Below are positions 1 through 64,000 of a stretch of DNA of 64,000 bases, in pieces (the first letter of the stretch is position 1; every line of letters starts with the position of its first letter). Position numbers and translations under genes: made by a program. A model generated the notes under the pieces. It ran no database searches. It was not told the DNA's origin and saw nothing but the letters and a program-made list of their open reading frames with translations. The DNA is taken from assembly GCA_020444065.1 (NCBI GenBank), contig JAHLLQ010000007.1:124001-188000 (forward strand), read 5' to 3'. The stretch comes from a bacterium (GTDB lineage Bacteria; Sumerlaeota; Sumerlaeia; SLMS01; JAHLLQ01).

Positions 1-39
1 CAGGCCGTGCGCGTTTCCACTCTTGTGAGTCCCATCCGT

Positions 40-366
40 TTACTCCTCGCGCCCGGCGGCGTTTTCGGCGGATTCGACGCGTTGGCGAATCTGCGCCAGG
101 CGAGCCTTCTCTTCTTCGGGCAAATCGAGCGCTCCGGGGCCTTCCGGTTCGGAGACGGCAGCACTCGTCCCTGCCTGACGCTGTCGTGCCGCGTCAATCT
201 CCGCCTGGAGTTCGCGTTCGAGTTCCGACTGGCGCTCGCGCTTTTTGCGGACGGGGCGCGCGCCTTTCTGGCGACTCTGCATGAAGCGCATGACGACGTA
301 CCCGACCGAGAGCACGAAGCCCAGAATCGCAAAGGGCAACCACTGTACGATCCCGATATCGCCCAT
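40..366 (-). CDS. Small membrane-anchored protein with charged cytoplasmic tail
   Basis: This 108-residue protein has one hydrophobic segment at about residues 7-28. A strongly basic patch follows (KKRERQSELERELQ region), and then an Ala/Glu/Gln-rich, probably helical or coiled-coil tail. It lies 12 nt downstream of the secreted-protein gene ending at 379 on the same strand, so the two are probably co-transcribed. I do not recognise a family. Single-pass topology with a cytoplasmic tail is inferred from the positive charges after the membrane segment. The gene is complete inside the window. Confidence 0.65.
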   Translation of the reverse strand: MGDIGIVQWLPFAILGFVLSVGYVVMRFMQSRQKGARPVRKKRERQSELERELQAEIDAARQRQAGTSAAVSEPEGPGALDLPEEEKARLAQIRQRVESAENAAGREE

Positions 367-378
367 GATCTAGCGCCC

Positions 379-1272
379 TCAGCCTCCGATGCGCCAGTAC
401 TGACGCCGGGTGGTGTGTTTCAGCTCAAACCGGCGCCCGTCGTCGAATTCGAAGGCCAGCAGCGTGTTTGCGTCGTCGTCGGCGATGTAGAAGTTCGCGC
501 GGCGGCCGTCGCGGGCCTCGAGGGAAACGCGCCAGACTTCTTCGGCGGCATAAGTCCCGGCGGGAACAGTGAGGTCCTCGTTCGGGTGGTCGACCATCGC
601 CACCGCGGGAACGGGCTCGGGAATCTGCACGCGATTGGTGGTCTGCGGGGGCTGGAGCATCAGGCCGGTCTTGAGGCCCTCGCGGAACGGCAGGGCGCGG
701 AAGAGGAGCGGGAGTTCTTCTTCGAAGTAGGTGTTGGCGGTGTGGTCGGTCAGTTGGGTGTTTCCGGTGCCTTCGCCATCCCAGTAGGAACTGTACCAGA
801 ACACGGCGGTTTCGCGCCAGAGCTCGTACTGCTTGAAGGTCGTGCCGCACCATTCCTGGCTGCTGATCGTCATCTTCACGGCATTGTTGATGTTCGAGCG
901 CTGATAGAAGACCGTCGTCAGGTAGTTGTACGGATAATTGGGCGTTGGGATGGACGAAATCTGGAGCTGCTTCAGGGCCGGCAGAAGCGGCTTCTGGCCG
1001 TAGGGCCATTCGGCTTTGACCATGAATTCCTTGTTGATGTCCTCGGCGACGGTGATGAGGCGCAGCTCGTGGGGACGGTCCTCGCTGTAGATGATGCGGT
1101 GGCCTTCGTAGGTGGCGACCTCGGCGCGGCTGTCATCCCAGAGACTGCCAGCCCAGTCTGGTCGGATCGTTTCGACCATCGTTCCGTTTACGGGCGCGGG
1201 ATCCTGGGCTGCGATGGCGCCGGCCCAAAGGGCGACGAGACCGATCAGCGCGGCGCGAACAAGAGACTTCAT
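379..1272 (-). CDS. Secreted protein of unknown function
   Basis: The 297-residue product begins with a clear Sec signal peptide (MKSLVRAALIGLVALWAGAIAAQ, about 1-23). The mature part is rich in aromatic and acidic residues and reads as a soluble beta-rich protein. Features include a WCGTTFKQYELW stretch near residue 140 and a C-terminus ending in a short basic/aromatic RRQYWRIGG. The chosen ATG has an AAGGA Shine-Dalgarno about 11 nt upstream. It resembles DUF3108-type periplasmic proteins only loosely, and that is a guess. It is the first gene of a likely two-gene unit with the small membrane protein downstream. Confidence 0.75.
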   Translation of the reverse strand: MKSLVRAALIGLVALWAGAIAAQDPAPVNGTMVETIRPDWAGSLWDDSRAEVATYEGHRIIYSEDRPHELRLITVAEDINKEFMVKAEWPYGQKPLLPALKQLQISSIPTPNYPYNYLTTVFYQRSNINNAVKMTISSQEWCGTTFKQYELWRETAVFWYSSYWDGEGTGNTQLTDHTANTYFEEELPLLFRALPFREGLKTGLMLQPPQTTNRVQIPEPVPAVAMVDHPNEDLTVPAGTYAAEEVWRVSLEARDGRRANFYIADDDANTLLAFEFDDGRRFELKHTTRRQYWRIGG

Positions 1273-1380
1273 GGATGACGTTCCTTATCGTGCGAAATTG
1301 CGGGATTTGCAGCCCCACACAAGGGTGGGGCTCGACTGGGAAGCCGTCCCATCAAAATCCACGCCCAGTTACACAAAAGG

Positions 1381-1414
1381 CCGGCCGGAAACCAAGGGGA
1401 AGGTTTCCGGCCGG
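1381..1414 (-). terminator. Rho-independent terminator of the DUF3568-like lipoprotein gene
   Basis: A perfect 13-bp inverted repeat (CCGGCCGGAAACC at 1381-1393 and its complement at 1402-1414) encloses an 8-nt loop. Read on the minus strand it is followed by CCTTTTG. It lies 34 nt past the stop of the lipoprotein gene at 1449. Confidence 0.8.
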
Positions 1415-1448
1415 CGGCAGAGATTGCTGGTCAAAGAGGAGATTCGGG

Positions 1449-1910
1449 TCAGAGATTCTTGCGAATCTGGTCGAGAATCTTCCGCGATTGGGTTTCGTCG
1501 CCGAATGTCCCGATGCGGACATTCAAACGCGTCTGGGTCTCCGACAACTTCTGCAGCTTGACGACGACCTTCGTGTCGTCGGCATCGCGGGCGGTGAATG
1601 TGGCGGTTGCCAGAATGTCTTCGCCGAGGCCGAGGAGATCGTTTTGGCTTTCGTCGTCGCTCGGCTGGGCCTTGACCTTCTCGTAGGAGACATCGCGCTG
1701 CTCGATTTCGTAACCCAGTTGCGTCAGCGCCTTGTCGGTGGCCTTGCGTGCCTTCTCGAATTCGACGTCTTCGAGCGATTTCGTTTCGCCCGCGACGTAG
1801 GCGACTGCACCAGCTCCGGCTGCGATTCCGCCGCCGATGAGCAGCAATTCGCATCCTGCGGAGAAGACCGACAGGACGAGGACAAGGCTCAATGGTAAGA
1901 GGCGTTTCAT
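1449..1910 (-). CDS. DUF3568-like lipoprotein
   Basis: This 153-residue lipoprotein has a type II signal peptide ending in the lipobox SAGC (Cys20). A Gly/Ala-rich hydrophobic hairpin follows (GGGIAAGAGAVAYVAGE), then a KSLEDVEFEKARKATDKAL segment. That layout is typical of the small DUF3568 lipoproteins, whose function is unknown. The remainder predicts an alpha/beta fold ending in RIGTFGDETQSRKILDQI. I placed the start at the ATG at 1910 because it carries a near-perfect AAGGAGGT ribosome-binding site; in-frame upstream codons would spoil the signal peptide. A strong terminator follows the gene. Confidence 0.85.
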   Translation of the reverse strand: MKRLLPLSLVLVLSVFSAGCELLLIGGGIAAGAGAVAYVAGETKSLEDVEFEKARKATDKALTQLGYEIEQRDVSYEKVKAQPSDDESQNDLLGLGEDILATATFTARDADDTKVVVKLQKLSETQTRLNVRIGTFGDETQSRKILDQIRKNL

Positions 1911-2123
1911 GGTGACCTCCTTGGGTCGTCGGGTTTCTGAGGTGCAAGGAGGAGAGGTTGCAGGGCCCATGCCTCGGCAGGGGCGATTCGACGAGAAGAT
2001 GGGTGGGTTCGGCTGTAGATAGTTGAATTTGTGTGGCTTGGCAAATCGTACTTATTTGGTTCCGTTTCGAGGCTTGAAGCCGTAGCTGGGGGGCATGGAT
2101 GCGGATCGGCGCGACAATGTGTC

Positions 2124-2855
2124 TCAGGCGGGGCGGAGGCGGACGGGCTGTGTCCAGTTCCAGCGGTCGGCAGCGACATCGGCAAGGACGGTATCCCAGT
2201 TAGCCGGGGCATCGACTCGGATCATCGGGATGCCGATTTCGATGTCGTCGTCCTCGAACGGCCAGAACTCGAGGCGGAGATCCCAGTCACCGTCTCGATG
2301 AGCCGGGACAGCGACTTTGTGGGTTCCGCCGGAGTTGAAGAGCTCCAGCTCGTGATCCGGCCAGGAGGCGCAGACCATCAGCGTCAGGACATCGCAGGTG
2401 GCGAGGACGGCGTAGTTTGTCTCGAGACGGCGGGTGTGTTCAGCGGGGTCGAGGGTAGGCCAGGCCTTGTGAACCGAGGTTTCGAGGGCTTCGCCGATGA
2501 AGTCCTTGTTCTCGCCTTTGCCTTCGATGATCCGGGCGGCGTGGCGGGCGATCAGGGCGGCGGCAGCCGGGTGCATCTGCTCGACGGCTTCCTTTACGCC
2601 ACGGCGCCAGATGGCAACGTGCGAGGGGGTTTCGAGCTCGGTGAAGTTGCGTGGCGTTCCGTCGGGATGGCGGTCGGGGTTCTGCTCCCATTCGCGCCAT
2701 CCGTCATCGTGGTGCGTTGTGGCGTGGATGGCTTCGGCACGGGTGTCAGGATCGAAGAATTCGGGACGCAGCCGCGCGGCGAGCTCCCCGCTGGCCTTGG
2801 CGTGGACGGTCTGCGCCGTGACGAATACTTCGTTTCCTACCGTCCGGATGATCAT
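2124..2855 (-). CDS. DUF3891 family protein
   Basis: The 243-residue cytosolic protein starts MIIRTVGNEVFVTAQTVHA and has the conserved pattern of DUF3891: a HAKASGELA stretch, then a TTHHDDGWREWE motif around residues 46-57. It ends in a beta-rich segment (WPDHELELFNSGG, LRLEFWPFEDDDIEIGIPM). The paired histidines and aspartates suggest an HD-like metal site, but the family's biochemical role is not established. No signal peptide or membrane segment is visible. It stands alone between intergenic repeats and the upstream lipoprotein gene. Confidence 0.85.
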   Translation of the reverse strand: MIIRTVGNEVFVTAQTVHAKASGELAARLRPEFFDPDTRAEAIHATTHHDDGWREWEQNPDRHPDGTPRNFTELETPSHVAIWRRGVKEAVEQMHPAAAALIARHAARIIEGKGENKDFIGEALETSVHKAWPTLDPAEHTRRLETNYAVLATCDVLTLMVCASWPDHELELFNSGGTHKVAVPAHRDGDWDLRLEFWPFEDDDIEIGIPMIRVDAPANWDTVLADVAADRWNWTQPVRLRPA

Positions 2856-3000
2856 TGCCGAGTCTCTCCTCGCCGCTCAGGTGGGCGGATTGTCCGGAGA
2901 TGGTGGGGGAGGTGTCGAGGATGTTCTGCTTGTCCCAATCTCATCGTTGCGGTGCGGGCGGTGGGTCGCGCTTTCAGCGCTCCGGGGCTTGGACGTCGGG

Positions 3001-3024
3001 AGCCCAGGGCTTGCGCCCTGGGCT
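3001..3024. repeat. Perfect intergenic palindrome (10-bp arms)
   Basis: AGCCCAGGGC at 3001-3010 pairs with its exact complement at 3015-3024 across a TTGC loop. No T-tract follows on either strand, so it does not look like a terminator. It resembles REP-type palindromic units. Confidence 0.7.
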
Positions 3025-3124
3025 GGTATGGGGTGGGGCGTTGCCCCTTCCGCCTTCGCCAAGGCTGCGGTGGACAAGTCGGTGGTCACGGGGACGATCG
3101 AGTTTGAAGATTGGCGGATGGGGT

Positions 3125-3148
3125 GCCGGCTGGAAGCCGGCGGTCCCA
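3125..3148. repeat. GCCGGC hairpin element, copy 1
   Basis: GCCGGC, TGGAA, GCCGGC, then GGTCCCA. The same 24-bp string occurs at 25338-25361 in another intergenic gap, which marks it as a dispersed element rather than chance. Confidence 0.7.
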
Positions 3149-3224
3149 AGGCAGGGTGGGCTTGCGCTTTGGGTATGGTTCGCGCTACTTGACGGGGGTG
3201 ATTCGCTGAAGGAGACGCGCTGAG

Positions 3225-3542
3225 ATGCCGATCTATGAGTATGCGCACAAGGGCGAGAAGGGCCCGGAATGCACGGACAATTTCCTGTTGGAGCAGTCGA
3301 TCAAGGATGATCGGCTGGAGAAGTGCCCGTTGTGCGGCCATCCGGTCGAGCGGCTGATCTTTCCGGTGGGGATCGCGACGCCAAAGACGAATACGGAGCT
3401 GAAGAACCTGGGGTTCACGAAGCTGGTGAAGCGCGATGACGGGGTGTACGAGAATGTGACCCAGGGGGATGGCGAAAAACGCTACATGCAGCGCGGGGAT
3501 GCGTCGTCTCTGCCCAATCTGACGAACAAGATCAGCGATTAG
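3225..3542 (+). CDS. FmdB-type zinc-ribbon protein
   Basis: The 105-residue protein begins MPIYEYAHKGEKGPEC, the standard opening of the FmdB/CxxC_CxxC_SSSS regulatory family. Its second knuckle is intact (CPLCG, about residues 36-40). The first knuckle is altered: the usual CxxCG is replaced by HKGEKGPEC, leaving one Cys plus a His as possible ligands. A Lys/Asn-rich tail follows. Family members are small, often near transport or C1 genes, and poorly characterised. It stands alone here. Confidence 0.85.
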   Translation: MPIYEYAHKGEKGPECTDNFLLEQSIKDDRLEKCPLCGHPVERLIFPVGIATPKTNTELKNLGFTKLVKRDDGVYENVTQGDGEKRYMQRGDASSLPNLTNKISD

Positions 3543-3670
3543 GGGCGTCTTCGGTCCGGCTGGGGAGGCGGCGCCGGATGGCGCGCGCCCCAGTCTTCTT
3601 GACACCCAGGGACTCCCGGCCCGCATACTGCCTCGGAGCTGAAAGCCCGTGAAATGGTGAGGTTGATGCG

Positions 3671-4051
3671 GTGAAGAACGGATTCAATCGACTGGCGTTG
3701 CTGGCTTTGGTCGCGATTCTCGGGGCGACGACCGGCTGCGTGCGGTCTAAGGTCCTGGTGACATCGGACCCGCCTCGCGCCGATATTACGATGAATGATA
3801 TCCATCTCGGCCGGACTCCCGTGGAGCAGCCCTTCACGTGGTACTGGTTCTATGATTTCAAGGCCGAGAAGGAAGGCTACGAGACAGTGGTCAGCCGGGA
3901 GCGTTTTCGGGCCCCGGTTTACCTGTGGCCGGGCCTGGATCTGCTAATGGAAATGATGCCGTTCCCGGTGACAGACTCGAAGCGCGTACACCTGGTTCTG
4001 CGGCCGGAGGAACAGAGGCCGGAGCCGGAATTCGCCGGCGGCGAGTCCTGA
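3671..4051 (+). CDS. PEGA-domain lipoprotein
   Basis: The 126-residue lipoprotein has a signal peptide ending in a lipobox-like TTGC (Cys23). A PEGA-type beta-sandwich segment follows: VLVTSDPPRADITMNDIHLG, then RTPVEQPFTWYWFYDFKAEKEGYE. PEGA domains are extracytoplasmic and usually act as accessory modules in surface proteins. The start is GTG. The gene is 34 nt upstream of the histidine kinase and on the same strand, so co-transcription is plausible. Confidence 0.8.
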   Translation: MKNGFNRLALLALVAILGATTGCVRSKVLVTSDPPRADITMNDIHLGRTPVEQPFTWYWFYDFKAEKEGYETVVSRERFRAPVYLWPGLDLLMEMMPFPVTDSKRVHLVLRPEEQRPEPEFAGGES

Positions 4052-4085
4052 CCCGTATTCAGCCCCGAAGGGGAGTTGCCAGCCC

Positions 4086-5816
4086 GTGAGCAAGAACGAA
4101 CAGCCCGCACAGATTCTGATTCGCTCCAGCGCCGAAGGTGTGAAGGACGCGTATGATATCGAGGAGTCGGCCACGATCGGTCGGCATCCGACGAATACGA
4201 TCGTCCTCGGGCTGGATTCGATTTCGCGCTTTCACGCCCGAATCGATCGGCGCGGCAACTTCTTCATTCTCCAGGACTTGAATTCTTCGAACGGCACGTA
4301 CGTGAATGGCGAGCGCATCACGCAGATGACGCTGCACCACAACGATGTGGTGACGTTCGGTGCGGTGGAGTTTCTTTTCACGAACGAGGCGTCGTCCTCG
4401 ATTACCAGTTCGGGTGCTCGCGAGGGCATGAGCATCGTCGATATTACGGACGATCGCGAAGACGTCGCCCGCCCGACGGCGCAGTCGGTTCTGAAGCAGG
4501 AAGACATCAGCGAAATCCGCGATCGTTCTTCGGTCTACACGAGCCTGGCGGACAAAAAGACCGATCGCGCGACGTTGATGCGGTTGAACAACCGGCTTTC
4601 GACTCTGTACCGGCTGTCGGAACTGTTGCGCGAGTCGGCGAACGATCGCGAAGAGGCGGTGATCGAGCGCAGCCTGGAGTTGTTGTTCGATGCGGTGTCG
4701 GCGGATCGCGGTGTGATCATGACGCGATACTCGCCGGAAGTGACGGAGCTGGATGTCGCGGCGGTGAAGTACCGCGACCAGCCGATCAACCCGCCAAAGC
4801 TTTCGATTTCGCGCACAATTCTGGAGCAGGTGCTGGAGCAAAAGGTCGCCGTGCTGAGCAGCGATGCGCAGAGCGACGCGCGCTTCGATGCGAGCGAGTC
4901 GATCATTATGAATCGAATTCGCTCCGCCATCTGCGTTCCGATGATTCAGCAAGGCAACGTGATGGGCGTTGTGCATCTGGATTCGCAGTCGACGTCGCGG
5001 ACGTTCGGCAACGAGGACCTGGAGTTCGTGACCATGATCGCGTCGGAGCTTTCGGTCGCGATCGAAAACATGCGGATGCGGAAGGAAGCGGCGCACCGCG
5101 AGCGCCTGGCGGCGGTCGGCGAGACCGTGGCCGGCATCAGTCACAATGTGAAGAACATCCTGCTGCTGATGCAGGGTGGCAGCGAACTGCTGAACCGCGC
5201 GCTCTCGAAGGAAGACATGGAGTCGGCACAGGATTCCTGGGACGTCGTGCAGCGCGGTATCGCGAAGATCGGCAAGCTCGTACGCGATATGCTGGCGTAC
5301 TCGAGCAACAAGAAGCCGGAGTTGCGGCAGGTTGACTTGAATGAACTGATTTGTTCGACGGCGGAAGAGGTTGAGGATCAGTTGGTCAGCAAGAGCGTGC
5401 GGCTGGAGTTGGATCTGGACGAAGCGATCACGCCGCGCCTGCTGGACGAGAATGGGCTCAGCCGGACGTTGATGAATCTGATCGTTAACTCGATGGAAGC
5501 CATCAAGCACCAGGAAGGCGAAATCAAGGTCGAGACGCAATTGCGACAGGATGCGGATCAGACGATTGTCCTGACGATTCGCGACAATGGCTGCGGCATT
5601 TCGAAGGATAAGCTGGAGAAGGTTTTCATGCCGTTCTTCACGACGAAGGGCTCGAGCGGGACGGGGCTCGGGCTGCCGATGTGCAAGAAGGTCGTGGAAG
5701 ATATGGGCGGCACGATGCGCGTCGAGTCAGAAGAGAACATCGGGACGACGTTTATCATGACGTTCCCGTACCTGATCGACGGCGAAGATTCGAACGTTAC
5801 GATCGAGAGAGGATGA
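4086..5816 (+). CDS. FHA-GAF sensor histidine kinase
   Basis: This 576-residue cytoplasmic kinase has an N-terminal FHA phosphothreonine-binding domain (IGRHPTNTIV, SRFHARI and LNSSNGTYVNG; about 25-80). A linker follows, then a GAF domain (about 185-325). The histidine kinase core has an H-box around His353 (AGISHNVKN), an N-box with Asn468 (LIVNSMEAI), a G1 box DNGCGI and a G2 box GTGLGLP. No transmembrane segment is seen, so input is probably cytoplasmic: FHA binding to a Ser/Thr-phosphorylated partner plus a GAF ligand. No response regulator is adjacent, making this an orphan kinase. The start is GTG. Confidence 0.93.
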   Translation: MSKNEQPAQILIRSSAEGVKDAYDIEESATIGRHPTNTIVLGLDSISRFHARIDRRGNFFILQDLNSSNGTYVNGERITQMTLHHNDVVTFGAVEFLFTNEASSSITSSGAREGMSIVDITDDREDVARPTAQSVLKQEDISEIRDRSSVYTSLADKKTDRATLMRLNNRLSTLYRLSELLRESANDREEAVIERSLELLFDAVSADRGVIMTRYSPEVTELDVAAVKYRDQPINPPKLSISRTILEQVLEQKVAVLSSDAQSDARFDASESIIMNRIRSAICVPMIQQGNVMGVVHLDSQSTSRTFGNEDLEFVTMIASELSVAIENMRMRKEAAHRERLAAVGETVAGISHNVKNILLLMQGGSELLNRALSKEDMESAQDSWDVVQRGIAKIGKLVRDMLAYSSNKKPELRQVDLNELICSTAEEVEDQLVSKSVRLELDLDEAITPRLLDENGLSRTLMNLIVNSMEAIKHQEGEIKVETQLRQDADQTIVLTIRDNGCGISKDKLEKVFMPFFTTKGSSGTGLGLPMCKKVVEDMGGTMRVESEENIGTTFIMTFPYLIDGEDSNVTIERG

Positions 5817-5823
5817 GTCAGGA

Positions 5824-7485
5824 GTGATGAAAGTCGCTGCTACTCGTCCCCGTTCTGCTGGGATTCTGCTGGGCTTTGCCTTGCTGATTCTGTGCGGCCT
5901 GCATCAGTCTGTGCGCGGCGAGGCTTTTCCGATTTTCTCGCAAGCGGACGACATGGCGACGACGCCGGGTATCGAGACCTGGGCGCCGTGGCCGTTCGGT
6001 CATCGCATCAGTTCGTCGACCGAGTCGATGACGGCGTTTCATCCGATTTTCTCTTACTACAAGAACAAGCTCAATGAGTCGCGGGAGTTTCATCTTCTTT
6101 GGCCGCTGGTCGATTGGTCGTACGAGAAGGAAGCGTGGGGCGAGAAGGACCGGCGGCGTTTGACGGTGCTGCCATTGTGGTACAGCGCCAGCGGCGTGGC
6201 GGACTCCGGGCCGTACTGGTTGCGTTACCTGTTCCCTTTGTACTTCGAGGGTGAGCAGGCGGAACGCGGCGGGAAGTACTTCATCGTCTTTCCGTTCTTG
6301 TGGTACGCGCGGAATGCGAAACTGACAGTTCCGTTGTTTCCGCATCGGCCTCAGAACTTCACGGCGGTCTGGCCGCTGGCGGGGGATTTCCGCGGGTACT
6401 ACAACAGCGATCGAACGCGCTTTCTGCTTTGGCCGTTGTTTGTCGAATCGTGGGATCACGAGGGCGACGATCCGTTCAAGATCTACTCGCTCATCTGGCC
6501 ATTCTTCAGTCTGTACCAGAGCGATAACGATGCGGTGCACGGCTTCCGCGTGTGGCCGTTGTTTTCGCGTGTGAAGCACGAGGGCGAGTTCACGCGCGCA
6601 TACTGGCTGTGGCCGCTCGGGCACTACCGAAAGGGTCGCATCTCGCAGAAGAATGACGGTCAAGAAGAGGTGCTGCTGTTCCTGCCGTTCTATGGCAAGG
6701 TGCGCCGCCCGACTTATTCGTACGACATGATCTTCCCATTCTACGGCAAGCTCGACATGAAGGGTCGCAAGACGCGCGGGTATGCGTTGGCGCTCTACAA
6801 CGAGAACGATAATTTGCGCACGGGCATTCGCGAACATCGTCTGCTGTGGTTCCTGATTCGGTGGACGACGAATATCCCGCGGGATTTGTCGCTGACGCAG
6901 GGGCAGGAGAGGGAAGGCATGGAGGGCGGCGGCTTCTTCCCGTTCTATGTGCATCGCTACATGACGGGGAAGGATCAGAAGACGATCCTGTGGCCGTTCT
7001 TCAGCACGAACTACGATCGCTACAAGGACTACGAGTTCGATCGAACGTACCTGATGCCGCTCTACTCGAACCAGGTGAAACGTTACAACGACGGGAACAC
7101 GGAGCAGCGCAAGTACGTCTTCCCGTTCTTCCGCAAGTGGCGGATGGAAAATGGCGACGAGTATCGCAGCGTGTTGCACTTGTGGTTCTACTCGAAGTGG
7201 GACGGCATCGATCGCAACTGGGCTCCGTTGTGGACAGTCTGGGAGAAGCGTGCGAACACCGAAACGGGCGAGGCGCGCACGCATGTCGTCGGGCACCTTT
7301 ACACGTACGACAAGAATTGGCTGGGTGTGGAGCGCAGCGCTTACAACCTGCTTGTCTTCAGCACGGAGAAGTACACCGGCCCGCATCGTCCGGAAGAGCA
7401 CCACACGCGCTTCTTCTGGGGCCTGGTGGGACATCACCAGTTGGGTGAGAAGAAGCAGTGGGAATTCTTCGGAAAGCGTTTCTGA
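5824..7485 (+). CDS. Secreted aromatic-repeat protein (WPL/FPF repeats)
   Basis: The 553-residue protein has a Sec signal peptide (about residues 1-33). It then consists almost wholly of degenerate repeats of about 20-45 residues. Each repeat has a hydrophobic-aromatic core such as LLWPLV, YLFPLYFEGE, IVFPFLWY, LLWPLFVESWDHE, LIWPFFSLYQ, VWPLFSRV, LFLPFYGKV, MIFPFYGKL, FFPFYVHRY and LWPFFSTNYD. The alternation of aromatic strands with polar turns suggests a beta-strand-rich, possibly outer-membrane-associated structure. I know no function for it. The start is GTG at 5824, or the adjacent ATG at 5827. The stop overlaps the next gene's ATG by one base, so the two are translationally coupled. 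Confidence 0.85.
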   Translation: MMKVAATRPRSAGILLGFALLILCGLHQSVRGEAFPIFSQADDMATTPGIETWAPWPFGHRISSSTESMTAFHPIFSYYKNKLNESREFHLLWPLVDWSYEKEAWGEKDRRRLTVLPLWYSASGVADSGPYWLRYLFPLYFEGEQAERGGKYFIVFPFLWYARNAKLTVPLFPHRPQNFTAVWPLAGDFRGYYNSDRTRFLLWPLFVESWDHEGDDPFKIYSLIWPFFSLYQSDNDAVHGFRVWPLFSRVKHEGEFTRAYWLWPLGHYRKGRISQKNDGQEEVLLFLPFYGKVRRPTYSYDMIFPFYGKLDMKGRKTRGYALALYNENDNLRTGIREHRLLWFLIRWTTNIPRDLSLTQGQEREGMEGGGFFPFYVHRYMTGKDQKTILWPFFSTNYDRYKDYEFDRTYLMPLYSNQVKRYNDGNTEQRKYVFPFFRKWRMENGDEYRSVLHLWFYSKWDGIDRNWAPLWTVWEKRANTETGEARTHVVGHLYTYDKNWLGVERSAYNLLVFSTEKYTGPHRPEEHHTRFFWGLVGHHQLGEKKQWEFFGKRF

Positions 7486-8234
7486 TGGTGATCGATTCCC
7501 CAAAGAACCCGCGGGTTAAAGCGTGGCGCCGTTTGCAGTCGAAGAACGGTCGCGCGGAAGCGGCGAGTTTCCTCGTCGAAGGTCCGCACCTTGTTTCCGA
7601 AGCGATTGCCGGCGGTGCGCCGATTCATGAATTGATCCTGAGCGAAGGCGTTGCCCCGCCCGAAGGGCTTGCCGGCAACATCCCCGTGATTCGCGTGACG
7701 CAACGCGTCATGAAGGAAATCGCCGAGACGGAAACGCCGCAGGGCATGGTTGCGGTTTGCGGATTTTCTCACGAGTCGCCGCCGCATCCGACGGCCGGCG
7801 GGTTTCTGCTTCTGCACAATGTGCAGGACCCAGGGAACGTCGGCACGATGATCCGCACGGCTTCGGCGGCAGGTCTGGCCGGCGTGATCGCCGGACCCGG
7901 CACGGCGGATATCTATAACGGCAAGGTTGTGCGCGCTTCGCAGGGCGCGATTTTCCATCTGCCCGTTTTTCACGCGGCGATCGATTCATGGATTTCGCGC
8001 CTGCAATCGGCGAATGTCCCGGTGTATGCGGCGGATGCGCGCGGCGGTGTTTCGTTTCGCAACGTGGAGCCCGCTCGGCAGTTTGCGTTGATCGTCGGCA
8101 ACGAGGCGGCGGGTCTGCCGGCGGAAGTTGTGGAGCGGGCGGACAAGCCAATTCACATTCCGATCAAGGGGCACGCGGAGTCGCTGAATGTGGCGATCGC
8201 GACAGGGATTCTTCTTTTTCATCTGAGTGCATGA
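7485..8234 (+). CDS. SpoU/TrmH-family RNA 2'-O-methyltransferase
   Basis: This 249-residue SPOUT methyltransferase probably transfers a methyl group from S-adenosylmethionine to a ribose 2'-OH in tRNA or 23S rRNA. An N-terminal substrate-binding domain (FLVEGPHLVSEAI, about 25-37) precedes the trefoil-knot catalytic domain. The three classical motifs are present: NVQDPGNVGTMIRTA with the catalytic Arg, IVGNEAAGL, and IPIKGHAESLNVAIATGI. The ATG at 7485 overlaps the preceding stop (TGATG). The exact RNA target cannot be read from sequence; RlmB-like or TsnR-like roles are both possible. Confidence 0.93.
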   Translation: MVIDSPKNPRVKAWRRLQSKNGRAEAASFLVEGPHLVSEAIAGGAPIHELILSEGVAPPEGLAGNIPVIRVTQRVMKEIAETETPQGMVAVCGFSHESPPHPTAGGFLLLHNVQDPGNVGTMIRTASAAGLAGVIAGPGTADIYNGKVVRASQGAIFHLPVFHAAIDSWISRLQSANVPVYAADARGGVSFRNVEPARQFALIVGNEAAGLPAEVVERADKPIHIPIKGHAESLNVAIATGILLFHLSA

Positions 8235-8277
8235 GTCGGGGCGGTTGGCAGGCGAGGTCTTGGGGGAGCGGCGAGGT

Positions 8278-8325
8278 TTGCGGAATCGCCCTTGGCCAGG
8301 ATGGCCAAGCCATCTCGAAGGGGTT
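8278..8325. repeat. Hairpin-centred direct repeat, copy 1
   Basis: The core is CTTGGCCA, GGA, TGGCCAAG at 8291-8309. The flanks (TTGCGG before, CTCGAAGGGGTT after) match the copy at 8439-8486 with scattered substitutions. Confidence 0.7.
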
Positions 8326-8340
8326 GTCAGGAGTGGGTTT

Positions 8341-8368
8341 TGAGGTGACTTGAGCATCTCTGCTCAAG
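8341..8368. repeat. CTTGAGCA hairpin element, copy 1
   Basis: TGAGGTGA precedes an 8-bp-arm hairpin (CTTGAGCA, 4-nt loop, TGCTCAAG). The same 28-bp element with two changes in the loop occurs at 25185-25212. Confidence 0.75.
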
Positions 8369-8438
8369 CTCCAGAAGCGTACGTCTTGCGCATGTTCACA
8401 GCAACATGCTGCCGGGATTGGTGCAGTGGGGAGAGCGT

Positions 8439-8486
8439 TTGCGGGACTGCTCTTGGCCAGGATGGCCAAGTCATTTCGAATGGGTT
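8439..8486. repeat. Hairpin-centred direct repeat, copy 2
   Basis: This is the second copy of the 48-bp element, with the identical CTTGGCCA hairpin core at 8452-8470. A diverged relative (CTTGGGCA arms) sits at 25276-25295. Confidence 0.7.
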
Positions 8487-8507
8487 GCCGTTGGTAGAAA
8501 TAGAACT

Positions 8508-8531
8508 CGGCCCCGGGGGAACCCGGGGCCG
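8508..8531 (-). terminator. Terminator of the 32-heme cytochrome gene
   Basis: Perfect 10-bp arms (CGGCCCCGGG at 8508-8517 and its complement at 8522-8531) flank a GGAA loop. On the minus strand a T-rich run (AGTTCTATTTCTA) follows. It lies 55 nt past the cytochrome stop codon. Confidence 0.75.
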
Positions 8532-8585
8532 ATGTGTTGAAGTGCAAGGCGATTCCAGAGGTCTCGCCGGTTTAGTGGGTGAGGG

Positions 8586-11500
8586 TTAGTAGATCATCCA
8601 GAGCTCGCCCTGGTTGTCGAACATGGTCTGGAGGTGCGTGACCATTTCGGGTGAGTAGCCGAGTGCCGCGTAGTCGATCGGGCTCTCGGTCGAGTGGCAG
8701 GTCGTACAGGACAATGCGTTGTCCTTGGTGATGCCGTGGCTGACAGAGAATCCGCCGCACTCGTTGACGCCGTAGTGATCGAACTCACCGGACACGGGCG
8801 CGAGGCCGTAGGTGTCCTGGAGTTCCTGGGTCCACATGGCGTCGTAGCTCGAGCGGCCGGTGGCCAGTGCGCCGTCCATGTTGCCGGTCTTGAAGAAGAT
8901 GCCCCACTTGATGGGCACCGGGTGACCGTTGGCGTCGAGCGGCTGGTTGAACTCGATGTGCTTGAACGGATAGATGCGGCCGTCGTCACGCGCGCCGAGC
9001 GGTGTAATCTCCGGACCGACTGTTCCGTTGAACCACTTGTAGTCGATCGGCGGAGTGCCTTCGGCGAATTCGATCTTCACGCCCCACAGTGCGAGCGGGT
9101 CGCCCGGGTCCGGCGGGACGTGATCGCTGAAGTCCTTGTACGTGGCGCTGCCGGTCGCGGTGGCGTGGCAGGTCGTACACGCGATCTTGTCGACGTGCTG
9201 GTTGTAGGCGTCGTTTTCGTGAGGCGTCTCGGTGTGGCACTCGGCGCACATTTCGCCATCGTAGACGGCGCCGTGTGCAGAGAGGTCGTTGTTCACCGGG
9301 CGGATCATTTCGTGTTCGCCGGCGTAGTGGCAGTCGCTGCAGCTCAAGCCTGCGTCGGCGTGAACGTCGGCGCCGTGGCCGTAGATGGAGCCGCGCTTGA
9401 AGCTGGCGTAGTTGTATTCGTCGGCCTGGAAGGTTCCACCACCGGCCGCCGCGTGGCAGCGCAAGCAGTAGTCGTACTTCGTCTTGCTCACGGTCTGCGC
9501 GACTTCGGTCAGCGTATCCCACTGGATCACGCCGTCGACCTTCGGGACGCCGAGGATGAGGGGCGTTCCGGCCCCGGTCAGCTCGGGCGAGCCATCGATG
9601 GTCGCTGTGTAGAACTTCCGCTTATAGTCGGCCGCGTGGCAGAGCAGGCAGTCGACGTTGTCGGCTTCGGAGGCCTGGACTTCGGTGCCGCCGTTCGCGG
9701 TGTAGGGCTTGAGGCCGATGCCGATGTGGCACTTGCCGCAGCCGCCCGGGTTGTCGATCTGGGGTGTCTCAGGCAGATCGCGCAAATTGCCGAGCCAGTT
9801 GAATTGAGGCAGGGTGGTGGGGAAGCCGCAGAGCTTCCACATCTTGCCGGACTTGGTGAAGGTGACCGGGTTGCCGTCGTGATCGAACTGGTAGCCTTCG
9901 GGCAGTTCGGACTCGAACTTGTAGTGTACGCTGGCCTGGACTTCGGCGATCTTGCCTTCGTGGCACTGTTCGCAGGTTTGCGGGCCTTCATAGGTTTCGA
10001 AGAGCGACGCGTGGCCCGGCCCACCGTTGAACAGGTTGGCGAGGTCCTCGGCTTCGATCGGCGTATAGCCGAGTGCGTCGAAGTCCATCTTGCCGTCGGG
10101 CGAGTGGCAGTCGGCGCAGCCAAGGGCTTCGGTCTTGGTGATGCCGTGGCTGACGGAGAAGCCGCCGCAGTCGATTTCGCCGTAGTGGTCGAATGGTCCT
10201 GGAGGCGCGGCCAGGCCGTACTTGGCCTGCATCTCCGGCGTCCACATGTCGGTGTAGAGCTGGAGGCCGGTGGCCAGGGCGCCGGCCATGTTGCCAGTCT
10301 TGAAGAAGATGCCCCACTTGATGGGAATCGGCTGGCCGTTGGCGTCGAGCGGCTGGTTGAAGGCGATGTGTTTGTAAGGATGGATCTTGCCATCGCCGCG
10401 CTCACCCAGCGGGGTGATTTCGGGGCCGACGGTTCCGTTGAACCACTTGTAGTCGATGGCGGGCTGACCTTCGGCGAACTCCATCTTGACCTTCCAGAGG
10501 CCAAGCGGATCGCTCGGGTCGGGCGCGATGTGCTGGCTGAAGTCCTTGTACGTGGCGCTGCCAACCGCGGTGGCGTGGCAGGTGGTACAGGACATCTTGT
10601 CCATGTGCATGTTGTAGGCTGCGATGTCGTGCGGTTCGGCGTCGTGGCACTTCAAGCACATCTCGCCTTCGTACACGGCATCGTGGGCTGTCAGGTCGTT
10701 ATTGACCGGACGGATCATGCGGTGCCCGCCATCGGAGTGACAGTCGGAGCAACTCAGGCCTGCGTCGGCGTGAACGTCGGCGCCGTGGCCGTAGATGGAG
10801 CCGCGCTTGAAGCTGGCGTAGTTGAACTCGTCGGCCTGGTAGGTTCCGCCGCCGGCGGCTGCGTGGCAGCGCAGGCAGGTTTCGTACTGGGTCTTGCCGA
10901 CGGACTTGGCCGCTTCGGTCTGGGATGCCCAGTCGATCACGCCATCCGCTCTCGGAACGGCGAGAACGATCGGACCGGAGGGACCCACTTCGGGTGCACC
11001 GCCAACGGTGGAAACGTAGAATTTCCGTTGGTAGTTCTCCGCGTGGCAGATGAGGCAATCCATGTTGTTGGCTTCACTGGCCTGGGGCTCGGTTTTGCCG
11101 ACGGCCGTGTAGGGCTTAGCGCCGATGCCGACGTGGCATTGCGCGCAGCCGCCAGGGGCGTCGACTTCGGGCGTCTCGGGGAGGTCCTTGAGAGCGCCGA
11201 GCCAGTTGAACTGCGGCACGGTGGTCGGGAAGCCGCAGAGCTTCCAGAGCTTGCCGCTTGTGTCGTATGCGACGGGGTTGCCGTCGTGGTCACGGACGTG
11301 GCCTTCGGGGATGGAGGATTCGAACTTGTAGTGAACGCTGCCCTGCATCTCTTCCATGGCGCCGGGGTGGCAGCGCTCGCACTGCTGCGGGCCTTCGTAG
11401 CTGTCGCCGATCAGGAAGTCGTGATCGGGCTCGATCAGCATCTTCTTGAGGATGTTCTGCATCTCGGGAGAGTAGCCGAGGGCTTCGAAGTCCAGGCGGC

Positions 11501-14500
11501 CGTTTTCTTCCGTGTGGCAATCGGCGCAGGAGAGCGCACCGTCCTTCTTGATGGCGTGGCTCAACGTAATGAATGAGCCGGTTACCGTGGTGGGGTCCAT
11601 GTCGGCAACGTAGCCGGGCGCGAACGGGTTGTCGGGCAGGTCGAGGCCTGCGTACGAACCGGACCACATCTGCGAGCCGATGCCGATCAGTTGTTCGCGT
11701 GTCATGCCTTCGGGCGACTGGCCCATGAAGAACAGGCCCATCTTTGCCATGCCGATGTGAATCGATGCGGTGACGTCGCCATTTGCGAAGTAGTCGGCGC
11801 GGTCCATCATGAGCATGTTGGGGAACTGTCCCATCATGGCTTCTTCCTGGGGGTTCAGTCCTTCAGGACGCATCATGCCGAACATCTTGAGTGCCGGAGC
11901 CATCTGGTTGAGGGCTGCCAGCATGGTGAAGTTCGGATCGAAGCTCGGCGTGCCAGGTAGGCCCAGCGCGTCCATTGGCTGGCCGCTGACGAAGTTGCGG
12001 AACGCCATGATCTTCGCGTCGGGTGTGTCACGCGTTGCGGGTTGCATATCCCAATTGCCGGCGTTGGCGACTGGTTCGGCCAGCATGGAGGCTTCGCCGG
12101 CGTACCAGCGATACTTGGGCGACTGGAGTTCGGGATCGTATTCCGAGTGTGGTTCGTATTGTCCGGTTTCGGCGTTGTAGACGGGGATGTTCGCTTCGGG
12201 TCCGTCGGCAACTCCGTAGGTCGGTGCCCAGACGCGGCGTGCCGCGCCGGACGTTTCCGGAATGTGGCAGGTTTCGCACGCGATCTTGTCCGTGTGCAGG
12301 TTCAGCCGCGGGTCGGACTCGTGCGGTGCGTCGGTGTGGCAGTTTTCGCAGCTCACTTCGACGTCCTGCAGATCCCATCCCATCATGTCGGTGACGCGGG
12401 AACCGCGTGCGATCTTGTGGTCGTCGACGACGTGGCACTCGGTGCAGTGCATGCCTGCCGCCGCGTGGACGTCGGTGTGGGGTTCGTAGGGTGTGCCGCG
12501 CTTGTAGGTGTAGTCGGCCTGGCCATGGTGGTGGCAGCGCAAGCAGGCTTCTGGTGTGACCGGGCCGCCGACGCTCCAGGCTGCTTCGAGCGTATCGTCG
12601 CGGTGCCAGACCATGCGGCCCAACTCGTCGTCGTAGACGAGCGGGCGTTGGTCGGCCAGTTCGAGTTCCTCCGCGACGCCGTTGTTATCGGCGTCGTATT
12701 CGGTCGCGTGGCAAATCAAGCAATCGAGAGTATCCTTTTGCTCCTGCGTGTACTCGCCGGTGCTCGGATCGGGGAAGGGCAGGCCATCGCCGACGTGGCA
12801 GCGGCCGCACTGCTGGTAGTAGTTCACGATCGAGTTCGAGCCAACGAGGCCGCAGGCGCGGTCGATCATGCCATGTGCGCCGCCGCCCGGGTACTCGATC
12901 GTGTCGTTTTCACTGCGCCACAGGTAGTGGACGGAGTCCATGACTTCGCCGCCGGCCTGCGGGTGGCAGACTTCGCATTGTGCGGGTCCGGTGTAGGTGT
13001 CGCCGATCAGGAACTTGTGATCGGGATTAGTCAGCATCGTCTTGAGGATGGTCTGCATTTCCTGGTCGTAGCCGAGTGCCTCGAAGTCCAGGCGGCCATC
13101 GTCTTCCGTGTGGCAGCTTGCACAGGTCAGGGCGCCGTCTTTCTTGATGGCGTGACTGACGGTGATGAAAGAGCCGGTCACCGTCGTGGGATCCATGTCC
13201 GGGACGTAGTTGGGCGCGAACGGGCTATCGGGCAAATCGAGGCCGGCGTAGACGCCGGACCACATTTGCGAGCCGATCGCGATCAACTGGTCGCGAGTCA
13301 TTCCGGCGGGGGATTGGCCTTGGAAGAACAAGCCCATTTTCGCCATGCCGATATGCACGGAAGCGGTGACGTCGCCGTTGGCGAAATAGTCCGCGCGATC
13401 CATGATCAGCATATTCGGGAATTGGCCCATCATGGCTTCTTCCTGGGGCGTCAGGCCTTCGGGGCGCATCAGGCCGAACATCTTGAGGGCCGGGGCCATC
13501 TGGTTCAGGGCAGCCAGCATCGTGAAGTTCGGATTGAAGTCCGGCGTGCCGGGCAGGCCCATGCCGTCCATCGGCTGGCCGCTGATGAAGTTACGGAATG
13601 GGGTAATCTTCGCTCCGGAGGAATCGCGGGTTGCGGGCTGCATGTCCCAGTTACCCGCGTTGGCAACGGGCTCGGCCAACATCGAGGCCTGGCCATTGTA
13701 CCAGCGATAGGAGGGCGGCTTCAACTCGCCGTCATATTCCGAGTAGGGTTCCCACTGGCCGGTTTCGGCGTTGTAGACGGGGACGTTGGCCTCGGGGCCT
13801 TCGGTCACGCCGTACGTCGGTGCCCAAACGCGACGGGCCGCACCGGAGACCTCCGGAATGTGGCAGGTCTCGCAGGCGATCTTGTCGGTGTGCAGATTGA
13901 GCATCACCTGGGTCTTGTGGGGGGCGTCGGTGTGGCACTTCTCGCAAGTCACGTCGACGTCTTGTCTTTCCCACGCGAACATGTCGGTAACGCGAGAGCC
14001 GCGGGCCATCTTGTGAGCGTCGACTTCGTGACACGCGGTGCAGTTCATGCCGGCCGCGGCGTGGACGTCGGTGTGGGGCTCGTAGGGCGTGCCGCGCTTG
14101 TACTCATAGTCCGCCTGGCCGTGATGGTGGCAACGCAGACAGGCTTCGGGGCTGACCGGGCCGCCGACGCTTTCGGCTGCCTGGGTACTTTCATCGCGAT
14201 GCCAGACCCACTTGCCCTTCTCGTCATCGTAGACGAGGGGGCGCTTGTCGGCGAGTTCGATCTCGTCGGCCTCGCCGTTGTTGTCCGCATCATAGGTGAC
14301 GGCGTGGCAGATCAGACAGTCGATGGAGATCTTCTGCTCGAAGGAGTATTCGCCCGTTGTCGGATCGGGGAAGGGGAGTCCTTCGCCGACGTGGCAACGG
14401 CCGCACTGGTCGTAGTAGTTCACGATGGAGTTCGAGCCGACGAGTCCGCAGGCGCGGTCGATCATACCGTGGGCGCCTCCGCCCGGGTATTCCACCGTGT

Positions 14501-14705
14501 CGTTTTCGGTGCGCCATGCGTAGTGCACCGAATCGATCACTTCGTTTGCCGCCTGCTTGTGACAGACGATGCAGCTTCTGGCGTCGACGTAGCCGTTGGG
14601 GAAGTACCCCTCGTGGCTTGTCATTGCCGGGGCCACAGCAGCTATAGCACAGAAGAGCAGAGCCCAATATGCCATATGCGGCTTGTGAAATATTTCACAA
14701 TTCAT
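8586..14705 (-). CDS. Giant tandem octaheme c-type cytochrome, 32 CxxCH motifs
   Basis: This 2,039-residue exported protein has an N-terminal signal (hydrophobic AYWALLFCAIAAVAPAM at 12-28). I count 32 CxxCH heme-attachment motifs arranged as four modules of exactly eight: about residues 44-535, 577-1063, 1108-1533 and 1577-2003. Modules 1 and 2 are near-copies, as are 3 and 4. Each module ends with an SHxIxK..AL.C..CH motif followed by a (M/L/I)D(F/Y).ALGY motif. That motif, and eight hemes per module, resemble the octaheme tetrathionate-reductase-like family, whose members are single modules; this assignment is from memory. A role as a multi-domain electron conduit or multi-site reductase is inferred. 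No quinol dehydrogenase is adjacent. ATG 14705 has GGGAGG about 11 nt upstream; ATG 14675 is the alternative start. Confidence 0.93.
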   Translation of the reverse strand: MNCEIFHKPHMAYWALLFCAIAAVAPAMTSHEGYFPNGYVDARSCIVCHKQAANEVIDSVHYAWRTENDTVEYPGGGAHGMIDRACGLVGSNSIVNYYDQCGRCHVGEGLPFPDPTTGEYSFEQKISIDCLICHAVTYDADNNGEADEIELADKRPLVYDDEKGKWVWHRDESTQAAESVGGPVSPEACLRCHHHGQADYEYKRGTPYEPHTDVHAAAGMNCTACHEVDAHKMARGSRVTDMFAWERQDVDVTCEKCHTDAPHKTQVMLNLHTDKIACETCHIPEVSGAARRVWAPTYGVTEGPEANVPVYNAETGQWEPYSEYDGELKPPSYRWYNGQASMLAEPVANAGNWDMQPATRDSSGAKITPFRNFISGQPMDGMGLPGTPDFNPNFTMLAALNQMAPALKMFGLMRPEGLTPQEEAMMGQFPNMLIMDRADYFANGDVTASVHIGMAKMGLFFQGQSPAGMTRDQLIAIGSQMWSGVYAGLDLPDSPFAPNYVPDMDPTTVTGSFITVSHAIKKDGALTCASCHTEDDGRLDFEALGYDQEMQTILKTMLTNPDHKFLIGDTYTGPAQCEVCHPQAGGEVMDSVHYLWRSENDTIEYPGGGAHGMIDRACGLVGSNSIVNYYQQCGRCHVGDGLPFPDPSTGEYTQEQKDTLDCLICHATEYDADNNGVAEELELADQRPLVYDDELGRMVWHRDDTLEAAWSVGGPVTPEACLRCHHHGQADYTYKRGTPYEPHTDVHAAAGMHCTECHVVDDHKIARGSRVTDMMGWDLQDVEVSCENCHTDAPHESDPRLNLHTDKIACETCHIPETSGAARRVWAPTYGVADGPEANIPVYNAETGQYEPHSEYDPELQSPKYRWYAGEASMLAEPVANAGNWDMQPATRDTPDAKIMAFRNFVSGQPMDALGLPGTPSFDPNFTMLAALNQMAPALKMFGMMRPEGLNPQEEAMMGQFPNMLMMDRADYFANGDVTASIHIGMAKMGLFFMGQSPEGMTREQLIGIGSQMWSGSYAGLDLPDNPFAPGYVADMDPTTVTGSFITLSHAIKKDGALSCADCHTEENGRLDFEALGYSPEMQNILKKMLIEPDHDFLIGDSYEGPQQCERCHPGAMEEMQGSVHYKFESSIPEGHVRDHDGNPVAYDTSGKLWKLCGFPTTVPQFNWLGALKDLPETPEVDAPGGCAQCHVGIGAKPYTAVGKTEPQASEANNMDCLICHAENYQRKFYVSTVGGAPEVGPSGPIVLAVPRADGVIDWASQTEAAKSVGKTQYETCLRCHAAAGGGTYQADEFNYASFKRGSIYGHGADVHADAGLSCSDCHSDGGHRMIRPVNNDLTAHDAVYEGEMCLKCHDAEPHDIAAYNMHMDKMSCTTCHATAVGSATYKDFSQHIAPDPSDPLGLWKVKMEFAEGQPAIDYKWFNGTVGPEITPLGERGDGKIHPYKHIAFNQPLDANGQPIPIKWGIFFKTGNMAGALATGLQLYTDMWTPEMQAKYGLAAPPGPFDHYGEIDCGGFSVSHGITKTEALGCADCHSPDGKMDFDALGYTPIEAEDLANLFNGGPGHASLFETYEGPQTCEQCHEGKIAEVQASVHYKFESELPEGYQFDHDGNPVTFTKSGKMWKLCGFPTTLPQFNWLGNLRDLPETPQIDNPGGCGKCHIGIGLKPYTANGGTEVQASEADNVDCLLCHAADYKRKFYTATIDGSPELTGAGTPLILGVPKVDGVIQWDTLTEVAQTVSKTKYDYCLRCHAAAGGGTFQADEYNYASFKRGSIYGHGADVHADAGLSCSDCHYAGEHEMIRPVNNDLSAHGAVYDGEMCAECHTETPHENDAYNQHVDKIACTTCHATATGSATYKDFSDHVPPDPGDPLALWGVKIEFAEGTPPIDYKWFNGTVGPEITPLGARDDGRIYPFKHIEFNQPLDANGHPVPIKWGIFFKTGNMDGALATGRSSYDAMWTQELQDTYGLAPVSGEFDHYGVNECGGFSVSHGITKDNALSCTTCHSTESPIDYAALGYSPEMVTHLQTMFDNQGELWMIY
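14683..14700. promoter_or_regulatory. 18-bp perfect palindrome at the cytochrome start (TGTGA-N6-TCACA)
   Basis: TTGTGAAATATTTCACAA is a perfect palindrome. It contains the CRP/FNR-superfamily half-sites TGTGA and TCACA with six bases between them. It is AT-rich within a GC-rich gene and overlaps codons 2-8 of the cytochrome, or its leader if translation begins at 14675. It could be a CRP-type site or the operator of the upstream ArsR-type regulator. Confidence 0.6.
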
Positions 14706-14768
14706 AGCCTCGAAATCCTCCCTTTCCTACCTCTTTTTATAGGCGTCCACAAAGGGGGCGCCCGAATT

Positions 14769-15128
14769 TCAACCTTGGAGTTTCTGGCGGAGATGATCGA
14801 AGGACGCCCGGGCTTCCGAGGCGTCGTCGAATTCCGCTTCCATATGGCGGCAGATTGCCGCGCATATGTCACCGACCATGGGTGTCCGGACTGAATAGTG
14901 GACGAATCGGCCTTCTCGCTCGCCATGAACCAGGCCGGCGCGCTCCATTACTTTGAGGTGCTGGCTGGTGGATCCGATGGAGAGTCCGAGTTTCTCGGAG
15001 AGTTCGCCGACGTTGTGACGTTTCGTCTTCAGAATGGAGACGATCATCAGGCGCACGGGGTGCCCGAGCGTCCGCAGGCGCTCGGCGATGTCTTCGAGGA
15101 CTTCCAGCTCTTTCGCTAAATCGGCCAT
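14769..15128 (-). CDS. ArsR-family transcriptional regulator
   Basis: The 119-residue winged-helix repressor has the ArsR/SmtB layout: helix ERLRTLGHPVRLMIVSIL (about 16-33), recognition region VGELSEKLGLSIGSTSQHLK (about 40-59), wing REGRFVHYSVR. The classical ELCVC metal site is absent. A CxxxC pair lies in the C-terminal helix (DICAAICRHM, about 89-98) and could be a thiol, redox or metal sensor. The gene lies 63 bp upstream of the giant cytochrome on the same strand, so that cytochrome is the obvious target. An inverted repeat covers its own promoter region. Confidence 0.92.
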   Translation of the reverse strand: MADLAKELEVLEDIAERLRTLGHPVRLMIVSILKTKRHNVGELSEKLGLSIGSTSQHLKVMERAGLVHGEREGRFVHYSVRTPMVGDICAAICRHMEAEFDDASEARASFDHLRQKLQG

Positions 15129-15150
15129 CTATTGTCCTGTTTATCCCATA

Positions 15151-15168
15151 TTCTATAGATGAATAGAA
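15151..15168. promoter_or_regulatory. Candidate ArsR operator (TTCTAT-N6-ATAGAA)
   Basis: Perfect 6-bp half-sites at 15151-15156 and 15163-15168 lie 23 bp upstream of the ArsR start codon. They overlap a TATAGAAT-like minus-10 on the minus strand. ArsR-family operators are typically such AT-rich imperfect palindromes, so autorepression is likely. The site lies between this gene and the plus-strand lipoprotein gene beginning at 15326. Confidence 0.55.
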
Positions 15169-15325
15169 CGACATGGTGATGGAGTGTCAAGCGAAACCGG
15201 ATTGGGGTGGTGAGCGGTTCGGGGTGGGGTCCAGCAGTCGGAGTGGAGAAGCGGGTTGCACTCCTGTCCATGACTCGATAGAAATCCCTCTGATGGACTT
15301 GGACTCGCGTTTGGAGGAGGAGCTT

Positions 15326-16291
15326 GTGAAGAGGCGTTGGATTGCGGTGGCTGTGGCCTTGGTGGTCGGGGTGATTGCGATGGCGGGGTGCGGGAGGGAT
15401 TCCGGCAAGTCGACCCCGATGACACCCGAAGATGCATTGAGGGCGAAGGCTGATAAGCTGCTTCGTAAGAAGAGGCTGAGGAAATACCAAGAGGCGATTC
15501 GCGCGATGTATCTGCCGGCGATCGGGATGACGGCGGAGCGGGCGACCTCGTCATTGGACGTGGGAGCCAGCAAGGTTGGCGGCGATCCGGACGTACCCGT
15601 CGGGTTCGAGTGGCCGAAGAATGGTGAGAGGGAGATCGACTTCCTGCTTCAGATCGACCTTTCGACGTGCAAAGATTTTGAGGCGGGGGCTCTTCTGCCG
15701 TCTGAAGGGACGCTGGCTTTCTTCTATGATGTTGAAGACCAGCCGTGGGGCATGGACCCGACGGACAAGAACAGATTCGCGTGTCGCTACTTCCCGCCGG
15801 GCGAGGGAATGCAGCGCCGCGAACGGTCGGACGAGATCGAGCCACTGGATGAATACACCATCCACGTCATGCCGATGATCTCATTGCCTCACGTCACATC
15901 GACGGCGTTCGACGAACTGGCAGAGCGGTTCGATTGGAGCGAATCGCAAATCGAGCGGTACGACGATGTGGTTCTGGATGTCTTGCTGGATCATCCTGCC
16001 CGCCATTCTCTCTTGGGTTATCCTTATCCGGAACAGAACGCCGACATGGAACTCGAGGTTCAGTTGGCGTTTCATGGCATCGAGCCCTTCGACATTCAAG
16101 AGGGTGACGAGATGAAGCGGGCGAACAAGCTGGCTGAAGATGCGGACGATTGGATTCTCCTGCTGGAGTTGGGGACGATCGATGATCGCATGATGTGGGG
16201 AGACGTTGGGTCCCTGTACTGGTGGATTCGGAAACAGGATCTGGCCGAGCGGCGATTCAAGAACGTGTGGGTGATCCTGCAGTGCGGGTGA
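15326..16291 (+). CDS. DUF1963 (YwqG-like) lipoprotein
   Basis: The 321-residue product has a lipoprotein signal ending in MAGC. The body carries hallmarks of DUF1963/YwqG: SKVGGDPDVPVGFEWPKN (about 90-110), LLQIDLS, EGTLAFFYDVED, HSLLGYPYPEQ and ILLLELGTIDDRMMWGDVGSLYWWI. The function is unknown; DUF1963 proteins are usually cytoplasmic, so the lipobox is unusual. I chose GTG 15326 because of the upstream GGAGGAGGAG. ATG 15293 is possible but would put charged residues before the signal peptide. Confidence 0.85.
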   Translation: MKRRWIAVAVALVVGVIAMAGCGRDSGKSTPMTPEDALRAKADKLLRKKRLRKYQEAIRAMYLPAIGMTAERATSSLDVGASKVGGDPDVPVGFEWPKNGEREIDFLLQIDLSTCKDFEAGALLPSEGTLAFFYDVEDQPWGMDPTDKNRFACRYFPPGEGMQRRERSDEIEPLDEYTIHVMPMISLPHVTSTAFDELAERFDWSESQIERYDDVVLDVLLDHPARHSLLGYPYPEQNADMELEVQLAFHGIEPFDIQEGDEMKRANKLAEDADDWILLLELGTIDDRMMWGDVGSLYWWIRKQDLAERRFKNVWVILQCG

Positions 16292-16348
16292 GTGGAAGGT
16301 GGGCGGCGTGAGGCGGCCGAACCGAAACTGATTTCCAATAGGCCAAGA

Positions 16349-18451
16349 ATGAGAAGCGATTCAATACGACAGTCTGTGCTTGTCTGTTCTCTGATCCTCG
16401 GAATTGGACTCGCATCCTGCTCCACGGTGAAAGGCCCGGGATCGGCGGCTCTGACTTCTGATGTATTGTTTTCGATGAGCATGGCGGTGGAGCAGACCAG
16501 CTTGCTTGCGGCGAGCGTGGTTGTGTGTGAATTGGATTTCGGGGGGGCGCCTCTGCCGTCGTTGTTATTCGACGATTCGCCGTTTGCATCTTCGGAGGAT
16601 GAGCGGCGTTTGGTCTCGGATCAGTTTCCGGGCAGGAGGGCCTCGCCGGGCGATCGGACGCCATACGTCTGGCATCACTTCTCCTGCTGGCTGTCCTTCA
16701 CGGATCCCGAACCTTGGTTCTATGCGGCGCCTGATCCTTTCAGCACTGAAGGGAATCCGTATCGCCTGTCCGCGATCTCAGCGGCTCGTGAGGAGTTTGG
16801 GACCTGGGCGGTCTCCAGTTGTGGCCCGAACGGCATCTGGGATTGCGGCGTAGAAGATTATCTGACGCTCGATGCAGGCGAGCTTACTCGGAAGATTGCG
16901 GAAGGCGATGATATTGTCTCCTTCTCTCTTCCGAGTTACATGGATGGAGCCTGGTCGGCCGAGGGCTCGAGAGCGCTGAGAACAGAGCCCGCACCGTATG
17001 AATTTCAACTTGGAACGGCACCGGCTGCAATTCGCGATGCTCTCTTCGGGATGGCTGAGGTCCGTGCCGGTTTGGCGTCTGAAGTTGACGGTTCCCCCTC
17101 GATCAAAGATCCATTCTCGCCAGATGGAGATTCTCTCAGGCTCTACCTGGTCGATGACGACTCCGGCGTTTGCCGGACTCTCGAATGGGAAGGCGTCCTT
17201 GTCTCGAATGGTCCCGATCGCAAATCGGACTTTCTTCCTCAATCCACGCTGCTTTCTAGAAGCGCCTTCAGTCGCTCGCCCTACGTTATTCATTCGCTGG
17301 GCGAGATGCCTGACGGGCGCGATCTCATTCTTCCGATTTACCGGATGCGAAAGCCGGCCGATCGGGAAGAGCTCGTGGTGAGGTTGAGGGGTTCGTCTGG
17401 TCCTGGTGAAACCTCCTCCTTGTCCGAACAATCCCATGTGCAGGACGATCTGCAGGTTCTGGCTGCGTTCGTCCTGAGCATGGAGATCGATCACGGCGGC
17501 GCCCCTTTCCCGAGCGAGCTCTTCGAGAGCTCGCCCTTTGCGATTTCGGATTCGGACAGAGCTGACCTCATGGAGACGTTGTCCTCGAAGCTTCCTTCTG
17601 GAAGCGCGACGGTTCTGCTGGAGTGCGAAACGGAACGCCCGGCATGGCATGGGTTCGATTGCTGGATGCCGAAGCTCTATCGCAGCTATAACCACTTCCT
17701 GCCCTACGATCGTTTGGCGAAGAATGGGGATCTCCCATACCGGCTGTTCTGGGTGAGGTTCAGTGGCTCCTCGAGTTTCGAGTGGGCCGTCGGCAGTACG
17801 GGCCCGAATGGGCAATGGGACCTTGCGCCAATGGACTTCATCGGTAACTCCAGGCAGGCGTTCAATGCGCGGATTGCGGAGACCGATGACCTGGTTGTGT
17901 TCTGCTCTTTCGACCTTTTCGCCTCGGTGCCGACTCTGAGCGCTGCTCTTATGCGCTTTCAGGCGGATCCTTTGCCGTTTGAATTCAAACAAGGGCCAAG
18001 TGCTGTCGGAGCTGGGGCGTATGCGCGGTTGGAGCTTTTCAGATCCCTGATGATGTGGAACCCAAACGTTCTTGTCTCGCCATCAGGTGCGGATACCGAG
18101 ATCGCTTTCGAGGACGGGGAAGCGTGGATTGAAGGGCTTTCAAGTCCGGATGGACTCACTGTCGAAGCGAAGGAGGAATTCGCCGACATCTGCGATGATC
18201 TTCGCTACGTTCGGGTGATCGACGATTGTGCTCCCTGTCCCGCGTTGCGATGGAAGTCGATTCTCATTTCGGCCGGACCGGACGGAATACTGAATGACTA
18301 CGATGGGAAGAGTCTCTGGCGGCGCAGCGAAGTCGAGGCTTCGGATCTTTTCTACCGACCGGGGACACAGTTTTCGCCGGGACAGGATGTTCTTCTCCCG
18401 GTGTATGTCGAACTCCCGCCCCGGTCGCTGGATTCCATCGCCGTCGAGTGA
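16349..18451 (+). CDS. Large two-repeat lipoprotein with GspG-like segments
   Basis: This 700-residue predicted lipoprotein (signal ending LASC) is built of two homologous halves. Each half has a helix followed by GGAP(L/F)PS(L/E)LF(D/E)(D/S)SPFA (about 60-80 and 390-410). Later come a FSCWLSF/FDCWMPK motif, a GPNG.WD motif (SSCGPNGIWDCG and STGPNGQWDLAP) and a final SAGPDGILNDYDG. The GPNG/GPDG and helical motifs recall C-terminal regions of GspG-type pseudopilins, but no prepilin cleavage site exists. Function unknown. The ATG at 16349 has only a weak RBS; the upstream in-frame ATG at 16292 would bury the signal peptide. Confidence 0.75.
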   Translation: MRSDSIRQSVLVCSLILGIGLASCSTVKGPGSAALTSDVLFSMSMAVEQTSLLAASVVVCELDFGGAPLPSLLFDDSPFASSEDERRLVSDQFPGRRASPGDRTPYVWHHFSCWLSFTDPEPWFYAAPDPFSTEGNPYRLSAISAAREEFGTWAVSSCGPNGIWDCGVEDYLTLDAGELTRKIAEGDDIVSFSLPSYMDGAWSAEGSRALRTEPAPYEFQLGTAPAAIRDALFGMAEVRAGLASEVDGSPSIKDPFSPDGDSLRLYLVDDDSGVCRTLEWEGVLVSNGPDRKSDFLPQSTLLSRSAFSRSPYVIHSLGEMPDGRDLILPIYRMRKPADREELVVRLRGSSGPGETSSLSEQSHVQDDLQVLAAFVLSMEIDHGGAPFPSELFESSPFAISDSDRADLMETLSSKLPSGSATVLLECETERPAWHGFDCWMPKLYRSYNHFLPYDRLAKNGDLPYRLFWVRFSGSSSFEWAVGSTGPNGQWDLAPMDFIGNSRQAFNARIAETDDLVVFCSFDLFASVPTLSAALMRFQADPLPFEFKQGPSAVGAGAYARLELFRSLMMWNPNVLVSPSGADTEIAFEDGEAWIEGLSSPDGLTVEAKEEFADICDDLRYVRVIDDCAPCPALRWKSILISAGPDGILNDYDGKSLWRRSEVEASDLFYRPGTQFSPGQDVLLPVYVELPPRSLDSIAVE

Positions 18452-18477
18452 AGCGGGGGACCCAAGGAGGTTGAGCG

Positions 18478-18749
18478 ATGCCTGAGGATATGACGGCATT
18501 CGATGGTGAGTCGACTGGATTGCGTGCGACATCGGTTGTGGCGACGTTGGATGCGGTGATGCCGGTGGGGGAGAATGTGATCTGGTGCGCGGCGATGCCT
18601 TGTTGCTGCCGGCGACGGCCTGGAGGATTCGCAAGGAGCACCTCGAGTTGCAGGGTCATGCCCTCCTGAATGCGCCGCTATTTGCCATGTGGGTGGAGAA
18701 AGCGGAGTTGCTGAATTCGAGCCAGCCGTTTGATATCCTGCCGTTTTAG
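18478..18749 (+). pseudogene. Small gene apparently broken by a frameshift
   Basis: An ATG at 18478 has an excellent AAGGAGG site 7 nt upstream, 26 bp after the preceding lipoprotein stop. Its frame reads MPEDMTAFDGESTG... to GENVIWCAAM, then becomes Cys/Arg-rich and stops at 18669. A different frame continues with protein-like sequence (LLLPATAWRIRKEHLELQ to SSQPFDILPF) up to a TAG at 18747-18749. A minus-one shift near 18597-18610 would join the two into one roughly 90-residue protein. This could be a real mutation or a sequencing error. No function is recognised. Confidence 0.45.
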
Positions 18750-18830
18750 CGGGTTTCCGATTGAGCCCGTTCGGCCGTCGCGTCAGCATGTATGCGGATT
18801 GAATGACCTTGCTGTGGGGCGAATCGATCG

Positions 18831-19916
18831 GTGGATATCAGTATTGTCGGGGCAACGGGGGATGTCGGGCGCCAGGTGGCGACGACGATCGTGCATGAAC
18901 GGCTGCTGGAGAAGTCGGATCGGCTGCAGCTGGTGGGGCGCGAGCAGTCGGCGCCCCGGCTGTTCGGCCTGGCGGACGACTTGCGCGAGGCTTACGACGA
19001 AACGGCTCCGCAGATCGATATTGCTTTCTATCCCGAGGACATCGTCGCGGACATCGTCGTGATGGTGGCCGGCGTGACGGTGGAGCCGGGGCAGAAGAAG
19101 CCGATGACGCGCGACGATGTGGCGATCGCGAATGCGCCGTTGCTGCGGAGTACCGCGCGCGCGATTGCGAAACACGGGCATGGCAGCGAGCTGGCGGTGA
19201 TCATCACGAACCCGGTGGAGCTGGGCGTAGAGATCTTCAGCGAGGAATGGGGCGATCGCCATCGCGTGGTTGGGATGGGGTCATTCATCGATTCGTTGCG
19301 TTTCCGTGCGGAACTGGCGGCGGATCTGTTCGTGCGGCGGCACCAGGTCAGCGGCTTCTGCATTGGCGAGCACGGTTCGGCGATTCTGCCCCTGTGGAGC
19401 AGCATTCGTGTGGCGGGTATGGAGCCGGAGGAATTGGACGAGCGCCTGAACCGCATTCGACGTGGCCAGCCGCTGAAGCAGTTTCCCGAACGCCTGGCGA
19501 AGAATCTGAAGGTGTGCCTGGGGATGATCGGGCGCCAGGAGTACGGGCCCGTCTACGAGTTTGTCGAGTCGCTGTCGCCGGAGTATCGGTGCGTGCTGCG
19601 GCCGTATCTAACGCAGATGAGCGGCGCGAAGACGGTGGCGGCGACGGCGCGTTCGGCCTACGAGTTTCTCCAGACGATCGTGGAGGGGCGCGAGCAGGTG
19701 CTGGCGGGGCAGATGATGCTGGACGGCGAGTTCTACGGGCTGCGCGGGCCCTGCGGCGTTCCGCTGATTATGGGCCACGGCATTCGTCAGGTGGTCCAGA
19801 TTCCGCTTTGGGAAGAGGAGGTGGCGCTGCTGCGCCGGGCCAACCGGGAGATCAACGCGAAGACAGCCAGGTGGAAAGAGGCTGCCGACGGCGTGCCGGT
19901 CTCCAAGTCCTCGTAA
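18831..19916 (+). CDS. Malate/lactate dehydrogenase-like NAD-dependent enzyme
   Basis: This 361-residue Rossmann enzyme is related to LDH/MDH. The N-terminus has the nucleotide motif GATGDVGRQVA (residues 7-17) and ADIVVMVAGV. The LDH/MDH active site is recognisable: ITNPVE, an IDSLRFR motif (Asp and substrate Arg), and GEHG with the catalytic His near residue 180. It is longer than typical MDH (about 310-330), with a variable mid-region (CLGMIGRQEYGPVYEF) and an extended C-terminus. The substrate cannot be assigned. The start is GTG. It is followed after 17 nt by the ACT protein, probably in one operon. Confidence 0.85.
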   Translation: MDISIVGATGDVGRQVATTIVHERLLEKSDRLQLVGREQSAPRLFGLADDLREAYDETAPQIDIAFYPEDIVADIVVMVAGVTVEPGQKKPMTRDDVAIANAPLLRSTARAIAKHGHGSELAVIITNPVELGVEIFSEEWGDRHRVVGMGSFIDSLRFRAELAADLFVRRHQVSGFCIGEHGSAILPLWSSIRVAGMEPEELDERLNRIRRGQPLKQFPERLAKNLKVCLGMIGRQEYGPVYEFVESLSPEYRCVLRPYLTQMSGAKTVAATARSAYEFLQTIVEGREQVLAGQMMLDGEFYGLRGPCGVPLIMGHGIRQVVQIPLWEEEVALLRRANREINAKTARWKEAADGVPVSKSS

Positions 19917-19933
19917 AAAACGAGCCTTCTCCG

Positions 19934-20407
19934 ATGAGTTTTCCCTCGACTTCCAATCCCATTGTGACCTTTCGAATTGGGGTGCAGGACAGGCCCGGCG
20001 TGATGGCCGCGGTAGCGAACGTTTTTTCCGGCCGCGGAGTGTCGATGGAATCCATCCTGACACTGCGCGGATGGTCCGAAACGGACGAGCCGCAAGTGAT
20101 TGTGACTGTGCGGGCAAATGAGCGCAGGCGCCGTCTTCTGCATCGCGTGCTGGAGCGTCTGGAAGTCGTCAACAACGTGATGCAGATGCAGGCCGAAGAT
20201 GCGGCGCACTTCGAGATGGCGTGGGTGCGCGTGCGGACCGGGACCGTGGTTTGCAACGGCGTTCGCAGTATGGCGGTGGAGAAGACCTCCGAGGATCACG
20301 ATCAGTTTCTTCTGCTGGGCGATCGTGGGGAGGTTGAGAAGGAACTGCAGAGGTTGGACAAGGAAGGTGTTTTGCTCGGCGCGAATATTTCGCGCATCAG
20401 TCAGTGA
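19934..20407 (+). CDS. ACT-domain protein, acetolactate synthase small-subunit-like
   Basis: The 157-residue protein has an N-terminal ACT domain (about 11-85: FRIGVQDRPGVMAAVANVFS, RGVSMESILTLRG), typical of IlvH/IlvN regulatory subunits that bind branched-chain amino acids. A second alpha/beta half follows (EMAWVRVRTG to LDKEGVLLGANISRISQ). It sits next to a dehydrogenase rather than ilvB, so the controlled enzyme is unclear. No strong RBS is seen at the chosen ATG, and translation may be coupled to the upstream gene. Confidence 0.8.
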   Translation: MSFPSTSNPIVTFRIGVQDRPGVMAAVANVFSGRGVSMESILTLRGWSETDEPQVIVTVRANERRRRLLHRVLERLEVVNNVMQMQAEDAAHFEMAWVRVRTGTVVCNGVRSMAVEKTSEDHDQFLLLGDRGEVEKELQRLDKEGVLLGANISRISQ

Positions 20408-20413
20408 GAGATA

Positions 20414-20449
20414 GAGTGGCGAGTGGCGAGCGACGTGTGGCGAGTAGCG
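20414..20449. repeat. Degenerate GTGGCGAG simple repeat
   Basis: Units of GAGTGGCGAG and GTGTGGCGAG are strung together between two genes. Comparable strings occur at 27700-27740 and, as CGAGTACG units, at 56536-56576. They may be a shared intergenic motif of this genome. Confidence 0.5.
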
Positions 20450-20502
20450 CAGCCCCGTTCATCCCAGGCGTCGACTCGGTTCGATAAGAGCGAGGGACAG
20501 AG

Positions 20503-21246
20503 TTGAAACAGGCTGATTTCTACGAGCTCCTGGTGCGGGCTGCCGGGCGTCCGATTACCCTCCGTCTCAACGATAATCTGCACAACATGGTCAGCGCATC
20601 GAATGGACCGAAGCGCGGGGAGATCCGCGCGAGCGTTCATCGCATGTTCCTGAGAGCGCCGGAAGAGGTGATCGAAGCGCTCGGGCGCTTCATCGTGCGT
20701 CCGACGAAGGAAAGCCGGCGTATTGTGCGCGAGTATATCTCTCGCAACCACCATCGGATCGATGACACGCCGGTGCCGCGGCGAACGGCACCGCCGATGC
20801 CGCGCGGTGTGTTCTACGACCTGGCGCCTATCGCGGCACGGCTGAATCGGACATACTTCGATGGGAAGCTGAAGTTTGCAATCACGTGGGGACGTCGCCC
20901 GACCAAGCAGCCGCGCTCGCTGCGTCAGATCACGCTTGGCAACTGGAACGTTCGGCAGTGCCTGATTCGCATCCATCCGATTCTGGATTCGCCGACGGTG
21001 CCGCCGTTCTATCTGGATTACATTATCTTCCACGAGATGGCGCACATCGCCGTGCCATCGCGGGTGGACAAGCAGGGTCGCCTGCTGCACCACACGCCGG
21101 AATTCTATGCCGTGGAGCGGCGCTTCCGTCGCTATCGCGAGGCGATCGACTGGCAGAATCACAACCTGGATCGGCTGCTGTCCGCCTGGTGTCGCCGTCG
21201 GCAACTGCCGAAGGAACCGCGGACGGGGCAACTGCGGTTGTTCTGA
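20503..21246 (+). CDS. SprT-like zinc metalloprotease-fold protein
   Basis: The 247-residue protein carries an HEMAH zinc motif (His177-Glu178 to His181) within YLDYIIFHEMAHIAVPS. It is followed by HHTPEFYAVERRFRRY, matching the SprT/DUF45 zincin layout. The N-terminal 90 residues are basic and helical. Upstream of the motif, FDGKLKFAITWGRR and QITLGNWNVRQCLIRIHP match SprT-like substrate-side strands. It may be a DNA-protein-crosslink or general protease, but substrates are unknown. The start is TTG with a GAGGGA site. Confidence 0.88.
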   Translation: MKQADFYELLVRAAGRPITLRLNDNLHNMVSASNGPKRGEIRASVHRMFLRAPEEVIEALGRFIVRPTKESRRIVREYISRNHHRIDDTPVPRRTAPPMPRGVFYDLAPIAARLNRTYFDGKLKFAITWGRRPTKQPRSLRQITLGNWNVRQCLIRIHPILDSPTVPPFYLDYIIFHEMAHIAVPSRVDKQGRLLHHTPEFYAVERRFRRYREAIDWQNHNLDRLLSAWCRRRQLPKEPRTGQLRLF

Positions 21247-21255
21247 CGAAGGGTC

Positions 21256-22158
21256 TCAGCCGAAGAGCCCGAAGAAGCGCTTCTTCTTTGTGGGTTCTCC
21301 GCGTTTCAGTTCCATCAGCATGCCCCAGGTGTCAAAGGGCCACTCCACATCCTCCGGTGGAGCTTCAAAACGCCACGCCTTGGTCTTCGCGTCGCCGCCG
21401 ATCGTGTGGCCGGCCTGGATTACGGGGCCGTTTATGATCTGGTAGGCGAAGATCATATCCAGGGCTTCGCCAACGTCTTCCAGCTCTCGCTCTCCATTCG
21501 AAGGAATCTCGAATACCAGATCGTCAAAGCCGCACTGCGCAAAGCCGCGCGTGGCGAGCCAATTGCGGCCGCCGACTTCGACTCCGACGTACTGCGCGAG
21601 AAGCATCCGGGGTTCGCCGCTCTCCCGAAGGCTCTTCCAGATGCTTCCGGTGTCGCCAGCCGCCCCGTCTTTCGATACGGCAGCGAGGTCGGTCAGGAAT
21701 TTCGCCGGCAGGCAGTTCCGAGTCCATGGAGATCCGACGCCGATGGCTTCCTGATCGCAGAGTCCCATCGCGATTTTCCAAAGCAGGATTTCGAGCTCGA
21801 ACTGACCGTAGTTCTCTCCGCCATGAGCAGATATGAGTGCGAAGGATTTGTGCGCCATCAGCTCCTCCTGCACGGGAGGAGGCAACGGGGCACTGCCGAT
21901 AACAGCGTCTTTCAGTGGCGACGGAACCGAGTGGACAAGTATGGTGACGACGATGTCGCCAAGCGATCCACTGTACGAATCGATCAGCGCGCTTTCGCCT
22001 TCCGACGTCGCGACTTTTTCGATAGCAAACTGGTCCGGTTCATCCGGGTCGATCTTGTTGACGAATTCGGCCAGAGCTTCCGGGTCGATTGTCGGGTGCT
22101 CTGCGAAGTACACATCCAGTTGATGAGGTACGCAGCCCTCGTTCGATTCAGCGCTCAT
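21256..22158 (-). CDS. DUF4261 domain protein
   Basis: This 300-residue cytosolic protein matches DUF4261 organisation. A central alpha/beta segment (HKSFALISAHGG to ILLWKIAMGLCDQEAIGVG) is followed by the conserved TRGFAQCGFDDLVFEIP and a helix with GPVIQAGHTIGG. It ends in a Lys-rich KKKRFFGLFG. Function unknown. The start at 22158 (MSAESNEG) excludes about 100 low-complexity in-frame residues upstream. It is convergent with the SprT-like gene, whose stop is 9 nt away. Confidence 0.8.
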   Translation of the reverse strand: MSAESNEGCVPHQLDVYFAEHPTIDPEALAEFVNKIDPDEPDQFAIEKVATSEGESALIDSYSGSLGDIVVTILVHSVPSPLKDAVIGSAPLPPPVQEELMAHKSFALISAHGGENYGQFELEILLWKIAMGLCDQEAIGVGSPWTRNCLPAKFLTDLAAVSKDGAAGDTGSIWKSLRESGEPRMLLAQYVGVEVGGRNWLATRGFAQCGFDDLVFEIPSNGERELEDVGEALDMIFAYQIINGPVIQAGHTIGGDAKTKAWRFEAPPEDVEWPFDTWGMLMELKRGEPTKKKRFFGLFG

Positions 22159-22291
22159 GCGTTCGGTCCCCCGCCTTGCGTGTGATTTAATGTCGTTGAC
22201 TCCTCCAGTTGACGCCCGTGCAGAAATGGCGCAATACGGTTTTACCCCGAGTGGCTGGCTTGAATGTGGAACAACGACAGGAGGTGGAAGC

Positions 22292-23050
22292 ATGGACGTT
22301 CTGAGAAGACTGCTGTGTGTGGCTGGATTGTGCTTCTTGGCAATCGCCTTCTCGGCCTGTTCGTCTGCGCCGCTGCGAACTGACGAAACCGTCAACGTGC
22401 GCGGCGTCATCACGGTGGGCGGAGAGCCCGCCAAGGACTTCAAGATCGGTGCTTGGGGTGATCCGGAGACGATCACGGCTGAAGATGGGTTCTTCCTTCT
22501 GGATGGCGTCCCGGTGGGCAGGCAGGAGATTCAGATCCGGGCCAAGTACTTCTCGAGACCGCGTTACAATCCGACGATCGATGTGCCCGATCACGATGTG
22601 ACGAGGAACTTCGAGATCGTGCCGTATTACGCTGCGGATCATGGAGCTTTTGAGTACGACTGGCGACTGCACAGGAGCTGGGGCAATGCGATCGACGATC
22701 CTTTCGATACGACATCGATGAATGCGCTTCGCGAGAATACGCGAACGGTGTCCGGCGTGGTGCTCAAGCCTATCTACATCGTCGGTATAACGGGCGAGGT
22801 CGTCTGGTTTATTCCGGGCGCGCTCATTGGCGCATCGCACGGTGCGGTGCCCGTTCTGATGGGCGGAGAGTTCGCCGGCGAATTGGTTTCGGTTGGCATG
22901 CTTGCCGGCTTCATGCCGATCGAGGCCGTCGTCAAAGCGGTCGAGGTTCCGGTGAAGACGATCCTCTGGCCGCTGGATCGGCTCGTCGCGAAATCCAAAC
23001 GCCGTCAACTGCACGAAACGCGCGCGGAGATCCTGCAACGGCACGAGTGA
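22292..23050 (+). CDS. Lipoprotein with carboxypeptidase-regulatory-like domain
   Basis: The 252-residue lipoprotein has a signal with lipobox FSAC. A beta-sandwich resembling a carboxypeptidase-regulatory/DUF4198 fold follows (VNVRGVITVGGEPAKDFKIG, ITAEDGFFLLDGVPVGRQEI). The C-terminal half contains two hydrophobic stretches around residues 165-215 (VGITGEVVWFIPGALIGA and VSVGMLAGFMPIEAVV) that may associate with a membrane. Start ATG 22292 has a strong GGAGGTGG site. It is convergent with the radical SAM gene. Function unknown. Confidence 0.8.
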   Translation: MDVLRRLLCVAGLCFLAIAFSACSSAPLRTDETVNVRGVITVGGEPAKDFKIGAWGDPETITAEDGFFLLDGVPVGRQEIQIRAKYFSRPRYNPTIDVPDHDVTRNFEIVPYYAADHGAFEYDWRLHRSWGNAIDDPFDTTSMNALRENTRTVSGVVLKPIYIVGITGEVVWFIPGALIGASHGAVPVLMGGEFAGELVSVGMLAGFMPIEAVVKAVEVPVKTILWPLDRLVAKSKRRQLHETRAEILQRHE

Positions 23051-23053
23051 TTG

Positions 23054-24421
23054 CTATCGTGCCGTTGCCAGTTTCCCCGAGAGCTTCGGTGCTTTCACCT
23101 TCGCGGGGTCCCACCCTTGGATTCCCCAGCGCACGACGCGCCCGTAGTAGGCCCAGTTCAGCGCCAGCGCCTGCAGGGCGGTCTTCCAGCCGCTCGGGCG
23201 GCGTATGTAGCGCGCCATGCGACGCATGATGCGCCACGGGCGATAGAATTCCCGCGTGATCCAATCGTGCCCCGCCTGCAGGTCCTCGCGCGACATTCCG
23301 GATGGTTCGAACACGACGCTGTGGAAGTCGTAGCGCGCCCAGTCCTCGTCGACGATCCGCGAGCGAAGGCGTTCATGCTGCGCGGTGCCAGGCAGGGGCG
23401 TCAGGATCGAGACCTGGATGAGATCGATTTCGAGATCGTCGAGGTGCTTGAGCGTGCGACGGAAGACGCCCGGGTCGTCGCCATCGAAGCCGAAGACGAT
23501 GCCGGCTTCGACGCCGATTCCGAGCGAGTGCAGGAAGCGAATCGATTCGCGATAGCCTTCGACGCGATTGAACGCCTTGCCGGAGCGGCGGAGGGTTTCC
23601 TGGGAGAACGTTTCGAGTCCGACGAAGACGCCGAAACAACCGGCGGCCGCGGCGGCGCGAGCCAGTTCGGGATCATTTGCGATGGAGAGGGATGCCTGGG
23701 CGATCCAGCGCTTGTCGAGAGGCGCGAGGGCGCGGAAGAGGTCCATGGCGTACTCGCGATTCGCCGTCAGGTTGTCGTCGACGAACATGAACGTGCGGTC
23801 GGGGATCGTGGCGATTTCGGCCGCGACGTCGGACGCGGGACGCTGGCGTTGCGTGGCGTGGTGAAAGGCGCTGACGGAGCAGAAGTCGCACTTGTGGGGA
23901 CAGCCGCGGGTGGCCTGGACGGCGTGGATCGTGGCGTAGCGCTTTGGATCCAGCAGATGGCGGGGCAGCGCGGGAAGGCCGCTCAGGCAAGGGGGCTGCT
24001 CCGACCGGTAGAGGCCGCCGAGCCGGCCCGCACGGGCGTCCTCGACGACGTGGGGCCAGATGGCTTCAGCCTCGCCGGACACGACGGCGTCGGCGTGGCC
24101 GAGAGCTTCCTGCGGGCGCATGGTCGGGTGCATGCCGCCGAGAACGACGGGAACGCCGCGGGCGCGGAATGCGTCGGCGATTTCGTAGGCGCGGGGCGCC
24201 AGGGCGGTCATACAGCCGATGCCGACGAGATCTGCCTGGGCGTCGAAGGGGATGTCTTCGACTTGCTCGTCGACGACACGGACTTCGACGTCCGCGGGAG
24301 TCTGCGCGGCGAGGGACAGCAGGCCGAGCAGGGAGAATCGGAAGGTCTTGCCGTTGAAGAAGCGGTTCTTCCCGATGGAGCGCCATTTTCCCGATGATGG
24401 GGCGATGAGTAGGAGTTTCAT
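23054..24421 (-). CDS. Radical SAM protein with B12-binding domain
   Basis: This 455-residue enzyme has an N-terminal cobalamin-binding-like domain (LLLIAPSSGKW, then VGIGCMTALAPRAYEIADAF and VVLGGMHPTMRPQEA, about 1-135). The radical SAM core has CPHKCDFC (Cys174, 178, 181), followed by FMFVDDNLTANREYA and FGVFVGLETFSQETL. The C-terminal part (YRPWRIMRRMARYIRR) resembles the tails of HpnJ/BchE-type proteins. Chemistry is probably radical methylation or rearrangement of a lipid or tetrapyrrole, but the substrate is unknown. Start 24421 has AAGGAGGG. It follows a MarR regulator and shares its operator-like motif. Confidence 0.9.
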   Translation of the reverse strand: MKLLLIAPSSGKWRSIGKNRFFNGKTFRFSLLGLLSLAAQTPADVEVRVVDEQVEDIPFDAQADLVGIGCMTALAPRAYEIADAFRARGVPVVLGGMHPTMRPQEALGHADAVVSGEAEAIWPHVVEDARAGRLGGLYRSEQPPCLSGLPALPRHLLDPKRYATIHAVQATRGCPHKCDFCSVSAFHHATQRQRPASDVAAEIATIPDRTFMFVDDNLTANREYAMDLFRALAPLDKRWIAQASLSIANDPELARAAAAAGCFGVFVGLETFSQETLRRSGKAFNRVEGYRESIRFLHSLGIGVEAGIVFGFDGDDPGVFRRTLKHLDDLEIDLIQVSILTPLPGTAQHERLRSRIVDEDWARYDFHSVVFEPSGMSREDLQAGHDWITREFYRPWRIMRRMARYIRRPSGWKTALQALALNWAYYGRVVRWGIQGWDPAKVKAPKLSGKLATAR

Positions 24422-24456
24422 GATGTCGCCCTCCTTGATTTTGATATAAACTGTAT

Positions 24457-24470
24457 ACATCTAAACAATA
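24457..24470. promoter_or_regulatory. Operator-like motif upstream of the radical SAM gene
   Basis: ACATCTAAACAATA at 24457-24470 lies in the 70-bp gap between the MarR stop and the radical SAM start. The same 14 bases occur in reverse complement at 25009-25022 in the MarR gene's own promoter. Candidate minus-10 sequences (TGTATA) overlap it. Confidence 0.55.
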
Positions 24471-24491
24471 GGAGTAAAACAAAAAGCGTGG

Positions 24492-24977
24492 TCATGAGTC
24501 GGCCTCCGAATTCCGGATCGGCCGCCAGAGGCCTTCCAGGAGATCGAGGAGGCAGAGGGTCTCGTCATCACTGAGGGCGCTCATGACTTCCTCGACGCGT
24601 TTCATGTAGGCTTCTTCTGCCGGGAGGGCGGCTTCTTTGCCCTTCTTGGTCAGGCGGACGCGCTTGATTCGGCGATCTTCGGCGTCTTCCTCGCGAACGA
24701 CCCAGCCGGACTCCTCCATGCGGTCCAGCAGGCCGGTGACGTTGGATCGATTGACCAGCATCATGTGGCTCAAGTCTGTTTGCGTCAGTCCTTCGGGGGG
24801 CGACTGGTACATGAGCATGGTGAGGACATTGAACTGGGAATCGGTCATCCCGAACGGCCGCAGGAGGGCGTAGGCCTCCTTGCTGAAGAGTTGGGCGGTG
24901 TACATGATGGCCAGGACCGCCTCGTGGGAGACGCTGGCCAGTTGGTTTGGGAATCCGAGTTCTCGTTGCAGGCTCAC
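24492..24977 (-). CDS. MarR-family transcriptional regulator
   Basis: The 161-residue regulator has the MarR winged-helix fold. The DNA-binding helices are LTQTDLSHMMLVNRSNVTGLLDRMEESG (about 64-91), with a wing of REEDAEDRRIKRVRLTKKG. Dimerisation helices lie at both ends. Ligand unknown. It is upstream of, and co-directional with, the radical SAM gene, and both carry the same upstream motif, suggesting autoregulation and control of that gene. The start is GTG at 24977, preceded by a GAGGAG-like site. Confidence 0.92.
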   Translation of the reverse strand: MSLQRELGFPNQLASVSHEAVLAIMYTAQLFSKEAYALLRPFGMTDSQFNVLTMLMYQSPPEGLTQTDLSHMMLVNRSNVTGLLDRMEESGWVVREEDAEDRRIKRVRLTKKGKEAALPAEEAYMKRVEEVMSALSDDETLCLLDLLEGLWRPIRNSEADS

Positions 24978-25006
24978 GATGCCGCTCCTCGCCTCTTGTT
25001 GTCTTA

Positions 25007-25035
25007 TTTATTGTTTAGATGTGAAGTGAAGTCAA
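25007..25035 (-). promoter_or_regulatory. MarR gene promoter overlapped by operator-like motif
   Basis: On the minus strand TTGACT (25030-25035) and AATAAA (25007-25012) are separated by 17 bp, a sigma-70-like arrangement. The motif shared with the radical SAM leader (25009-25022) covers the minus-10 and part of the spacer, which fits autorepression. Confidence 0.5.
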
Positions 25036-25184
25036 GGACAATTACTCAGGGCATCCTGGTTCCCCCTATCTCATCGTTGCGCGGCGGTCGGTGGGCTCGG
25101 TCACGTACCGCATTACGCTCCTTCGCCCCCCGCCTTGCGCGCCTCGATTCGGGCAATTTGAGGACAAGTTGGGACCCCCCGTTC

Positions 25185-25212
25185 TGAGGTGACTTGAGCA
25201 TCCTTGCTCAAG
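25185..25212. repeat. CTTGAGCA hairpin element, copy 2
   Basis: The element matches 8341-8368 at 26 of 28 positions, with the two differences in the loop. The arms are CTTGAGCA and TGCTCAAG. Confidence 0.75.
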
Positions 25213-25275
25213 CCCCAGGGGTGCGGGACGATCCGCAGAAGTGCTCGGGTGTTGGCTCCTCAGCGATGGGTTGGC

Positions 25276-25295
25276 TCTTGGGCAGGGATGCCCAA
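25276..25295. repeat. CTTGGGCA hairpin element
   Basis: CTTGGGCA and TGCCCAAG arms enclose a GGGA loop and are followed by TCACCTCGATGAGG. This is a diverged relative of the CTTGGCCA elements near 8.3 and 8.45 kb. Both arms change together, so pairing is preserved. Confidence 0.65.
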
Positions 25296-25337
25296 GTCAC
25301 CTCGATGAGGGGATATGCGGAAGGTGCGGGTTGTTTT

Positions 25338-25361
25338 GCCGGCTGGAAGCCGGCGGTCCCA
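25338..25361. repeat. GCCGGC hairpin element, copy 2
   Basis: This 24-bp string is identical to 3125-3148. Confidence 0.7.
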
Positions 25362-25476
25362 GGGGTCTCGCTGCCTCCGCCGTGCTGCCCGAGCCGGCTC
25401 GACTCGCGACATTCCGGTTGGCGCGATTGGGTGGGGCTTTCAGGGTTGGCGGACTTTGCCGTGATCGGAATCTTGC

Positions 25477-26274
25477 ATGTTGCCTCCCATGTTATTTCTG
25501 ACTCCTCGCGAAACGGAGGACACGGTGGCTGTGGGGGCGGCGGCGCGTGAGGCTGGGTGGCGGGTTGCCGCGCTGGAGAGCTATCGCGTTCCCGCTGAGT
25601 CTGCCGGCGAGGCGAACGTCGCGGTGTACGGCGGCAGTCTCTTCGCCGAAGCGATTGCGCAGCAGTTGAACCTGGCGCTTCTGGAGCCGGAGTCGGATTG
25701 GCTGGCGAGGGCTCCGCGTGAGGTCGTGAAGCGAACGATTCGTTCCGTCACGGCCGCGGAAGCGCGCCGCGAATTGTCTGGCCGTTGGTTCATGAAGCAC
25801 GCGGACGGTAAGGCGTTCGATGCCGATGTAATGGATGTTCCGTCGGAACTGCCGGGGCAAGATGCGCTGGCGGCGAGTGTGCCTTTGCTCGCTTCCGAAC
25901 CCGTGCACTGGTTGCACGAGTTTCGGTTTTTCGTTCTGGAGGGCGAGGTTCTGACGGGGAGTGTGTACCTGCTAGATGGAAGGTCGCATGCAGGTGGTGC
26001 TGTGGACTCGTCGCTGTTCGACCAGGCGCGCGGTTTCGTCAGGGAAGCGGTGCAACTGGCAGGGGACGATGTCCCGCCGGCGTTTGTGATGGATGTTGGT
26101 TTGATTCCTGACCGCGGCTGGGCGGTTGTGGAGTTGAATCCAGCGTTCGCGTCCGGGATCTATGGCTGTGATCCGGCTGCGGTTCTTGGCGTCCTGCAAC
26201 GTTGTTGTCATCCGGTGGAGAGTCTTTCGCCCCGCGACGCGCGTTGGGTGATTGCGCGAAAGCCGAGCGATTGA
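25477..26274 (+). CDS. ATP-grasp (DUF4343-like) protein
   Basis: The 265-residue protein starts MLPPMLFLTPRETEDT and has features of the ATP-grasp DUF4343 group. An N-terminal alpha/beta region (VAVYGGSLFAEAIAQQLN) leads to a mid segment with GRWFMKHADGKAFDADV. The C-terminal catalytic-like part has HEFRFFVLEGEVLTGSVYLLDG, VMDVGLIPDRGWAVVELNPAFASGIYG (metal-binding Asp/Glu/Asn). Such proteins are predicted carboxylate-amine or peptide ligases. ATG 25477 or 25489 could be the start. Confidence 0.8.
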   Translation: MLPPMLFLTPRETEDTVAVGAAAREAGWRVAALESYRVPAESAGEANVAVYGGSLFAEAIAQQLNLALLEPESDWLARAPREVVKRTIRSVTAAEARRELSGRWFMKHADGKAFDADVMDVPSELPGQDALAASVPLLASEPVHWLHEFRFFVLEGEVLTGSVYLLDGRSHAGGAVDSSLFDQARGFVREAVQLAGDDVPPAFVMDVGLIPDRGWAVVELNPAFASGIYGCDPAAVLGVLQRCCHPVESLSPRDARWVIARKPSD

Positions 26275-26286
26275 CTTCGCGACTTT

Positions 26287-27615
26287 CTATCGCGATTGCA
26301 TGCCGTAGAAGCTGCCGGTTTCGAGGTGGACTTCGGCTTCGCCGTTGGCGGGGGCGACGGGGTCGGGGGTGGCTTCGCGGAGCTCGATGACCCACCATTG
26401 ATTGCCGCCGTACAGGGTGTAGCGTTCGCGTTCGCGCAGCGTGATGGATTCGAGTTGGCCGTCGTGGTCGATGGTGAATGTGGCCGAGTCGTCGAACAGG
26501 TCCATGCGGCTGTTCTCTTGAATACTACGGAGCGTGAATGCGGCGCCGGCGAAGGATTCGCTGCGGCCGAGTTTCATTTTGCGCGTCACGGCGGGAGTCG
26601 CAGCTTGTTCCGCGATTTGCTCGCGGGTCTGTTCCGCCGAGTCCTGGCGTTTGGGCAGGCGCTCGGGCTTTGCCTGGACGGCTTCGGCGTGTTCGAAGAC
26701 GGTGAGTGCGACTTTGTCTTCGGCGACGGTGTCGGCGCGGATTTCGAGCCGATCCCAGCGGGCGCTTTCGCCGGCGGTCAGGAAGAGGTCGGCTTCGCGA
26801 TCGGCGGCTTCGACGGTCAGGTAGACGCGGCCGATGTCGGGCTGGATGGCTTCGATGGAGATTGGGTAATCGAAGGCGGTGGCCTCTTCGCCGTCGACGA
26901 GGGCGAGTTCTTCCCGGGGGAGATCGTCTGGCCAGGCATCGATGGTTTTTTCGATGCGCAGGCGCGCGTAGCCTTCGCCCGGGGCATCGCCGGTGAAGAT
27001 GTCGCCGGCGGAGAAGGTCAGGTCTCCACGCATCAGTCGGTGGAATTCGACGAGCGTGACCTTTTCGAGTCCGCGGTTCTGGCGAAAGATCGTCAGGCGT
27101 GCGCGGTCGTCATCGGTGCGAAGGAAGTCGTTATCGAGGATCTCGTTCAGCACCACCAGACCGCCGGGGAAGGTGGCCATTTCTTTTTCGGTCATGCGGC
27201 GTTCGATGGGCCATTGGGCGCTCTTTGGCAGGAGCGACGGGAGGTAGTAGAGCGTCAGAAGGAGTCCTTCGGTGGGGCGGGCTTCTTCGCGCTGTGCCAC
27301 GTAGACCAGGAAGTCGCCGCTCTGCGCGTAGTCATCCAGTTCGATGTTCAGCAAATGCGAACGCTTGCCATCGCGAACGGAGAGGGCGACGGGCTTTTCG
27401 GCCTCGGGCGAGATATTCATGACCTGGAAGGTGGCATCGTGAAAGGCGACCTGGTCGCCGGGGCCGACGGTGCGGGAGGCGCGCGGCAGGTCGGGGAGGC
27501 TGTCAGTCCGTTCGGCGGAGCCGGGAGCGAGCAGTTGACAGCCGGCCAGAGCCACGGCAAGCGTTGCGGCCAGCAGCAGCCGGGTGAGGGCTTTGCGGGT
27601 ATCGAGAGCAGTCAT
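26287..27615 (-). CDS. Large lipoprotein of unknown function
   Basis: The 442-residue product has a lipoprotein signal peptide with the lipobox ALAGC (Cys near residue 25). The rest is beta-rich with repeated acidic strands (VALSVRDGKRSHLLNIELDD, YPISIEAIQPDIGRVYLTVEA, ESFAGAAFTLRSIQENSRMD) and a central Glu/Gln-rich linker around 320-355 (KRQDSAEQTREQIAEQAAT). Such a layout suggests several surface beta-sandwich domains. The ATG at 27615 was chosen for the signal peptide; the longer upstream frame is Pro/Arg-rich and not credible. It is convergent with the ATP-grasp gene. Function unknown. Confidence 0.75.
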   Translation of the reverse strand: MTALDTRKALTRLLLAATLAVALAGCQLLAPGSAERTDSLPDLPRASRTVGPGDQVAFHDATFQVMNISPEAEKPVALSVRDGKRSHLLNIELDDYAQSGDFLVYVAQREEARPTEGLLLTLYYLPSLLPKSAQWPIERRMTEKEMATFPGGLVVLNEILDNDFLRTDDDRARLTIFRQNRGLEKVTLVEFHRLMRGDLTFSAGDIFTGDAPGEGYARLRIEKTIDAWPDDLPREELALVDGEEATAFDYPISIEAIQPDIGRVYLTVEAADREADLFLTAGESARWDRLEIRADTVAEDKVALTVFEHAEAVQAKPERLPKRQDSAEQTREQIAEQAATPAVTRKMKLGRSESFAGAAFTLRSIQENSRMDLFDDSATFTIDHDGQLESITLRERERYTLYGGNQWWVIELREATPDPVAPANGEAEVHLETGSFYGMQSR

Positions 27616-27699
27616 CGGCGGTCGCGCGGTCTCCTGGGGGGTGTGAATCGCCCGAAGGCCCGGAGAGTGTGTATGAAGTCGGGGTGCGACGGCGAGAGG

Positions 27700-27740
27700 T
27701 AAGTGGCCAGAGCTAAGTGGCGAGTGACTGGTGGCGAGTG
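27700..27740. repeat. Degenerate GTGGCGAG simple repeat
   Basis: AAGTGGC and GTGGCGAG units (for example AAGTGGCGAGTGACTGGTGG) occur in the gap upstream of a divergent gene pair. They resemble the string at 20414-20449. Confidence 0.45.
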
Positions 27741-27905
27741 GCCTTCGCTCTTGCGAGCTTCGGCTCCCGAGGTAGCGAGGATATTGGGGATGATGGGGCG
27801 GTTTCTGGCCCGAACTGTGCGTCTTGCGGGGTTGTTGGGGTTGCCGGTGTGGGCTGTTGGGCCCGAGAATGATGTCAGAAGGTTGAACTGAAGGATTGTA
27901 CCTGT

Positions 27906-28667
27906 ATGTGGCCGATGCACGCGAGATCGAAGGAAGAGTATATCCGCCAGATTCACTCGTATCTGGATCGGAAGGAGCACGCGCCGCTGGACGAGACGTT
28001 GCAGCAGGCCTTCTCCGATTACGCGGAGGAGGAGGATTTCTCGGCGTGGTGCGCGGGTGTGGCACATGGCGTGGAGACGGCGAGCGCGATGGAGCTGACG
28101 GCGCGTTTCATCGAGCGCTATCCGTTTTCGCTGCATCCCGTTCAGGTCGACCTGGCGGAGATGCTGGTGCGCAACGACCAGGTGGATGAGGGCTCGAATG
28201 AGGCGCGTGCGTACTTGAATCGGCTGCACCAGATGGGACTTCGCGATCAGATTTCCGTGGCGGATGCGGTGGAAGACGGCGTTTGCCGAGCGTTTCTGCT
28301 GCTGACGGCCGTGTACACGCAGGTCGGTGCGCGTAGCTACAGTTCTCGGGTGCTGGGGTACGCGATGTTGATCCAGGATCATCCGTACTGGTCTCAGCAG
28401 TATCGCATGGAGCTGATGCGGCTGGAGCGCGAGCTGGAGGATCCGGTGAATCGCCGCGCGGATCAGGCCTGGGAAGAGTTTTTCCGATGCGGCAAGGAGA
28501 GCGAAGAGCTGTCGGAGGAATTCCGGAAGCTGGGATACCGCGTGCTCTCCAAGCGCATTGAGACCCTGGCGAAGTATTTTGCCGACGAGCCGGATTTCCG
28601 CCCGGGCGATGATGAGATCTTCCAGATGCTCTATCGTACCGACAAGGGCGCCTTCGTCCTGGTGTAA
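27906..28667 (+). CDS. Helical protein of unknown function
   Basis: This 253-residue cytosolic, almost entirely helical protein has a TPR-like feel (ERYPFSLHPVQVDLAEMLVRND, RAYLNRLHQMGLRDQI, YSSRVLGYAMLIQDHPYW) and a conserved-looking C-terminus (DDEIFQMLYRTDKGAFVLV). There is no signal peptide, membrane segment or catalytic motif. It lies 11 nt upstream of the FolK-TsaE fusion gene and is probably in the same transcript. ATG 27906 or 27915 may be used. I do not recognise a family. Confidence 0.7.
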   Translation: MWPMHARSKEEYIRQIHSYLDRKEHAPLDETLQQAFSDYAEEEDFSAWCAGVAHGVETASAMELTARFIERYPFSLHPVQVDLAEMLVRNDQVDEGSNEARAYLNRLHQMGLRDQISVADAVEDGVCRAFLLLTAVYTQVGARSYSSRVLGYAMLIQDHPYWSQQYRMELMRLERELEDPVNRRADQAWEEFFRCGKESEELSEEFRKLGYRVLSKRIETLAKYFADEPDFRPGDDEIFQMLYRTDKGAFVLV

Positions 28668-28677
28668 GCGCCTGCGC

Positions 28678-29688
28678 ATGTTGACTCCCATGGCCATTGC
28701 TCTCGGTTCAAATCTCGGCGACCGCCGCGAGATGATGGATCGCGCCGTGGAGGCGCTCGATTGCGTTCCGGGGCTGGAATTGCAGGCGATTTCTTCGCTT
28801 TACGAAAGCGCGCCGTGGGGCGACACCGATCAGGATGCGTTTCTGAATGCGGCGGTTGTGGGGGAGTGCTCGCTGAAGCCGGAGGAGTTGCTCCGCGCAA
28901 CGCAACGCATCGAGCAACAGTTAGGAAAGCGCGTGCTCCGCAAGTGGGGTCCGCGTGCAATCGACCTGGACCTCTTGCTGTTCGGCGACCGCGTAGCGGA
29001 CACCGAGAGCCTGACGCTTCCACATCCACACATTCGGGGTCGACCGTTTGTCTTTCGGCCGCTTGCGGAAGTCGCGGGCGGTCGTTGGGCAGAGTTCACG
29101 CAGCCTGACGAGGCCGGGCGAGAGTTGATGGGCGACACGAAAGCCCTTGAGCCCCAGGGTGTTTGGCCATCCCGGCCGGTTGCGCAGGAATGGGAGATGG
29201 AGTCTCCGACGGAGGCGACGACGGGTGGGCTGGGCGAGCGGTTCGGTGCGGCGGCGCGAGCGGGCGATCTGTTTGCGCTGTGCGGGCCGCTGGGTGCGGG
29301 GAAGTCGTGCCTTGTGCGTGGGATTGCGAGGGGGCTTGGGTTGATTGGTCCGGTGCCGAGCCCCACGTATACGCTTTGTCGCGAGTACCCCGAAGCGCGG
29401 ATTCCATTTCAGCACTGGGATTTCTATCGTCTGGGCGATGACGACGATCTGGAGTCGACCGGATTTACGGACAAGTCAGACGAGCCCGCCGTGATTGCGA
29501 TCGAGTGGGCGGACTTGTTCCGCGAGCAACTGCCGGCGGATCGATGCGTGGATGTTCGCATCGAGCGACAGACGGCGGACGACACGCGTCGGCTGAGATT
29601 CCGATTCCCCCCGGGGGCGTTGCGGCTCAGGGTGGCGGCAGCTTCGCCGAGCGCCTCGGAGTCTTTGCATGCTCGTTCTGGGAATTGA
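28678..29688 (+). CDS. FolK-TsaE fusion: HPPK plus tRNA t6A ATPase
   Basis: Residues 1 to about 165 are 6-hydroxymethyl-7,8-dihydropterin pyrophosphokinase (folate synthesis): AIALGSNLGDRR, LYESAPWG, QDAFLNAAV, GPRAIDLDLLLFGD and LPHPHIRGRPFVFRPLAE. Residues from about 180 to 315 are TsaE, the ATPase that resets TsaB-TsaD during tRNA threonylcarbamoyladenosine synthesis: Walker A GPLGAGKS, SPTYTLCREYP, and FQHWDFYRLGDDDDLE. Both parts look complete, and the following gene is TsaB. The two activities are usually separate genes. Start ATG 28678 or 28690; no obvious RBS. The gene overlaps tsaB by 20 nt. Confidence 0.9.
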   Translation: MLTPMAIALGSNLGDRREMMDRAVEALDCVPGLELQAISSLYESAPWGDTDQDAFLNAAVVGECSLKPEELLRATQRIEQQLGKRVLRKWGPRAIDLDLLLFGDRVADTESLTLPHPHIRGRPFVFRPLAEVAGGRWAEFTQPDEAGRELMGDTKALEPQGVWPSRPVAQEWEMESPTEATTGGLGERFGAAARAGDLFALCGPLGAGKSCLVRGIARGLGLIGPVPSPTYTLCREYPEARIPFQHWDFYRLGDDDDLESTGFTDKSDEPAVIAIEWADLFREQLPADRCVDVRIERQTADDTRRLRFRFPPGALRLRVAAASPSASESLHARSGN

Positions 29689-30364
29689 AACAGCCACACC
29701 AAGCGGCGGGATCGCGTTGCTCGAGGACGATACCCTTCTCGCGCAGCAGACGATTCGTTCGTCGCGCGCGCACAGCCGACTGATCGTTCCGACATTGCGC
29801 CAGATGCTGAAGGAATTGCGGCGTTCCATCGACGATATTGACATCGTGGCGGTGGGGGCCGGGCCGGGCTCGTTCACGGGCGTGCGTGTCGGGATGAGTA
29901 TCGCAAAGGGCCTGTGCGAGGGCGGGCGGCCGCAGTTAGTGGCCGTTTCATCGCTGGAAGCACTCGCATTGCGGGCCTGGGATGGGGGGCCGGGGTGCGT
30001 TGTGCCGCTGCTGAGCGCGCGGCAAGGGGAGGTGTACGGCGGCATTTTCCGATTGAACGACAATTGCGAACTGCAATGCGATGGACAAGAGTTTTGCACT
30101 TCTCCTCAGAAAGCGCTTTCTAGTGTTTCTGGGCCTGTTTTGGTGGCTGGAGAGGCGGCTTTCGAGTTCGCTGAGGTGTGGCGTTCGGCCCCCAATGTGG
30201 ATCTTCGATTCGCGCGTGCCGACCGGTCGCTGTGTAGTCCTGATACTGTTGCACTTATCGGGATGAAGAGGGCTCTTGCGGGGGAGTTTTCGGATGTGTC
30301 CGGAGCGGGACCGGTCTATTTAAGGTTGCCCTCCACGTCCACGCCCAAGAAGAGAAGGCCTTAG
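29669..30364 (+). CDS. tsaB: TsaB, tRNA t6A biosynthesis subunit
   Basis: The 231-residue protein has the ASKHA-type N-terminus of TsaB/YeaZ: LVLGIETATPSGGIALLED. The scaffold motifs are present: RAHSRLIVPTLRQML, VAVGAGPGSFTGVRVGMSIAKGL, and VPLLSARQGEVYGGIF. TsaB partners TsaD and TsaE in making t6A at A37 of ANN-decoding tRNAs. Its ATG lies within the last 20 nt of the fusion gene, so translation is coupled. TsaD is not in this window. The C-terminus ends in a basic TPKKRRP tail. Confidence 0.93.
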   Translation: MLVLGIETATPSGGIALLEDDTLLAQQTIRSSRAHSRLIVPTLRQMLKELRRSIDDIDIVAVGAGPGSFTGVRVGMSIAKGLCEGGRPQLVAVSSLEALALRAWDGGPGCVVPLLSARQGEVYGGIFRLNDNCELQCDGQEFCTSPQKALSSVSGPVLVAGEAAFEFAEVWRSAPNVDLRFARADRSLCSPDTVALIGMKRALAGEFSDVSGAGPVYLRLPSTSTPKKRRP

Positions 30365-30609
30365 AATTGGGTCGACAGTGTTCATGCGCATGGTCGAATA
30401 CAGCCCCTGTTACTTAGGAAAGTAGGGCTTGACCACTCGGCAAATGTGTCAAACACTGGCCATCCAAGATTGAGTAACAGATTTTTGGAAAGCTGAGGCG
30501 GTCCGGGGGGGAAGTGTCTAAACGCGGAACAACTGCGTTCTCGTATCTGAGACACTCTTTCCTCATGGGTCGCCCTGAAGGTTTCACACTGCCTCCGGAG
30601 GCGAAAAGC

Positions 30610-31887
30610 ATGGCAAGAAAATGGGATCATCTCTCTAAGGCCGTCGCATCGACGGCACTCCTGGCACTCCTCGGTGTAAGCAGCGCGAGTGCGGATATCG
30701 ACCTCACGCTCGATTTCGCGCCGGGCTCCAGTGCTGCGGACCTCCAGGTCCCGAACAACCAGTTCACCGTTCGTCTTTCGGCGACCGGCACCGACCTGGG
30801 AACGTATCCGATCATCGCGTATGATCTGCGGCTGGATTTCGATCCGGCCCAAGTCGATCTCGTCGACGCCATCCAGGCGAATGGCGCGAACCCCGACTTC
30901 CCCTTCGACCCCGATATTAATACCTCCCCCACTCTCGCTATTCCCGACTACTTCAACGGCTACAACCGACATGTGAGTGCCTGGGACGAGGCCGGCACGA
31001 TTTCCGATGGGATCAGTCCGGTCCCCAGCACATACGCGCTGGTTGACTTGGTCTTCCAGACCTCGCCGTCCCCCACGGGCACGTTCGATATCACGCTCGG
31101 CCCGAACTCGCGCGAGAACAAGGACCCGAACCCTGTGCTCATGATGCAGGATGGTCCCGACACCCCCCTCGAGATCATGGATGATGGTTCGGGCGATTTG
31201 GTCTACACAGTGAATTACAACAGCCTGACCGGCTTGGTCGGCATGGACGACTTCGATGGCGACGGCGTTGCTGATGCCTTAGCGACCGAAGTTCTGGCCA
31301 ATGACCCGGGCGCCGGCAACACCAACGGTTACCTGACTGACAGCGATGGCGACGGCGTGAGTGACGCGATCGAGCTGAACTACGACATGACATTCGCCAA
31401 CGCCTGGAACTACTCCTACGACGCCGGCACGGATCTGGATCCGCGCGACAACGATACGGACAACGACGGCTGGCTCGACGGCCTGGAGATCCTGTATCCT
31501 GGTACGTTCCCGAATGGTCCGCTTGTTGCCGATAACGGCCTGACCGATGCGGATGGCGATGGTGTGCCGGTTGGTTTGGATCCCGATGACAGCACGAACG
31601 ACACGGACCTTGATGGTCGTCATGATGCGTACGAACTGGCCCAGGGTTACGATGCTGATAACATCAACGACTTCCCGCCGCTGGGCGAGATCAATGGTAG
31701 TGCCCCGACAAACAACCTCGACGGTTTCATTCTCTACTACTATGCTGTGGGGAACATCCCCTTCACCAACGTTGAAGCCCACATCATGGATGCCGACATC
31801 AATCTAGACGGCACGATCAACAACCTGGACGGCTTCATCCTTTATTATTGGGCCGTTGGCAATATCGCAGTGATTCCGACCCTGTGA
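30610..31887 (+). CDS. Secreted cohesin-like protein with dockerin-like C-terminus
   Basis: The 425-residue exported protein (signal about 1-28) has three parts. Residues 30-200 form a beta-sandwich resembling cohesin (YDLRLDFDPAQVDLVDAI). Residues about 210-365 carry calcium-binding loops of the thrombospondin-3 type (DFDGDGVADA, DSDGDGVSDA, DNDTDNDGWLDG, DADGDGVPVG). The last 60 residues hold two dockerin-type repeats: an NNLDGFILYYYAVGN copy, and DINLDGTINNLDGF ending in ILYYWAVGN. It is the first of three secreted giants on this strand and may attach to cohesin-like modules encoded next door. RBS GGAGG precedes ATG 30610. Confidence 0.85.
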   Translation: MARKWDHLSKAVASTALLALLGVSSASADIDLTLDFAPGSSAADLQVPNNQFTVRLSATGTDLGTYPIIAYDLRLDFDPAQVDLVDAIQANGANPDFPFDPDINTSPTLAIPDYFNGYNRHVSAWDEAGTISDGISPVPSTYALVDLVFQTSPSPTGTFDITLGPNSRENKDPNPVLMMQDGPDTPLEIMDDGSGDLVYTVNYNSLTGLVGMDDFDGDGVADALATEVLANDPGAGNTNGYLTDSDGDGVSDAIELNYDMTFANAWNYSYDAGTDLDPRDNDTDNDGWLDGLEILYPGTFPNGPLVADNGLTDADGDGVPVGLDPDDSTNDTDLDGRHDAYELAQGYDADNINDFPPLGEINGSAPTNNLDGFILYYYAVGNIPFTNVEAHIMDADINLDGTINNLDGFILYYWAVGNIAVIPTL

Positions 31888-31941
31888 CCGGATGATTGAC
31901 CACTTACTCTCGAGGATGAAAAAGAAGGGATAAGAAAGACG

Positions 31942-34923
31942 ATGCGCAAACTCACGACCTCTCTCTTGCTCGTGTTCTTCGGTCTCTTGCCGCTGGCAGC
32001 GTTGGGGCAGGCGACTGTGTACACGACAAATGTGCAGGGCGACCCCTACGCCGCGAGTGGTAACTACACGGTCGACATCGCCGTGAAGGATAACGCGCAA
32101 GGCAACGTGGCGTCTTACTCGCTGCGAATCTATTACGATCCGACCTCGACCGAACCGACGGCGATTGCGGATGTGGATCTGGGCGGGACTGCCCCGATAT
32201 TCGGCAACGGTGGTGCGGCTCAGACCGACGCTACTGGGACCTACAAGTCTGTCAACACCTTGGGCAACATCGGTGGCACAAGCCAGAATCTGACGCTGTG
32301 CCGGATCACGTTTACGAACACGGCCTCTGTGGCGCCTTCCTATGGAGTCTTCGTTACCCAGGATGGGTCGAACGTTCCGCTGATCAACACGTCGTTCACG
32401 CCGATTACGGTCGGCGTATACGATGATACGGAAACGAATCCGTTCCCGACGGCCACGGCGACACCGACGGACACGCCGAGTCCAACTCCATCCGAGACTC
32501 CAACGGCCACGCCGTCTGACACACCGACGGCTACCCCGTCTGCGACGCCGACGGACACTCCGAGCCCGACTCCGTCCGACACGCCGTCTCCGACGCCCTC
32601 GGACACTCCGACTGAGACTCCGACGGATACTCCGTCCCCGACTCCGTCCGATACGCCGACGGCAACTCCGTCCGACACACCGTCTCCGACGCCCTCGGAC
32701 ACTCCGACTGAGACTCCGACGGATACTCCGTCTCCGACTCCGTCCGATACGCCGACGGCAACGCCGTCTGACACACCGTCTCCGACGCCTTCGGATACTC
32801 CGTCCCCGACGCCTTCGGATACGCCAACGGCGACGCCGAGCCCGACTCCGGGGACGGGTGCAGTGGTCTACACGACGAACGTTGTGGGCGACCCGTATGC
32901 CGCGAGTGGTAACTACACGGTGGACATCGCCGTGAAGGATAACACGCAAGGCAACGTGGCGTCTTACGCGCTGCGAGTCTATTACGATCCGACCTCGACC
33001 GAACCGACGGCGATTGCGGATGTGGATCTGGGCGGGACTGCGCCGATATTCGGCAACGGTGGTGCGGCTCAGACCGACGCCACTGGGACCTACAAGTCTG
33101 TCAACACCTTGGGCAACATCGGTGGGACAAGCCAGAATCTGACGCTGTGCCGGATCACGTTTACGAACACGGCGTCTGTGGCGGTCTCCCACGGAGTCTT
33201 CCTCACCCAGGATGGGTCGAACGTTCCGCTGATCAATACGTCGTTCGCGCCGATTACGATCGGCGCCTACGATGATACGGAGACGAATCCGTTCCCGGGT
33301 GCGGCGACGCCGACTGCGACTCCGACGGATACGCCGACGGCGACTCCGACGGATACGCCGACTGCAACGCCGACCGAGACGCCGACTGTGACGCCGACGG
33401 ATACCCCGACGACGCCGACGCCGACTCCAACGGATACGCCGACGGAAACGCCGACGCCGACTCCGACGGATACGCCGACGACGGCTACGCCGACCCCGAC
33501 AGATACCCCGACTGCGACACCGACGCCGACGGATACTCCGACGACGCCGACCGCGACTCCGACGGAAACCCCGACGGCAACGCCGACTCCGACGGATACG
33601 CCGACGACTCCGACGCCGACGAGCACGCCAACGGTGACTCCGACGCCAACGGATACGCCGACCACTCCGACTCCGACGAGTACGCCGACTGCGACGCCGA
33701 CTCCGACGGATACTCCGACGACGCCGACTGCTACGCCGACGCCTACGGATACGCCGACGACTCCGACGCCGACGACAACTCCGACGCCGACGGCGACTCC
33801 GCCGCCCACGGATACTCCGACGCCGACGCCTACGGCGACGCCGGTGGAGTACACGTTCGTGCCTGGCACGGAAGGGTGGACGGATCACAGCTTCATGAGC
33901 TTCACGCCACCTGTGTTCGGCAATACGCCGGGTACGCCGGGTACGCTGGATATGACGGCGACGACGAACACGCAACAGGTGGGTATCTGGGAATCGCCTG
34001 CGTTCGAGTTGGTGCCGAGTGGCGGTACGCCTTCGCGGCCTGACGTGGTGGCCCTGATGGTTCAGGGGACGCCGAACGGTTCGCAGGTGTACGCCGCGAC
34101 CTATCGCGTGATGACGGACGAGACGGACCTGACGCTTGTGCCGCAGATCCGCGTTCGTACGACGGCGGAGAACAGCCAGCAGGCTGAGGTGCTCTCGATC
34201 GAGTCGCACGCCGATGGCGCGTTCTCGCCGACGCCCGCGGGCAACGACTACACGTTGATGTTCCGTCCGCCGGCCACGAGCCCGATCTTCCGGTTCGAGT
34301 TCGACTTGCTGAACTTCTATCCGCAGGATTCGGCTTCGGCGACGGTGATGCTGGATAATGTGATCGTGGTGCCGGTGGACAGCAGCTTCATGACCGGTGC
34401 GACGTCCGAGATGGTCTACGACTTCGTCGGCGACCAGGACGGCTGGGATCACTATACGTTCAACGGTCTGTTCGACGAGCCGACGTTCGCGTACGATTCG
34501 GCGAACTCTCGCCTGGGCATCACGGTGGAGAACACGCCGGGCTTCCAGTTCGGCTTCTGGGGCTCGACGATCGATCCTGCGAACAACGTGGATATCGTTG
34601 CCGGCCGCCTATACTGGGCCGAGTACAGCATTGGTACGAACATCGTGACGGCGGACGAAGTGCCTGAGTTCCGTCTGCGTCTGAACGAGTCGCTGTTCCG
34701 TGTGAGCCAGTACACGAACGTTGCTTCGACGGGCTCTGCGCTGAACGTTCCGACGCCGGGTTCGCCGATGGACTACGTGGTGTTCTTCCCGCCGAACATG
34801 GGCGTGGGCCGCGACCTTCTGTGCTCGTTCGACCTGCTTGCGGATCCGTCGATCCAGACGCTGGACATCGGCGGTTCGATCTACGTCGAACGTGTCGAGG
34901 TCTTCTCTGCACCGGCTCCGTAA
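31942..34923 (+). CDS. Secreted protein: two cohesin-like modules and Pro-Thr linkers
   Basis: This 993-residue protein has a signal peptide of about 22 residues. Module 1 (about 26-165) and module 2 (about 309-450) are near-identical cohesin-like domains beginning VYTTN.(Q/V)[12 protein letters not shown]. Pro/Thr/Asp/Ser-rich linkers follow them (about 170-305 and 453-633; [13 protein letters not shown]-type repeats). From about 635 come two beta-sandwich domains with matching openings ([13 protein letters not shown] and [13 protein letters not shown]). PT linkers are typical of extracellular multi-domain proteins. It may act as a scaffold. The stop is followed by a strong terminator. Confidence 0.85.
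32017..32445 (+). repeat. Cohesin-like module, copy 1 of a near-identical pair
   Basis: This coding segment is repeated at 32866-33294, 849 bp further on. Long stretches (for example around 32120-32330 versus 32969-33179) differ at only a few bases, indicating recent duplication or gene conversion inside one gene. Confidence 0.75.
32584..32775 (+). repeat. 96-bp tandem repeats in the Pro-Thr linker
   Basis: Two consecutive 96-bp units (32584-32679 and 32680-32775) encode the same 32-residue PT-rich block, and a partial third unit follows. They are embedded in a longer run of degenerate ACTCCGACG-like codon repeats. Confidence 0.75.
32866..33294 (+). repeat. Cohesin-like module, copy 2 of a near-identical pair
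   Basis: This is the partner of 32017-32445, encoding residues of about 309-450. Differences are mostly single synonymous or conservative changes. Confidence 0.75.
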
Positions 34924-34953
34924 CGGACCGACAAACCCTCAATCACAACGCCA

Positions 34954-34989
34954 CGGGGCGGCTCCAACCAGAGCCGCCCCGTTCTTTTT
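34954..34989 (+). terminator. Rho-independent terminator after the PT-linker protein gene
   Basis: An 11-bp stem (CGGGGCGGCTC at 34954-34964 and its complement at 34971-34981) has a 6-nt loop and is followed by TTCTTTTT. It lies 31 nt past the stop. Confidence 0.9.
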
Positions 34990-35185
34990 GGGCTTCGTGC
35001 TCAACGTGGCATGGATGGGGCTTAAGCAATCGCGATATCATAGAGGTGTCTGTTTTCATCCTCCGACGAGCCTCCGTAAGTTGGGCTCGCCGGGGTGGTG
35101 GCGGCTTTGTGTTTGAGGACCAGGGGCGAGGAGGCTTTTGGGGCGACGGAGAGGGGCCATTCCCAGGATTGAGGAAGGTCCTCTC

Positions 35186-38100
35186 ATGACAAACGTTTCG
35201 ACACGATACTCCCGAGTGCTTGCTGCTCTGTGTGCAGTAGTCCTTGGCGCTGCGACGTCGTTTGCTCAGGTGCATGTTGCGCCGGGCGGCGTGGACTCCG
35301 GCGATGGACGGGATCCGGGCGCGCCGGTGGGGACGATCGCGTATGCGCTGACGCAGGCGAGCGACGGCGAGGAGATTCGCCTGGCGGAAGGTACTTACAA
35401 CGAACAAGGCCTTCTACTGACGCAGTCGCAGATGATCACTGGCGGCTGGTTGTCGGATTTCTCGGGGCTGAACTCTCCGGTGGATCCGGCGAATACGGTC
35501 GTGCAGGGAGACGGCTCGGATCGCATCATCCGTCTCACGATCACTTCGTCCGGGCGCCTGACGACGCTCGACGGATTCACGATCACGGGCGGCGATGCTT
35601 CAACTCCCGACCATGGCACCGGCTTCGGCGGGGGTGTGTACGCGCCTGGTTCGGGCAAACTTGTTCTGAACAATATGACGTTCGATGGGAATGCGGGTCG
35701 CACAACGAAGGATCCGAATTCATTCGACGATGCACTCGGGCACGGCGGCGCGGTTTACTCCGACGGTTCGTTGGTGATCTCGAATTCGATGTTCTCGAAT
35801 AACGTGGGGAATTCCGGCGGCGATTTCTTCAATGATTCGGGCGTGGGCGGCGCGGTCTATTATGGCTACAGCGGTTCGGGTTTGACTGAGTTCCTCATCG
35901 CAGACACGACGTTCGATTCCAATATCGGGCACAACTCGGACTCGACCAGCGATCTTGCCACGGCTACGAGTTACGGCGGCGCCGTTGCGATCTTCCCTGG
36001 ATCGGTTTCACGAGCCGATGACCGCGGCGGACTCACCACGCCGACATTGACATTTCAGAACGTCGATTTCCTGGATAATTCCAGCCGGGGCTTCGACGCG
36101 GATGAAGGCAATTCGTATGGCGGCGGCTTGTACATCGATCTCTCGTCCTTCAATGGGCCGATCGACGTCAAGATCAGCGACTCGAGATTTCTGCGGAACT
36201 ACGCCAGCAATGCCTTCACCGGCTTCGTCATTATCGGAGGATTTGCAACCGGCGGAGGAGCTGCTTTCATAACGAATGCCCAGACACGAGTTCTGATTGA
36301 AGATACAGAGTTCGATTCGAATGTCGCGGATGAACGACAGGGTCTTAGTATCGCCAGCGGCGGCGGCTTTTACGCAAAAGGCCCAAGTACTGGCATGAGG
36401 TCGCACGTTGATGAACCCCGTTTGCCGGTGATCGTCTTGAATCGGACTACGATCTGCAACAACCGCGCGGGTAATAGCAACGAGCAGGCGGGCGGCGGCG
36501 GATTCCACGTGGATCACGTGACGGCGATTCTGCACGATTCGAAGTTCTGCCGGAATCAGAATCGTTCGGAGGCTCCCTTCAATGCTTCCGGCGACGATGG
36601 ACGCCATGTGCTCGCGGTAAGCAGTCAGTTGCTGGTGGAGAATACTTGCTTCAGCAATGCCCTCAAGTACGACGATTCGCCTCCTCCCCCACGAGGTGGT
36701 CCTCCTGTTCTGGGGTGGGATGTTTATCTGTCGGGCAATGGAGAAACGTCTGAGTTCCGCTATTGCACGTTCGCCGAGGCCCTTCAGCGTGACCAGGAGG
36801 CGCTGTACGTTGACGATGGGACGGACGTGATCGTCGACAGCAGCATCTTCTCGGGATTCACGGTTCCGATTCAAACGGTCGGGTCGGGTCAGGCGCTGGT
36901 TCGTTACACAGTCTACGATTCTGCCGATCTTGGCGCTGGGACGATTGCAGATGGCGGTTCCAACCTTGCAATCCCGCCTGGCAGCGATATTTTCCGCGAC
37001 TTGCCCAATGACGATCTTCACTTGATTGCGAATGCTCCGGCGATTGGCGCGGGAAATCCCGCGAATGCTCCCGAGAAGGATGCCGATGGCGACCTGCGCG
37101 ATGCGCAGCCGGATGCAGGTTGCGACGAGTACGTTGTTGTCCCCGAACCGATGATCGAGGTGACAGAGTTCAGTAGCGGCAATCCCGTGACGCACAACAG
37201 CACGGTGGATCTTGGGAAGACGCCGCTGAACGGGCCGAATATTCGTGTCTCTTTCAATATCAAGAACACGGGGACGGGGACTCTGTCGGTTTCTTCCATT
37301 TCAATCACCGGCGATCTGGGGTTGATTTCCACCGCTCCGTTCCAGTTGGCTCCGGAGGAGTCCAAGACATTCGACGTCGGGCACCCTTCGAATCCGACCG
37401 GCGTGTACAACGGCCAGGTGACGATTGTCAGCGATGCGGTGAATAACACCGAGTTCATTTTCAATGCCACGGCCGAGGTGACGGAGCCGGAGATCGCACT
37501 GTTCGAGGGCGATCGCGAGTTCGAGAACAACGATCCGCTCTCGAGTGTTTTCATGGATGCGGATCTGAACGGGACGCCGACGGAGAAGACGTACACGATC
37601 AAGAACCTCGGCACGGGGACGCTGAATATCAGCCAGCTCGCCGTTTCGTTGCCGTACACGTTCCTGAGCGGCACGCCGTCGTCGGTTGCGCCAATGTCGG
37701 AGGAGCAATTCACGGTTCGCCTGCCAACGGATGTGGCGGGGCGGTACGATGGGACGCTGGAGATCACGAGCGACGATCAGGACGAGGGGCTGTTCGTGAT
37801 CAAGATCACGGGCCGCGTGATCGCACCGGAGATGTACGTGGAGGTCGATAATCAGCCGATCCAATCGGGCGATACCGTGGACTTCGGCGCGGCAGCTTAT
37901 GCTTCTGAATTCCCGACCAAGACGGTGACGATCGGCAACACGGGGAATACGACTTTGGAACTCGACGGAGAGACAAGTCCGACGATCCCCGATGTGCCAA
38001 TTGCTATTCTGGCTGCCGAGGTTCCGCCGGGAGAAGAGACGTCGTTTACGCTGAAGCTGAAGACCGCGGAACCGGGCGCGAAGGAAGGTACGGTCCGCAT

Positions 38101-39322
38101 CTTCAGCAACGATCCGGAGGACAATCCTTTCGAGATCAAGGTGACGGGAACGATCGGCGATCTTCCGAATGAACCGGAGTACGACTTCGGCGATGCAATC
38201 GACCCGACGTTCCCGACGTTGCTAGCTTCGGATGGTGCGCGGCACAAGAAGAAGACCACTGGTCCGAATCCGAAGATCGGTGCCAACGCGACGGACTACG
38301 AGTTCGACGGTCGGCCGGGAAATCTGGCACTTGGCGATGACTCTGGGGCGCCGATCAGACGCGGAAGTACTTCGGACGATGAGGACTCGATCACGCCGAA
38401 TTTCGTCGGTCAGGATTGTTACGCGGGACAGATTCTGCTCGATCGCGATGCGATGAACACGTTCCACGTTGTCGTCGGTGGATCCGCAGGCTTCCTGTAT
38501 TTCTGGCTGGATCTGAACGGCGACGGCGATTGGGATGATGCCGGCGAGCAGTTGGTGAAGCAGAAACCGGTCAATGTGGGCGACAACGTTGCGATTCCGA
38601 TTCCGATCGGCGCGAACTTCCCAAGAAACCGCGAGATGTTTGGACGCTTGCGGATCAGCACGGACCTCATTGCACTGAAGCCGACTGGCGCAGCCGTGGA
38701 TGGCGAGGTGGAAGATTACCTGTTCCGGACTGTGGATCGCCGTTTCCTGGCCATCGACACGACGGACGATAAGCGCGACTACAAGACGACGTTCCAGTTC
38801 CGCGTGACGAACATCGTCGATAACCTGACGCGTGGCGTTTCGGATGTGCTCGTGACGACGGAGTTCTTTGTCTTCCGGCCGGGTTCAACGGCTTCCGCGG
38901 GGCCTCTCACGTACTTCAATCTGACCGGATCGCCGCAGGGCTATTCGACGTCCACAATGCAATGGACGATTCCAGCGATCGCGGATCTCGGCGAGGCATT
39001 CGGAATCTTCGATTGGGAACTTCAGCAAGGTTTCCAGGGTCAGAATCTGGCGTTGCGCATCGAGGTGGTTTCTGAGATCGAGTGCAACGGTATCTCGGAT
39101 GAAGTCCCCGGGAACAACAAGTCGAACTGGTCGATCTTCTTGTTGTTCGGCGACTTCGCCGACCGGCAGCAGATCATTCGTAAGCTGCTGGAGATTCAAA
39201 CCGGCATGCGAGGCGCCGTCGCGCACGATCCGATGGATCCCAACGAGGACGCTGTCGTTGATGTGGCGGATCTGATCTGGGCGGTCGGTGCGGAGGAATC
39301 AGCCGGCGCGGGCATTCCGTAG
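35186..39322 (+). CDS. Giant secreted protein: beta-helix, Hydin-like, GEVED, dockerin-like
   Basis: The 1,378-residue exported protein (signal about 1-30) starts with a right-handed parallel beta-helix region (about 30-640; repeated GGGVYA/GGAVY/FDSN-type rungs and LDGFTITGG). Three choice-of-anchor-D/Hydin-type beta-sandwiches follow (about 652, 765 and 880: SFNIKNTGTGTLSV, YTIKNLGTGTLNI, VTIGNTGNTTLEL). A GEVED domain comes next (about 997-1185; YDFGDAID, FWLDLNGDGDWDDAGE). The C-terminus has one dockerin-like loop (DPNEDAVVDVADLIWAV). The product is likely a surface or matrix protein. Start ATG 35186 with GAGGAAGG. Confidence 0.85.
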   Translation: MTNVSTRYSRVLAALCAVVLGAATSFAQVHVAPGGVDSGDGRDPGAPVGTIAYALTQASDGEEIRLAEGTYNEQGLLLTQSQMITGGWLSDFSGLNSPVDPANTVVQGDGSDRIIRLTITSSGRLTTLDGFTITGGDASTPDHGTGFGGGVYAPGSGKLVLNNMTFDGNAGRTTKDPNSFDDALGHGGAVYSDGSLVISNSMFSNNVGNSGGDFFNDSGVGGAVYYGYSGSGLTEFLIADTTFDSNIGHNSDSTSDLATATSYGGAVAIFPGSVSRADDRGGLTTPTLTFQNVDFLDNSSRGFDADEGNSYGGGLYIDLSSFNGPIDVKISDSRFLRNYASNAFTGFVIIGGFATGGGAAFITNAQTRVLIEDTEFDSNVADERQGLSIASGGGFYAKGPSTGMRSHVDEPRLPVIVLNRTTICNNRAGNSNEQAGGGGFHVDHVTAILHDSKFCRNQNRSEAPFNASGDDGRHVLAVSSQLLVENTCFSNALKYDDSPPPPRGGPPVLGWDVYLSGNGETSEFRYCTFAEALQRDQEALYVDDGTDVIVDSSIFSGFTVPIQTVGSGQALVRYTVYDSADLGAGTIADGGSNLAIPPGSDIFRDLPNDDLHLIANAPAIGAGNPANAPEKDADGDLRDAQPDAGCDEYVVVPEPMIEVTEFSSGNPVTHNSTVDLGKTPLNGPNIRVSFNIKNTGTGTLSVSSISITGDLGLISTAPFQLAPEESKTFDVGHPSNPTGVYNGQVTIVSDAVNNTEFIFNATAEVTEPEIALFEGDREFENNDPLSSVFMDADLNGTPTEKTYTIKNLGTGTLNISQLAVSLPYTFLSGTPSSVAPMSEEQFTVRLPTDVAGRYDGTLEITSDDQDEGLFVIKITGRVIAPEMYVEVDNQPIQSGDTVDFGAAAYASEFPTKTVTIGNTGNTTLELDGETSPTIPDVPIAILAAEVPPGEETSFTLKLKTAEPGAKEGTVRIFSNDPEDNPFEIKVTGTIGDLPNEPEYDFGDAIDPTFPTLLASDGARHKKKTTGPNPKIGANATDYEFDGRPGNLALGDDSGAPIRRGSTSDDEDSITPNFVGQDCYAGQILLDRDAMNTFHVVVGGSAGFLYFWLDLNGDGDWDDAGEQLVKQKPVNVGDNVAIPIPIGANFPRNREMFGRLRISTDLIALKPTGAAVDGEVEDYLFRTVDRRFLAIDTTDDKRDYKTTFQFRVTNIVDNLTRGVSDVLVTTEFFVFRPGSTASAGPLTYFNLTGSPQGYSTSTMQWTIPAIADLGEAFGIFDWELQQGFQGQNLALRIEVVSEIECNGISDEVPGNNKSNWSIFLLFGDFADRQQIIRKLLEIQTGMRGAVAHDPMDPNEDAVVDVADLIWAVGAEESAGAGIP

Positions 39323-39331
39323 ACAACCCAC

Positions 39332-39733
39332 CTACGAGCAATCAAGGGCCGGCGGTGGAGGCTGTAACAGCTCCACGCCGGCCCTTTTGCATGCCCTGGC
39401 GATCGAATCCCGATACGGGACGCCGCCGGGATCGCCGTCCGGGCCGGGGGCGAAGTACAGCACCTTCTCGGGATCGAGTTCGGCGAGTTGTTTCGCGAGG
39501 AGTTCGACCATCGCCGGCACTTCGGTCGGTTCCAGGCGCTTATCGTAGTAGGGGAGAGAGTCTTCGGCGCGCAGGAGGCCAAACATGCCGGAAAAGATGC
39601 GGAACTCGGCGCCTGCCCTGGCGGCATGCTGATGCACGGCGCGGATCCGACGGCTGAGATAGCGTTCGAGGGCGGGAATGTCGCCGGGGGCGTCGCTTTT
39701 CTCGCGGCAGCAGGGTGTAATGTAGAGGATCAT
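39332..39733 (-). CDS. DUF6884-like small protein
   Basis: This 133-residue protein starts MILYITPCCREKSDAPGDIP. It has an SGMFGLLRAEDSLPYYDKRL motif (about 53-72), reminiscent of DUF6884/YaaA-like proteins that contain a Ser-Gly-x-x-Gly-Leu then Pro-Tyr-Asp pattern. That assignment is tentative. A strand-helix segment LDPEKVLYFAPGPDGDPGGVPYRDSI follows. Its last codons overlap the hairpin terminator of the convergent giant gene. It is transcribed divergently from the DEAD-box helicase. The start at 39733 is a choice between two in-frame ATGs (39742 is the other). Confidence 0.6.
   Translation of the reverse strand: MILYITPCCREKSDAPGDIPALERYLSRRIRAVHQHAARAGAEFRIFSGMFGLLRAEDSLPYYDKRLEPTEVPAMVELLAKQLAELDPEKVLYFAPGPDGDPGGVPYRDSIARACKRAGVELLQPPPPALDCS
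39344..39388. terminator. Terminator hairpin between convergent genes
   Basis: GGGCCGGCGGTGGAG (39346-39360) pairs with CTCCACGCCGGCCC (39371-39384) with one bulged G, then TTTT on the plus strand. It serves the giant plus-strand gene and overlaps the last codons of the minus-strand gene. Confidence 0.7.
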
Positions 39734-39830
39734 CCTGGGCATTCTCCGGCGAAGGGCTTGCCATCGCGGCCCCGGGCGCGCATAGGTGGGGGCGAATTGA
39801 CGAAGGATCACCTGACCGCAAAGAGACACA

Positions 39831-41273
39831 ATGACCGATAACGAGAGCAAGGAACTGGCGCCCGCGCAACTGGAAGACCTGCCGGAGGACATTCGCAACG
39901 CCGTGGTGCGCGCCGGATGGAAGGGTTTGATGCCCGTCCAGGAGCGAGCGATCCCATATATGCTGGAGCGCCGCGACCTGATGGTTCAATCGCGGACGGG
40001 CAGCGGCAAGACCGGCGCGTTCGTGTTGCCGATTCTCCACCAGATCGATTCGACATCGAAGAGCTGCCAAGCGTTGATCCTGGTGCCGACGCGCGAGCTG
40101 GCACTGCAGGTGAGCACCGAGGCGACGAAGCTGTCCGGCGATTCGGGCGTGCGCGTCGTGGCCGTGTATGGAGGCGTTGCTTACGGGCCGCAGATCGATG
40201 GCTTCAAGGCCGGCGCGCACATCGTGGTCGGCACGCCGGGACGTGTTCTGGACCACCTGCTGAAGGGCGCGTTGTCGTTGAACGGGCTGGATTTCCTGAT
40301 CTTCGATGAAGCCGATCGGATGCTTTCGATGGGCTTCTATCCGGACATGAAGAAGGTGCAGCGGTATCTGCCGGATCGCGCGTTGTGCAGCACGATGTTC
40401 TCGGCGACTTTCCCGCCCAGCGTGGTTCGCCTGGCGCACGATTTCCTGTACGAGCCGGAGACGTTGAGCCTGAGCGCGGACCACGTTCACGTGACGGATA
40501 CGACGCACGTGTACCACGTAGTCGGTGCGATGGATAAGGATCGTGCCCTGGTACGCGTCATCGAGATCGAGAATCCGGACTCGGCGATCATTTTCTGTAA
40601 CCGCAAGGACGAAGTACACTATGTGGCGACGGTGCTTAAGCGCTTCGGGTACGACGCCGAGGAGTTGAGCGCGGACCTTTCGCAGAATGCCCGCGAGCGG
40701 GTTCTGGGACGGTTGAGGGCGGGTTCGTTGCGGTTTCTGGTGGCGACGGATGTGGCGGCGCGCGGGATCGACATTCCGGAGCTGTCGCACGTGATCCAGT
40801 ACTCGCCGCCGGAAGATCCGGAGGCTTACATCCACCGGGCTGGGCGCACGGGACGGGCGGGCGCGACGGGCGAGGCGATCACGTTCGCGGCAGGGCTGGA
40901 GAAGGCGGAGCTGGGCAAGATCGCGAGGCGCTTCAAGATCGATATGGAGGAGCGCGAGCTTCCGACCGATGAAGATGTCGAGCGGGTAGTCTCGGAGCGT
41001 CTGACGGCGTTGCTGGAGGCCAAGAGGCGCGATCGTGACAAGCTGCGGGTGGAGCGGATGCAGCGATTCATGCGCCTGGCGAAGGAGCTGGCGGAAAACG
41101 ACGATGAGCGCGAGTTGCTGGCGATGTTGCTGGACGACATGTACCAGGATTCGCTGCACGCGCCGCCGGCCGGGGCCGTGGCCGTGCCGGAAGAAAGCCC
41201 TGCGAAGAGTCAATCCGGCGATAAGGGCGGCGCAAAGCCCCGCAAACGCCGCAAGCGCCCGCCGCGGAATTAG
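39831..41273 (+). CDS. DEAD-box RNA helicase
   Basis: The 480-residue ATP-dependent RNA helicase has all the core motifs: Q-motif region (GLMPVQERAIP), motif I RTGSGKT, Ia PTRELA, Ib TPGR, II DEAD, III SAT, IV IIFCNRKDE, V ATDVAARGID and VI HRAGRTGRAG. A C-terminal basic tail ends KGGAKPRKRRKRPPRN and probably contacts RNA. Similar proteins remodel rRNA or mRNA, often in cold adaptation or ribosome assembly. It is preceded by the divergent DUF6884-like gene. Confidence 0.95.
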   Translation: MTDNESKELAPAQLEDLPEDIRNAVVRAGWKGLMPVQERAIPYMLERRDLMVQSRTGSGKTGAFVLPILHQIDSTSKSCQALILVPTRELALQVSTEATKLSGDSGVRVVAVYGGVAYGPQIDGFKAGAHIVVGTPGRVLDHLLKGALSLNGLDFLIFDEADRMLSMGFYPDMKKVQRYLPDRALCSTMFSATFPPSVVRLAHDFLYEPETLSLSADHVHVTDTTHVYHVVGAMDKDRALVRVIEIENPDSAIIFCNRKDEVHYVATVLKRFGYDAEELSADLSQNARERVLGRLRAGSLRFLVATDVAARGIDIPELSHVIQYSPPEDPEAYIHRAGRTGRAGATGEAITFAAGLEKAELGKIARRFKIDMEERELPTDEDVERVVSERLTALLEAKRRDRDKLRVERMQRFMRLAKELAENDDERELLAMLLDDMYQDSLHAPPAGAVAVPEESPAKSQSGDKGGAKPRKRRKRPPRN

Positions 41274-41299
41274 ACAGAAATCGACAGCCTTTGATGTTG

Positions 41300-41349
41300 C
41301 CCCCTGTTCAAACAGGGTCCTGAATCGGACCATTCAACTGAACAGGGGG
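41300..41349 (+). promoter_or_regulatory. Leader with alternative hairpins covering the RBS of the membrane protein gene
   Basis: CCCCCTGTTCA (41300-41310) is perfectly complementary to TGAACAGGGGG (41339-41349), which includes the Shine-Dalgarno of the gene at 41355. A competing 6-bp hairpin with a TCAA loop can form at 41302-41317. The two structures exclude each other, suggesting translational switching. Confidence 0.55.
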
Positions 41350-41354
41350 AGATC

Positions 41355-42011
41355 ATGGATACAGCGAGCGGAAATCCCGCCAAGATTCTATCCTTCGGAG
41401 CTGCTGCAGGGGCTCTCGGCGCGATCGCATGGGCAGGCCTGATCTATGTCGGCGCAGAGACGGCGATACTTGCGTGGGTCATTGGTGGCGCTGTAGGAAT
41501 CGGTGTCTTGGCGGGTGGGGGCCGGGGCACGAATTGGGCACTCGTGGCCGCTGCTCTGACGGTTCTATCGATCTGCGCCGGCAAGGTGGCTGGGATTGAA
41601 TTTCTGTACACTGAGTACATCAACAAGGAGATCGCTCCGCAGATCACGATCGAGGTGTACAATGAGCTCGTGACAGACGCGCGTGACTACGTGGCTCTGG
41701 AATCTGACGATCAGTTGCCGGATTTCATGATCAGTCACGGATACTGGGACGCGGAGGATCCCAGCGAGGTTCCGCAGATCTTGATAGAAGACTTCAAGGA
41801 CAACAGGGCCCCGGCCCTGAAGGAGTTCAATGCGAATCCCCCCACCTTCGAGCAATGGAAAGCTGAGCGGCTCGATCGCGTTTCCGCATACATCCACGAG
41901 GAGAATTCGAAGTTCGATATGCTGAAGAGCACGCTAGGATTGTTTGATATCATTTTCTTTGCCCTTGGGATCCTGACAGCTTTCAAAATGGTCGCCCGCA
42001 ACTCGAACTGA
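41355..42011 (+). CDS. Membrane protein of unknown function
   Basis: The 218-residue protein has three hydrophobic segments in its N-terminal 85 residues (GAAAGALGAIAWAGLIYVGA, AILAWVIGGAVGIGVLAGGG, WALVAAALTVLSICAGKVAG). A polar acidic domain of about 100 residues follows, and a final hydrophobic segment (LFDIIFFALGILTAFKMVA). I recognise no family. The region just before it folds into a hairpin that hides the GGGGGAG ribosome-binding site, so translation may be controlled. The neighbours (a helicase and trehalose synthase) give no clear clue. Confidence 0.7.
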   Translation: MDTASGNPAKILSFGAAAGALGAIAWAGLIYVGAETAILAWVIGGAVGIGVLAGGGRGTNWALVAAALTVLSICAGKVAGIEFLYTEYINKEIAPQITIEVYNELVTDARDYVALESDDQLPDFMISHGYWDAEDPSEVPQILIEDFKDNRAPALKEFNANPPTFEQWKAERLDRVSAYIHEENSKFDMLKSTLGLFDIIFFALGILTAFKMVARNSN

Positions 42012-42140
42012 CTTCGATCCACATCCAGCCCCATCCGGCCCCGGTCTTGCGGGGACACCTGGAGACTTGCGTCCGGCCTCCGCGGCGCGTAAGACTCTCC
42101 ATGGCTGGCGAGATCACGCAGGGAAAGGGCTCCCCGACGG

Positions 42141-43772
42141 ATGAATGACTGGTACAAGGATGCGGTTTTTTACGAGGTCTTCGTGCGTTCGTTCATGGAC
42201 GGCAACGAGGATGGGATCGGCGATTTCATCGGGCTGAGGGAGCGGCTCGACTACATCAAAGAACTCGGCGTGACTTGTATCTGGCTGCTGCCGATGTATC
42301 CGTCCCCGCTGCGGGACGATGGATACGATATCGCGGATTACTACGCGATCCACAACGACTACGGAACGATGGAGGACTTCGAGTTATTCCTGCAGGCGGC
42401 GCACGCGCGAGGCATTCGCGTGATCGCGGACCTGGTTGTGAATCACACCAGCAGCGAGCATCCTTGGTTCAAGGCCGGCGCGGCAGACCCGGATTCGCCG
42501 TATCGCGACTATTACGTTTGGAGCGAGCGGCCCGACAAGTATCTGGATGCGCGGATTATTTTCTGTGACACGGAGACGTCGAACTGGACGTATCATCCGG
42601 AGGCAGACGCGTATTACTGGCATCGGTTCTTCGGTCACCAGCCGGATCTGAATTTCGACAACCCGGCAGTTCAGCAGGAGATGCTGAACATCTGCGATTT
42701 CTGGCTGAAGAAGGGGCTGGATGGGTTCCGCGTAGATGCCGTGCCGTATTTGTTCGAGCGCGAGGGGACGAATTGCGAAAACTTGCCGGAGACGCACGAG
42801 TTTCTGCGAAAGCTGCGCGCGTTCTGCGACCAGCATCATCCGCACGCGTTGCTTCTGGCCGAGGCGAATCAGTGGCCACAGGATGTGGCGGAGTACCTCG
42901 GCGACGGCGACGAATTCCACATGGCGTTCAACTTCCCGATCATGCCTCGGATCTTCATGGCGCTGCGCCAGGAGAATCGTCGGCCGATTGAGAACATCAT
43001 CAACTTGCTACCGAAGATTCCCGATTCCTGCCAGTGGGCAATGTTCCTGCGCAATCACGACGAATTGACGCTCGAGATGGTAACGGACGAAGAGCGCGAC
43101 TATATGTATAACGCGTACGCGAAGGAAGCACGGATGCGAATCAATGTTGGTATTCGGCGTCGGCTGTTTCCGCTGATGGAGAAGAATCGGCGTGCGATCG
43201 AGTTGATGCACAGCCTGTTGCTGACACTGCCGGGGAGTCCGATTCTGTACTACGGCGATGAGATCGGAATGGGCGACAACATTTACATCGGCGATCGCTC
43301 GGGCGTTCGCACGCCGATGCAGTGGACCGGCGATCGGAATGCGGGATTCTCAAAGGCCGATCCAAGTCGGCTTGCGCTACCGCTGATTCTCGATCCGGGG
43401 TACAGCTATCAGGGTGTGAATGTGGAAGAATCTGAGCGCAGTCCGTCGTCGTTCCTGAACTGGCTGCGGATGGTGCTGGATATTCGCAAGCACAACCCCG
43501 TGTTCGGCCGGGGAGACATCGAGTTCCTTCACCCGGACAACGAGCATGTGGTCGCGTATCTGCGTCGCTACAAAGAGGATGTGCTGCTGGTCGTCAACAA
43601 TCTGTCGCGGTTCTCGCAATTCGTGGAGATCGACCTGCGGCAGTTCGCGGGTTACGTTCCCGTGGATCTGTTCGGGATGATTCGATTCCCGGCGATCGGC
43701 GAGTTGTCCTATCTGGTGACGCTGGGACCGCACGGGTTCTATTGGTTCCGCCTGATCCCGCCGATCGATTAA
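42141..43772 (+). CDS. treS: Trehalose synthase (maltose alpha-D-glucosyltransferase)
   Basis: The 543-residue GH13 enzyme probably interconverts maltose and trehalose. GH13 features include the opening [68 protein letters not shown] with the nucleophile Asp, [11 protein letters not shown] with the acid/base Glu, and [11 protein letters not shown] with the third carboxylate. The length equals classical TreS (about 540-600), and no fused maltokinase is present. Other trehalose genes (otsB, otsA) lie about 4.3 kb downstream. A terminator follows. Confidence 0.93.
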
Positions 43773-43778
43773 GTGCAA

Positions 43779-43819
43779 GCGAGCCGCCGGTGCGTTCTGC
43801 ACTGCGACGGCTCGCCGTT
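43779..43819. terminator. Terminator downstream of treS
   Basis: GCGAGCCG (43779-43786) and CGGCTCGC (43808-43815) form an 8-bp stem, followed by CGTTTT on the plus strand. It lies between treS and a convergent minus-strand gene whose stop is at 43825. Confidence 0.7.
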
Positions 43820-43824
43820 TTCCC

Positions 43825-44448
43825 TTACAGTGGCGCGACAATCACGTCGGCGGCATCGACGACGCCATCGGCATTGTAGTCCGCTGCGAATCGATACGGC
43901 GTGTTCGCCATCACCATCATCGAGACTTCGGTCTTTGTGGGGAACTCGGACATGTCGGTGGAGATGACGGCGCTTGCCTGGGAAAGCGGCAACCATCCGA
44001 TGTTGGCACCCCAGGCGTAGCCTTCGAGTTCGCCGGTGACGAGGTTGACGCGTGGCCGATTGGCCGGGGAGGCCGAGTAGAAGGCCAGCCAGCCGGCGTT
44101 GGCTGACCAGGCAAAACCATTCAGGTAGGCGACGTGCGGCGAAGACGAGGGATCCACAGAAACGTTCACGCCGAAATCATCCGCGGCCGCGTTCGAGTAG
44201 GAGTGCCCATTCGTCGGTGACCCGTCGCCCAGGTTGATCCAACCGATGTTAGCGGAGTAGATGTAGCCGCTGGCGTAATGGGATGTAATGACGGCGCCAT
44301 CGGTGCCATCTCCGGCTCGCCAATCGATCCAACCAACGTTCGCTCCCCAACTGTAGCGATCGGTTGTGTCGATTGTCGAATTGGCCGATGCAATCGCGAC
44401 GGCGATCAGGATGGCTGTGGCCACAATAAGAGGCTTCGTTGCTTTCAT
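43825..44448 (-). CDS. Secreted SANIGW-repeat protein with dockerin-like tail
   Basis: The 207-residue exported protein has a signal peptide (about 1-23). Four short repeats follow, with the core (W/S)(G/S)AN(V/I/A)GW(I/L): YSWGANVGWIDW, YIYSANIGWINLG, FAWSANAGWLAFY and YAWGANIGWLPLS, spaced about 30-45 residues. The C-terminus carries a single dockerin-like loop (ADYNADGVVDAADVIVAPL). Repeats of this kind occur in many bacterial surface proteins of unknown role. RBS GGAGCG precedes ATG 44448. It is the last of four secreted-protein genes on this strand. Confidence 0.8.
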   Translation of the reverse strand: MKATKPLIVATAILIAVAIASANSTIDTTDRYSWGANVGWIDWRAGDGTDGAVITSHYASGYIYSANIGWINLGDGSPTNGHSYSNAAADDFGVNVSVDPSSSPHVAYLNGFAWSANAGWLAFYSASPANRPRVNLVTGELEGYAWGANIGWLPLSQASAVISTDMSEFPTKTEVSMMVMANTPYRFAADYNADGVVDAADVIVAPL

Positions 44449-44461
44449 CAAGCGCTCCTTC

Positions 44462-45538
44462 TCAGTCGACCAAATTGGCAGTCGGGCTGGTGGCGGTTGC
44501 AACGGATTGCTCCGGGCCCACCAGGTTTCCCGTCTTGCCGGAGATATTGGTCGTCGTATTGTCTGTCAGGATATTGCTGAAGACTTGTTCTTCCTGGTTA
44601 CTGAAGAGGGCAATTCCCGTGTCATTGCCCGTGAGAAGATTCTGGGTGACGACGTTGTTCCCGCATCGTACTTGAATACCGGCGTCTGTATTCCCCGTGC
44701 AGTTGTTGTCGCGCACGATCGCCGTGCCACAGAGGTTGATGCCGTTTCCCCCGTTGTTTCGAGAGAGGCAGCCTTCGATGAGCGTATGACCACCAGCGGC
44801 CTGATAGATTCCATCGCTTCCATTCTGCTGGATGATGCAGTCGCGGACGATGGTGTGCGTGTCGATACGGATTCCAGTGAACAGTGCATGGTTCGCCATG
44901 CTGTCTTCGATGATCGAGGAGCCGAGGGACTTGATGCACGTCCCGGAAGTGTCGTTTCCAAACACCCGGCAGTCGCGGATGTAACTGAAGTACCCTACAC
45001 TCAGGGAGATTGTACCGTTCGAATCCAGGATCACGTTCTCGACTCGGGACCGTGAGCCCAAGTTGATCCCGCCGCCGGGCCACTCCGACACTTCACCATT
45101 GAAGACGGTAAGCGTTGAAGCCCCGGCGCCACTGATACCGAACAAGCTCGTGGGCGTGCCGACCATTCTGTAGCCGCGCAGATCGATGATGACGTTGTTA
45201 ACAGAGATCGAAATTCCATTCTTGGATTCCTCACCGGCCAGGTCCTGCCCCAGGTAGTAGTATCCGGGTGATGCGATGATGAAGGTCGAGTCTTCATCGC
45301 CGGGCGTGTTCTGGCTGTTCAATTCCGTTCCGGGTCGCGCGGTCGCCTCGATGAGCGTTTCCAGATCGTCGACCGATGATTGCACTTTACCGATGGAAGA
45401 GTCGATCTCGTCGAGCGACTTCATCGTTGGCGCAGGAGTCCCTGGCGGTGTCAGGGATCCTTGCGCGGAAACCAGTATCGGAAGGGACAGTGCCAGACCT
45501 ACAAGCGCTACGATTAAGTGAGAGCGAAGCTTCTTCAA
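44462..45538 (-). CDS. Secreted right-handed beta-helix protein, paralog 3
   Basis: This 358-residue exported protein has a signal of about 25 residues, then the family opening SLTPPGTPAPTMKSLDEID. A parallel beta-helix follows (Pectate-lyase/NosD-like; ISISVNNVIIDLRGYRM, then rungs such as SIIEDSMANHALFTGI and HTLIEGCLSRNNGGNGI). The C-terminus ends in SPTANLVD. The start is a TTG at 45538, placed by an AGGAGG box 6 nt upstream. No catalytic residues typical of lyases are obvious. The 3' neighbour is 13 nt away. Confidence 0.82.
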   Translation of the reverse strand: MKKLRSHLIVALVGLALSLPILVSAQGSLTPPGTPAPTMKSLDEIDSSIGKVQSSVDDLETLIEATARPGTELNSQNTPGDEDSTFIIASPGYYYLGQDLAGEESKNGISISVNNVIIDLRGYRMVGTPTSLFGISGAGASTLTVFNGEVSEWPGGGINLGSRSRVENVILDSNGTISLSVGYFSYIRDCRVFGNDTSGTCIKSLGSSIIEDSMANHALFTGIRIDTHTIVRDCIIQQNGSDGIYQAAGGHTLIEGCLSRNNGGNGINLCGTAIVRDNNCTGNTDAGIQVRCGNNVVTQNLLTGNDTGIALFSNQEEQVFSNILTDNTTTNISGKTGNLVGPEQSVATATSPTANLVD

Positions 45539-45674
45539 AGAGAACCTCCTTTGCCAGGCAGGCAAGGTGCAGAATTTGGCTAAATACCAGAGTTGTTGCC
45601 ATTCTGCAAAGTGTTGCTCGACTTGATGCGATCGTCAATGGATTCATTGGCGATCGGGTTGCAATCGCTCCTTG

Positions 45675-46706
45675 TCAGTCGACAAGATTGGCGGTGGGAC
45701 TGGTGGCGGTTGCGACGGATTGCTCCGGGCCGACCGAGTTTCCGGTTTCGCCGGAGATGTCTGTTGTATTCCCGACGAGCGTGTTGCTGTAGACTTGCTC
45801 GTTGCTGTTCGCGAAGAGCTTGATTCCCACGGCATTGCCTCGGACGAAGTTCGCCCTGACCAGGTTATAGCCGCAGCGTACATAGATTCCATTCAAGTCA
45901 TTTCCAGCCGAGAGATTATTCTGGAGTAGATTGTTGTAACACAAGTCGAACCCATCTTGTTGGTTATTCTGGGCGACACACCCCTCGACGATTGAGTACC
46001 CGCTGCTGTTTTGTGTGAATCCATCCATTCCATTGTTGTCTGAAACGCAGTCTCGAACAATGCAGTGTCCCAGAAATCCGATGCCCGTATAGACACAGTG
46101 CGATGCGAAGCACTCTTTGATGAGCGATCGGTCCTGGCAGTCGATCCCCATACTCGTTGTGTCATTTCCAAAAACCCGGCACCTCCGCACGGACAAGTTG
46201 TCCTTTCCATAGATGGCGGTAGAACCATTGGAATTGAGAATCAGATCTTCGATGACCGATCGATAGTCGGCCCTTACTCCTCCGCCGGGCCAATCGTCGA
46301 TGATCCCATTTCGAATGACGATCTCGTAGCGCGCCATTCCGTTAATGGCCCTTTGGCTCGTCGCATTGCCGGTCATCCTGTGTCCGCGGAGGTCGATCTG
46401 GACTCCATCGACATCAATGCGAATACCGTCCTTTGAGGGTTCGCCAACAACATCCTCGTCCAAGAAGTAACAGCCGGGATCAACAATCACGAATGTGGCC
46501 GTTCCATCGCCAGGCGTTGTTTGCGCGTTGATTGCGGTGCCAATCGGGCGGTTGGCTTCGACGGCGGTGTAGATCTCGTCCAGCGACTTCATGTTCGGGG
46601 CTGGTGTTCCGGGTGGCGTCAACGCGCCTTGCGCGATGAGCAAGACGGGAATGAGCAGGAAGATTGCAACTCCCGCCAGTTTCGTAGAGTGATTGGGATT
46701 GTTCAC
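45675..46706 (-). CDS. Secreted right-handed beta-helix protein, paralog 2
   Basis: The 343-residue exported paralog has the same architecture: signal peptide, ALTPPGTPAPNMKSLDEIYT opening, IRIDVDGVQIDLRGHRMTG, tandem beta-helix rungs and a near-identical C-terminus (GPEQSVATATSPTANLVD). It starts with GTG at 46706 with AGGAGG spaced like the paralog at 45538. The leader is similar in both genes (AGGAGGTTCT), suggesting shared control. Function unknown. Confidence 0.85.
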   Translation of the reverse strand: MNNPNHSTKLAGVAIFLLIPVLLIAQGALTPPGTPAPNMKSLDEIYTAVEANRPIGTAINAQTTPGDGTATFVIVDPGCYFLDEDVVGEPSKDGIRIDVDGVQIDLRGHRMTGNATSQRAINGMARYEIVIRNGIIDDWPGGGVRADYRSVIEDLILNSNGSTAIYGKDNLSVRRCRVFGNDTTSMGIDCQDRSLIKECFASHCVYTGIGFLGHCIVRDCVSDNNGMDGFTQNSSGYSIVEGCVAQNNQQDGFDLCYNNLLQNNLSAGNDLNGIYVRCGYNLVRANFVRGNAVGIKLFANSNEQVYSNTLVGNTTDISGETGNSVGPEQSVATATSPTANLVD

Positions 46707-46738
46707 AAGAACCTCCTCAGGTTCCCCCTCTGGGGTTA

Positions 46739-47761
46739 TTACGGAATTACGAAATTCGCGGTGGGACTGGTTGCGGTTGTGGGAAGTTGGGCTGGGCCGA
46801 AGTAGTTGCCGGTTGTTCCGGAGAAGGCGGTTGTGTTTCCCACGAGCGTATTGCCGTAGACAACCTCGCTTCCGTTCGTGGATGCGGTGATACCTGTATC
46901 ATTGTTACGGATCAGGTTCTCTGTGACCATGTTCTTGCCACACCTCAGGTAGATTCCAGTCGTGTTTTTGTATGCAACGCAGTTACGAACGATATTTCCC
47001 GCGCAGAGGGAAAAGCCATCCGGGTTGTTGAGATTGGAGACGCAGTTTTCAAGAATGCTGCCACCTCCGCTCCCCTGGGCGAAACCGACGCCTCCGTTGT
47101 TGATTGCGGTACAGTTCCGGATGACGCAGCCCCCTCCGAAGGCGAATCCGGCGCCATCGCCTGATGCCGCCGTACAGTTCTCCAAGTATGCCAAGTCCCC
47201 GGCGTAATAGGCGGTGGAAGCACTGCTGACGACGCGACAGTTTCTCATAATAGCGGATCCGGACGTACTAATGCCCGCGCCCCCGCAGTCGTACACCAGG
47301 AGTCCATCGATTCTGGTATGGATGTATCCGACGACGCCGCCCTCAGGCCAAGTGCGGACTGTCCCATTGGAAACGCGGAAGTTGCTGCTGCTTGCCGCGT
47401 TGATAGCGATCTTGCTATTTGGGACTCCCGTCAGCGTGAAGCCATGCAGGTCGATCGTGACATCGTCTGCAGTGACCGAAATACCATCCTTGTTTTCTTC
47501 GCCTGTCAGGTTCTCGGTCAGGTAGTAAGAGCCCGGTTCGGTGATCAGGAACGTGGCGACGGCGCCGCCAGGAACGGTTTCCTGATTGATGGGAATACCG
47601 ATCGGGCCGCTGGCTTCGGCGGCCGTGTAGATTTCATCCAAGGATTTCATGATGGGGGCCGGCGTGCCGGGCGGGGTCAACGGACCCTGGGCGCTACAGA
47701 TCGAAGTTAAAGCGAGTGCCAGTGCCGTACAGAATACGGCAAGGCGCAGGGAACTCCTCAT
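46739..47761 (-). CDS. Secreted right-handed beta-helix protein, paralog 1
   Basis: The 340-residue exported protein is the most diverged of the three: GPLTPPGTPAPIMKSLDEIY opening, ISVTADDVTIDLHGFTLTG, Cys-containing rungs (IRNCTAINNGG, LENCVSNLNN, VRNCVAYKN) and the ending SPTANFVIP. RBS GGAGGTGAG precedes ATG 47761. As the first of four co-directional genes (47761 down to 43825) it may head an operon. Function unknown. Confidence 0.85.
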   Translation of the reverse strand: MRSSLRLAVFCTALALALTSICSAQGPLTPPGTPAPIMKSLDEIYTAAEASGPIGIPINQETVPGGAVATFLITEPGSYYLTENLTGEENKDGISVTADDVTIDLHGFTLTGVPNSKIAINAASSSNFRVSNGTVRTWPEGGVVGYIHTRIDGLLVYDCGGAGISTSGSAIMRNCRVVSSASTAYYAGDLAYLENCTAASGDGAGFAFGGGCVIRNCTAINNGGVGFAQGSGGGSILENCVSNLNNPDGFSLCAGNIVRNCVAYKNTTGIYLRCGKNMVTENLIRNNDTGITASTNGSEVVYGNTLVGNTTAFSGTTGNYFGPAQLPTTATSPTANFVIP

Positions 47762-47945
47762 AACTCACCTCCGAGAGAGAAGACGAATTCGCCAGTCGCA
47801 GAGTTTCGTGCTGCGGGGAATGGGTCTAGTTTCGATTTGAAGGAATGATGGTTCGCCGATGATCTGTCGTCAACGGGGATGAGCGGCGGGGGGCTCGCAC
47901 CGATCTTGCTCCCTCTGAACAGGAAATCAGCCCGGCGCCTGTAAA

Positions 47946-47962
47946 CGCGGCTTCTCGCCGCG
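47946..47962. repeat. Short palindrome (CGCGGC arms)
   Basis: CGCGGC, TTCTC, GCCGCG lies in the gap between divergent genes (47762-48033). It is similar in kind to the other intergenic hairpins but not identical. Confidence 0.5.
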
Positions 47963-48033
47963 GGCCTGCGTGTCTCTTTGACACGGGTGGTGTGCCGGGA
48001 GATTGTTCCAGCAAGAGACGAGGGAGTTTATCT

Positions 48034-48819
48034 GTGAAGATTCTGAAGCCCGGCGGCGACCCCGCAGGGTTCTTCGAACGGCTGCGAGCGGCGCCGAGGC
48101 GGGTCCTGCTGCTGGATTACGACGGGACATTGGCGCCGTTTCGAGAGAAGCGCGACGAGGCGGTGCCATACCCGGGAGTGCGGGAGGCAGTGCGGGAGAT
48201 TCTGGAGTCAGGTTCGACGCGGCTGGCGGTGATCAGTGGGCGTTATACGAGAGACCTGTTGCCGTTGCTGGATATTGACCCGCATCCGGAAATCTGGGGG
48301 TCTCACGGGTGGGAACACCTGTGGACGGACGGGCGGTGCGAAGTGCCCGAGATGGGCCAGGATGCGCTGCGCGGGATCGAAAGGGCCAGGGCCTGGGCGG
48401 ATGAACGGGGTTTGAACGAGCAGACGGAGGAGAAGCCGGGTTGCTTCGCATTGCATTGGCGCGCCCTGCGGGAGGATAAGGCGATCGAGTTGGAACGTGA
48501 GGCGCGGGCGGCCTGGGCGCCGTTCGCCGAGGGCACGCCGCTGGAGCTTCATGGTTTCGACGGCGGGTTGGAATTGCGCGTGGGCGGGCGCGACAAGGGG
48601 GACGCAGTCCGTGCGATCCTGGCGGACGAGCAGTCCGATGCAGCGATCGCTTATCTGGGCGACGATCTGACGGATGAGGATGCGTTCCGCGAGCTGGAAG
48701 GTCGCGGGTTGCGTGTGCTGGTGCGTGGCGAGTTCCGCGAGACGCGCGCGGACCTGTGGCTGACGCCGCCGGAGGAGCTGATTGATTTCTTGAATACATG
48801 GAAAAGGATCTGCGCATGA
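48034..48819 (+). CDS. otsB: Trehalose-6-phosphate phosphatase
   Basis: This 261-residue HAD hydrolase removes phosphate from trehalose-6-phosphate. The nucleophile motif LLLDYDGTLAPF (Asp28, Asp30) is followed by AVISGRYTRDLL, the substrate region GSHGWEHLW, GGLELRVGGRDKGDAV and the acidic GDDLTDEDAF (about 208-217). The start is GTG 48034 with GAGGGAG. Its stop overlaps the mscS start (ATGA), and otsA follows, forming an otsB-mscS-otsA operon. Confidence 0.9.
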   Translation: MKILKPGGDPAGFFERLRAAPRRVLLLDYDGTLAPFREKRDEAVPYPGVREAVREILESGSTRLAVISGRYTRDLLPLLDIDPHPEIWGSHGWEHLWTDGRCEVPEMGQDALRGIERARAWADERGLNEQTEEKPGCFALHWRALREDKAIELEREARAAWAPFAEGTPLELHGFDGGLELRVGGRDKGDAVRAILADEQSDAAIAYLGDDLTDEDAFRELEGRGLRVLVRGEFRETRADLWLTPPEELIDFLNTWKRICA

Positions 48820-49985
48820 ATCTGAAAAAATGGATGCAGGACCTTCTGGGAGAATTGGGAGGCGATAAGATCGCGGGAGTTCTGATCAGCGAGTGGGTCC
48901 TGTTCGGTACCGCGACGATCGTTCTTCTTCTCGTGTTCCTGTTGGTTCGCAAGATCCTCAAGGTGCGACTGGCGAAGGTTGCTGGTGAAACCGAATACAC
49001 TTGGGACGATTTCTTTGAGAAAGTCGTGGATAGCACGTACGCAATTACGTTGCTCGCCGTTGCAATGTATATCGGGACGTTTCTGATCACGATGCCGCTG
49101 GAGACGCGGAAGATTCTCCTGCAGGTCATTGTTGTCATTGTTTTGATCCAGGTGGGGTTCTGGGCAAACGCGAGCGTGGAGCAATGGTTGCGCAAAGGGT
49201 TGAAGAAGTTCCATAAGACCGACATTGCGGTCGAAACAACAGCATCCGTGATCAAGTTCTTCGCGATCATCTCGATCTGGGCGATCGTGGTGGCGCTGGT
49301 GCTCTCGAACATGGGCATCAAGATCGGTGCAGTGATCGCAGGGCTCGGCGTCGGCGGTATCGCTGTTGCCTTTGCCTTGCAGAAGATTCTTGGCGATGTG
49401 TTCAGTTCCGTTGCGATCCTGATGGATAAGCCTTTCGAGGTTGGCGACTTCATTATTGTGGGCGATCTGATGGGATCCGTAGAGCGCATCGGAATTAAGA
49501 CAACGCGCATCCGCAGCCTGGGAGGCGAGCAGTTGATTTTCGCCAACACCGATTTGATTGACAGCCGCATTCGGAATTACAAACGGATGCGCGAACGGCG
49601 CGTGGTGTTTGCTTTTGGGCTGATCTATCAAACGAACGCGGATCAGTTGGAACGTGCTAAGCAGATTGTGGAAGACGTGATCAAGAACGAGGAGAAGACG
49701 CGGCACGATCGCGTGCACTTCAAGGCTTACGGGGCCTCTTCGTTGGATTTCGAAGTCGTCTACTATGTTCTGAGTCCGGACTACAATTTGTACATGGATA
49801 TTCAGGAGAAGATTAACCTGAACATCTATCGGCGATTCGCGGAAGAAGGACTCTCGTTCGCTTACCCGACGCAAACGTTGTATGTTCGCGGAGACAGCCC
49901 CATTCGTGTTCAAAGCGAACGCATTGCGGAACGCGAAGTCGAACTCACGACGGAGCAGCAAGAAGAAGAAAACTCGGAAGCCTGA
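48816..49985 (+). CDS. MscS-family mechanosensitive channel
   Basis: The 389-residue membrane protein has three to four transmembrane segments (VLFGTATIVLLLVFLLVR, AITLLAVAMYIGTFLIT, ILLQVIVVIVLIQVGFWA, FAIISIWAIVVALVLS). A Gly/Ala-rich pore helix follows (IAGLGVGGIAVAFALQ), then the beta-domain KPFEVGDFIIVGDLMGSVERIGIKTTRIR. The C-terminal domain ends in an acidic tail. MscS channels open on hypo-osmotic shock to release solutes. Its position between otsB and otsA links it with trehalose. ATG 48816 overlaps the otsB stop. Confidence 0.93.
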   Translation: MNLKKWMQDLLGELGGDKIAGVLISEWVLFGTATIVLLLVFLLVRKILKVRLAKVAGETEYTWDDFFEKVVDSTYAITLLAVAMYIGTFLITMPLETRKILLQVIVVIVLIQVGFWANASVEQWLRKGLKKFHKTDIAVETTASVIKFFAIISIWAIVVALVLSNMGIKIGAVIAGLGVGGIAVAFALQKILGDVFSSVAILMDKPFEVGDFIIVGDLMGSVERIGIKTTRIRSLGGEQLIFANTDLIDSRIRNYKRMRERRVVFAFGLIYQTNADQLERAKQIVEDVIKNEEKTRHDRVHFKAYGASSLDFEVVYYVLSPDYNLYMDIQEKINLNIYRRFAEEGLSFAYPTQTLYVRGDSPIRVQSERIAEREVELTTEQQEEENSEA

Positions 49986-50000
49986 TTGGAGGAAATGTAA

Positions 50001-51437
50001 ATGACGACATTGAAGAAACGTCTGGTTGTTGTGTCCAATCGACTGCCGGTCATTCTGAATAAAGACGAACATGGCAATTGGGAAGTGAAACCCGGCGCGG
50101 GCGGCTTGGTGACGGCGCTGAATCCGATCCTGTCGGAGAACGGCGGCGTGTGGACCGGCTGGATTGGTGCAGAGCCGGATGAGCAAGTCGACGAAGTGCT
50201 CGAGCAGCATTCCAACTCGATGGCATACAAATTGAAGTCCGTCCCGCTGACGAAAGAGGAAGAGGACAAATACTATCGCGGGTTTTCGAATGCGGTTCTG
50301 TGGCCTCTGTTTCACGATCTTCTTGGATACTGTCGGTTCGATCGAGAGACGTGGGATTCCTATCAGGAGATTAACGAGCGATTTGCCCGCGTGACGTGCG
50401 AGTCGGCGGAACCTGCGGACGTGGTCTGGGTTCATGATTATCAGCTTTGCCTGGCCGGGCATTACATGCGGAAGCACGGTTGGAAGGGGCCGATTGCGTT
50501 CTTCCTTCATATTCCGTTTCCATCTCCGGACCTCTTTCGACGGCTGCCGTGGCGGCGGCAGATGATCAAGGCCTTGTTGGAATACGATCTTCTCGGTTTC
50601 CAGACGCTGCGAGATCGAAAGAATTTCGTAGCGTGCGTTCGCGAAATGGTTCATGGCGCCAACGCGACAATTCAACGACGCGTCACGACGATTCAGTTGG
50701 AGGACGGGCGAGAAGTTCGCGTCGGAAACTGGCCGATCAGTATCGACTTCGATGAATTTGTCGAAACGGCGAAGTCAGAGGAAGCAAATCAGGAGGCGTG
50801 GTACTTTCACGAGCATTTCCCGCGCATGAAGTTGATCATGGGCCTGGATCGCCTGGACTATACAAAGGGCATTCCAGAGCGGTTCCGTGCGTTTGAGCGT
50901 TTCCTGGAGAAGTACCCCGACATGCAGGGGAAAGTTTCTCTGTATCAGCATTTGATTCCGAGCCGGACACACGTTCCGGATTACCAGGATTTGAAGAATC
51001 TGCTCGATCGATTGGTGGGCCGGATCAATGGGCGGTTTGCGCGATCCGGGTGGGCGCCGATCTATTATGTTTACGGGACGCTGAGTCGCCCGCAGTTGGT
51101 GGGGCGCTACAAGTCGTGCGAGGTGGCGCTGATTACGCCGCTGCGCGATGGGATGAACCTGGTTGCAAAGGAGTTCTGTGCATCGCATTTCGACAATGAC
51201 GGCGTTCTGATCTTGAGCGAATTCGCCGGCGCGGCGGACCAGTTGAAGAAAGGCGCCATGTTGGTGAATCCGTACGACGAGGAAGAAACGGCGGACGCGA
51301 TTTACAAAGCGCTGCACATGGATGATGAACATCGGAGCAAGCGGATGGAGCGGCTGCGGAGTGTGATTCGTCGCAGCGATGTTCATTGGTGGGTACGCCA
51401 GATTTTCGATACGATCGATCGTGAACTTGTTGAGTGA
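50001..51437 (+). CDS. otsA: Trehalose-6-phosphate synthase
   Basis: The 478-residue GT20 glycosyltransferase joins UDP-glucose and glucose-6-phosphate. Motifs include VSNRLPVILNKD with a GAGGLVTAL loop, VWVHDYQLCLAGHYMR, FFLHIPFPSPDLFR, LDRLDYTKGIPERFRAFE, and TPLRDGMNLVAKEFCA near the C-terminus. The length is normal for OtsA. The start is ATG with a GGAGG-like site upstream. The stop overlaps the DUF72 gene's GTG by four bases. Confidence 0.95.
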   Translation: MTTLKKRLVVVSNRLPVILNKDEHGNWEVKPGAGGLVTALNPILSENGGVWTGWIGAEPDEQVDEVLEQHSNSMAYKLKSVPLTKEEEDKYYRGFSNAVLWPLFHDLLGYCRFDRETWDSYQEINERFARVTCESAEPADVVWVHDYQLCLAGHYMRKHGWKGPIAFFLHIPFPSPDLFRRLPWRRQMIKALLEYDLLGFQTLRDRKNFVACVREMVHGANATIQRRVTTIQLEDGREVRVGNWPISIDFDEFVETAKSEEANQEAWYFHEHFPRMKLIMGLDRLDYTKGIPERFRAFERFLEKYPDMQGKVSLYQHLIPSRTHVPDYQDLKNLLDRLVGRINGRFARSGWAPIYYVYGTLSRPQLVGRYKSCEVALITPLRDGMNLVAKEFCASHFDNDGVLILSEFAGAADQLKKGAMLVNPYDEEETADAIYKALHMDDEHRSKRMERLRSVIRRSDVHWWVRQIFDTIDRELVE

Positions 51438-52261
51438 CGGCCATGCCGAAGCGCATCTTGATCGGGACATCCGGGTTTTCCTACGATGATTGGAAGGGGA
51501 CGTGGTATCCCCCTGACCTGTCGAAGAAGGACATGCTTGGATTCTATTCGGATGTGTTCGATGCGCTGGAACTGAATGTCACCTATTACCGTACGCCGCC
51601 GCCGCGCAGTGCGGAATCGATCCTGGAGAAATCGAAAAGGCGATTGGCCTTCTCGATCAAGGCCCCAGGCGAGTTGACGCATCGGCGGGAAATCGGAAGA
51701 TCGGTGATCGAACCATTCCGCGATTTCCTGCAGCCGTTCAGAGAGACCGGGACGTTGAGCGCTTTGTTGTTTCAGTTTCCGTACGCGTTTCATGCTTCGC
51801 CGGCGACGTGGGATTTTCTTTCGCGCATTCGCGATGCTTTTCCGGACGATCCGATCGTCGTGGAGATGCGTCACAACTCGTGGGACAATGCCAGGGCGGA
51901 TGTGCAGCTTTCAGCGTTGCAGTTTTCGCGAGCGATTCTCGACCAGCCGGACGTCTCGAAATTGTCCGCGTCGGCGCGCGAGAGCGTGACGGGTCCGATC
52001 GCGTATTTCCGTTTTCACGGGCGGAATCGCGACGCGTGGTTCCAGCACGAGGAGATGTCCGACCGTTATCGGTACGATTACTCCAAAAAGGAACTAGAGG
52101 AGTGGGTACCGCGGGTTCGCGAATCGTCGGAGAAGGCACAGTCGACGATGGTGTTCTTTAATAACCATCCGGACGGCAATGCGCCGAAGGATGCGGAGGA
52201 CCTGGCGGGATTGCTTGGCCAGCCGTTGCGGGGCAGCGGATACAGCGACTTGTTTTCTTAA
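51434..52261 (+). CDS. DUF72 protein
   Basis: This 275-residue protein of the DUF72 TIM-barrel family starts ILIGTSGFSYDDWKGTWYPPD. It has the family marks NVTYYRTP, FQFPYAF, VVEMRHNSWDN, GPIAYFRFHGRN and a late STMVFFNNHPDGNAP. DUF72 function is not established. Overlap with otsA (GTGA) makes it the last gene of the trehalose operon. GTG 51434 or ATG 51443 may be the start. Its stop overlaps the convergent HAD gene's stop. Confidence 0.9.
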   Translation: MTAMPKRILIGTSGFSYDDWKGTWYPPDLSKKDMLGFYSDVFDALELNVTYYRTPPPRSAESILEKSKRRLAFSIKAPGELTHRREIGRSVIEPFRDFLQPFRETGTLSALLFQFPYAFHASPATWDFLSRIRDAFPDDPIVVEMRHNSWDNARADVQLSALQFSRAILDQPDVSKLSASARESVTGPIAYFRFHGRNRDAWFQHEEMSDRYRYDYSKKELEEWVPRVRESSEKAQSTMVFFNNHPDGNAPKDAEDLAGLLGQPLRGSGYSDLFS

Positions 52262-53040
52262 TCCACAGAGACAGTCAGTGTGCGGTTGTGTGCCATGGCG
52301 CGATCGTAGAGTTCAATCACACATTCGGCCGGTCCGCCGTCGAGTTTCCAGGCGCTGAGTTCGCGCAAGTCCGCCTGGGCATTGCTTGGCGTTGCGGAGA
52401 GGCCGCAGTGCTGCATGAAGTCCCAATCGCTCGAGGCGTCGCCGAGGCCGAGGACGTTCTTTGCCGGGATGTCGATGTCGTCGAGCATCCACTGCAATCC
52501 AGTGCCCTTGTTGATCCCAGGCGGCAGGAAATTGATGACCGCGTGCGTGCGATCGACGATGAAGCGCTCCTGCCAGCGCTCGCCGAACACTTCGACAAGT
52601 GGCAGCAATTCCTGCATGGTCATCGGCGGAATCGGGAACAATGTCAGTTGGCAGATCTTGCCGGCTTCAATGCCGATGTTGCCGTACTTGGTTTGCAGAT
52701 CCTGTTCGGCGTGGCTTGCCAGTTCAACGTAGTGACAACGATTCTCAATCGTGTACGTGGGGTGGACTTTGTAGCGGCGAATTCGCGGGTCCCACATAAC
52801 GGCGCCGCACTCGGCAAGGCTGGGCAGGTACGCGCCAGCGTATTGATGCAGGCATTGGACGTAGGGCAGTGGGCGTCCGGTGCAGAACACGAGCGCGGGG
52901 ATCGTTGGGTCTTCCTTCGAGGCGTCGTTCCATTCGCGAACGCGTCGCGTAACCTCCAGATCGAACTGGTGCTTTCCTCCCGCGGAGAAGCAGCCATCAA
53001 TGTCTGCAACAATCAGCCGGATCGTCTCCCGTCCTTCCAT
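52258..53040 (-). CDS. HAD-superfamily phosphatase
   Basis: The 260-residue protein has the HAD nucleophile motif LIVADIDGCFS (about 8-18; Asp-x-Asp). Further motifs are FCTGRPLPYVQ with Thr, and the final acidic loop LGLGDASSDWDFMQ. The intermediate region has a Cof-like cap: YVELASHAEQDLQT, and ICQLTLFPIPPMT. Sugar-phosphatase activity is likely but unproven. It lies 11 nt downstream of the MntR-like regulator, so it may be part of a metal-responsive operon. Start ATG 53040. Confidence 0.88.
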   Translation of the reverse strand: MEGRETIRLIVADIDGCFSAGGKHQFDLEVTRRVREWNDASKEDPTIPALVFCTGRPLPYVQCLHQYAGAYLPSLAECGAVMWDPRIRRYKVHPTYTIENRCHYVELASHAEQDLQTKYGNIGIEAGKICQLTLFPIPPMTMQELLPLVEVFGERWQERFIVDRTHAVINFLPPGINKGTGLQWMLDDIDIPAKNVLGLGDASSDWDFMQHCGLSATPSNAQADLRELSAWKLDGGPAECVIELYDRAMAHNRTLTVSVD

Positions 53041-53051
53041 CCCTTGTCCTT

Positions 53052-53513
53052 TCAGTTTGTTTTCTTCGATGCCGCGCGGGTGAAGGTGCCGTCCTTCTCC
53101 ATGGCCTGGCAGAAACGGGTCATGGCCTTCAGCGTGTCCGAGCCGACATGGTGTTCGATGCCTTCGGCGTCTTCTTCGGCGGCCTGGCGGGGAACGCCGA
53201 GGGCCTTCAGGAAGCGCAGGACCAAGTGGTGGCGAGCGCGGGATTCCTCGGCGAGCTTCGCGCCCTCGTCGGTCAGCGAAACCGCGCGGTAGGACTCCGC
53301 GTTGACGAGCCCGAGGGCCTTCAGGCGGTTGATCGTCTTGTGGACGGTGACGTGGCTGACGCCGAGGCGGGCGGCGATGTCGCTCTTGTGGGCGGCGCCG
53401 ATTTCGCGCTGCAGATCGCTGATCAACTCGACGTAGTCCTCGGCGTTCTCCATGGCGTGGTCGGCCCGCTGGCGGGCGGGGGAGCGAGTGAGTTCGAAAT
53501 CGCTGGGTGCCAT
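53052..53513 (-). CDS. MntR/DtxR-family metal-dependent regulator
   Basis: The 153-residue protein has the DtxR/MntR layout: an N-terminal winged helix (ENAEDYVELISDLQREIG, KSDIAARLGVSHVTVHKTINRL, LTDEGAKLAEES) and a dimerisation/metal helix pair (EEDAEGIEHHVGSDTLKAM). The acidic and His residues match an Mn/Fe site. Most MntR repress transporters; here the downstream gene is a HAD phosphatase. Start ATG 53513 was chosen over upstream in-frame ATGs because they would add low-complexity sequence. It is divergent from hisB. Confidence 0.9.
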   Translation of the reverse strand: MAPSDFELTRSPARQRADHAMENAEDYVELISDLQREIGAAHKSDIAARLGVSHVTVHKTINRLKALGLVNAESYRAVSLTDEGAKLAEESRARHHLVLRFLKALGVPRQAAEEDAEGIEHHVGSDTLKAMTRFCQAMEKDGTFTRAASKKTN

Positions 53514-53640
53514 GGGGATTTCCGGGGCGGAGTTGTAAGGCCTGTGACACAGATTAGCGGCGGCTACATCTTGTAAATGCAGTTGCCATCGCACGGCCGG
53601 GCGGGTCAACCTCGAAACACCTTCGTCGAGGATGGCACCC

Positions 53641-54252
53641 ATGCCTAATAAGGATACGGACTCGTCACGCAAGATCGTCGAAACGCGCCGCAAGACGGCG
53701 GAGACGGACATTTCGGCCAGGCTCGATCTTGATGGCTACGGCCGGTTCGAGGGCCACACCGGTGTACCGTTCTTCGATCACATGCTGGTGCTGCTGGCGC
53801 GTCACGGCGGGCTGGATCTGAAGCTGACCGCCGACGGTGACACGAATGTGGAGTGCCACCACACGGTGGAGGACGCGGGGATCGTGTTTGGGATGCTGCT
53901 GGCGGAAGCGGCCGGCGACAAGGCCGGCATCATGCGTTACGGACACGCCGTCGTGCCGATGGAAGAGGCGTTGTGCGAATGCACGATCGATTTCTGCGGC
54001 CGGCCGTTCCTTTACTTCCACGCGGATTTTCGTCGGCCGATGATCGAGAATTACGCGACGGAAATCACAGAGGACTTCTTCCGCGCCGTGGCCAATAACG
54101 CCGGGCTGACGATGCACCTGGAGTGCCGCCGCGGGCGCAATGCCCACCATATCGTCGAGGGCCTGTTCAAGGCGTTCGCCCGTGCGCTGCGCGTGGCGAT
54201 CTCTGCGGACCCGCGCATGTCGGGCGTGCCGAGCACGAAGGGGATGCTTTAG
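53641..54252 (+). CDS. hisB: Imidazoleglycerol-phosphate dehydratase
   Basis: This 203-residue stand-alone HisB dehydratase catalyses step six of histidine synthesis. Hallmarks are TGVPFFDHMLVLLARHGGLDL, ECHHTVEDAGIVFG (Mn ligands), MEEALCECTIDFCGRP, EITEDFFRAVANNAGLTMH and GRNAHHIVEGLFKAFARAL. The phosphatase domain found in enterobacterial bifunctional HisB is absent. ATG 53641 has GAGG about 9 nt upstream; ATG 53632 has no room for an RBS. No other his gene is near. Confidence 0.95.
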   Translation: MPNKDTDSSRKIVETRRKTAETDISARLDLDGYGRFEGHTGVPFFDHMLVLLARHGGLDLKLTADGDTNVECHHTVEDAGIVFGMLLAEAAGDKAGIMRYGHAVVPMEEALCECTIDFCGRPFLYFHADFRRPMIENYATEITEDFFRAVANNAGLTMHLECRRGRNAHHIVEGLFKAFARALRVAISADPRMSGVPSTKGML

Positions 54253-54369
54253 GGCGGGGCCTTCGTAGCGATCGATCCTTTCAAATGAAAAGCGTATGAC
54301 GCTTCGGATTGCCTTTTGGCCGGGAATGTTGGCCAATGAGGGTAGAATCCCAGGCGAAGGAGCACCGTC

Positions 54370-55407
54370 ATGCGCGTTCTTGTCATCGGCGGCACCCGAT
54401 TCATGGGCCCCCACGTTGTGCGACGGCTGATTGCGATGGGGCACGGGGTTGCCGTCTTCCATCGCGGACACACCGAACCGGATTTCCCTCACGAGGTGTT
54501 GCGCCTGCACGGCGATCGGCGGCGGTTGCGCGATCACGCGGTGGAGTTCCGCACATTTGCGCCGGACGTCGTGCTGGACATGATCGCCGTCACGGAGTCG
54601 GACGCGGTGGAGGCGATGGAAGTCTTCACGGGCCTGGCGAAGCGCTTCGTCGTGGCCAGCAGCATGGACGTTTATCGTGCGTATGGAATTCTGCTGGGCA
54701 AGGAAGACGGGCCGCTGCAGCCGGTGCCGATGGATGAAACGAGCAAGTTGCGCACGAATCTGTATCCGTATCGCGGAGACGAACCGCGCGCGGACGACGA
54801 TCCGATGAAGCGCATGGACGACTACGATAAAATCCCGATCGAGCGCGCAGTTCTTGGCGAGCCGAAGTTGCCGGGCACGGTGTTGCGTCTGCCGATGGTT
54901 TACGGTCCGGAGGATTATCAGTATCGGTTGTTCGATCCGTTGAAGCGCATGGACGATGCACGTCCGGCGATTCTTCTGGAGGAAGGCTATGCGGCGTGGC
55001 GCACGACGCGCGGCTACGTGGAAAATGTCGCGGCGGCAATTGCGTTGGCGGTGAATGACGATCGCGCGGCGGGACGGACTTACAATGTTGGCGAGGAAGA
55101 CGGGCTGACAGAGAAGGAGTGGCTGGAAGCGATCGGTCGCGAAGCCGGATGGAGCGGGCGCGTTGTCTCCGTCCCCAAGGAGGAACTGCCCGAGTCGCTT
55201 GTTGCCGACATGAACACTGACCAGGATCTTGTCTGCGATTGCTCGCACATTCGCGACGAATTGGGCTTCAAGGCGGAGATCGATCTTCCGGAAGCGCTGC
55301 GCCGCACGATCGAATGGCAGCGCAAGAATCATCCTCCGCGCATCGACGAGAGCGCATTCAATTACGCCGAGGAAGACAAGATTCTGGCGCGGCTGGGGAT
55401 TGGGTAG
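54370..55407 (+). CDS. NAD-dependent epimerase/dehydratase
   Basis: The 345-residue extended SDR-type protein has an N-terminal GGTRFMGPHVVR (Gly-x-x-Gly-x-x-Gly-like) and VVLDMIAVTESD, then VVASSMDVYRAYG. The catalytic triad is partly altered: there is no clear YxxxK, but KIPIERAVL sits in its place. VLRLPMVYGP and TYNVGEEDGLTEKEW match epimerase C-terminal features. It resembles proteins acting on nucleotide sugars, but the loss of YxxxK makes catalysis uncertain. RBS AAGGAG is present. Confidence 0.85.
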   Translation: MRVLVIGGTRFMGPHVVRRLIAMGHGVAVFHRGHTEPDFPHEVLRLHGDRRRLRDHAVEFRTFAPDVVLDMIAVTESDAVEAMEVFTGLAKRFVVASSMDVYRAYGILLGKEDGPLQPVPMDETSKLRTNLYPYRGDEPRADDDPMKRMDDYDKIPIERAVLGEPKLPGTVLRLPMVYGPEDYQYRLFDPLKRMDDARPAILLEEGYAAWRTTRGYVENVAAAIALAVNDDRAAGRTYNVGEEDGLTEKEWLEAIGREAGWSGRVVSVPKEELPESLVADMNTDQDLVCDCSHIRDELGFKAEIDLPEALRRTIEWQRKNHPPRIDESAFNYAEEDKILARLGIG

Positions 55408-55412
55408 CGACG

Positions 55413-55913
55413 GTGTCGTCGATTTGCGAACTGAGAGTGGAGGATCTGGAGAAGTTTCTGCCGTTGTTGGCCGAGATTGAGTGCGGTGCGCACTTCGATA
55501 TGGCAAACGCGGAGCATGTTGCTTTCCTGCGCCACCGGATTGAGGTGTACGTTGCGATGGGTGCGCAGTTCTTCGCCGCACGGGGGGATGATGGCGCGCC
55601 TCTCGGGATCGTGGCCGTTATTGTCGAGCGCAAGCTGCATTGCGCGCCGTCGGCAGAGGTTGTCTCGATCGGCACAATGGCCGCGCATCGTCGCAGCGGC
55701 GTCGGGACGGAGCTTCTGAATCACGCAGTGGACATAGCGCGGCGGGCGAAGGCGCATGCAGTGTTCGCGAAAACATATGCGGCCGATGCGGGTACGATCG
55801 CCTTCTACGGTCGCAACGGTTTCCACCCGGTCGCGGTCATTCCCGGGACCAACGGTCCGGACGATGAAGGCGATGCCGTGATGCGGAAGGGGTTGTCGGA
55901 GTCGGACTCATGA
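55413..55913 (+). CDS. GNAT-family acetyltransferase
   Basis: The 166-residue protein has the GNAT core: SICELRVEDLEKFLPLLAE, LGIVAVIVERKLHC, and the acetyl-CoA pyrophosphate loop VVSIGTMAAHRRSGVGTELL, then HAVFAKTYAADAGTIAFYGRNGF. The substrate is unknown. The gene starts with GTG shortly after the epimerase stop, with no strong RBS, implying co-translation. It overlaps the next gene by ATGA. ATG 55501 would truncate the first strand. Confidence 0.85.
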   Translation: MSSICELRVEDLEKFLPLLAEIECGAHFDMANAEHVAFLRHRIEVYVAMGAQFFAARGDDGAPLGIVAVIVERKLHCAPSAEVVSIGTMAAHRRSGVGTELLNHAVDIARRAKAHAVFAKTYAADAGTIAFYGRNGFHPVAVIPGTNGPDDEGDAVMRKGLSESDS

Positions 55914-56506
55914 TTCCGCCAATCATGTCCCCATTCAATCCCGTGTTTCGACGCTCAATGGCCATCTTTGTTGCGGTTGCGGTGATCCTGATTACGCTTG
56001 GCTTGCTCTGGATGGATGCCACGACTCCGTCGCGCCGATCCAACTACTCACGGGTGAGGGCAGACATGCGTTACTTGGCGACTGCCATTGAATCGTACAG
56101 AGATGATATGGGTTCCTGTCCCGCCGCGGCGCCGTTTGTTGAACCGAACTTCCCTCCTCGGTTAACCACATTCCGAAACCCCACGGATGAGGATGGGATG
56201 GGCAGTATCACGACGCCAGTTTCATACATCACGAGTCTGATTGTCGATGTCTTTGCGCCAAGCCAACCTTCTTTTGCCTATGGGCCGTTATTCGGGGCAG
56301 AGGACTCGCCCGGATGGGTGATGCTTTCACCGGGGCCAGACAGTGTTTATGATATCCGCGACTTCAAGGTGTTGATCGACGACGATGGGAACTTGCGAGG
56401 CGACTTCGTGCTGCGGAATACTTACGACCCGACCAATGGGGAGACCAGCATCGGTGACATCTTGTGGTTTGGGGAGGCGCGGGGCACGGAAGGCGGGTCT
56501 GATTGA
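55910..56506 (+). CDS. Membrane-anchored GspG-like protein
   Basis: This 198-residue protein has one N-terminal transmembrane segment (SMAIFVAVAVILITLGLLWM). A RADMRYLATAIESYRDDMGSCPAA segment follows, like the pseudopilin GspG helix. A C-terminal GPDSVYDIRDFKVLIDDDGN recalls GspG calcium-loop sequences. No canonical prepilin peptidase site (Gly-Phe-Thr-Leu-Ile-Glu) is present, so it is unlikely to be a true pilin. Function unknown. It overlaps the acetyltransferase gene by ATGA. Confidence 0.75.
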   Translation: MIPPIMSPFNPVFRRSMAIFVAVAVILITLGLLWMDATTPSRRSNYSRVRADMRYLATAIESYRDDMGSCPAAAPFVEPNFPPRLTTFRNPTDEDGMGSITTPVSYITSLIVDVFAPSQPSFAYGPLFGAEDSPGWVMLSPGPDSVYDIRDFKVLIDDDGNLRGDFVLRNTYDPTNGETSIGDILWFGEARGTEGGSD

Positions 56507-56535
56507 ATAGTCTCCATTCCTCCAAAAACAGAATT

Positions 56536-56576
56536 CGAGTGCGAGTACGTGTGCCGCTGCGCTGAGTACGAGTACG
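56536..56576. repeat. Degenerate CGAGTACG simple repeat
   Basis: CGAGTGCGAGTACG and GAGTACGAGTACGG strings occur in the gap before the SulP gene. They resemble the GTGGCGAG strings at 20.4 and 27.7 kb. Confidence 0.4.
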
Positions 56577-56732
56577 GGGGATAGGCGTTGTGGAGCGGTC
56601 TGGGAGGAATTCCGCTTGCCCGCAGGGGCAATTCGGAGTCTTTGGCGGGCGTGAGACGGGCGATGGTGAACGACGGCGCAGTGGACCGCGCCCCGGCGCT
56701 CTTCTCGTGAAAGAAGGTTCTCTCCGCACGAA

Positions 56733-58460
56733 ATGTTCATTCCCAAGCTTGTTGTCTGTCTCCGCGATTATTCTCGAAAAACGTTCTTTTCCGACCTGTT
56801 TGCCGGCCTGACCGTGGGTGTTGTGGCGTTGCCGCTGGCGATGGCGTTTGCCATTGCGAGCGGGGTTCCGCCGGAGCGCGGTCTGTTTACGGCGATTGTT
56901 GCCGGGTTTCTGATTTCGGCTCTCGGCGGCAGCCGCGTGCAGATCGGCGGGCCGACCGGCGCGTTCGTTGTCATCGTTGCCGGGATCGTTGCCGAGTTCG
57001 GCTATGACGGCCTGGTGTGGAGCACCCTCCTCGCGGGCGGGTTGCTGGTGGCGCTCGGCATCGGGCGAATGGGGGCGCTGATTCGGTTCATCCCGTTCCC
57101 CGTGACGACGGGTTTCACGAGCGGCATTGCCGTGGTGATTTTCTCGACGCAGATTCGCGACTTGCTGGGGCTGCGGATGGAGTCCGTCCCCGCAGAGTTT
57201 GTCGACAAGTGGATCGAGTACGTTCGTCACCTGGGTTCGATTAACCCCAGCGCCGCGACCGTCGGCATCGGGACGATTCTTGTCATTGCAGTGACGCGGA
57301 AGTTCGTGCCGCGTATTCCGGCGATGCTGGTGGGGATGCTTGTCGCGACGATCGCGGCGGCGGCGTTGCACCTGGATGTCGAGACGATCGGTTCGCGCTT
57401 TGGGGAGCTTCCGCGGACGTTGCCGGCGCCGGGGCTTCCCTCGATTTCATTCAGTGAGTTGCGTGCGCTCGTGCCGTCGGCATTCACGATCGCGATGCTG
57501 GCGGCGATTGAGTCGTTGTTGTCCGCGACAGTGGCCGATGGTATGACGGGCGGCCGTCATAAGCCGAACACGGAACTAATCGCGCAGGGCGTGGCGAATG
57601 TCGGAACCGTTCTGTTTGGCGGTATTCCTGCCACGGGCGCGATTGCGCGGACGGCGACGAACATCAAGAGCGGCGCAAAGACTCCGGTGGCGGGATTGAT
57701 TCACGCCGTGACGCTGTTTCTGCTGCTGCTCTTCTTTGCGCCGCTGGCAAAGGCGATTCCATTGGCAGCGCTGGCCGGCATTTTGGTCGTCGTCAGTTAC
57801 AACATGAGTGAAGTGAATCACTTCATCGGTCTGCTGAAGGCACCGCGCAGCGACGTGATGGTGTTGCTGAGCACGTTCGGACTGACGGTGTTGATCGACC
57901 TGACCGTTGCGGTGGAGGTCGGCATCGTGCTGGCGGCGTTGCTCTTCATCCGGCGTATGTCTGAGGTTACCAGCGTCGGCATGATCACGCGCGAAGTTCG
58001 CGGCGACGAGGAAGAGGGGCCGGATCCGAATGCGTTGTCGCTGCGACACATTCCGGCCGGGGCGGAAGTGTTCGAGATTCAAGGGGCGTTCTTCTTTGGC
58101 GCAGCGGACCGATTCAAGGAGACGCTGCGAACCGTGGAGCGTCCGCCGAAGGTGTTGATCGTTCGCATGCGGAACGTGTTCGCGATGGACGCGACGGGCC
58201 TGCACTTGCTGGAGGAGTTGCTGCATCTTTGCCGGCGAGACGGAACGACGGTGGTGCTGTCCGGTGTGCATGCGCAGCCGTTGGTTGCGATGCAGCGCAA
58301 GGGCTTGTGGGACGCGATCGGCGAGGAGAACATCCACGGGAACATCGACGATGCGATCGATCGGGCGTGCGATCTTCTGGGAGAGCCCCGCCCCGAGCAT
58401 CCCGCGCCGTTTGTCCCGGTGGTGGCTCGTGAAGGGGCTGTTGCCCCCAACGCGGGGTGA
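56733..58460 (+). CDS. SulP-family anion transporter with STAS domain
   Basis: The 575-residue membrane protein has the SulP core of about 12-14 segments, beginning FFSDLFAGLTVGVVALPLAMAFAIASG. Diagnostic motifs are GPTGAFVVIVAGIV, FTSGIAVVIFS, the GGIPATGAIARTATNIKSG loop, and VGIVLAALLFIRRM. A C-terminal STAS domain (about 430-560; FEIQGAFFFGAADRFK, VFAMDATGLHLLEEL with Asp-Ala-Thr-Gly) regulates transport. Substrates could be sulfate, bicarbonate or other anions. The gene stands between the GspG-like gene and ruvB. Confidence 0.93.
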   Translation: MFIPKLVVCLRDYSRKTFFSDLFAGLTVGVVALPLAMAFAIASGVPPERGLFTAIVAGFLISALGGSRVQIGGPTGAFVVIVAGIVAEFGYDGLVWSTLLAGGLLVALGIGRMGALIRFIPFPVTTGFTSGIAVVIFSTQIRDLLGLRMESVPAEFVDKWIEYVRHLGSINPSAATVGIGTILVIAVTRKFVPRIPAMLVGMLVATIAAAALHLDVETIGSRFGELPRTLPAPGLPSISFSELRALVPSAFTIAMLAAIESLLSATVADGMTGGRHKPNTELIAQGVANVGTVLFGGIPATGAIARTATNIKSGAKTPVAGLIHAVTLFLLLLFFAPLAKAIPLAALAGILVVVSYNMSEVNHFIGLLKAPRSDVMVLLSTFGLTVLIDLTVAVEVGIVLAALLFIRRMSEVTSVGMITREVRGDEEEGPDPNALSLRHIPAGAEVFEIQGAFFFGAADRFKETLRTVERPPKVLIVRMRNVFAMDATGLHLLEELLHLCRRDGTTVVLSGVHAQPLVAMQRKGLWDAIGEENIHGNIDDAIDRACDLLGEPRPEHPAPFVPVVAREGAVAPNAG

Positions 58461-58556
58461 TTCTTGAAAAGCGAAACTCTGGCGAATCGCGGCCTTGACA
58501 TTCCGGGCGCTGCGGCGCTCTGCTCGGAAGTACCAACGCCGCACGGAGTTCGCCTC

Positions 58557-59600
58557 ATGGCCGACAATCTGAACCCGCAACCAAACGATCCGCGAGACCG
58601 CGAGGACGATCAGCATCTGCGCCCGAAGTCGATGGGCGAGTTCATCGGCCAGACGCAGGCGGTGGAGAATCTGCGGATCTTCATTCAGGCGGCGGCGCAG
58701 CGCGGCGAGGCGTTGGATCACGTGCTGCTGTACGGTCCGCCAGGGCTCGGGAAGACGACGCTGGCGCACATCATCGCGGCGGAGATGGGCAGCAATCTGC
58801 GCTCGACAAGCGGGCCGATCATCGAGCGCAAAGATGACCTGGCCGCGATCCTGACGGACATGAAGCCGAGCGACGTGTTGTTTGTGGACGAGATTCATCG
58901 GCTGAATCGCGTGGTGGAGGAGTGCCTGTATCCGGCGATGGAGGATCGCAAGATCGACATCATGATCGGCGAGGGGCCGCACGCGAAGTCGATCAAGCTG
59001 GAGGTGGCGCCGTTCACTCTCGTCGGTGCGACGACGCGCGCGGGCATGCTGAGCGCACCGCTGCGATCGCGTTTCGGAATTACGCAGCGGCTGCAGTTCT
59101 ACGATCAGGGCGAGATGGAGAAGATCGTTCGGCGCTCTGCGCGGATTCTGGATGCGCCGATCGACGCGGAGGCGATTTCGCTCGTTGCACGCCGGTCGCG
59201 CGGAACGCCACGTATTGCAAACCGGCTGTTGCGACGCGTGCGCGACATCGCGCAGGTGCGGCACGACAATCACATCAACTCCGACGTGGCGGAAGACGCG
59301 TTACGATTGCTCGATGTTGATGGGCGCGGACTCGATACGCAGGACCGCGCGCTATTGTCCTGTCTGATCGAGAAGTTCGGCGGCGGTCCGGTCGGGTTGA
59401 ATACGCTGGCGGTCAGTTTGAGTGAAGACGAGGACACGTTGATCGACGTCGTGGAGCCGTACCTGATTCAGATTGGTTTCATCAAACGCACGCCGCGCGG
59501 ACGCGTGGCGACATCGTCTGCGTTCGAGCACCTCGGTCTGCGGCCGCCCGTGGATTTGAACGGCGACGCGGCTGTCGATCTGTTTGAAGACGAAGGCTGA
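58557..59600 (+). CDS. ruvB: Holliday junction helicase RuvB
   Basis: The 347-residue AAA+ motor drives branch migration with RuvA. It has the full RuvB signature: [20 protein letters not shown], Walker [52 protein letters not shown] and [17 protein letters not shown], with the C-terminal winged helix ending in [21 protein letters not shown] 58557 with GGAG about 9 nt upstream is preferred over the earlier in-frame 58464. RuvA and RuvC are not in the window. Confidence 0.96.
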
Positions 59601-59606
59601 CGACCT

Positions 59607-60296
59607 CTACACGAACAGAATAAATCGTACGCTCATCCAAATACCAATTCCGATAAAGAGCACGCCGGTGATGCGTCGGGCCCAGAGTTCGAAGGCGCTG
59701 ACGCGTTTGAAGGCCGCTCCCAGGCCGTTTGCCCCGAACGCAATCACCAGTGCAAAGCCCAGCACCGGGATGGCCGTTCCAATTCCGTAGATGCCCGGAT
59801 AAATGATCGAGGAACCGCTCTTCACGGTGAGAGGCAAGAGGCTGCCGAAGAAGAGCGCCGCGGATGTCGGGCAAAACGAAAGGGCGAAGACAAAACCCAG
59901 AAGGCCTGCTCCCCAGACGCCGAACTTGTCCGCATGCTTCTGCATCTTCTGTCCCCAGGAGGATCCGGAGCCGGACGGCAGGGACAATAGCTCCAGTAGG
60001 AACATGCCGACGACAATCAGCAGGGGTCCCATCAGCATGTTCATGTACTTCTGGAGGAAGTGCGAGAGTTGCGGCACAGCCAGGAGGCTGGCGGAGAGAA
60101 TGACGCCGAGCACGAGATACGTCAGCGTGCGGCCGGCCGTGTAGAGCAGGCCTGACCACACGGCGAGCCGCGTCTTTTCAACGCGGCGAGAGATGTACGA
60201 CACGGCCGCGATGTTTGTGGCGAGCGGGCACGGACTGATCGATGTCAGGATGCCGAGCCAGAGCGCCGTGCCCAGCCCAATCAGCCACTCTGTCAC
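59607..60296 (-). CDS. ArsG-like efflux permease (CcdA/DsbD-type fold)
   Basis: This 229-residue membrane protein with about six segments starts IGLGTALWLGILTSISPCPLATNIAAVSYI. It resembles ArsG-type permeases, which in some bacteria export aromatic aminobenzyl arsenicals; naming follows that family as I recall it. A conserved SPCPLATN and later SFCPTSAALFFGSL carry Cys residues that could relay thiols as in CcdA. It overlaps the ArsF-like gene (ATGA) and closes the operon. Its stop is 7 nt from the convergent ruvB stop. Confidence 0.85.
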   Translation of the reverse strand: MTEWLIGLGTALWLGILTSISPCPLATNIAAVSYISRRVEKTRLAVWSGLLYTAGRTLTYLVLGVILSASLLAVPQLSHFLQKYMNMLMGPLLIVVGMFLLELLSLPSGSGSSWGQKMQKHADKFGVWGAGLLGFVFALSFCPTSAALFFGSLLPLTVKSGSSIIYPGIYGIGTAIPVLGFALVIAFGANGLGAAFKRVSAFELWARRITGVLFIGIGIWMSVRFILFV

Positions 60297-60811
60297 GATT
60301 CGTCGCCTGCCATGAAGTCGACTGTGTTTTCCACGACGTACTCCTCAAACTCCTGCGGAGTCTCATGGATCTTCGTCCAGATGTCCGGCAGGTTCTTCCA
60401 GCGCAAGATCGTGTCGCCGCGTTCTTCCGTCAGGATGACGGATTGAAACGCCAGTTCGAAGTCGTCGCGGAAGTGGGTGTTCTCCGGCTCGTCGTAATTG
60501 ACGAGCCGCCACTCCATGTCGCCGGCATCGAGCTGATCGGCGAACATTGTCGAGATGGCGTCGCGGGACTGTTTCTCGATCGCGTTGCAGGTCGTGCAGC
60601 GCACATTGCCGTGGAAGTAGTAAACGACAAAGTGCGTTTCCTCGAGCGCCTTGATGGGTTCGTTTGTCGATTGGGCCTCAGTCTTCGTTTGCACCGTTGC
60701 CGTAGACTCGATGGGCGCAGGCTCACTGCGCATCTCTTTCACGACGATGGCGGCCAGGCTGATGCCGACGAAGAGCAGCAATGCCGCCGTGATGATTGCT
60801 TTGGGTTTCAT
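60293..60811 (-). CDS. ArsF-like nitroreductase subunit
   Basis: The 172-residue protein has an N-terminal membrane anchor (AIITAALLLFVGISLAAIVV) and a thioredoxin-like periplasmic or cytoplasmic domain with the YYFHGNVRCTTCNAIEKQS motif (about 65-83). This matches ArsF of nitrophenylarsenic-handling operons as I recall the family. The CTTC pair is a plausible redox centre. It overlaps the ArsG-like gene by four bases. The physiological substrate here is not proven. Confidence 0.85.
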   Translation of the reverse strand: MKPKAIITAALLLFVGISLAAIVVKEMRSEPAPIESTATVQTKTEAQSTNEPIKALEETHFVVYYFHGNVRCTTCNAIEKQSRDAISTMFADQLDAGDMEWRLVNYDEPENTHFRDDFELAFQSVILTEERGDTILRWKNLPDIWTKIHETPQEFEEYVVENTVDFMAGDES

Positions 60812-60821
60812 ACCGTTCTCC

Positions 60822-61055
60822 TCAGGTCAGCATTGCTCGAAGTTCACTTGCAGAGGGCAGTTTGCCTGCGCTCTTCACCTCGCCATCGACGACCAGGGCG
60901 GGGGTTGTCATGACGCCGAATTCCACGATGTCATTGATGTCGGTCACCTTCTCCAGTTCGTACTCGATGCCTGCTTCTTTCGCGGCGGCCTCGGTCAATT
61001 CGGCGAGCTTCTTACACTTCGGGCAACCGGTGCCCAGCACTTGCAGTTTCTTCAT
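60822..61055 (-). CDS. Small thioredoxin-fold protein (TM0996/MTH895-type)
   Basis: The 77-residue single-domain glutaredoxin-like protein has the redox motif GTGCPKCKKL (Cys11-x-x-Cys14) and the cis-Pro region MTTPALVVDGEVKSAG. Such proteins often accompany arsenical or permease genes; it may supply electrons to the ArsF-like subunit or play the ArsE role. RBS AGGGAG precedes the ATG. It lies 10 nt upstream of the ArsF-like gene. Confidence 0.9.
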   Translation of the reverse strand: MKKLQVLGTGCPKCKKLAELTEAAAKEAGIEYELEKVTDINDIVEFGVMTTPALVVDGEVKSAGKLPSASELRAMLT

Positions 61056-61089
61056 TGTTCACTCCCTTTCCTGATTCCGGTGTGAGTTT

Positions 61090-61878
61090 TTAGTAGAACA
61101 GCCGGATCACCATCAGCGATCCGATGACCAGCAAGAACCAGCCAAACGCTTTCTTGAGCCTGAGTTTGTCGATGCCCACGGTGAGTCGGCTTCCGATCTG
61201 GGCGCCCGCGAAGACGACGACGCCCAGAATGAGCGAGGTTTTCCAGTCCCAATGGCCCTGCAGAATATGACCAGCCAGGCCGGCGACTGCCGTCATTCCC
61301 ACCATGAAGGCGCTGCTGCCGACGGCGATATCCATGGGGATCCCGAGAAGCAGAACCATGACGGGGACTTTCAGAATGCCTCCGCCGACACCGAGGAGGC
61401 CTGAGAAAAGACCAACGAGCAAGGACACGGAAAGTGCCAGCGGGAGATTAACGCAGTAGGTTCTGTCGCCGAGCGATCTTCTCCAATGAAGTCGCGTTCT
61501 CTTCACCTCAGAGCAATGATCCTTCTGCGTCTTCGGAGAGAGCATGAAGTAGGATGAGACGAAGACCATGACGGCAAAGAGCACCGACAAGGGACCGGCC
61601 GTGAACCACGAGGAGACGATTCCTCCCAGGAAGCCTCCCACCATCGTCGACGACTCGAGCGTGATCGCCAGTCCCCAGTCGGTTTTCTTTGCTTTGCGAA
61701 AGACGATCGTTGAAGAGAGCGAGACTGCGGCGATCAGAAACAGGCTCGTCGCTGCGGCTTCGTGAAAGTCGATTCCCGCCCAAACCTGAATCGGGGTGTA
61801 GACCACCCCGCCTCCCTGGCCCATCATGGAGAAGATGGCAGAGAAGACGAAGAACACGGCTATGAGAATCAGGATCAT
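61090..61878 (-). CDS. TauE/SafE-family membrane exporter
   Basis: The 262-residue membrane protein has about eight segments. Both TauE/SafE halves are visible: FSMMGQGGGVVYTPIQVWAG with ATSLFLIAAVSLS, and LFSGLLGVGGGILKVPVMV with AVGSSAFMVGMTAV. Family members export sulfur-containing or other organic anions. A polar, basic central loop (KTQKDHCSEVKRTRLHWRR) separates the halves. The location in the ars-like operon suggests export of a thiol- or arsenic-related anion. Confidence 0.88.
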   Translation of the reverse strand: MILILIAVFFVFSAIFSMMGQGGGVVYTPIQVWAGIDFHEAAATSLFLIAAVSLSSTIVFRKAKKTDWGLAITLESSTMVGGFLGGIVSSWFTAGPLSVLFAVMVFVSSYFMLSPKTQKDHCSEVKRTRLHWRRSLGDRTYCVNLPLALSVSLLVGLFSGLLGVGGGILKVPVMVLLLGIPMDIAVGSSAFMVGMTAVAGLAGHILQGHWDWKTSLILGVVVFAGAQIGSRLTVGIDKLRLKKAFGWFLLVIGSLMVIRLFY

Positions 61879-61911
61879 GGCAAGTGATTCCCTTCAACAC
61901 TCGGTGCAGCC

Positions 61912-62526
61912 TCAGCCCCTAATCGCTTTCTCGCGGCATGGGATGCAGACTTTCTTATCGTTGAGGATTCGCCCATAGGGTTCGACGGTCATCTCGCCGC
62001 AGATGTCGCAGACGAATCCCGCGAAAGAATGCGGCGGAGACTCCAGCGCGTACTCGAAGACATCGCTCACGATCAGCAGATCTTCTTCCGGAGCGGACAT
62101 CACTCGCTCGACCAATGGGGCGATGACCTCTTCAGGGACTTCCGAGGCTGGAATGCCTTTCTCGCGATAGTCCTTGAAGAAGGAAGACTGTTTGTTGGCC
62201 TGCATCGCTTCCGCCTTGGGGGTTACGCGCACCGCGCGTCCGGATTTCTTTTCGACCAAAGTGAGACCCCACTTCCCGTAGTGGAGCCTCTGAATGTTGC
62301 CTTTGCCGAAGGTGCAACCCGTGATCATTTGAACGCCGTCTGCGAAGCAGGTTGCGCAGTGGTTCTCTCCGATTTCTACCAGGGCGACGAGCTGTCCGTC
62401 TTTTGATCTCTCGACGCCTAACATGTTCATGGCGGCTGCCCCGACCCGCAGACCCATGGGCATTGCGGGGCACTTGTGGCCGTGCAATTGAAGGCCGGCT
62501 TCGTAGTAAGTTCTCGCGTCAATCAT
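61912..62526 (-). CDS. FmdE-family protein with C-terminal zinc finger
   Basis: This 204-residue protein matches FmdE: LQLHGHKCPAMPMGLRVGAAAM with HGHKCP, IGENHCATCFADGVQMITGCTFGKGNI, and a C-terminal treble-clef finger (CDICGEMTVEPYGR with CIPCREKAI). FmdE is linked to molybdenum/tungsten formylmethanofuran dehydrogenase operons, but bacterial relatives occur in diverse metal contexts. Its inclusion in an ars-like operon is notable. It lies 33 nt upstream of the TauE gene. Confidence 0.9.
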   Translation of the reverse strand: MIDARTYYEAGLQLHGHKCPAMPMGLRVGAAAMNMLGVERSKDGQLVALVEIGENHCATCFADGVQMITGCTFGKGNIQRLHYGKWGLTLVEKKSGRAVRVTPKAEAMQANKQSSFFKDYREKGIPASEVPEEVIAPLVERVMSAPEEDLLIVSDVFEYALESPPHSFAGFVCDICGEMTVEPYGRILNDKKVCIPCREKAIRG

Positions 62527-62552
62527 GGTACTGCCTTCCTTTCAGAAATTCT

Positions 62553-63950
62553 TTAGTGGAACAGGTTGCCGTAAAGCAAACCACTGAGCGTTGCCAACAC
62601 GACCACGAGACCGACGAAGATGAGGGTCTTCTTCGTGCCCATCACGCTGCGGATAACGATCATATTGGGAAGGGAAAGCGCCGGTCCGGCGAGCAGCAGC
62701 GCCAGGGCCGGGCCTTCGCCCATGCCGGCGCCCAGCAGACCTTGGAGGATCGGCACTTCGGTGAGTGTTGCGAAGTACATGAATGCCCCGGCGATCGAGG
62801 CGAATGCGTTTGCTCCGAAGGAGTTGCCGCCGAGTGCGTTCTCCACCCAGGCCGAAGGGATCAGGCCTTCGTGGCCGGGACGTCCTAGCAGCAGGCCGGC
62901 AATGACAACGCCGGCGAGCAGAAGCGGCAGGATCTTCTTTGCGAAGTCCCATGTTTGGCCGAGCCAGTCGGCGAGCTCTTCGTTGCCGTTGGTTGCCATC
63001 ATGGCCAGTGCGATGACTCCGGCAACAAATGGGATGAGTGGGTAAGAGGGGAACAGGAAGGCTAACGCGCCGGCGGCGATAACGGAGACGACGACCTCGA
63101 TAAGTCGGACCGCATAGAAGAGATGCAGTCCGGCTGCGAGGATGAGCGCGAACCCCGACGTGACGATCCAGCGCCAGGACCAGATTGCGTACCACACGCC
63201 CGATTGCTCCTCTGGATGCCCCCAGTTGGCGAACACCAGGATGCCCGTCATCGCGGCCAGCATCGTGGCCGTTTGCCAGAGCGGGCGGCTTTCCGGTATC
63301 GGAGGTTGCTTCGCGGCTTCGGCCGCTTTCTCGGCCTCTTCCTTTGCGAAGAGCAGCGCCATGACCAGGCCGATGACGACGCTGAAGACGATCGCGAAGA
63401 TCGCTCGCGCGAGGCCGAGTTCAATCCCAAGAACGCGCGCCGTCAGGACAACTGCCAGGATGTTGATGGCGGGGCCGCTGTAGAGGAATGCGGCCGCTGG
63501 ACCAAGCCCGGCGCCGCGCTTCCAGATGCCAGCGAATAGCGGCAGCACCGTGCAGGAACAGACGGCGAGCAATGTTCCGCTGGTCGCTGCCACGCTGTAG
63601 GCCACCAGCTTGTTTGCTTTTGCGCCGAGGTACTTCATCACGGCGGTTTGGCTGACGAAGGCACCGATTGCTCCGGCAATGAAGAACGCCGGGATCAGGC
63701 AGAGCAGCACGTGCTCCTGGGCGTACCACTTGGTCAGCGCCAGCGATTCGTGAACGGCGTTGTTGAAGCGCGCCTGGTCGATGGGAAGGAAGTACGCCAC
63801 GCCGAATACGGCGATCAACGCGAGGAGGATCTTGCCTTCCGTGCCGACGAGCGGCCCGAGGCGCTCGCGCCAGGGTGGGCTTGGCTTTTGGTTGTTTGGC
63901 GTATTCGCCAAGTCCTTGCTCAAAAAAGGGGCGGAGGCTTTCGTGCTCAT
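62553..63950 (-). CDS. YraQ/DUF318-type permease
   Basis: The 465-residue membrane protein has roughly ten segments and two homologous halves: VLLCLIPAFFIAGAIGAFVS with SGTLLAVCSCTVLPLFAGIWKRGAG and AAAFLYSGPAINILAVVL, then KILPLLLAGVVIAGLLLG with FASIAGAFMYFATLTEVPI and GPALALLLAGPALSLPNMIV. The Cys-Ser-Cys motif CSCTVLP is typical of the family, some of which (ArsP) export organoarsenicals. A Gly/Pro-rich N-terminal tail precedes it. The ATG overlaps the previous gene's stop (ATGA). Confidence 0.9.
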   Translation of the reverse strand: MSTKASAPFLSKDLANTPNNQKPSPPWRERLGPLVGTEGKILLALIAVFGVAYFLPIDQARFNNAVHESLALTKWYAQEHVLLCLIPAFFIAGAIGAFVSQTAVMKYLGAKANKLVAYSVAATSGTLLAVCSCTVLPLFAGIWKRGAGLGPAAAFLYSGPAINILAVVLTARVLGIELGLARAIFAIVFSVVIGLVMALLFAKEEAEKAAEAAKQPPIPESRPLWQTATMLAAMTGILVFANWGHPEEQSGVWYAIWSWRWIVTSGFALILAAGLHLFYAVRLIEVVVSVIAAGALAFLFPSYPLIPFVAGVIALAMMATNGNEELADWLGQTWDFAKKILPLLLAGVVIAGLLLGRPGHEGLIPSAWVENALGGNSFGANAFASIAGAFMYFATLTEVPILQGLLGAGMGEGPALALLLAGPALSLPNMIVIRSVMGTKKTLIFVGLVVVLATLSGLLYGNLFH

Positions 63951-64000
63951 TTGACCAGTTCCATGTGCTTCCGGGCGTTGGTCTGCACGACGGCGTCGAT
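63947..64000 (-). CDS. Partial gene at window edge, C-terminal 17 residues
   Basis: The minus-strand frame ends IDAVVQTNARKHMELVK and stops with TGA at 63947-63949, overlapping the permease ATG as ATGA. It is therefore the preceding gene of the same operon, but 17 residues are too few to identify the family. Confidence 0.6.
   Translation of the reverse strand: MDAVVQTNARKHMELVK

Follow-up and report, generated by a model that had tools for sequence, protein, structure and literature searches.

Octaheme proteins of the octaheme tetrathionate reductase (OTR) type occur widely, and their role in the cell is not settled. What four such units might do in one polypeptide is the question raised by a gene from an uncultured member of the Sumerlaeota, a candidate bacterial phylum; the earlier note on this DNA had considered either a long electron wire or a multi-site reductase.

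Gene layout and module arrangement

The gene is located on the minus strand of the window, i.e. the whole stretch of 64,000 nucleotides that was analysed. The plus strand of 8586-14705 is interrupted by stops, and two plus-strand open reading frames of 960 aa and 950 aa within the gene were taken as GC-driven shadow frames. The gene and its parts are the following:

8586..14705, minus strand: gene of the four-module 32-heme cytochrome, 2,039 aa (open frame; sole TIGR04315 locus in its genome)
14716..14727, minus strand: Shine-Dalgarno-like GGAAAGGGAGGA, strong (AAAGGGAGGA), ~10 nt upstream of the ATG (read directly)
14622..14705, minus strand: putative signal peptide, aa 1-28, hydrophobic core AYWALLFCAIAAVAPA (read directly)
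13026..14621, minus strand: module A1, aa 29-560, 8 CxxCH, catalytic-type Cys86 and Lys203 (TIGR04315 1.3e-48, 166 bits)
11430..13025, minus strand: module A2, aa 561-1092, 8 CxxCH, Cys618 and Lys735 (TIGR04315 6.9e-46, 157 bits; top fold match of the model 1sp3)
10023..11429, minus strand: module B1, aa 1093-1561, 8 CxxCH, Cys1157 and Lys1300 (TIGR04315 2.1e-26, 93 bits)
8589..10022, minus strand: module B2, aa 1562-2039, 8 CxxCH, Cys1626 and Lys1770 (TIGR04315 4.1e-32, 112 bits)

The motif count confirmed the earlier claim of one exported chain in which every one of the four modules has eight CxxCH motifs, 32 in total; residue shuffles of the mature protein gave a mean of 0.11 such motifs and a maximum of 3 (2,000 trials). 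Direct reading of the 2,039 aa suggests a Sec-type signal peptide at the N-terminus and shows neither a lipobox nor a second hydrophobic anchor.

The four modules are not equivalent, being two pairs from two old subfamilies (AABB). In the order A-A-B-B, identities amount to 80% between A1 and A2, 68% between B1 and B2 and ~28% between the two types. Heme spacings recur in both copies of a type (56-29-59-33-32-24-250 in the A modules, 78-30-60/61-42-31-23-157 in the B modules), and the junctions between modules measure 48-49 residues each. At the nucleotide level the copies diverge by 22% (A1/A2) and 26% (B1/B2); the longest exact run that paired copies have in common is 25 nt in the A pair and 67 nt in the B pair. 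dN is far below dS in both pairs (0.14/0.98, or ~0.15, for A1/A2 and 0.23/0.73, or ~0.31, for B1/B2), and these rates indicate purifying selection on A1 and A2 as well as on B1 and B2.

An assembly artefact joining separate genes could be suspected from the occurrence of the tandem form in one genome only. However, the gene reads through as a single frame of 2,039 codons, its linkers being in frame and of equal length, and the copies share only the short exact runs given above. Considering in addition the divergence within the pairs, the low dN relative to dS and the position of the gene, which lies within a 254-kb contig, away from its ends, in a genome of 14 contigs that is 97% complete, we regard a repeat-assembly artefact as very improbable.

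Family placement, relatives and origin

In the profile search of each module that the earlier note had proposed, all four modules matched the OTR profile TIGR04315 (NCBIfam), but every score listed above lies under its curated cut-off of 375 bits, and the 483 bits reached over the whole chain are the sum across modules. In the phylogenetic tree, A and B are split from the canonical OTR clade of the Vibrio/1sp3 type by a branch with 100/98 support; A1 groups with A2 (100/99) and B1 with B2 (88/96), and each type has single-module relatives. The heme order and the distal His of OTR are matched by all four modules, and 1SP3 was also recovered as a match at the sequence level. For A2, an AlphaFold2 model of 590 residues (A2 plus 58 residues of the next module; 108 alignment rows) reached a pLDDT of 83 and a pTM of 0.82, with the 58 additional residues at a pLDDT of ~73, and its sole significant match in the PDB was 1SP3 (E 2e-17, target TM 0.67). 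Neither a PF02335 (NrfA, cytochrome c552) match nor the CxxCK heme of classical NrfA proteins was found in the 32-heme protein. Judged by sequence, and for A2 also by the predicted fold, the four modules belong to the OTR superfamily in a broad sense and stand outside the strict OTR family. The profile matches and the likeness of the A2 model to 1SP3 bear out the earlier view of each module as a complete OTR-like octaheme unit.

The statement in the earlier note that known members are single-module holds insofar as every relative found has one OTR module, but in some 16-heme proteins this module is joined to an octaheme part of another kind. Scanning 85,000 species genomes gave 47 OTR loci, all with a single OTR module and a few with such a fusion. 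Homologs with two, three or four modules, which the earlier note had suggested looking for, were found neither among these 47 loci nor in searches of ~1,950 genomes of Sumerlaeota, Desulfobacterota, Planctomycetota, Myxococcota, Acidobacteriota and Bacteroidota, apart from the window's own protein; the tandem form is thus confined to one of the genomes searched, and no description of it was found in the open-licence literature. Long frames opened as candidates for further tandems proved to contain one OTR module fused to other heme parts. The 16-heme fusions (L110, L111 and L123) resemble the present protein in having an OTR-type module with Lys and Cys within a longer multiheme chain, but combine one such module with a distinct octaheme part instead of repeating it. 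A-like single-module relatives exist in Ca. Sumerlaeota (L024 and L007, JAFGKF010000046), of which L024 shares 53% identity with A and the same ligands, has one module per protein and is located in a multiheme/porin cluster. B-like relatives with the same ligands and one module per protein are L046 from a deltaproteobacterial MAG (Myxococcota), which is lipoprotein-like, and the fragments of G016 (58-60% identity to B), of which the C-terminal one carries a heme-free extension of ~420 aa. On these comparisons, A and B represent two old subfamilies of single-module proteins, and each was duplicated within the 32-heme gene. The most likely origin of this gene is that one A gene and one B gene, both single-module, were fused and each was duplicated within this lineage.

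Active-site residues, genomic surroundings and function

In each of the four modules 14 His and one Lys are conserved. Set against 16 axial positions, these 15 candidate ligands leave at least one position open per module. The Lys aligns with Lys153 of 1sp3, the axial ligand of the OTR catalytic heme, and a Cys is found at the Cys/Sec position that corresponds to Cys64 of 1sp3. By alignment, the codons are:

14097..14099, minus strand: Lys203 (A1), Lys153 position
12501..12503, minus strand: Lys735 (A2), Lys153 position
10806..10808, minus strand: Lys1300 (B1), Lys153 position
9396..9398, minus strand: Lys1770 (B2), Lys153 position
14448..14450, minus strand: Cys86 (A1), Cys/Sec position
12852..12854, minus strand: Cys618 (A2), Cys/Sec position
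11235..11237, minus strand: Cys1157 (B1), Cys/Sec position
9828..9830, minus strand: Cys1626 (B2), Cys/Sec position

The earlier note had thought of modules lacking their coordinating residues; in the alignment the 14 His and the Lys are kept in all four, as is the second heme motif, and the loss known from MmcA is absent. The Lys (Lys175 in module numbering) is a K in 38 of 38 and in 107 of 108 alignment rows (for the catalytic Lys, see PMC12285233), and the Cys (Cys58) is a C in all 38 rows of the Cys type. In 23 of the 25 Desulfobacterota loci examined, the latter position is occupied by a selenocysteine-type TGA, 3' of which a stable hairpin is predicted (mean z -1.8 as compared to -0.4 in Cys forms). 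That Cys and Sec replace each other at this one position in the family suggests that a catalytic residue is located beside the Lys-ligated heme.

The adjoining genes encode an rRNA methylase and a DUF1963 protein. Among the neighbours on both strands of the window, none has a redox function connected with the gene, and no reductase-specific partner adjoins it; most single-module relatives are likewise solitary, so that the neighbourhood names no substrate. Elsewhere in the same genome a ResB/CcsA-type cytochrome c maturation system, a NapC/NrfH-like protein and a separate NrfA are encoded. Nitrite ammonification is a less likely main role of the 32-heme protein, given that the genome already possesses this NrfA of its own. 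Only one Sumerlaeota relative (L096) has informative neighbours: its single A module adjoins a porin/NHL/11-heme cluster for an outer-membrane conduit, and a trio orthologous to that of L096 is present in the window's own genome.

Of the two options raised at the outset, we favour with moderate confidence the multi-site reductase over a pure wire: a secreted (periplasmic or surface) oxidoreductase with probably four OTR-superfamily octaheme enzymes in one chain, since the Lys of the catalytic heme and the Cys/Sec position are kept in all modules, whereas heme 2 and the Lys are missing from the conduit MmcA. Electrons would be supplied from the quinol pool via another cytochrome, for which the NapC/NrfH-like protein is a candidate, would spread across the hemes of a module and would reach the Lys-ligated heme beside the Cys, where a small substrate would be reduced, by analogy with the OTR of Shewanella oneidensis. 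Substrates of the latter are tetrathionate, nitrite and hydroxylamine, which may not carry over because the modules form a clade of their own. The two module types suggest two substrates or two steps, and the fusion would keep four sites close together, with storage for up to 32 electrons. Points set against the reductase reading are the occurrence in one genome, the missing reductase partner next to the gene and the conduit context of L096, which would also fit a relay.

A trans-periplasmic or cell-surface wire, with four modules in line over ~200 Å (at ~55 Å per seven-heme MmcA module) and the catalytic heme retained yet unused, appears unlikely. It would accord with the role of the OTR-related MmcA as an electron conduit (PMC11024163), with tandem multiheme wires or stores such as GSU1996 (4 x 3 hemes; PMC10138318), with the conduit cluster at L096 and its orthologous trio and with the near-identical linkers at all junctions, but not with the retention of the second heme motif, Lys and Cys in every module. 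The two-module A2-B1 AlphaFold2 model (14 rows), with a mean pLDDT of 36.5, gives no usable inter-module geometry. Wire and enzyme might also be combined in one chain, a tentative idea in which modules lined up across the periplasm and in unbroken heme contact with each other would carry four Lys/Cys hemes of two specificities (A and B) and allow multi-step reduction on one molecule. An electron store, or capacitor, buffering electrons without an acceptor has been proposed for GSU1996 (PMC10138318); 32 hemes hold many electrons, and the 6.9 kDa of protein per heme fall between two classes, electron-transfer and catalytic, that have been described (PMC7096707). Yet storage needs neither the Lys nor the Cys that each module of two old subfamilies has kept, and we consider this reading improbable. 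Likewise improbable is a neutral origin, in which tandem duplication and fusion left four ordinary independent enzymes with a gain in dosage at most: the pairs stem from internal duplication, the linkers resemble simple joins and single-module relatives work alone, but the purifying selection on all copies indicates that every module matters, which limits neutrality, though not dosage.

In this protein two OTR subfamilies were joined and each doubled with every catalytic residue kept, which turns electron exchange between tethered modules and a substrate difference between A and B into testable questions. If electrons do pass between modules, a long heme wire with catalytic function could take this protein as its natural template.

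Comparison with known systems

The GSU1996-type modular nanowire cytochromes of Geobacter likewise combine four homologous heme modules in one chain, but these are triheme modules with 12 hemes in total, described as wire or capacitor and not as enzyme. Similar heme numbers per chain are reached by the large ANME multiheme cytochromes with S-layer domains (PMC10052568), among them an archaeal surface conduit with 32 hemes in 1,647 aa, which is not stated to be a tandem of octaheme enzymes. MmcA of Methanosarcina acetivorans (TIGR04314) is an OTR-related c-heme chain, and its profile matches the 32-heme protein (P0001) at 5e-20; with seven hemes it is devoid of the second heme motif and the catalytic Lys, both of which are present here in four of four modules. 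The OTR of S. oneidensis (SO4144, 1SP3, TIGR04315) shares the heme order, the fold, the equivalents of Lys153 and Cys64 and the conserved distal His, but it has one module, belongs to the canonical clade and reads KHG at the Lys, whereas the Sumerlaeota protein has four modules from two other clades, each below the TIGR04315 cut-off and with KRG at this position.

The 32-heme gene and its kinship with OTR

Frame translation showed that the reading frame described in the earlier note is real and lies on the minus strand, and the counts given there for the encoded cytochrome P0001 (32 CxxCH motifs in 2,039 residues, exactly eight in every one of four modules) were borne out, compared with a mean of 0.11 and a maximum of 3 motifs expected by chance from residue shuffles. 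When the protein is cut at its repeats, modules A1, A2, B1 and B2 comprise 532, 532, 469 and 478 residues, respectively. The heme spacing pattern recurs from module to module, all three junctions are equal (48-49 residues between the final heme motif of one module and the first of its successor), and the A modules carry ∼90 additional residues between hemes 7 and 8. Read by eye, a Shine-Dalgarno sequence precedes the start codon and P0001 begins with a signal peptide; neither a lipobox nor a membrane anchor was seen in the protein.

A1 and A2 are 80% identical and B1 and B2 68%, with 27–29% between A and B modules. The likeness of each module to octaheme tetrathionate reductase (OTR), also raised in that note, is supported by profile searches, in which each matched the NCBIfam OTR family TIGR04315 (E 1e-26 to 1e-48), although single modules score 93–166 bits, below the family cut-off of 375. 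Among solved structures the OTR of Shewanella oneidensis (1SP3) was the only sequence match to the whole of P0001. An AlphaFold2 model of A2 and the start of B1 (108 rows) reached a pLDDT of 83 and a pTM of 0.82, and 1SP3 was the sole significant Foldseek match of the A2 model (E 2e-17, TM 0.67 on the target).

Residues of the probable active site

The Lys of the KRG motif in the modules aligns with Lys153 of 1SP3; this position is Lys in all 38 relatives of a first alignment and in 107 of the 108 rows of a later one, across which the eight His of the CxxCH motifs and six more His are invariant. Each module has 15 candidate axial ligands (14 His and the Lys) for 16 axial positions, and at least one position per module must therefore be open; the pairing of ligands at the module hemes is one that we infer. 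In addition, one non-heme Cys per module (Cys86, 618, 1157 and 1626) aligns with Cys64 of 1SP3, which we take to lie beside the catalytic heme. The equivalent position is Cys in 38 of 38 Cys-type rows and, with TGA counted as Cys, in 102 of the 108 rows of the later alignment.

The Desulfobacterota loci L119-L122 and L124-L144 encode OTR-type octaheme homologs in which one TGA in frame coincides with the conserved Cys and is followed by a hairpin resembling GGUGC-AGGU-GCACC. Of the 25 Desulfobacterota loci examined, 23 have the TGA at the Cys64-equivalent position, and the remaining two (L119 and L124), whose extracted sequences stop short here, have a TGA in a similar context; RNA 3′ of the TGA is more stably folded than in the Cys forms (mean z −1.8 vs. 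−0.4). Selenocysteine at the catalytic Cys of these loci is probable. Exchange between Cys and selenocysteine is typically seen at residues with a catalytic redox role, and P0001 keeps Cys at this position in all four modules. In a 2026 review TIGR04315 appears as a selenoprotein family on the basis of GenBank annotation, with no motif given (PMC13188914).

A further non-heme Cys occurs once each in B1 and B2, within CGGFSVSHG shortly before a conserved distal His, and is missing from a B-type relative in genome G016:

window 10164-10169, approximate: the extra Cys at aa 1513 of P0001
window 8754-8759, approximate: the extra Cys at aa 1983 of P0001

Rarity and origin of the tandem

A scan with two peptide patterns over 84,980 species (one genome per species) yielded 47 loci, each with a single OTR module. 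Homologs with several modules were also sought with module profiles in ∼1,950 genome searches in all, covering 40 Sumerlaeota genomes, 27 locus-bearing genomes and sampled genomes from five other phyla, with only 3–4 candidates per genome scored at strict thresholds in the large phylum samples. In agreement with the statement in the earlier note that known members are single-module, every match carried one OTR module, and these searches found no multi-module OTR protein besides P0001; other such proteins are likely absent. The long frames that were inspected (L110, L111 and L123) combine one OTR module with another heme part, either a different octaheme one or a smaller one. These are 16-heme proteins of Desulfobacterota and Phycisphaerae that keep the Lys and Cys in the OTR-type module. 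The heme count by itself is no record: 32 and 33 hemes have been reported, and up to 80 mentioned, for archaeal S-layer cytochromes (PMC10052568).

Maximum-likelihood phylogeny pairs A1 with A2 as sisters (100/99) adjoining L024, a single-module protein of Sumerlaeota, and B1 with B2 (88/96) inside a clade (100/99) with L046, from a Myxococcota MAG, and a G016 fragment; both clades are separate from that of canonical OTR. The simplest history is a fusion of a single-A and a single-B gene, with both duplicated within the gene. The paired copies have diverged strongly at synonymous sites and little at non-synonymous ones (0.98/0.14 for A1/A2 and 0.73/0.23 for B1/B2), which argues that selection has maintained all four modules. 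Modules B1 and B2, which together span window 8589-11429, also have in common a 67-nt identical DNA run, more than expected from their DNA identity of 74%; from the protein alignment it is probably placed around the Lys site, and gene conversion is perhaps its source.

Genomic setting and possible function

The window (G000:C7:124001-188000) is part of a 254-kb contig in a 5.2-Mb genome of 14 contigs (97% complete), in which the P0001 gene is the only TIGR04315 locus. It is flanked by genes for a SpoU-family rRNA methylase and a DUF1963 protein, and thus no operon points to a substrate. Other loci of the genome encode ResB/CcsA-type cytochrome c maturation, a NapC/NrfH-like multiheme protein, a true NrfA and a molybdopterin/iron-sulfur complex that we read as alternative complex III. 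Other features of the window are:

44462-47761 (-): three adjacent secreted paralogs with a common LTPPGTPAPxMKSLDEI
31942-34923 (+): secreted protein with one domain twice and long Pro/Thr-rich 10-residue repeats between
59607-63950 (-): gene run, possibly one operon, with an ArsP_1 permease, a small CxxC thioredoxin-like protein and more membrane proteins

The Sumerlaeota relative G013 has a cluster (L096, G013:C341:18000-34929) of a beta-barrel, an NHL-repeat protein, 11-, 24-, 6-, 3- and 8-heme cytochromes, a cytochrome b561-like protein and a single A-type OTR. The genome that encodes P0001 has, at 700 kb on C1 (L094, C1:694000-708000), genes for a beta-barrel-like protein, an NHL-repeat protein and two cytochromes of 11 and 13 hemes. 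This candidate electron conduit of the outer membrane is orthologous to part of the G013 cluster.

A wire without catalysis would be in line with the placement of this A-module relative within a beta-barrel/NHL/multiheme cluster, with the presence in the window's genome of orthologues of its barrel/NHL/11-heme trio (31–45% identity), and with the analogy to GSU1996, a Geobacter cytochrome of four 3-heme units (PMC10138318); we nevertheless regard it as unlikely. Still less probable, to a similar degree, are an electron store and a mere effect of dosage. We moderately favor a multi-site reductase, and this reading competes with that of a wire but is compatible with it. The OTR of S. oneidensis acts on tetrathionate, nitrite and hydroxylamine (PMC4484225). 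The argument for an enzyme is that each of the four modules, and each of the two old subfamilies, keeps the catalytic residues, in contrast to MmcA, an OTR-related 7-heme conduit that lacks heme 2 and the Lys.
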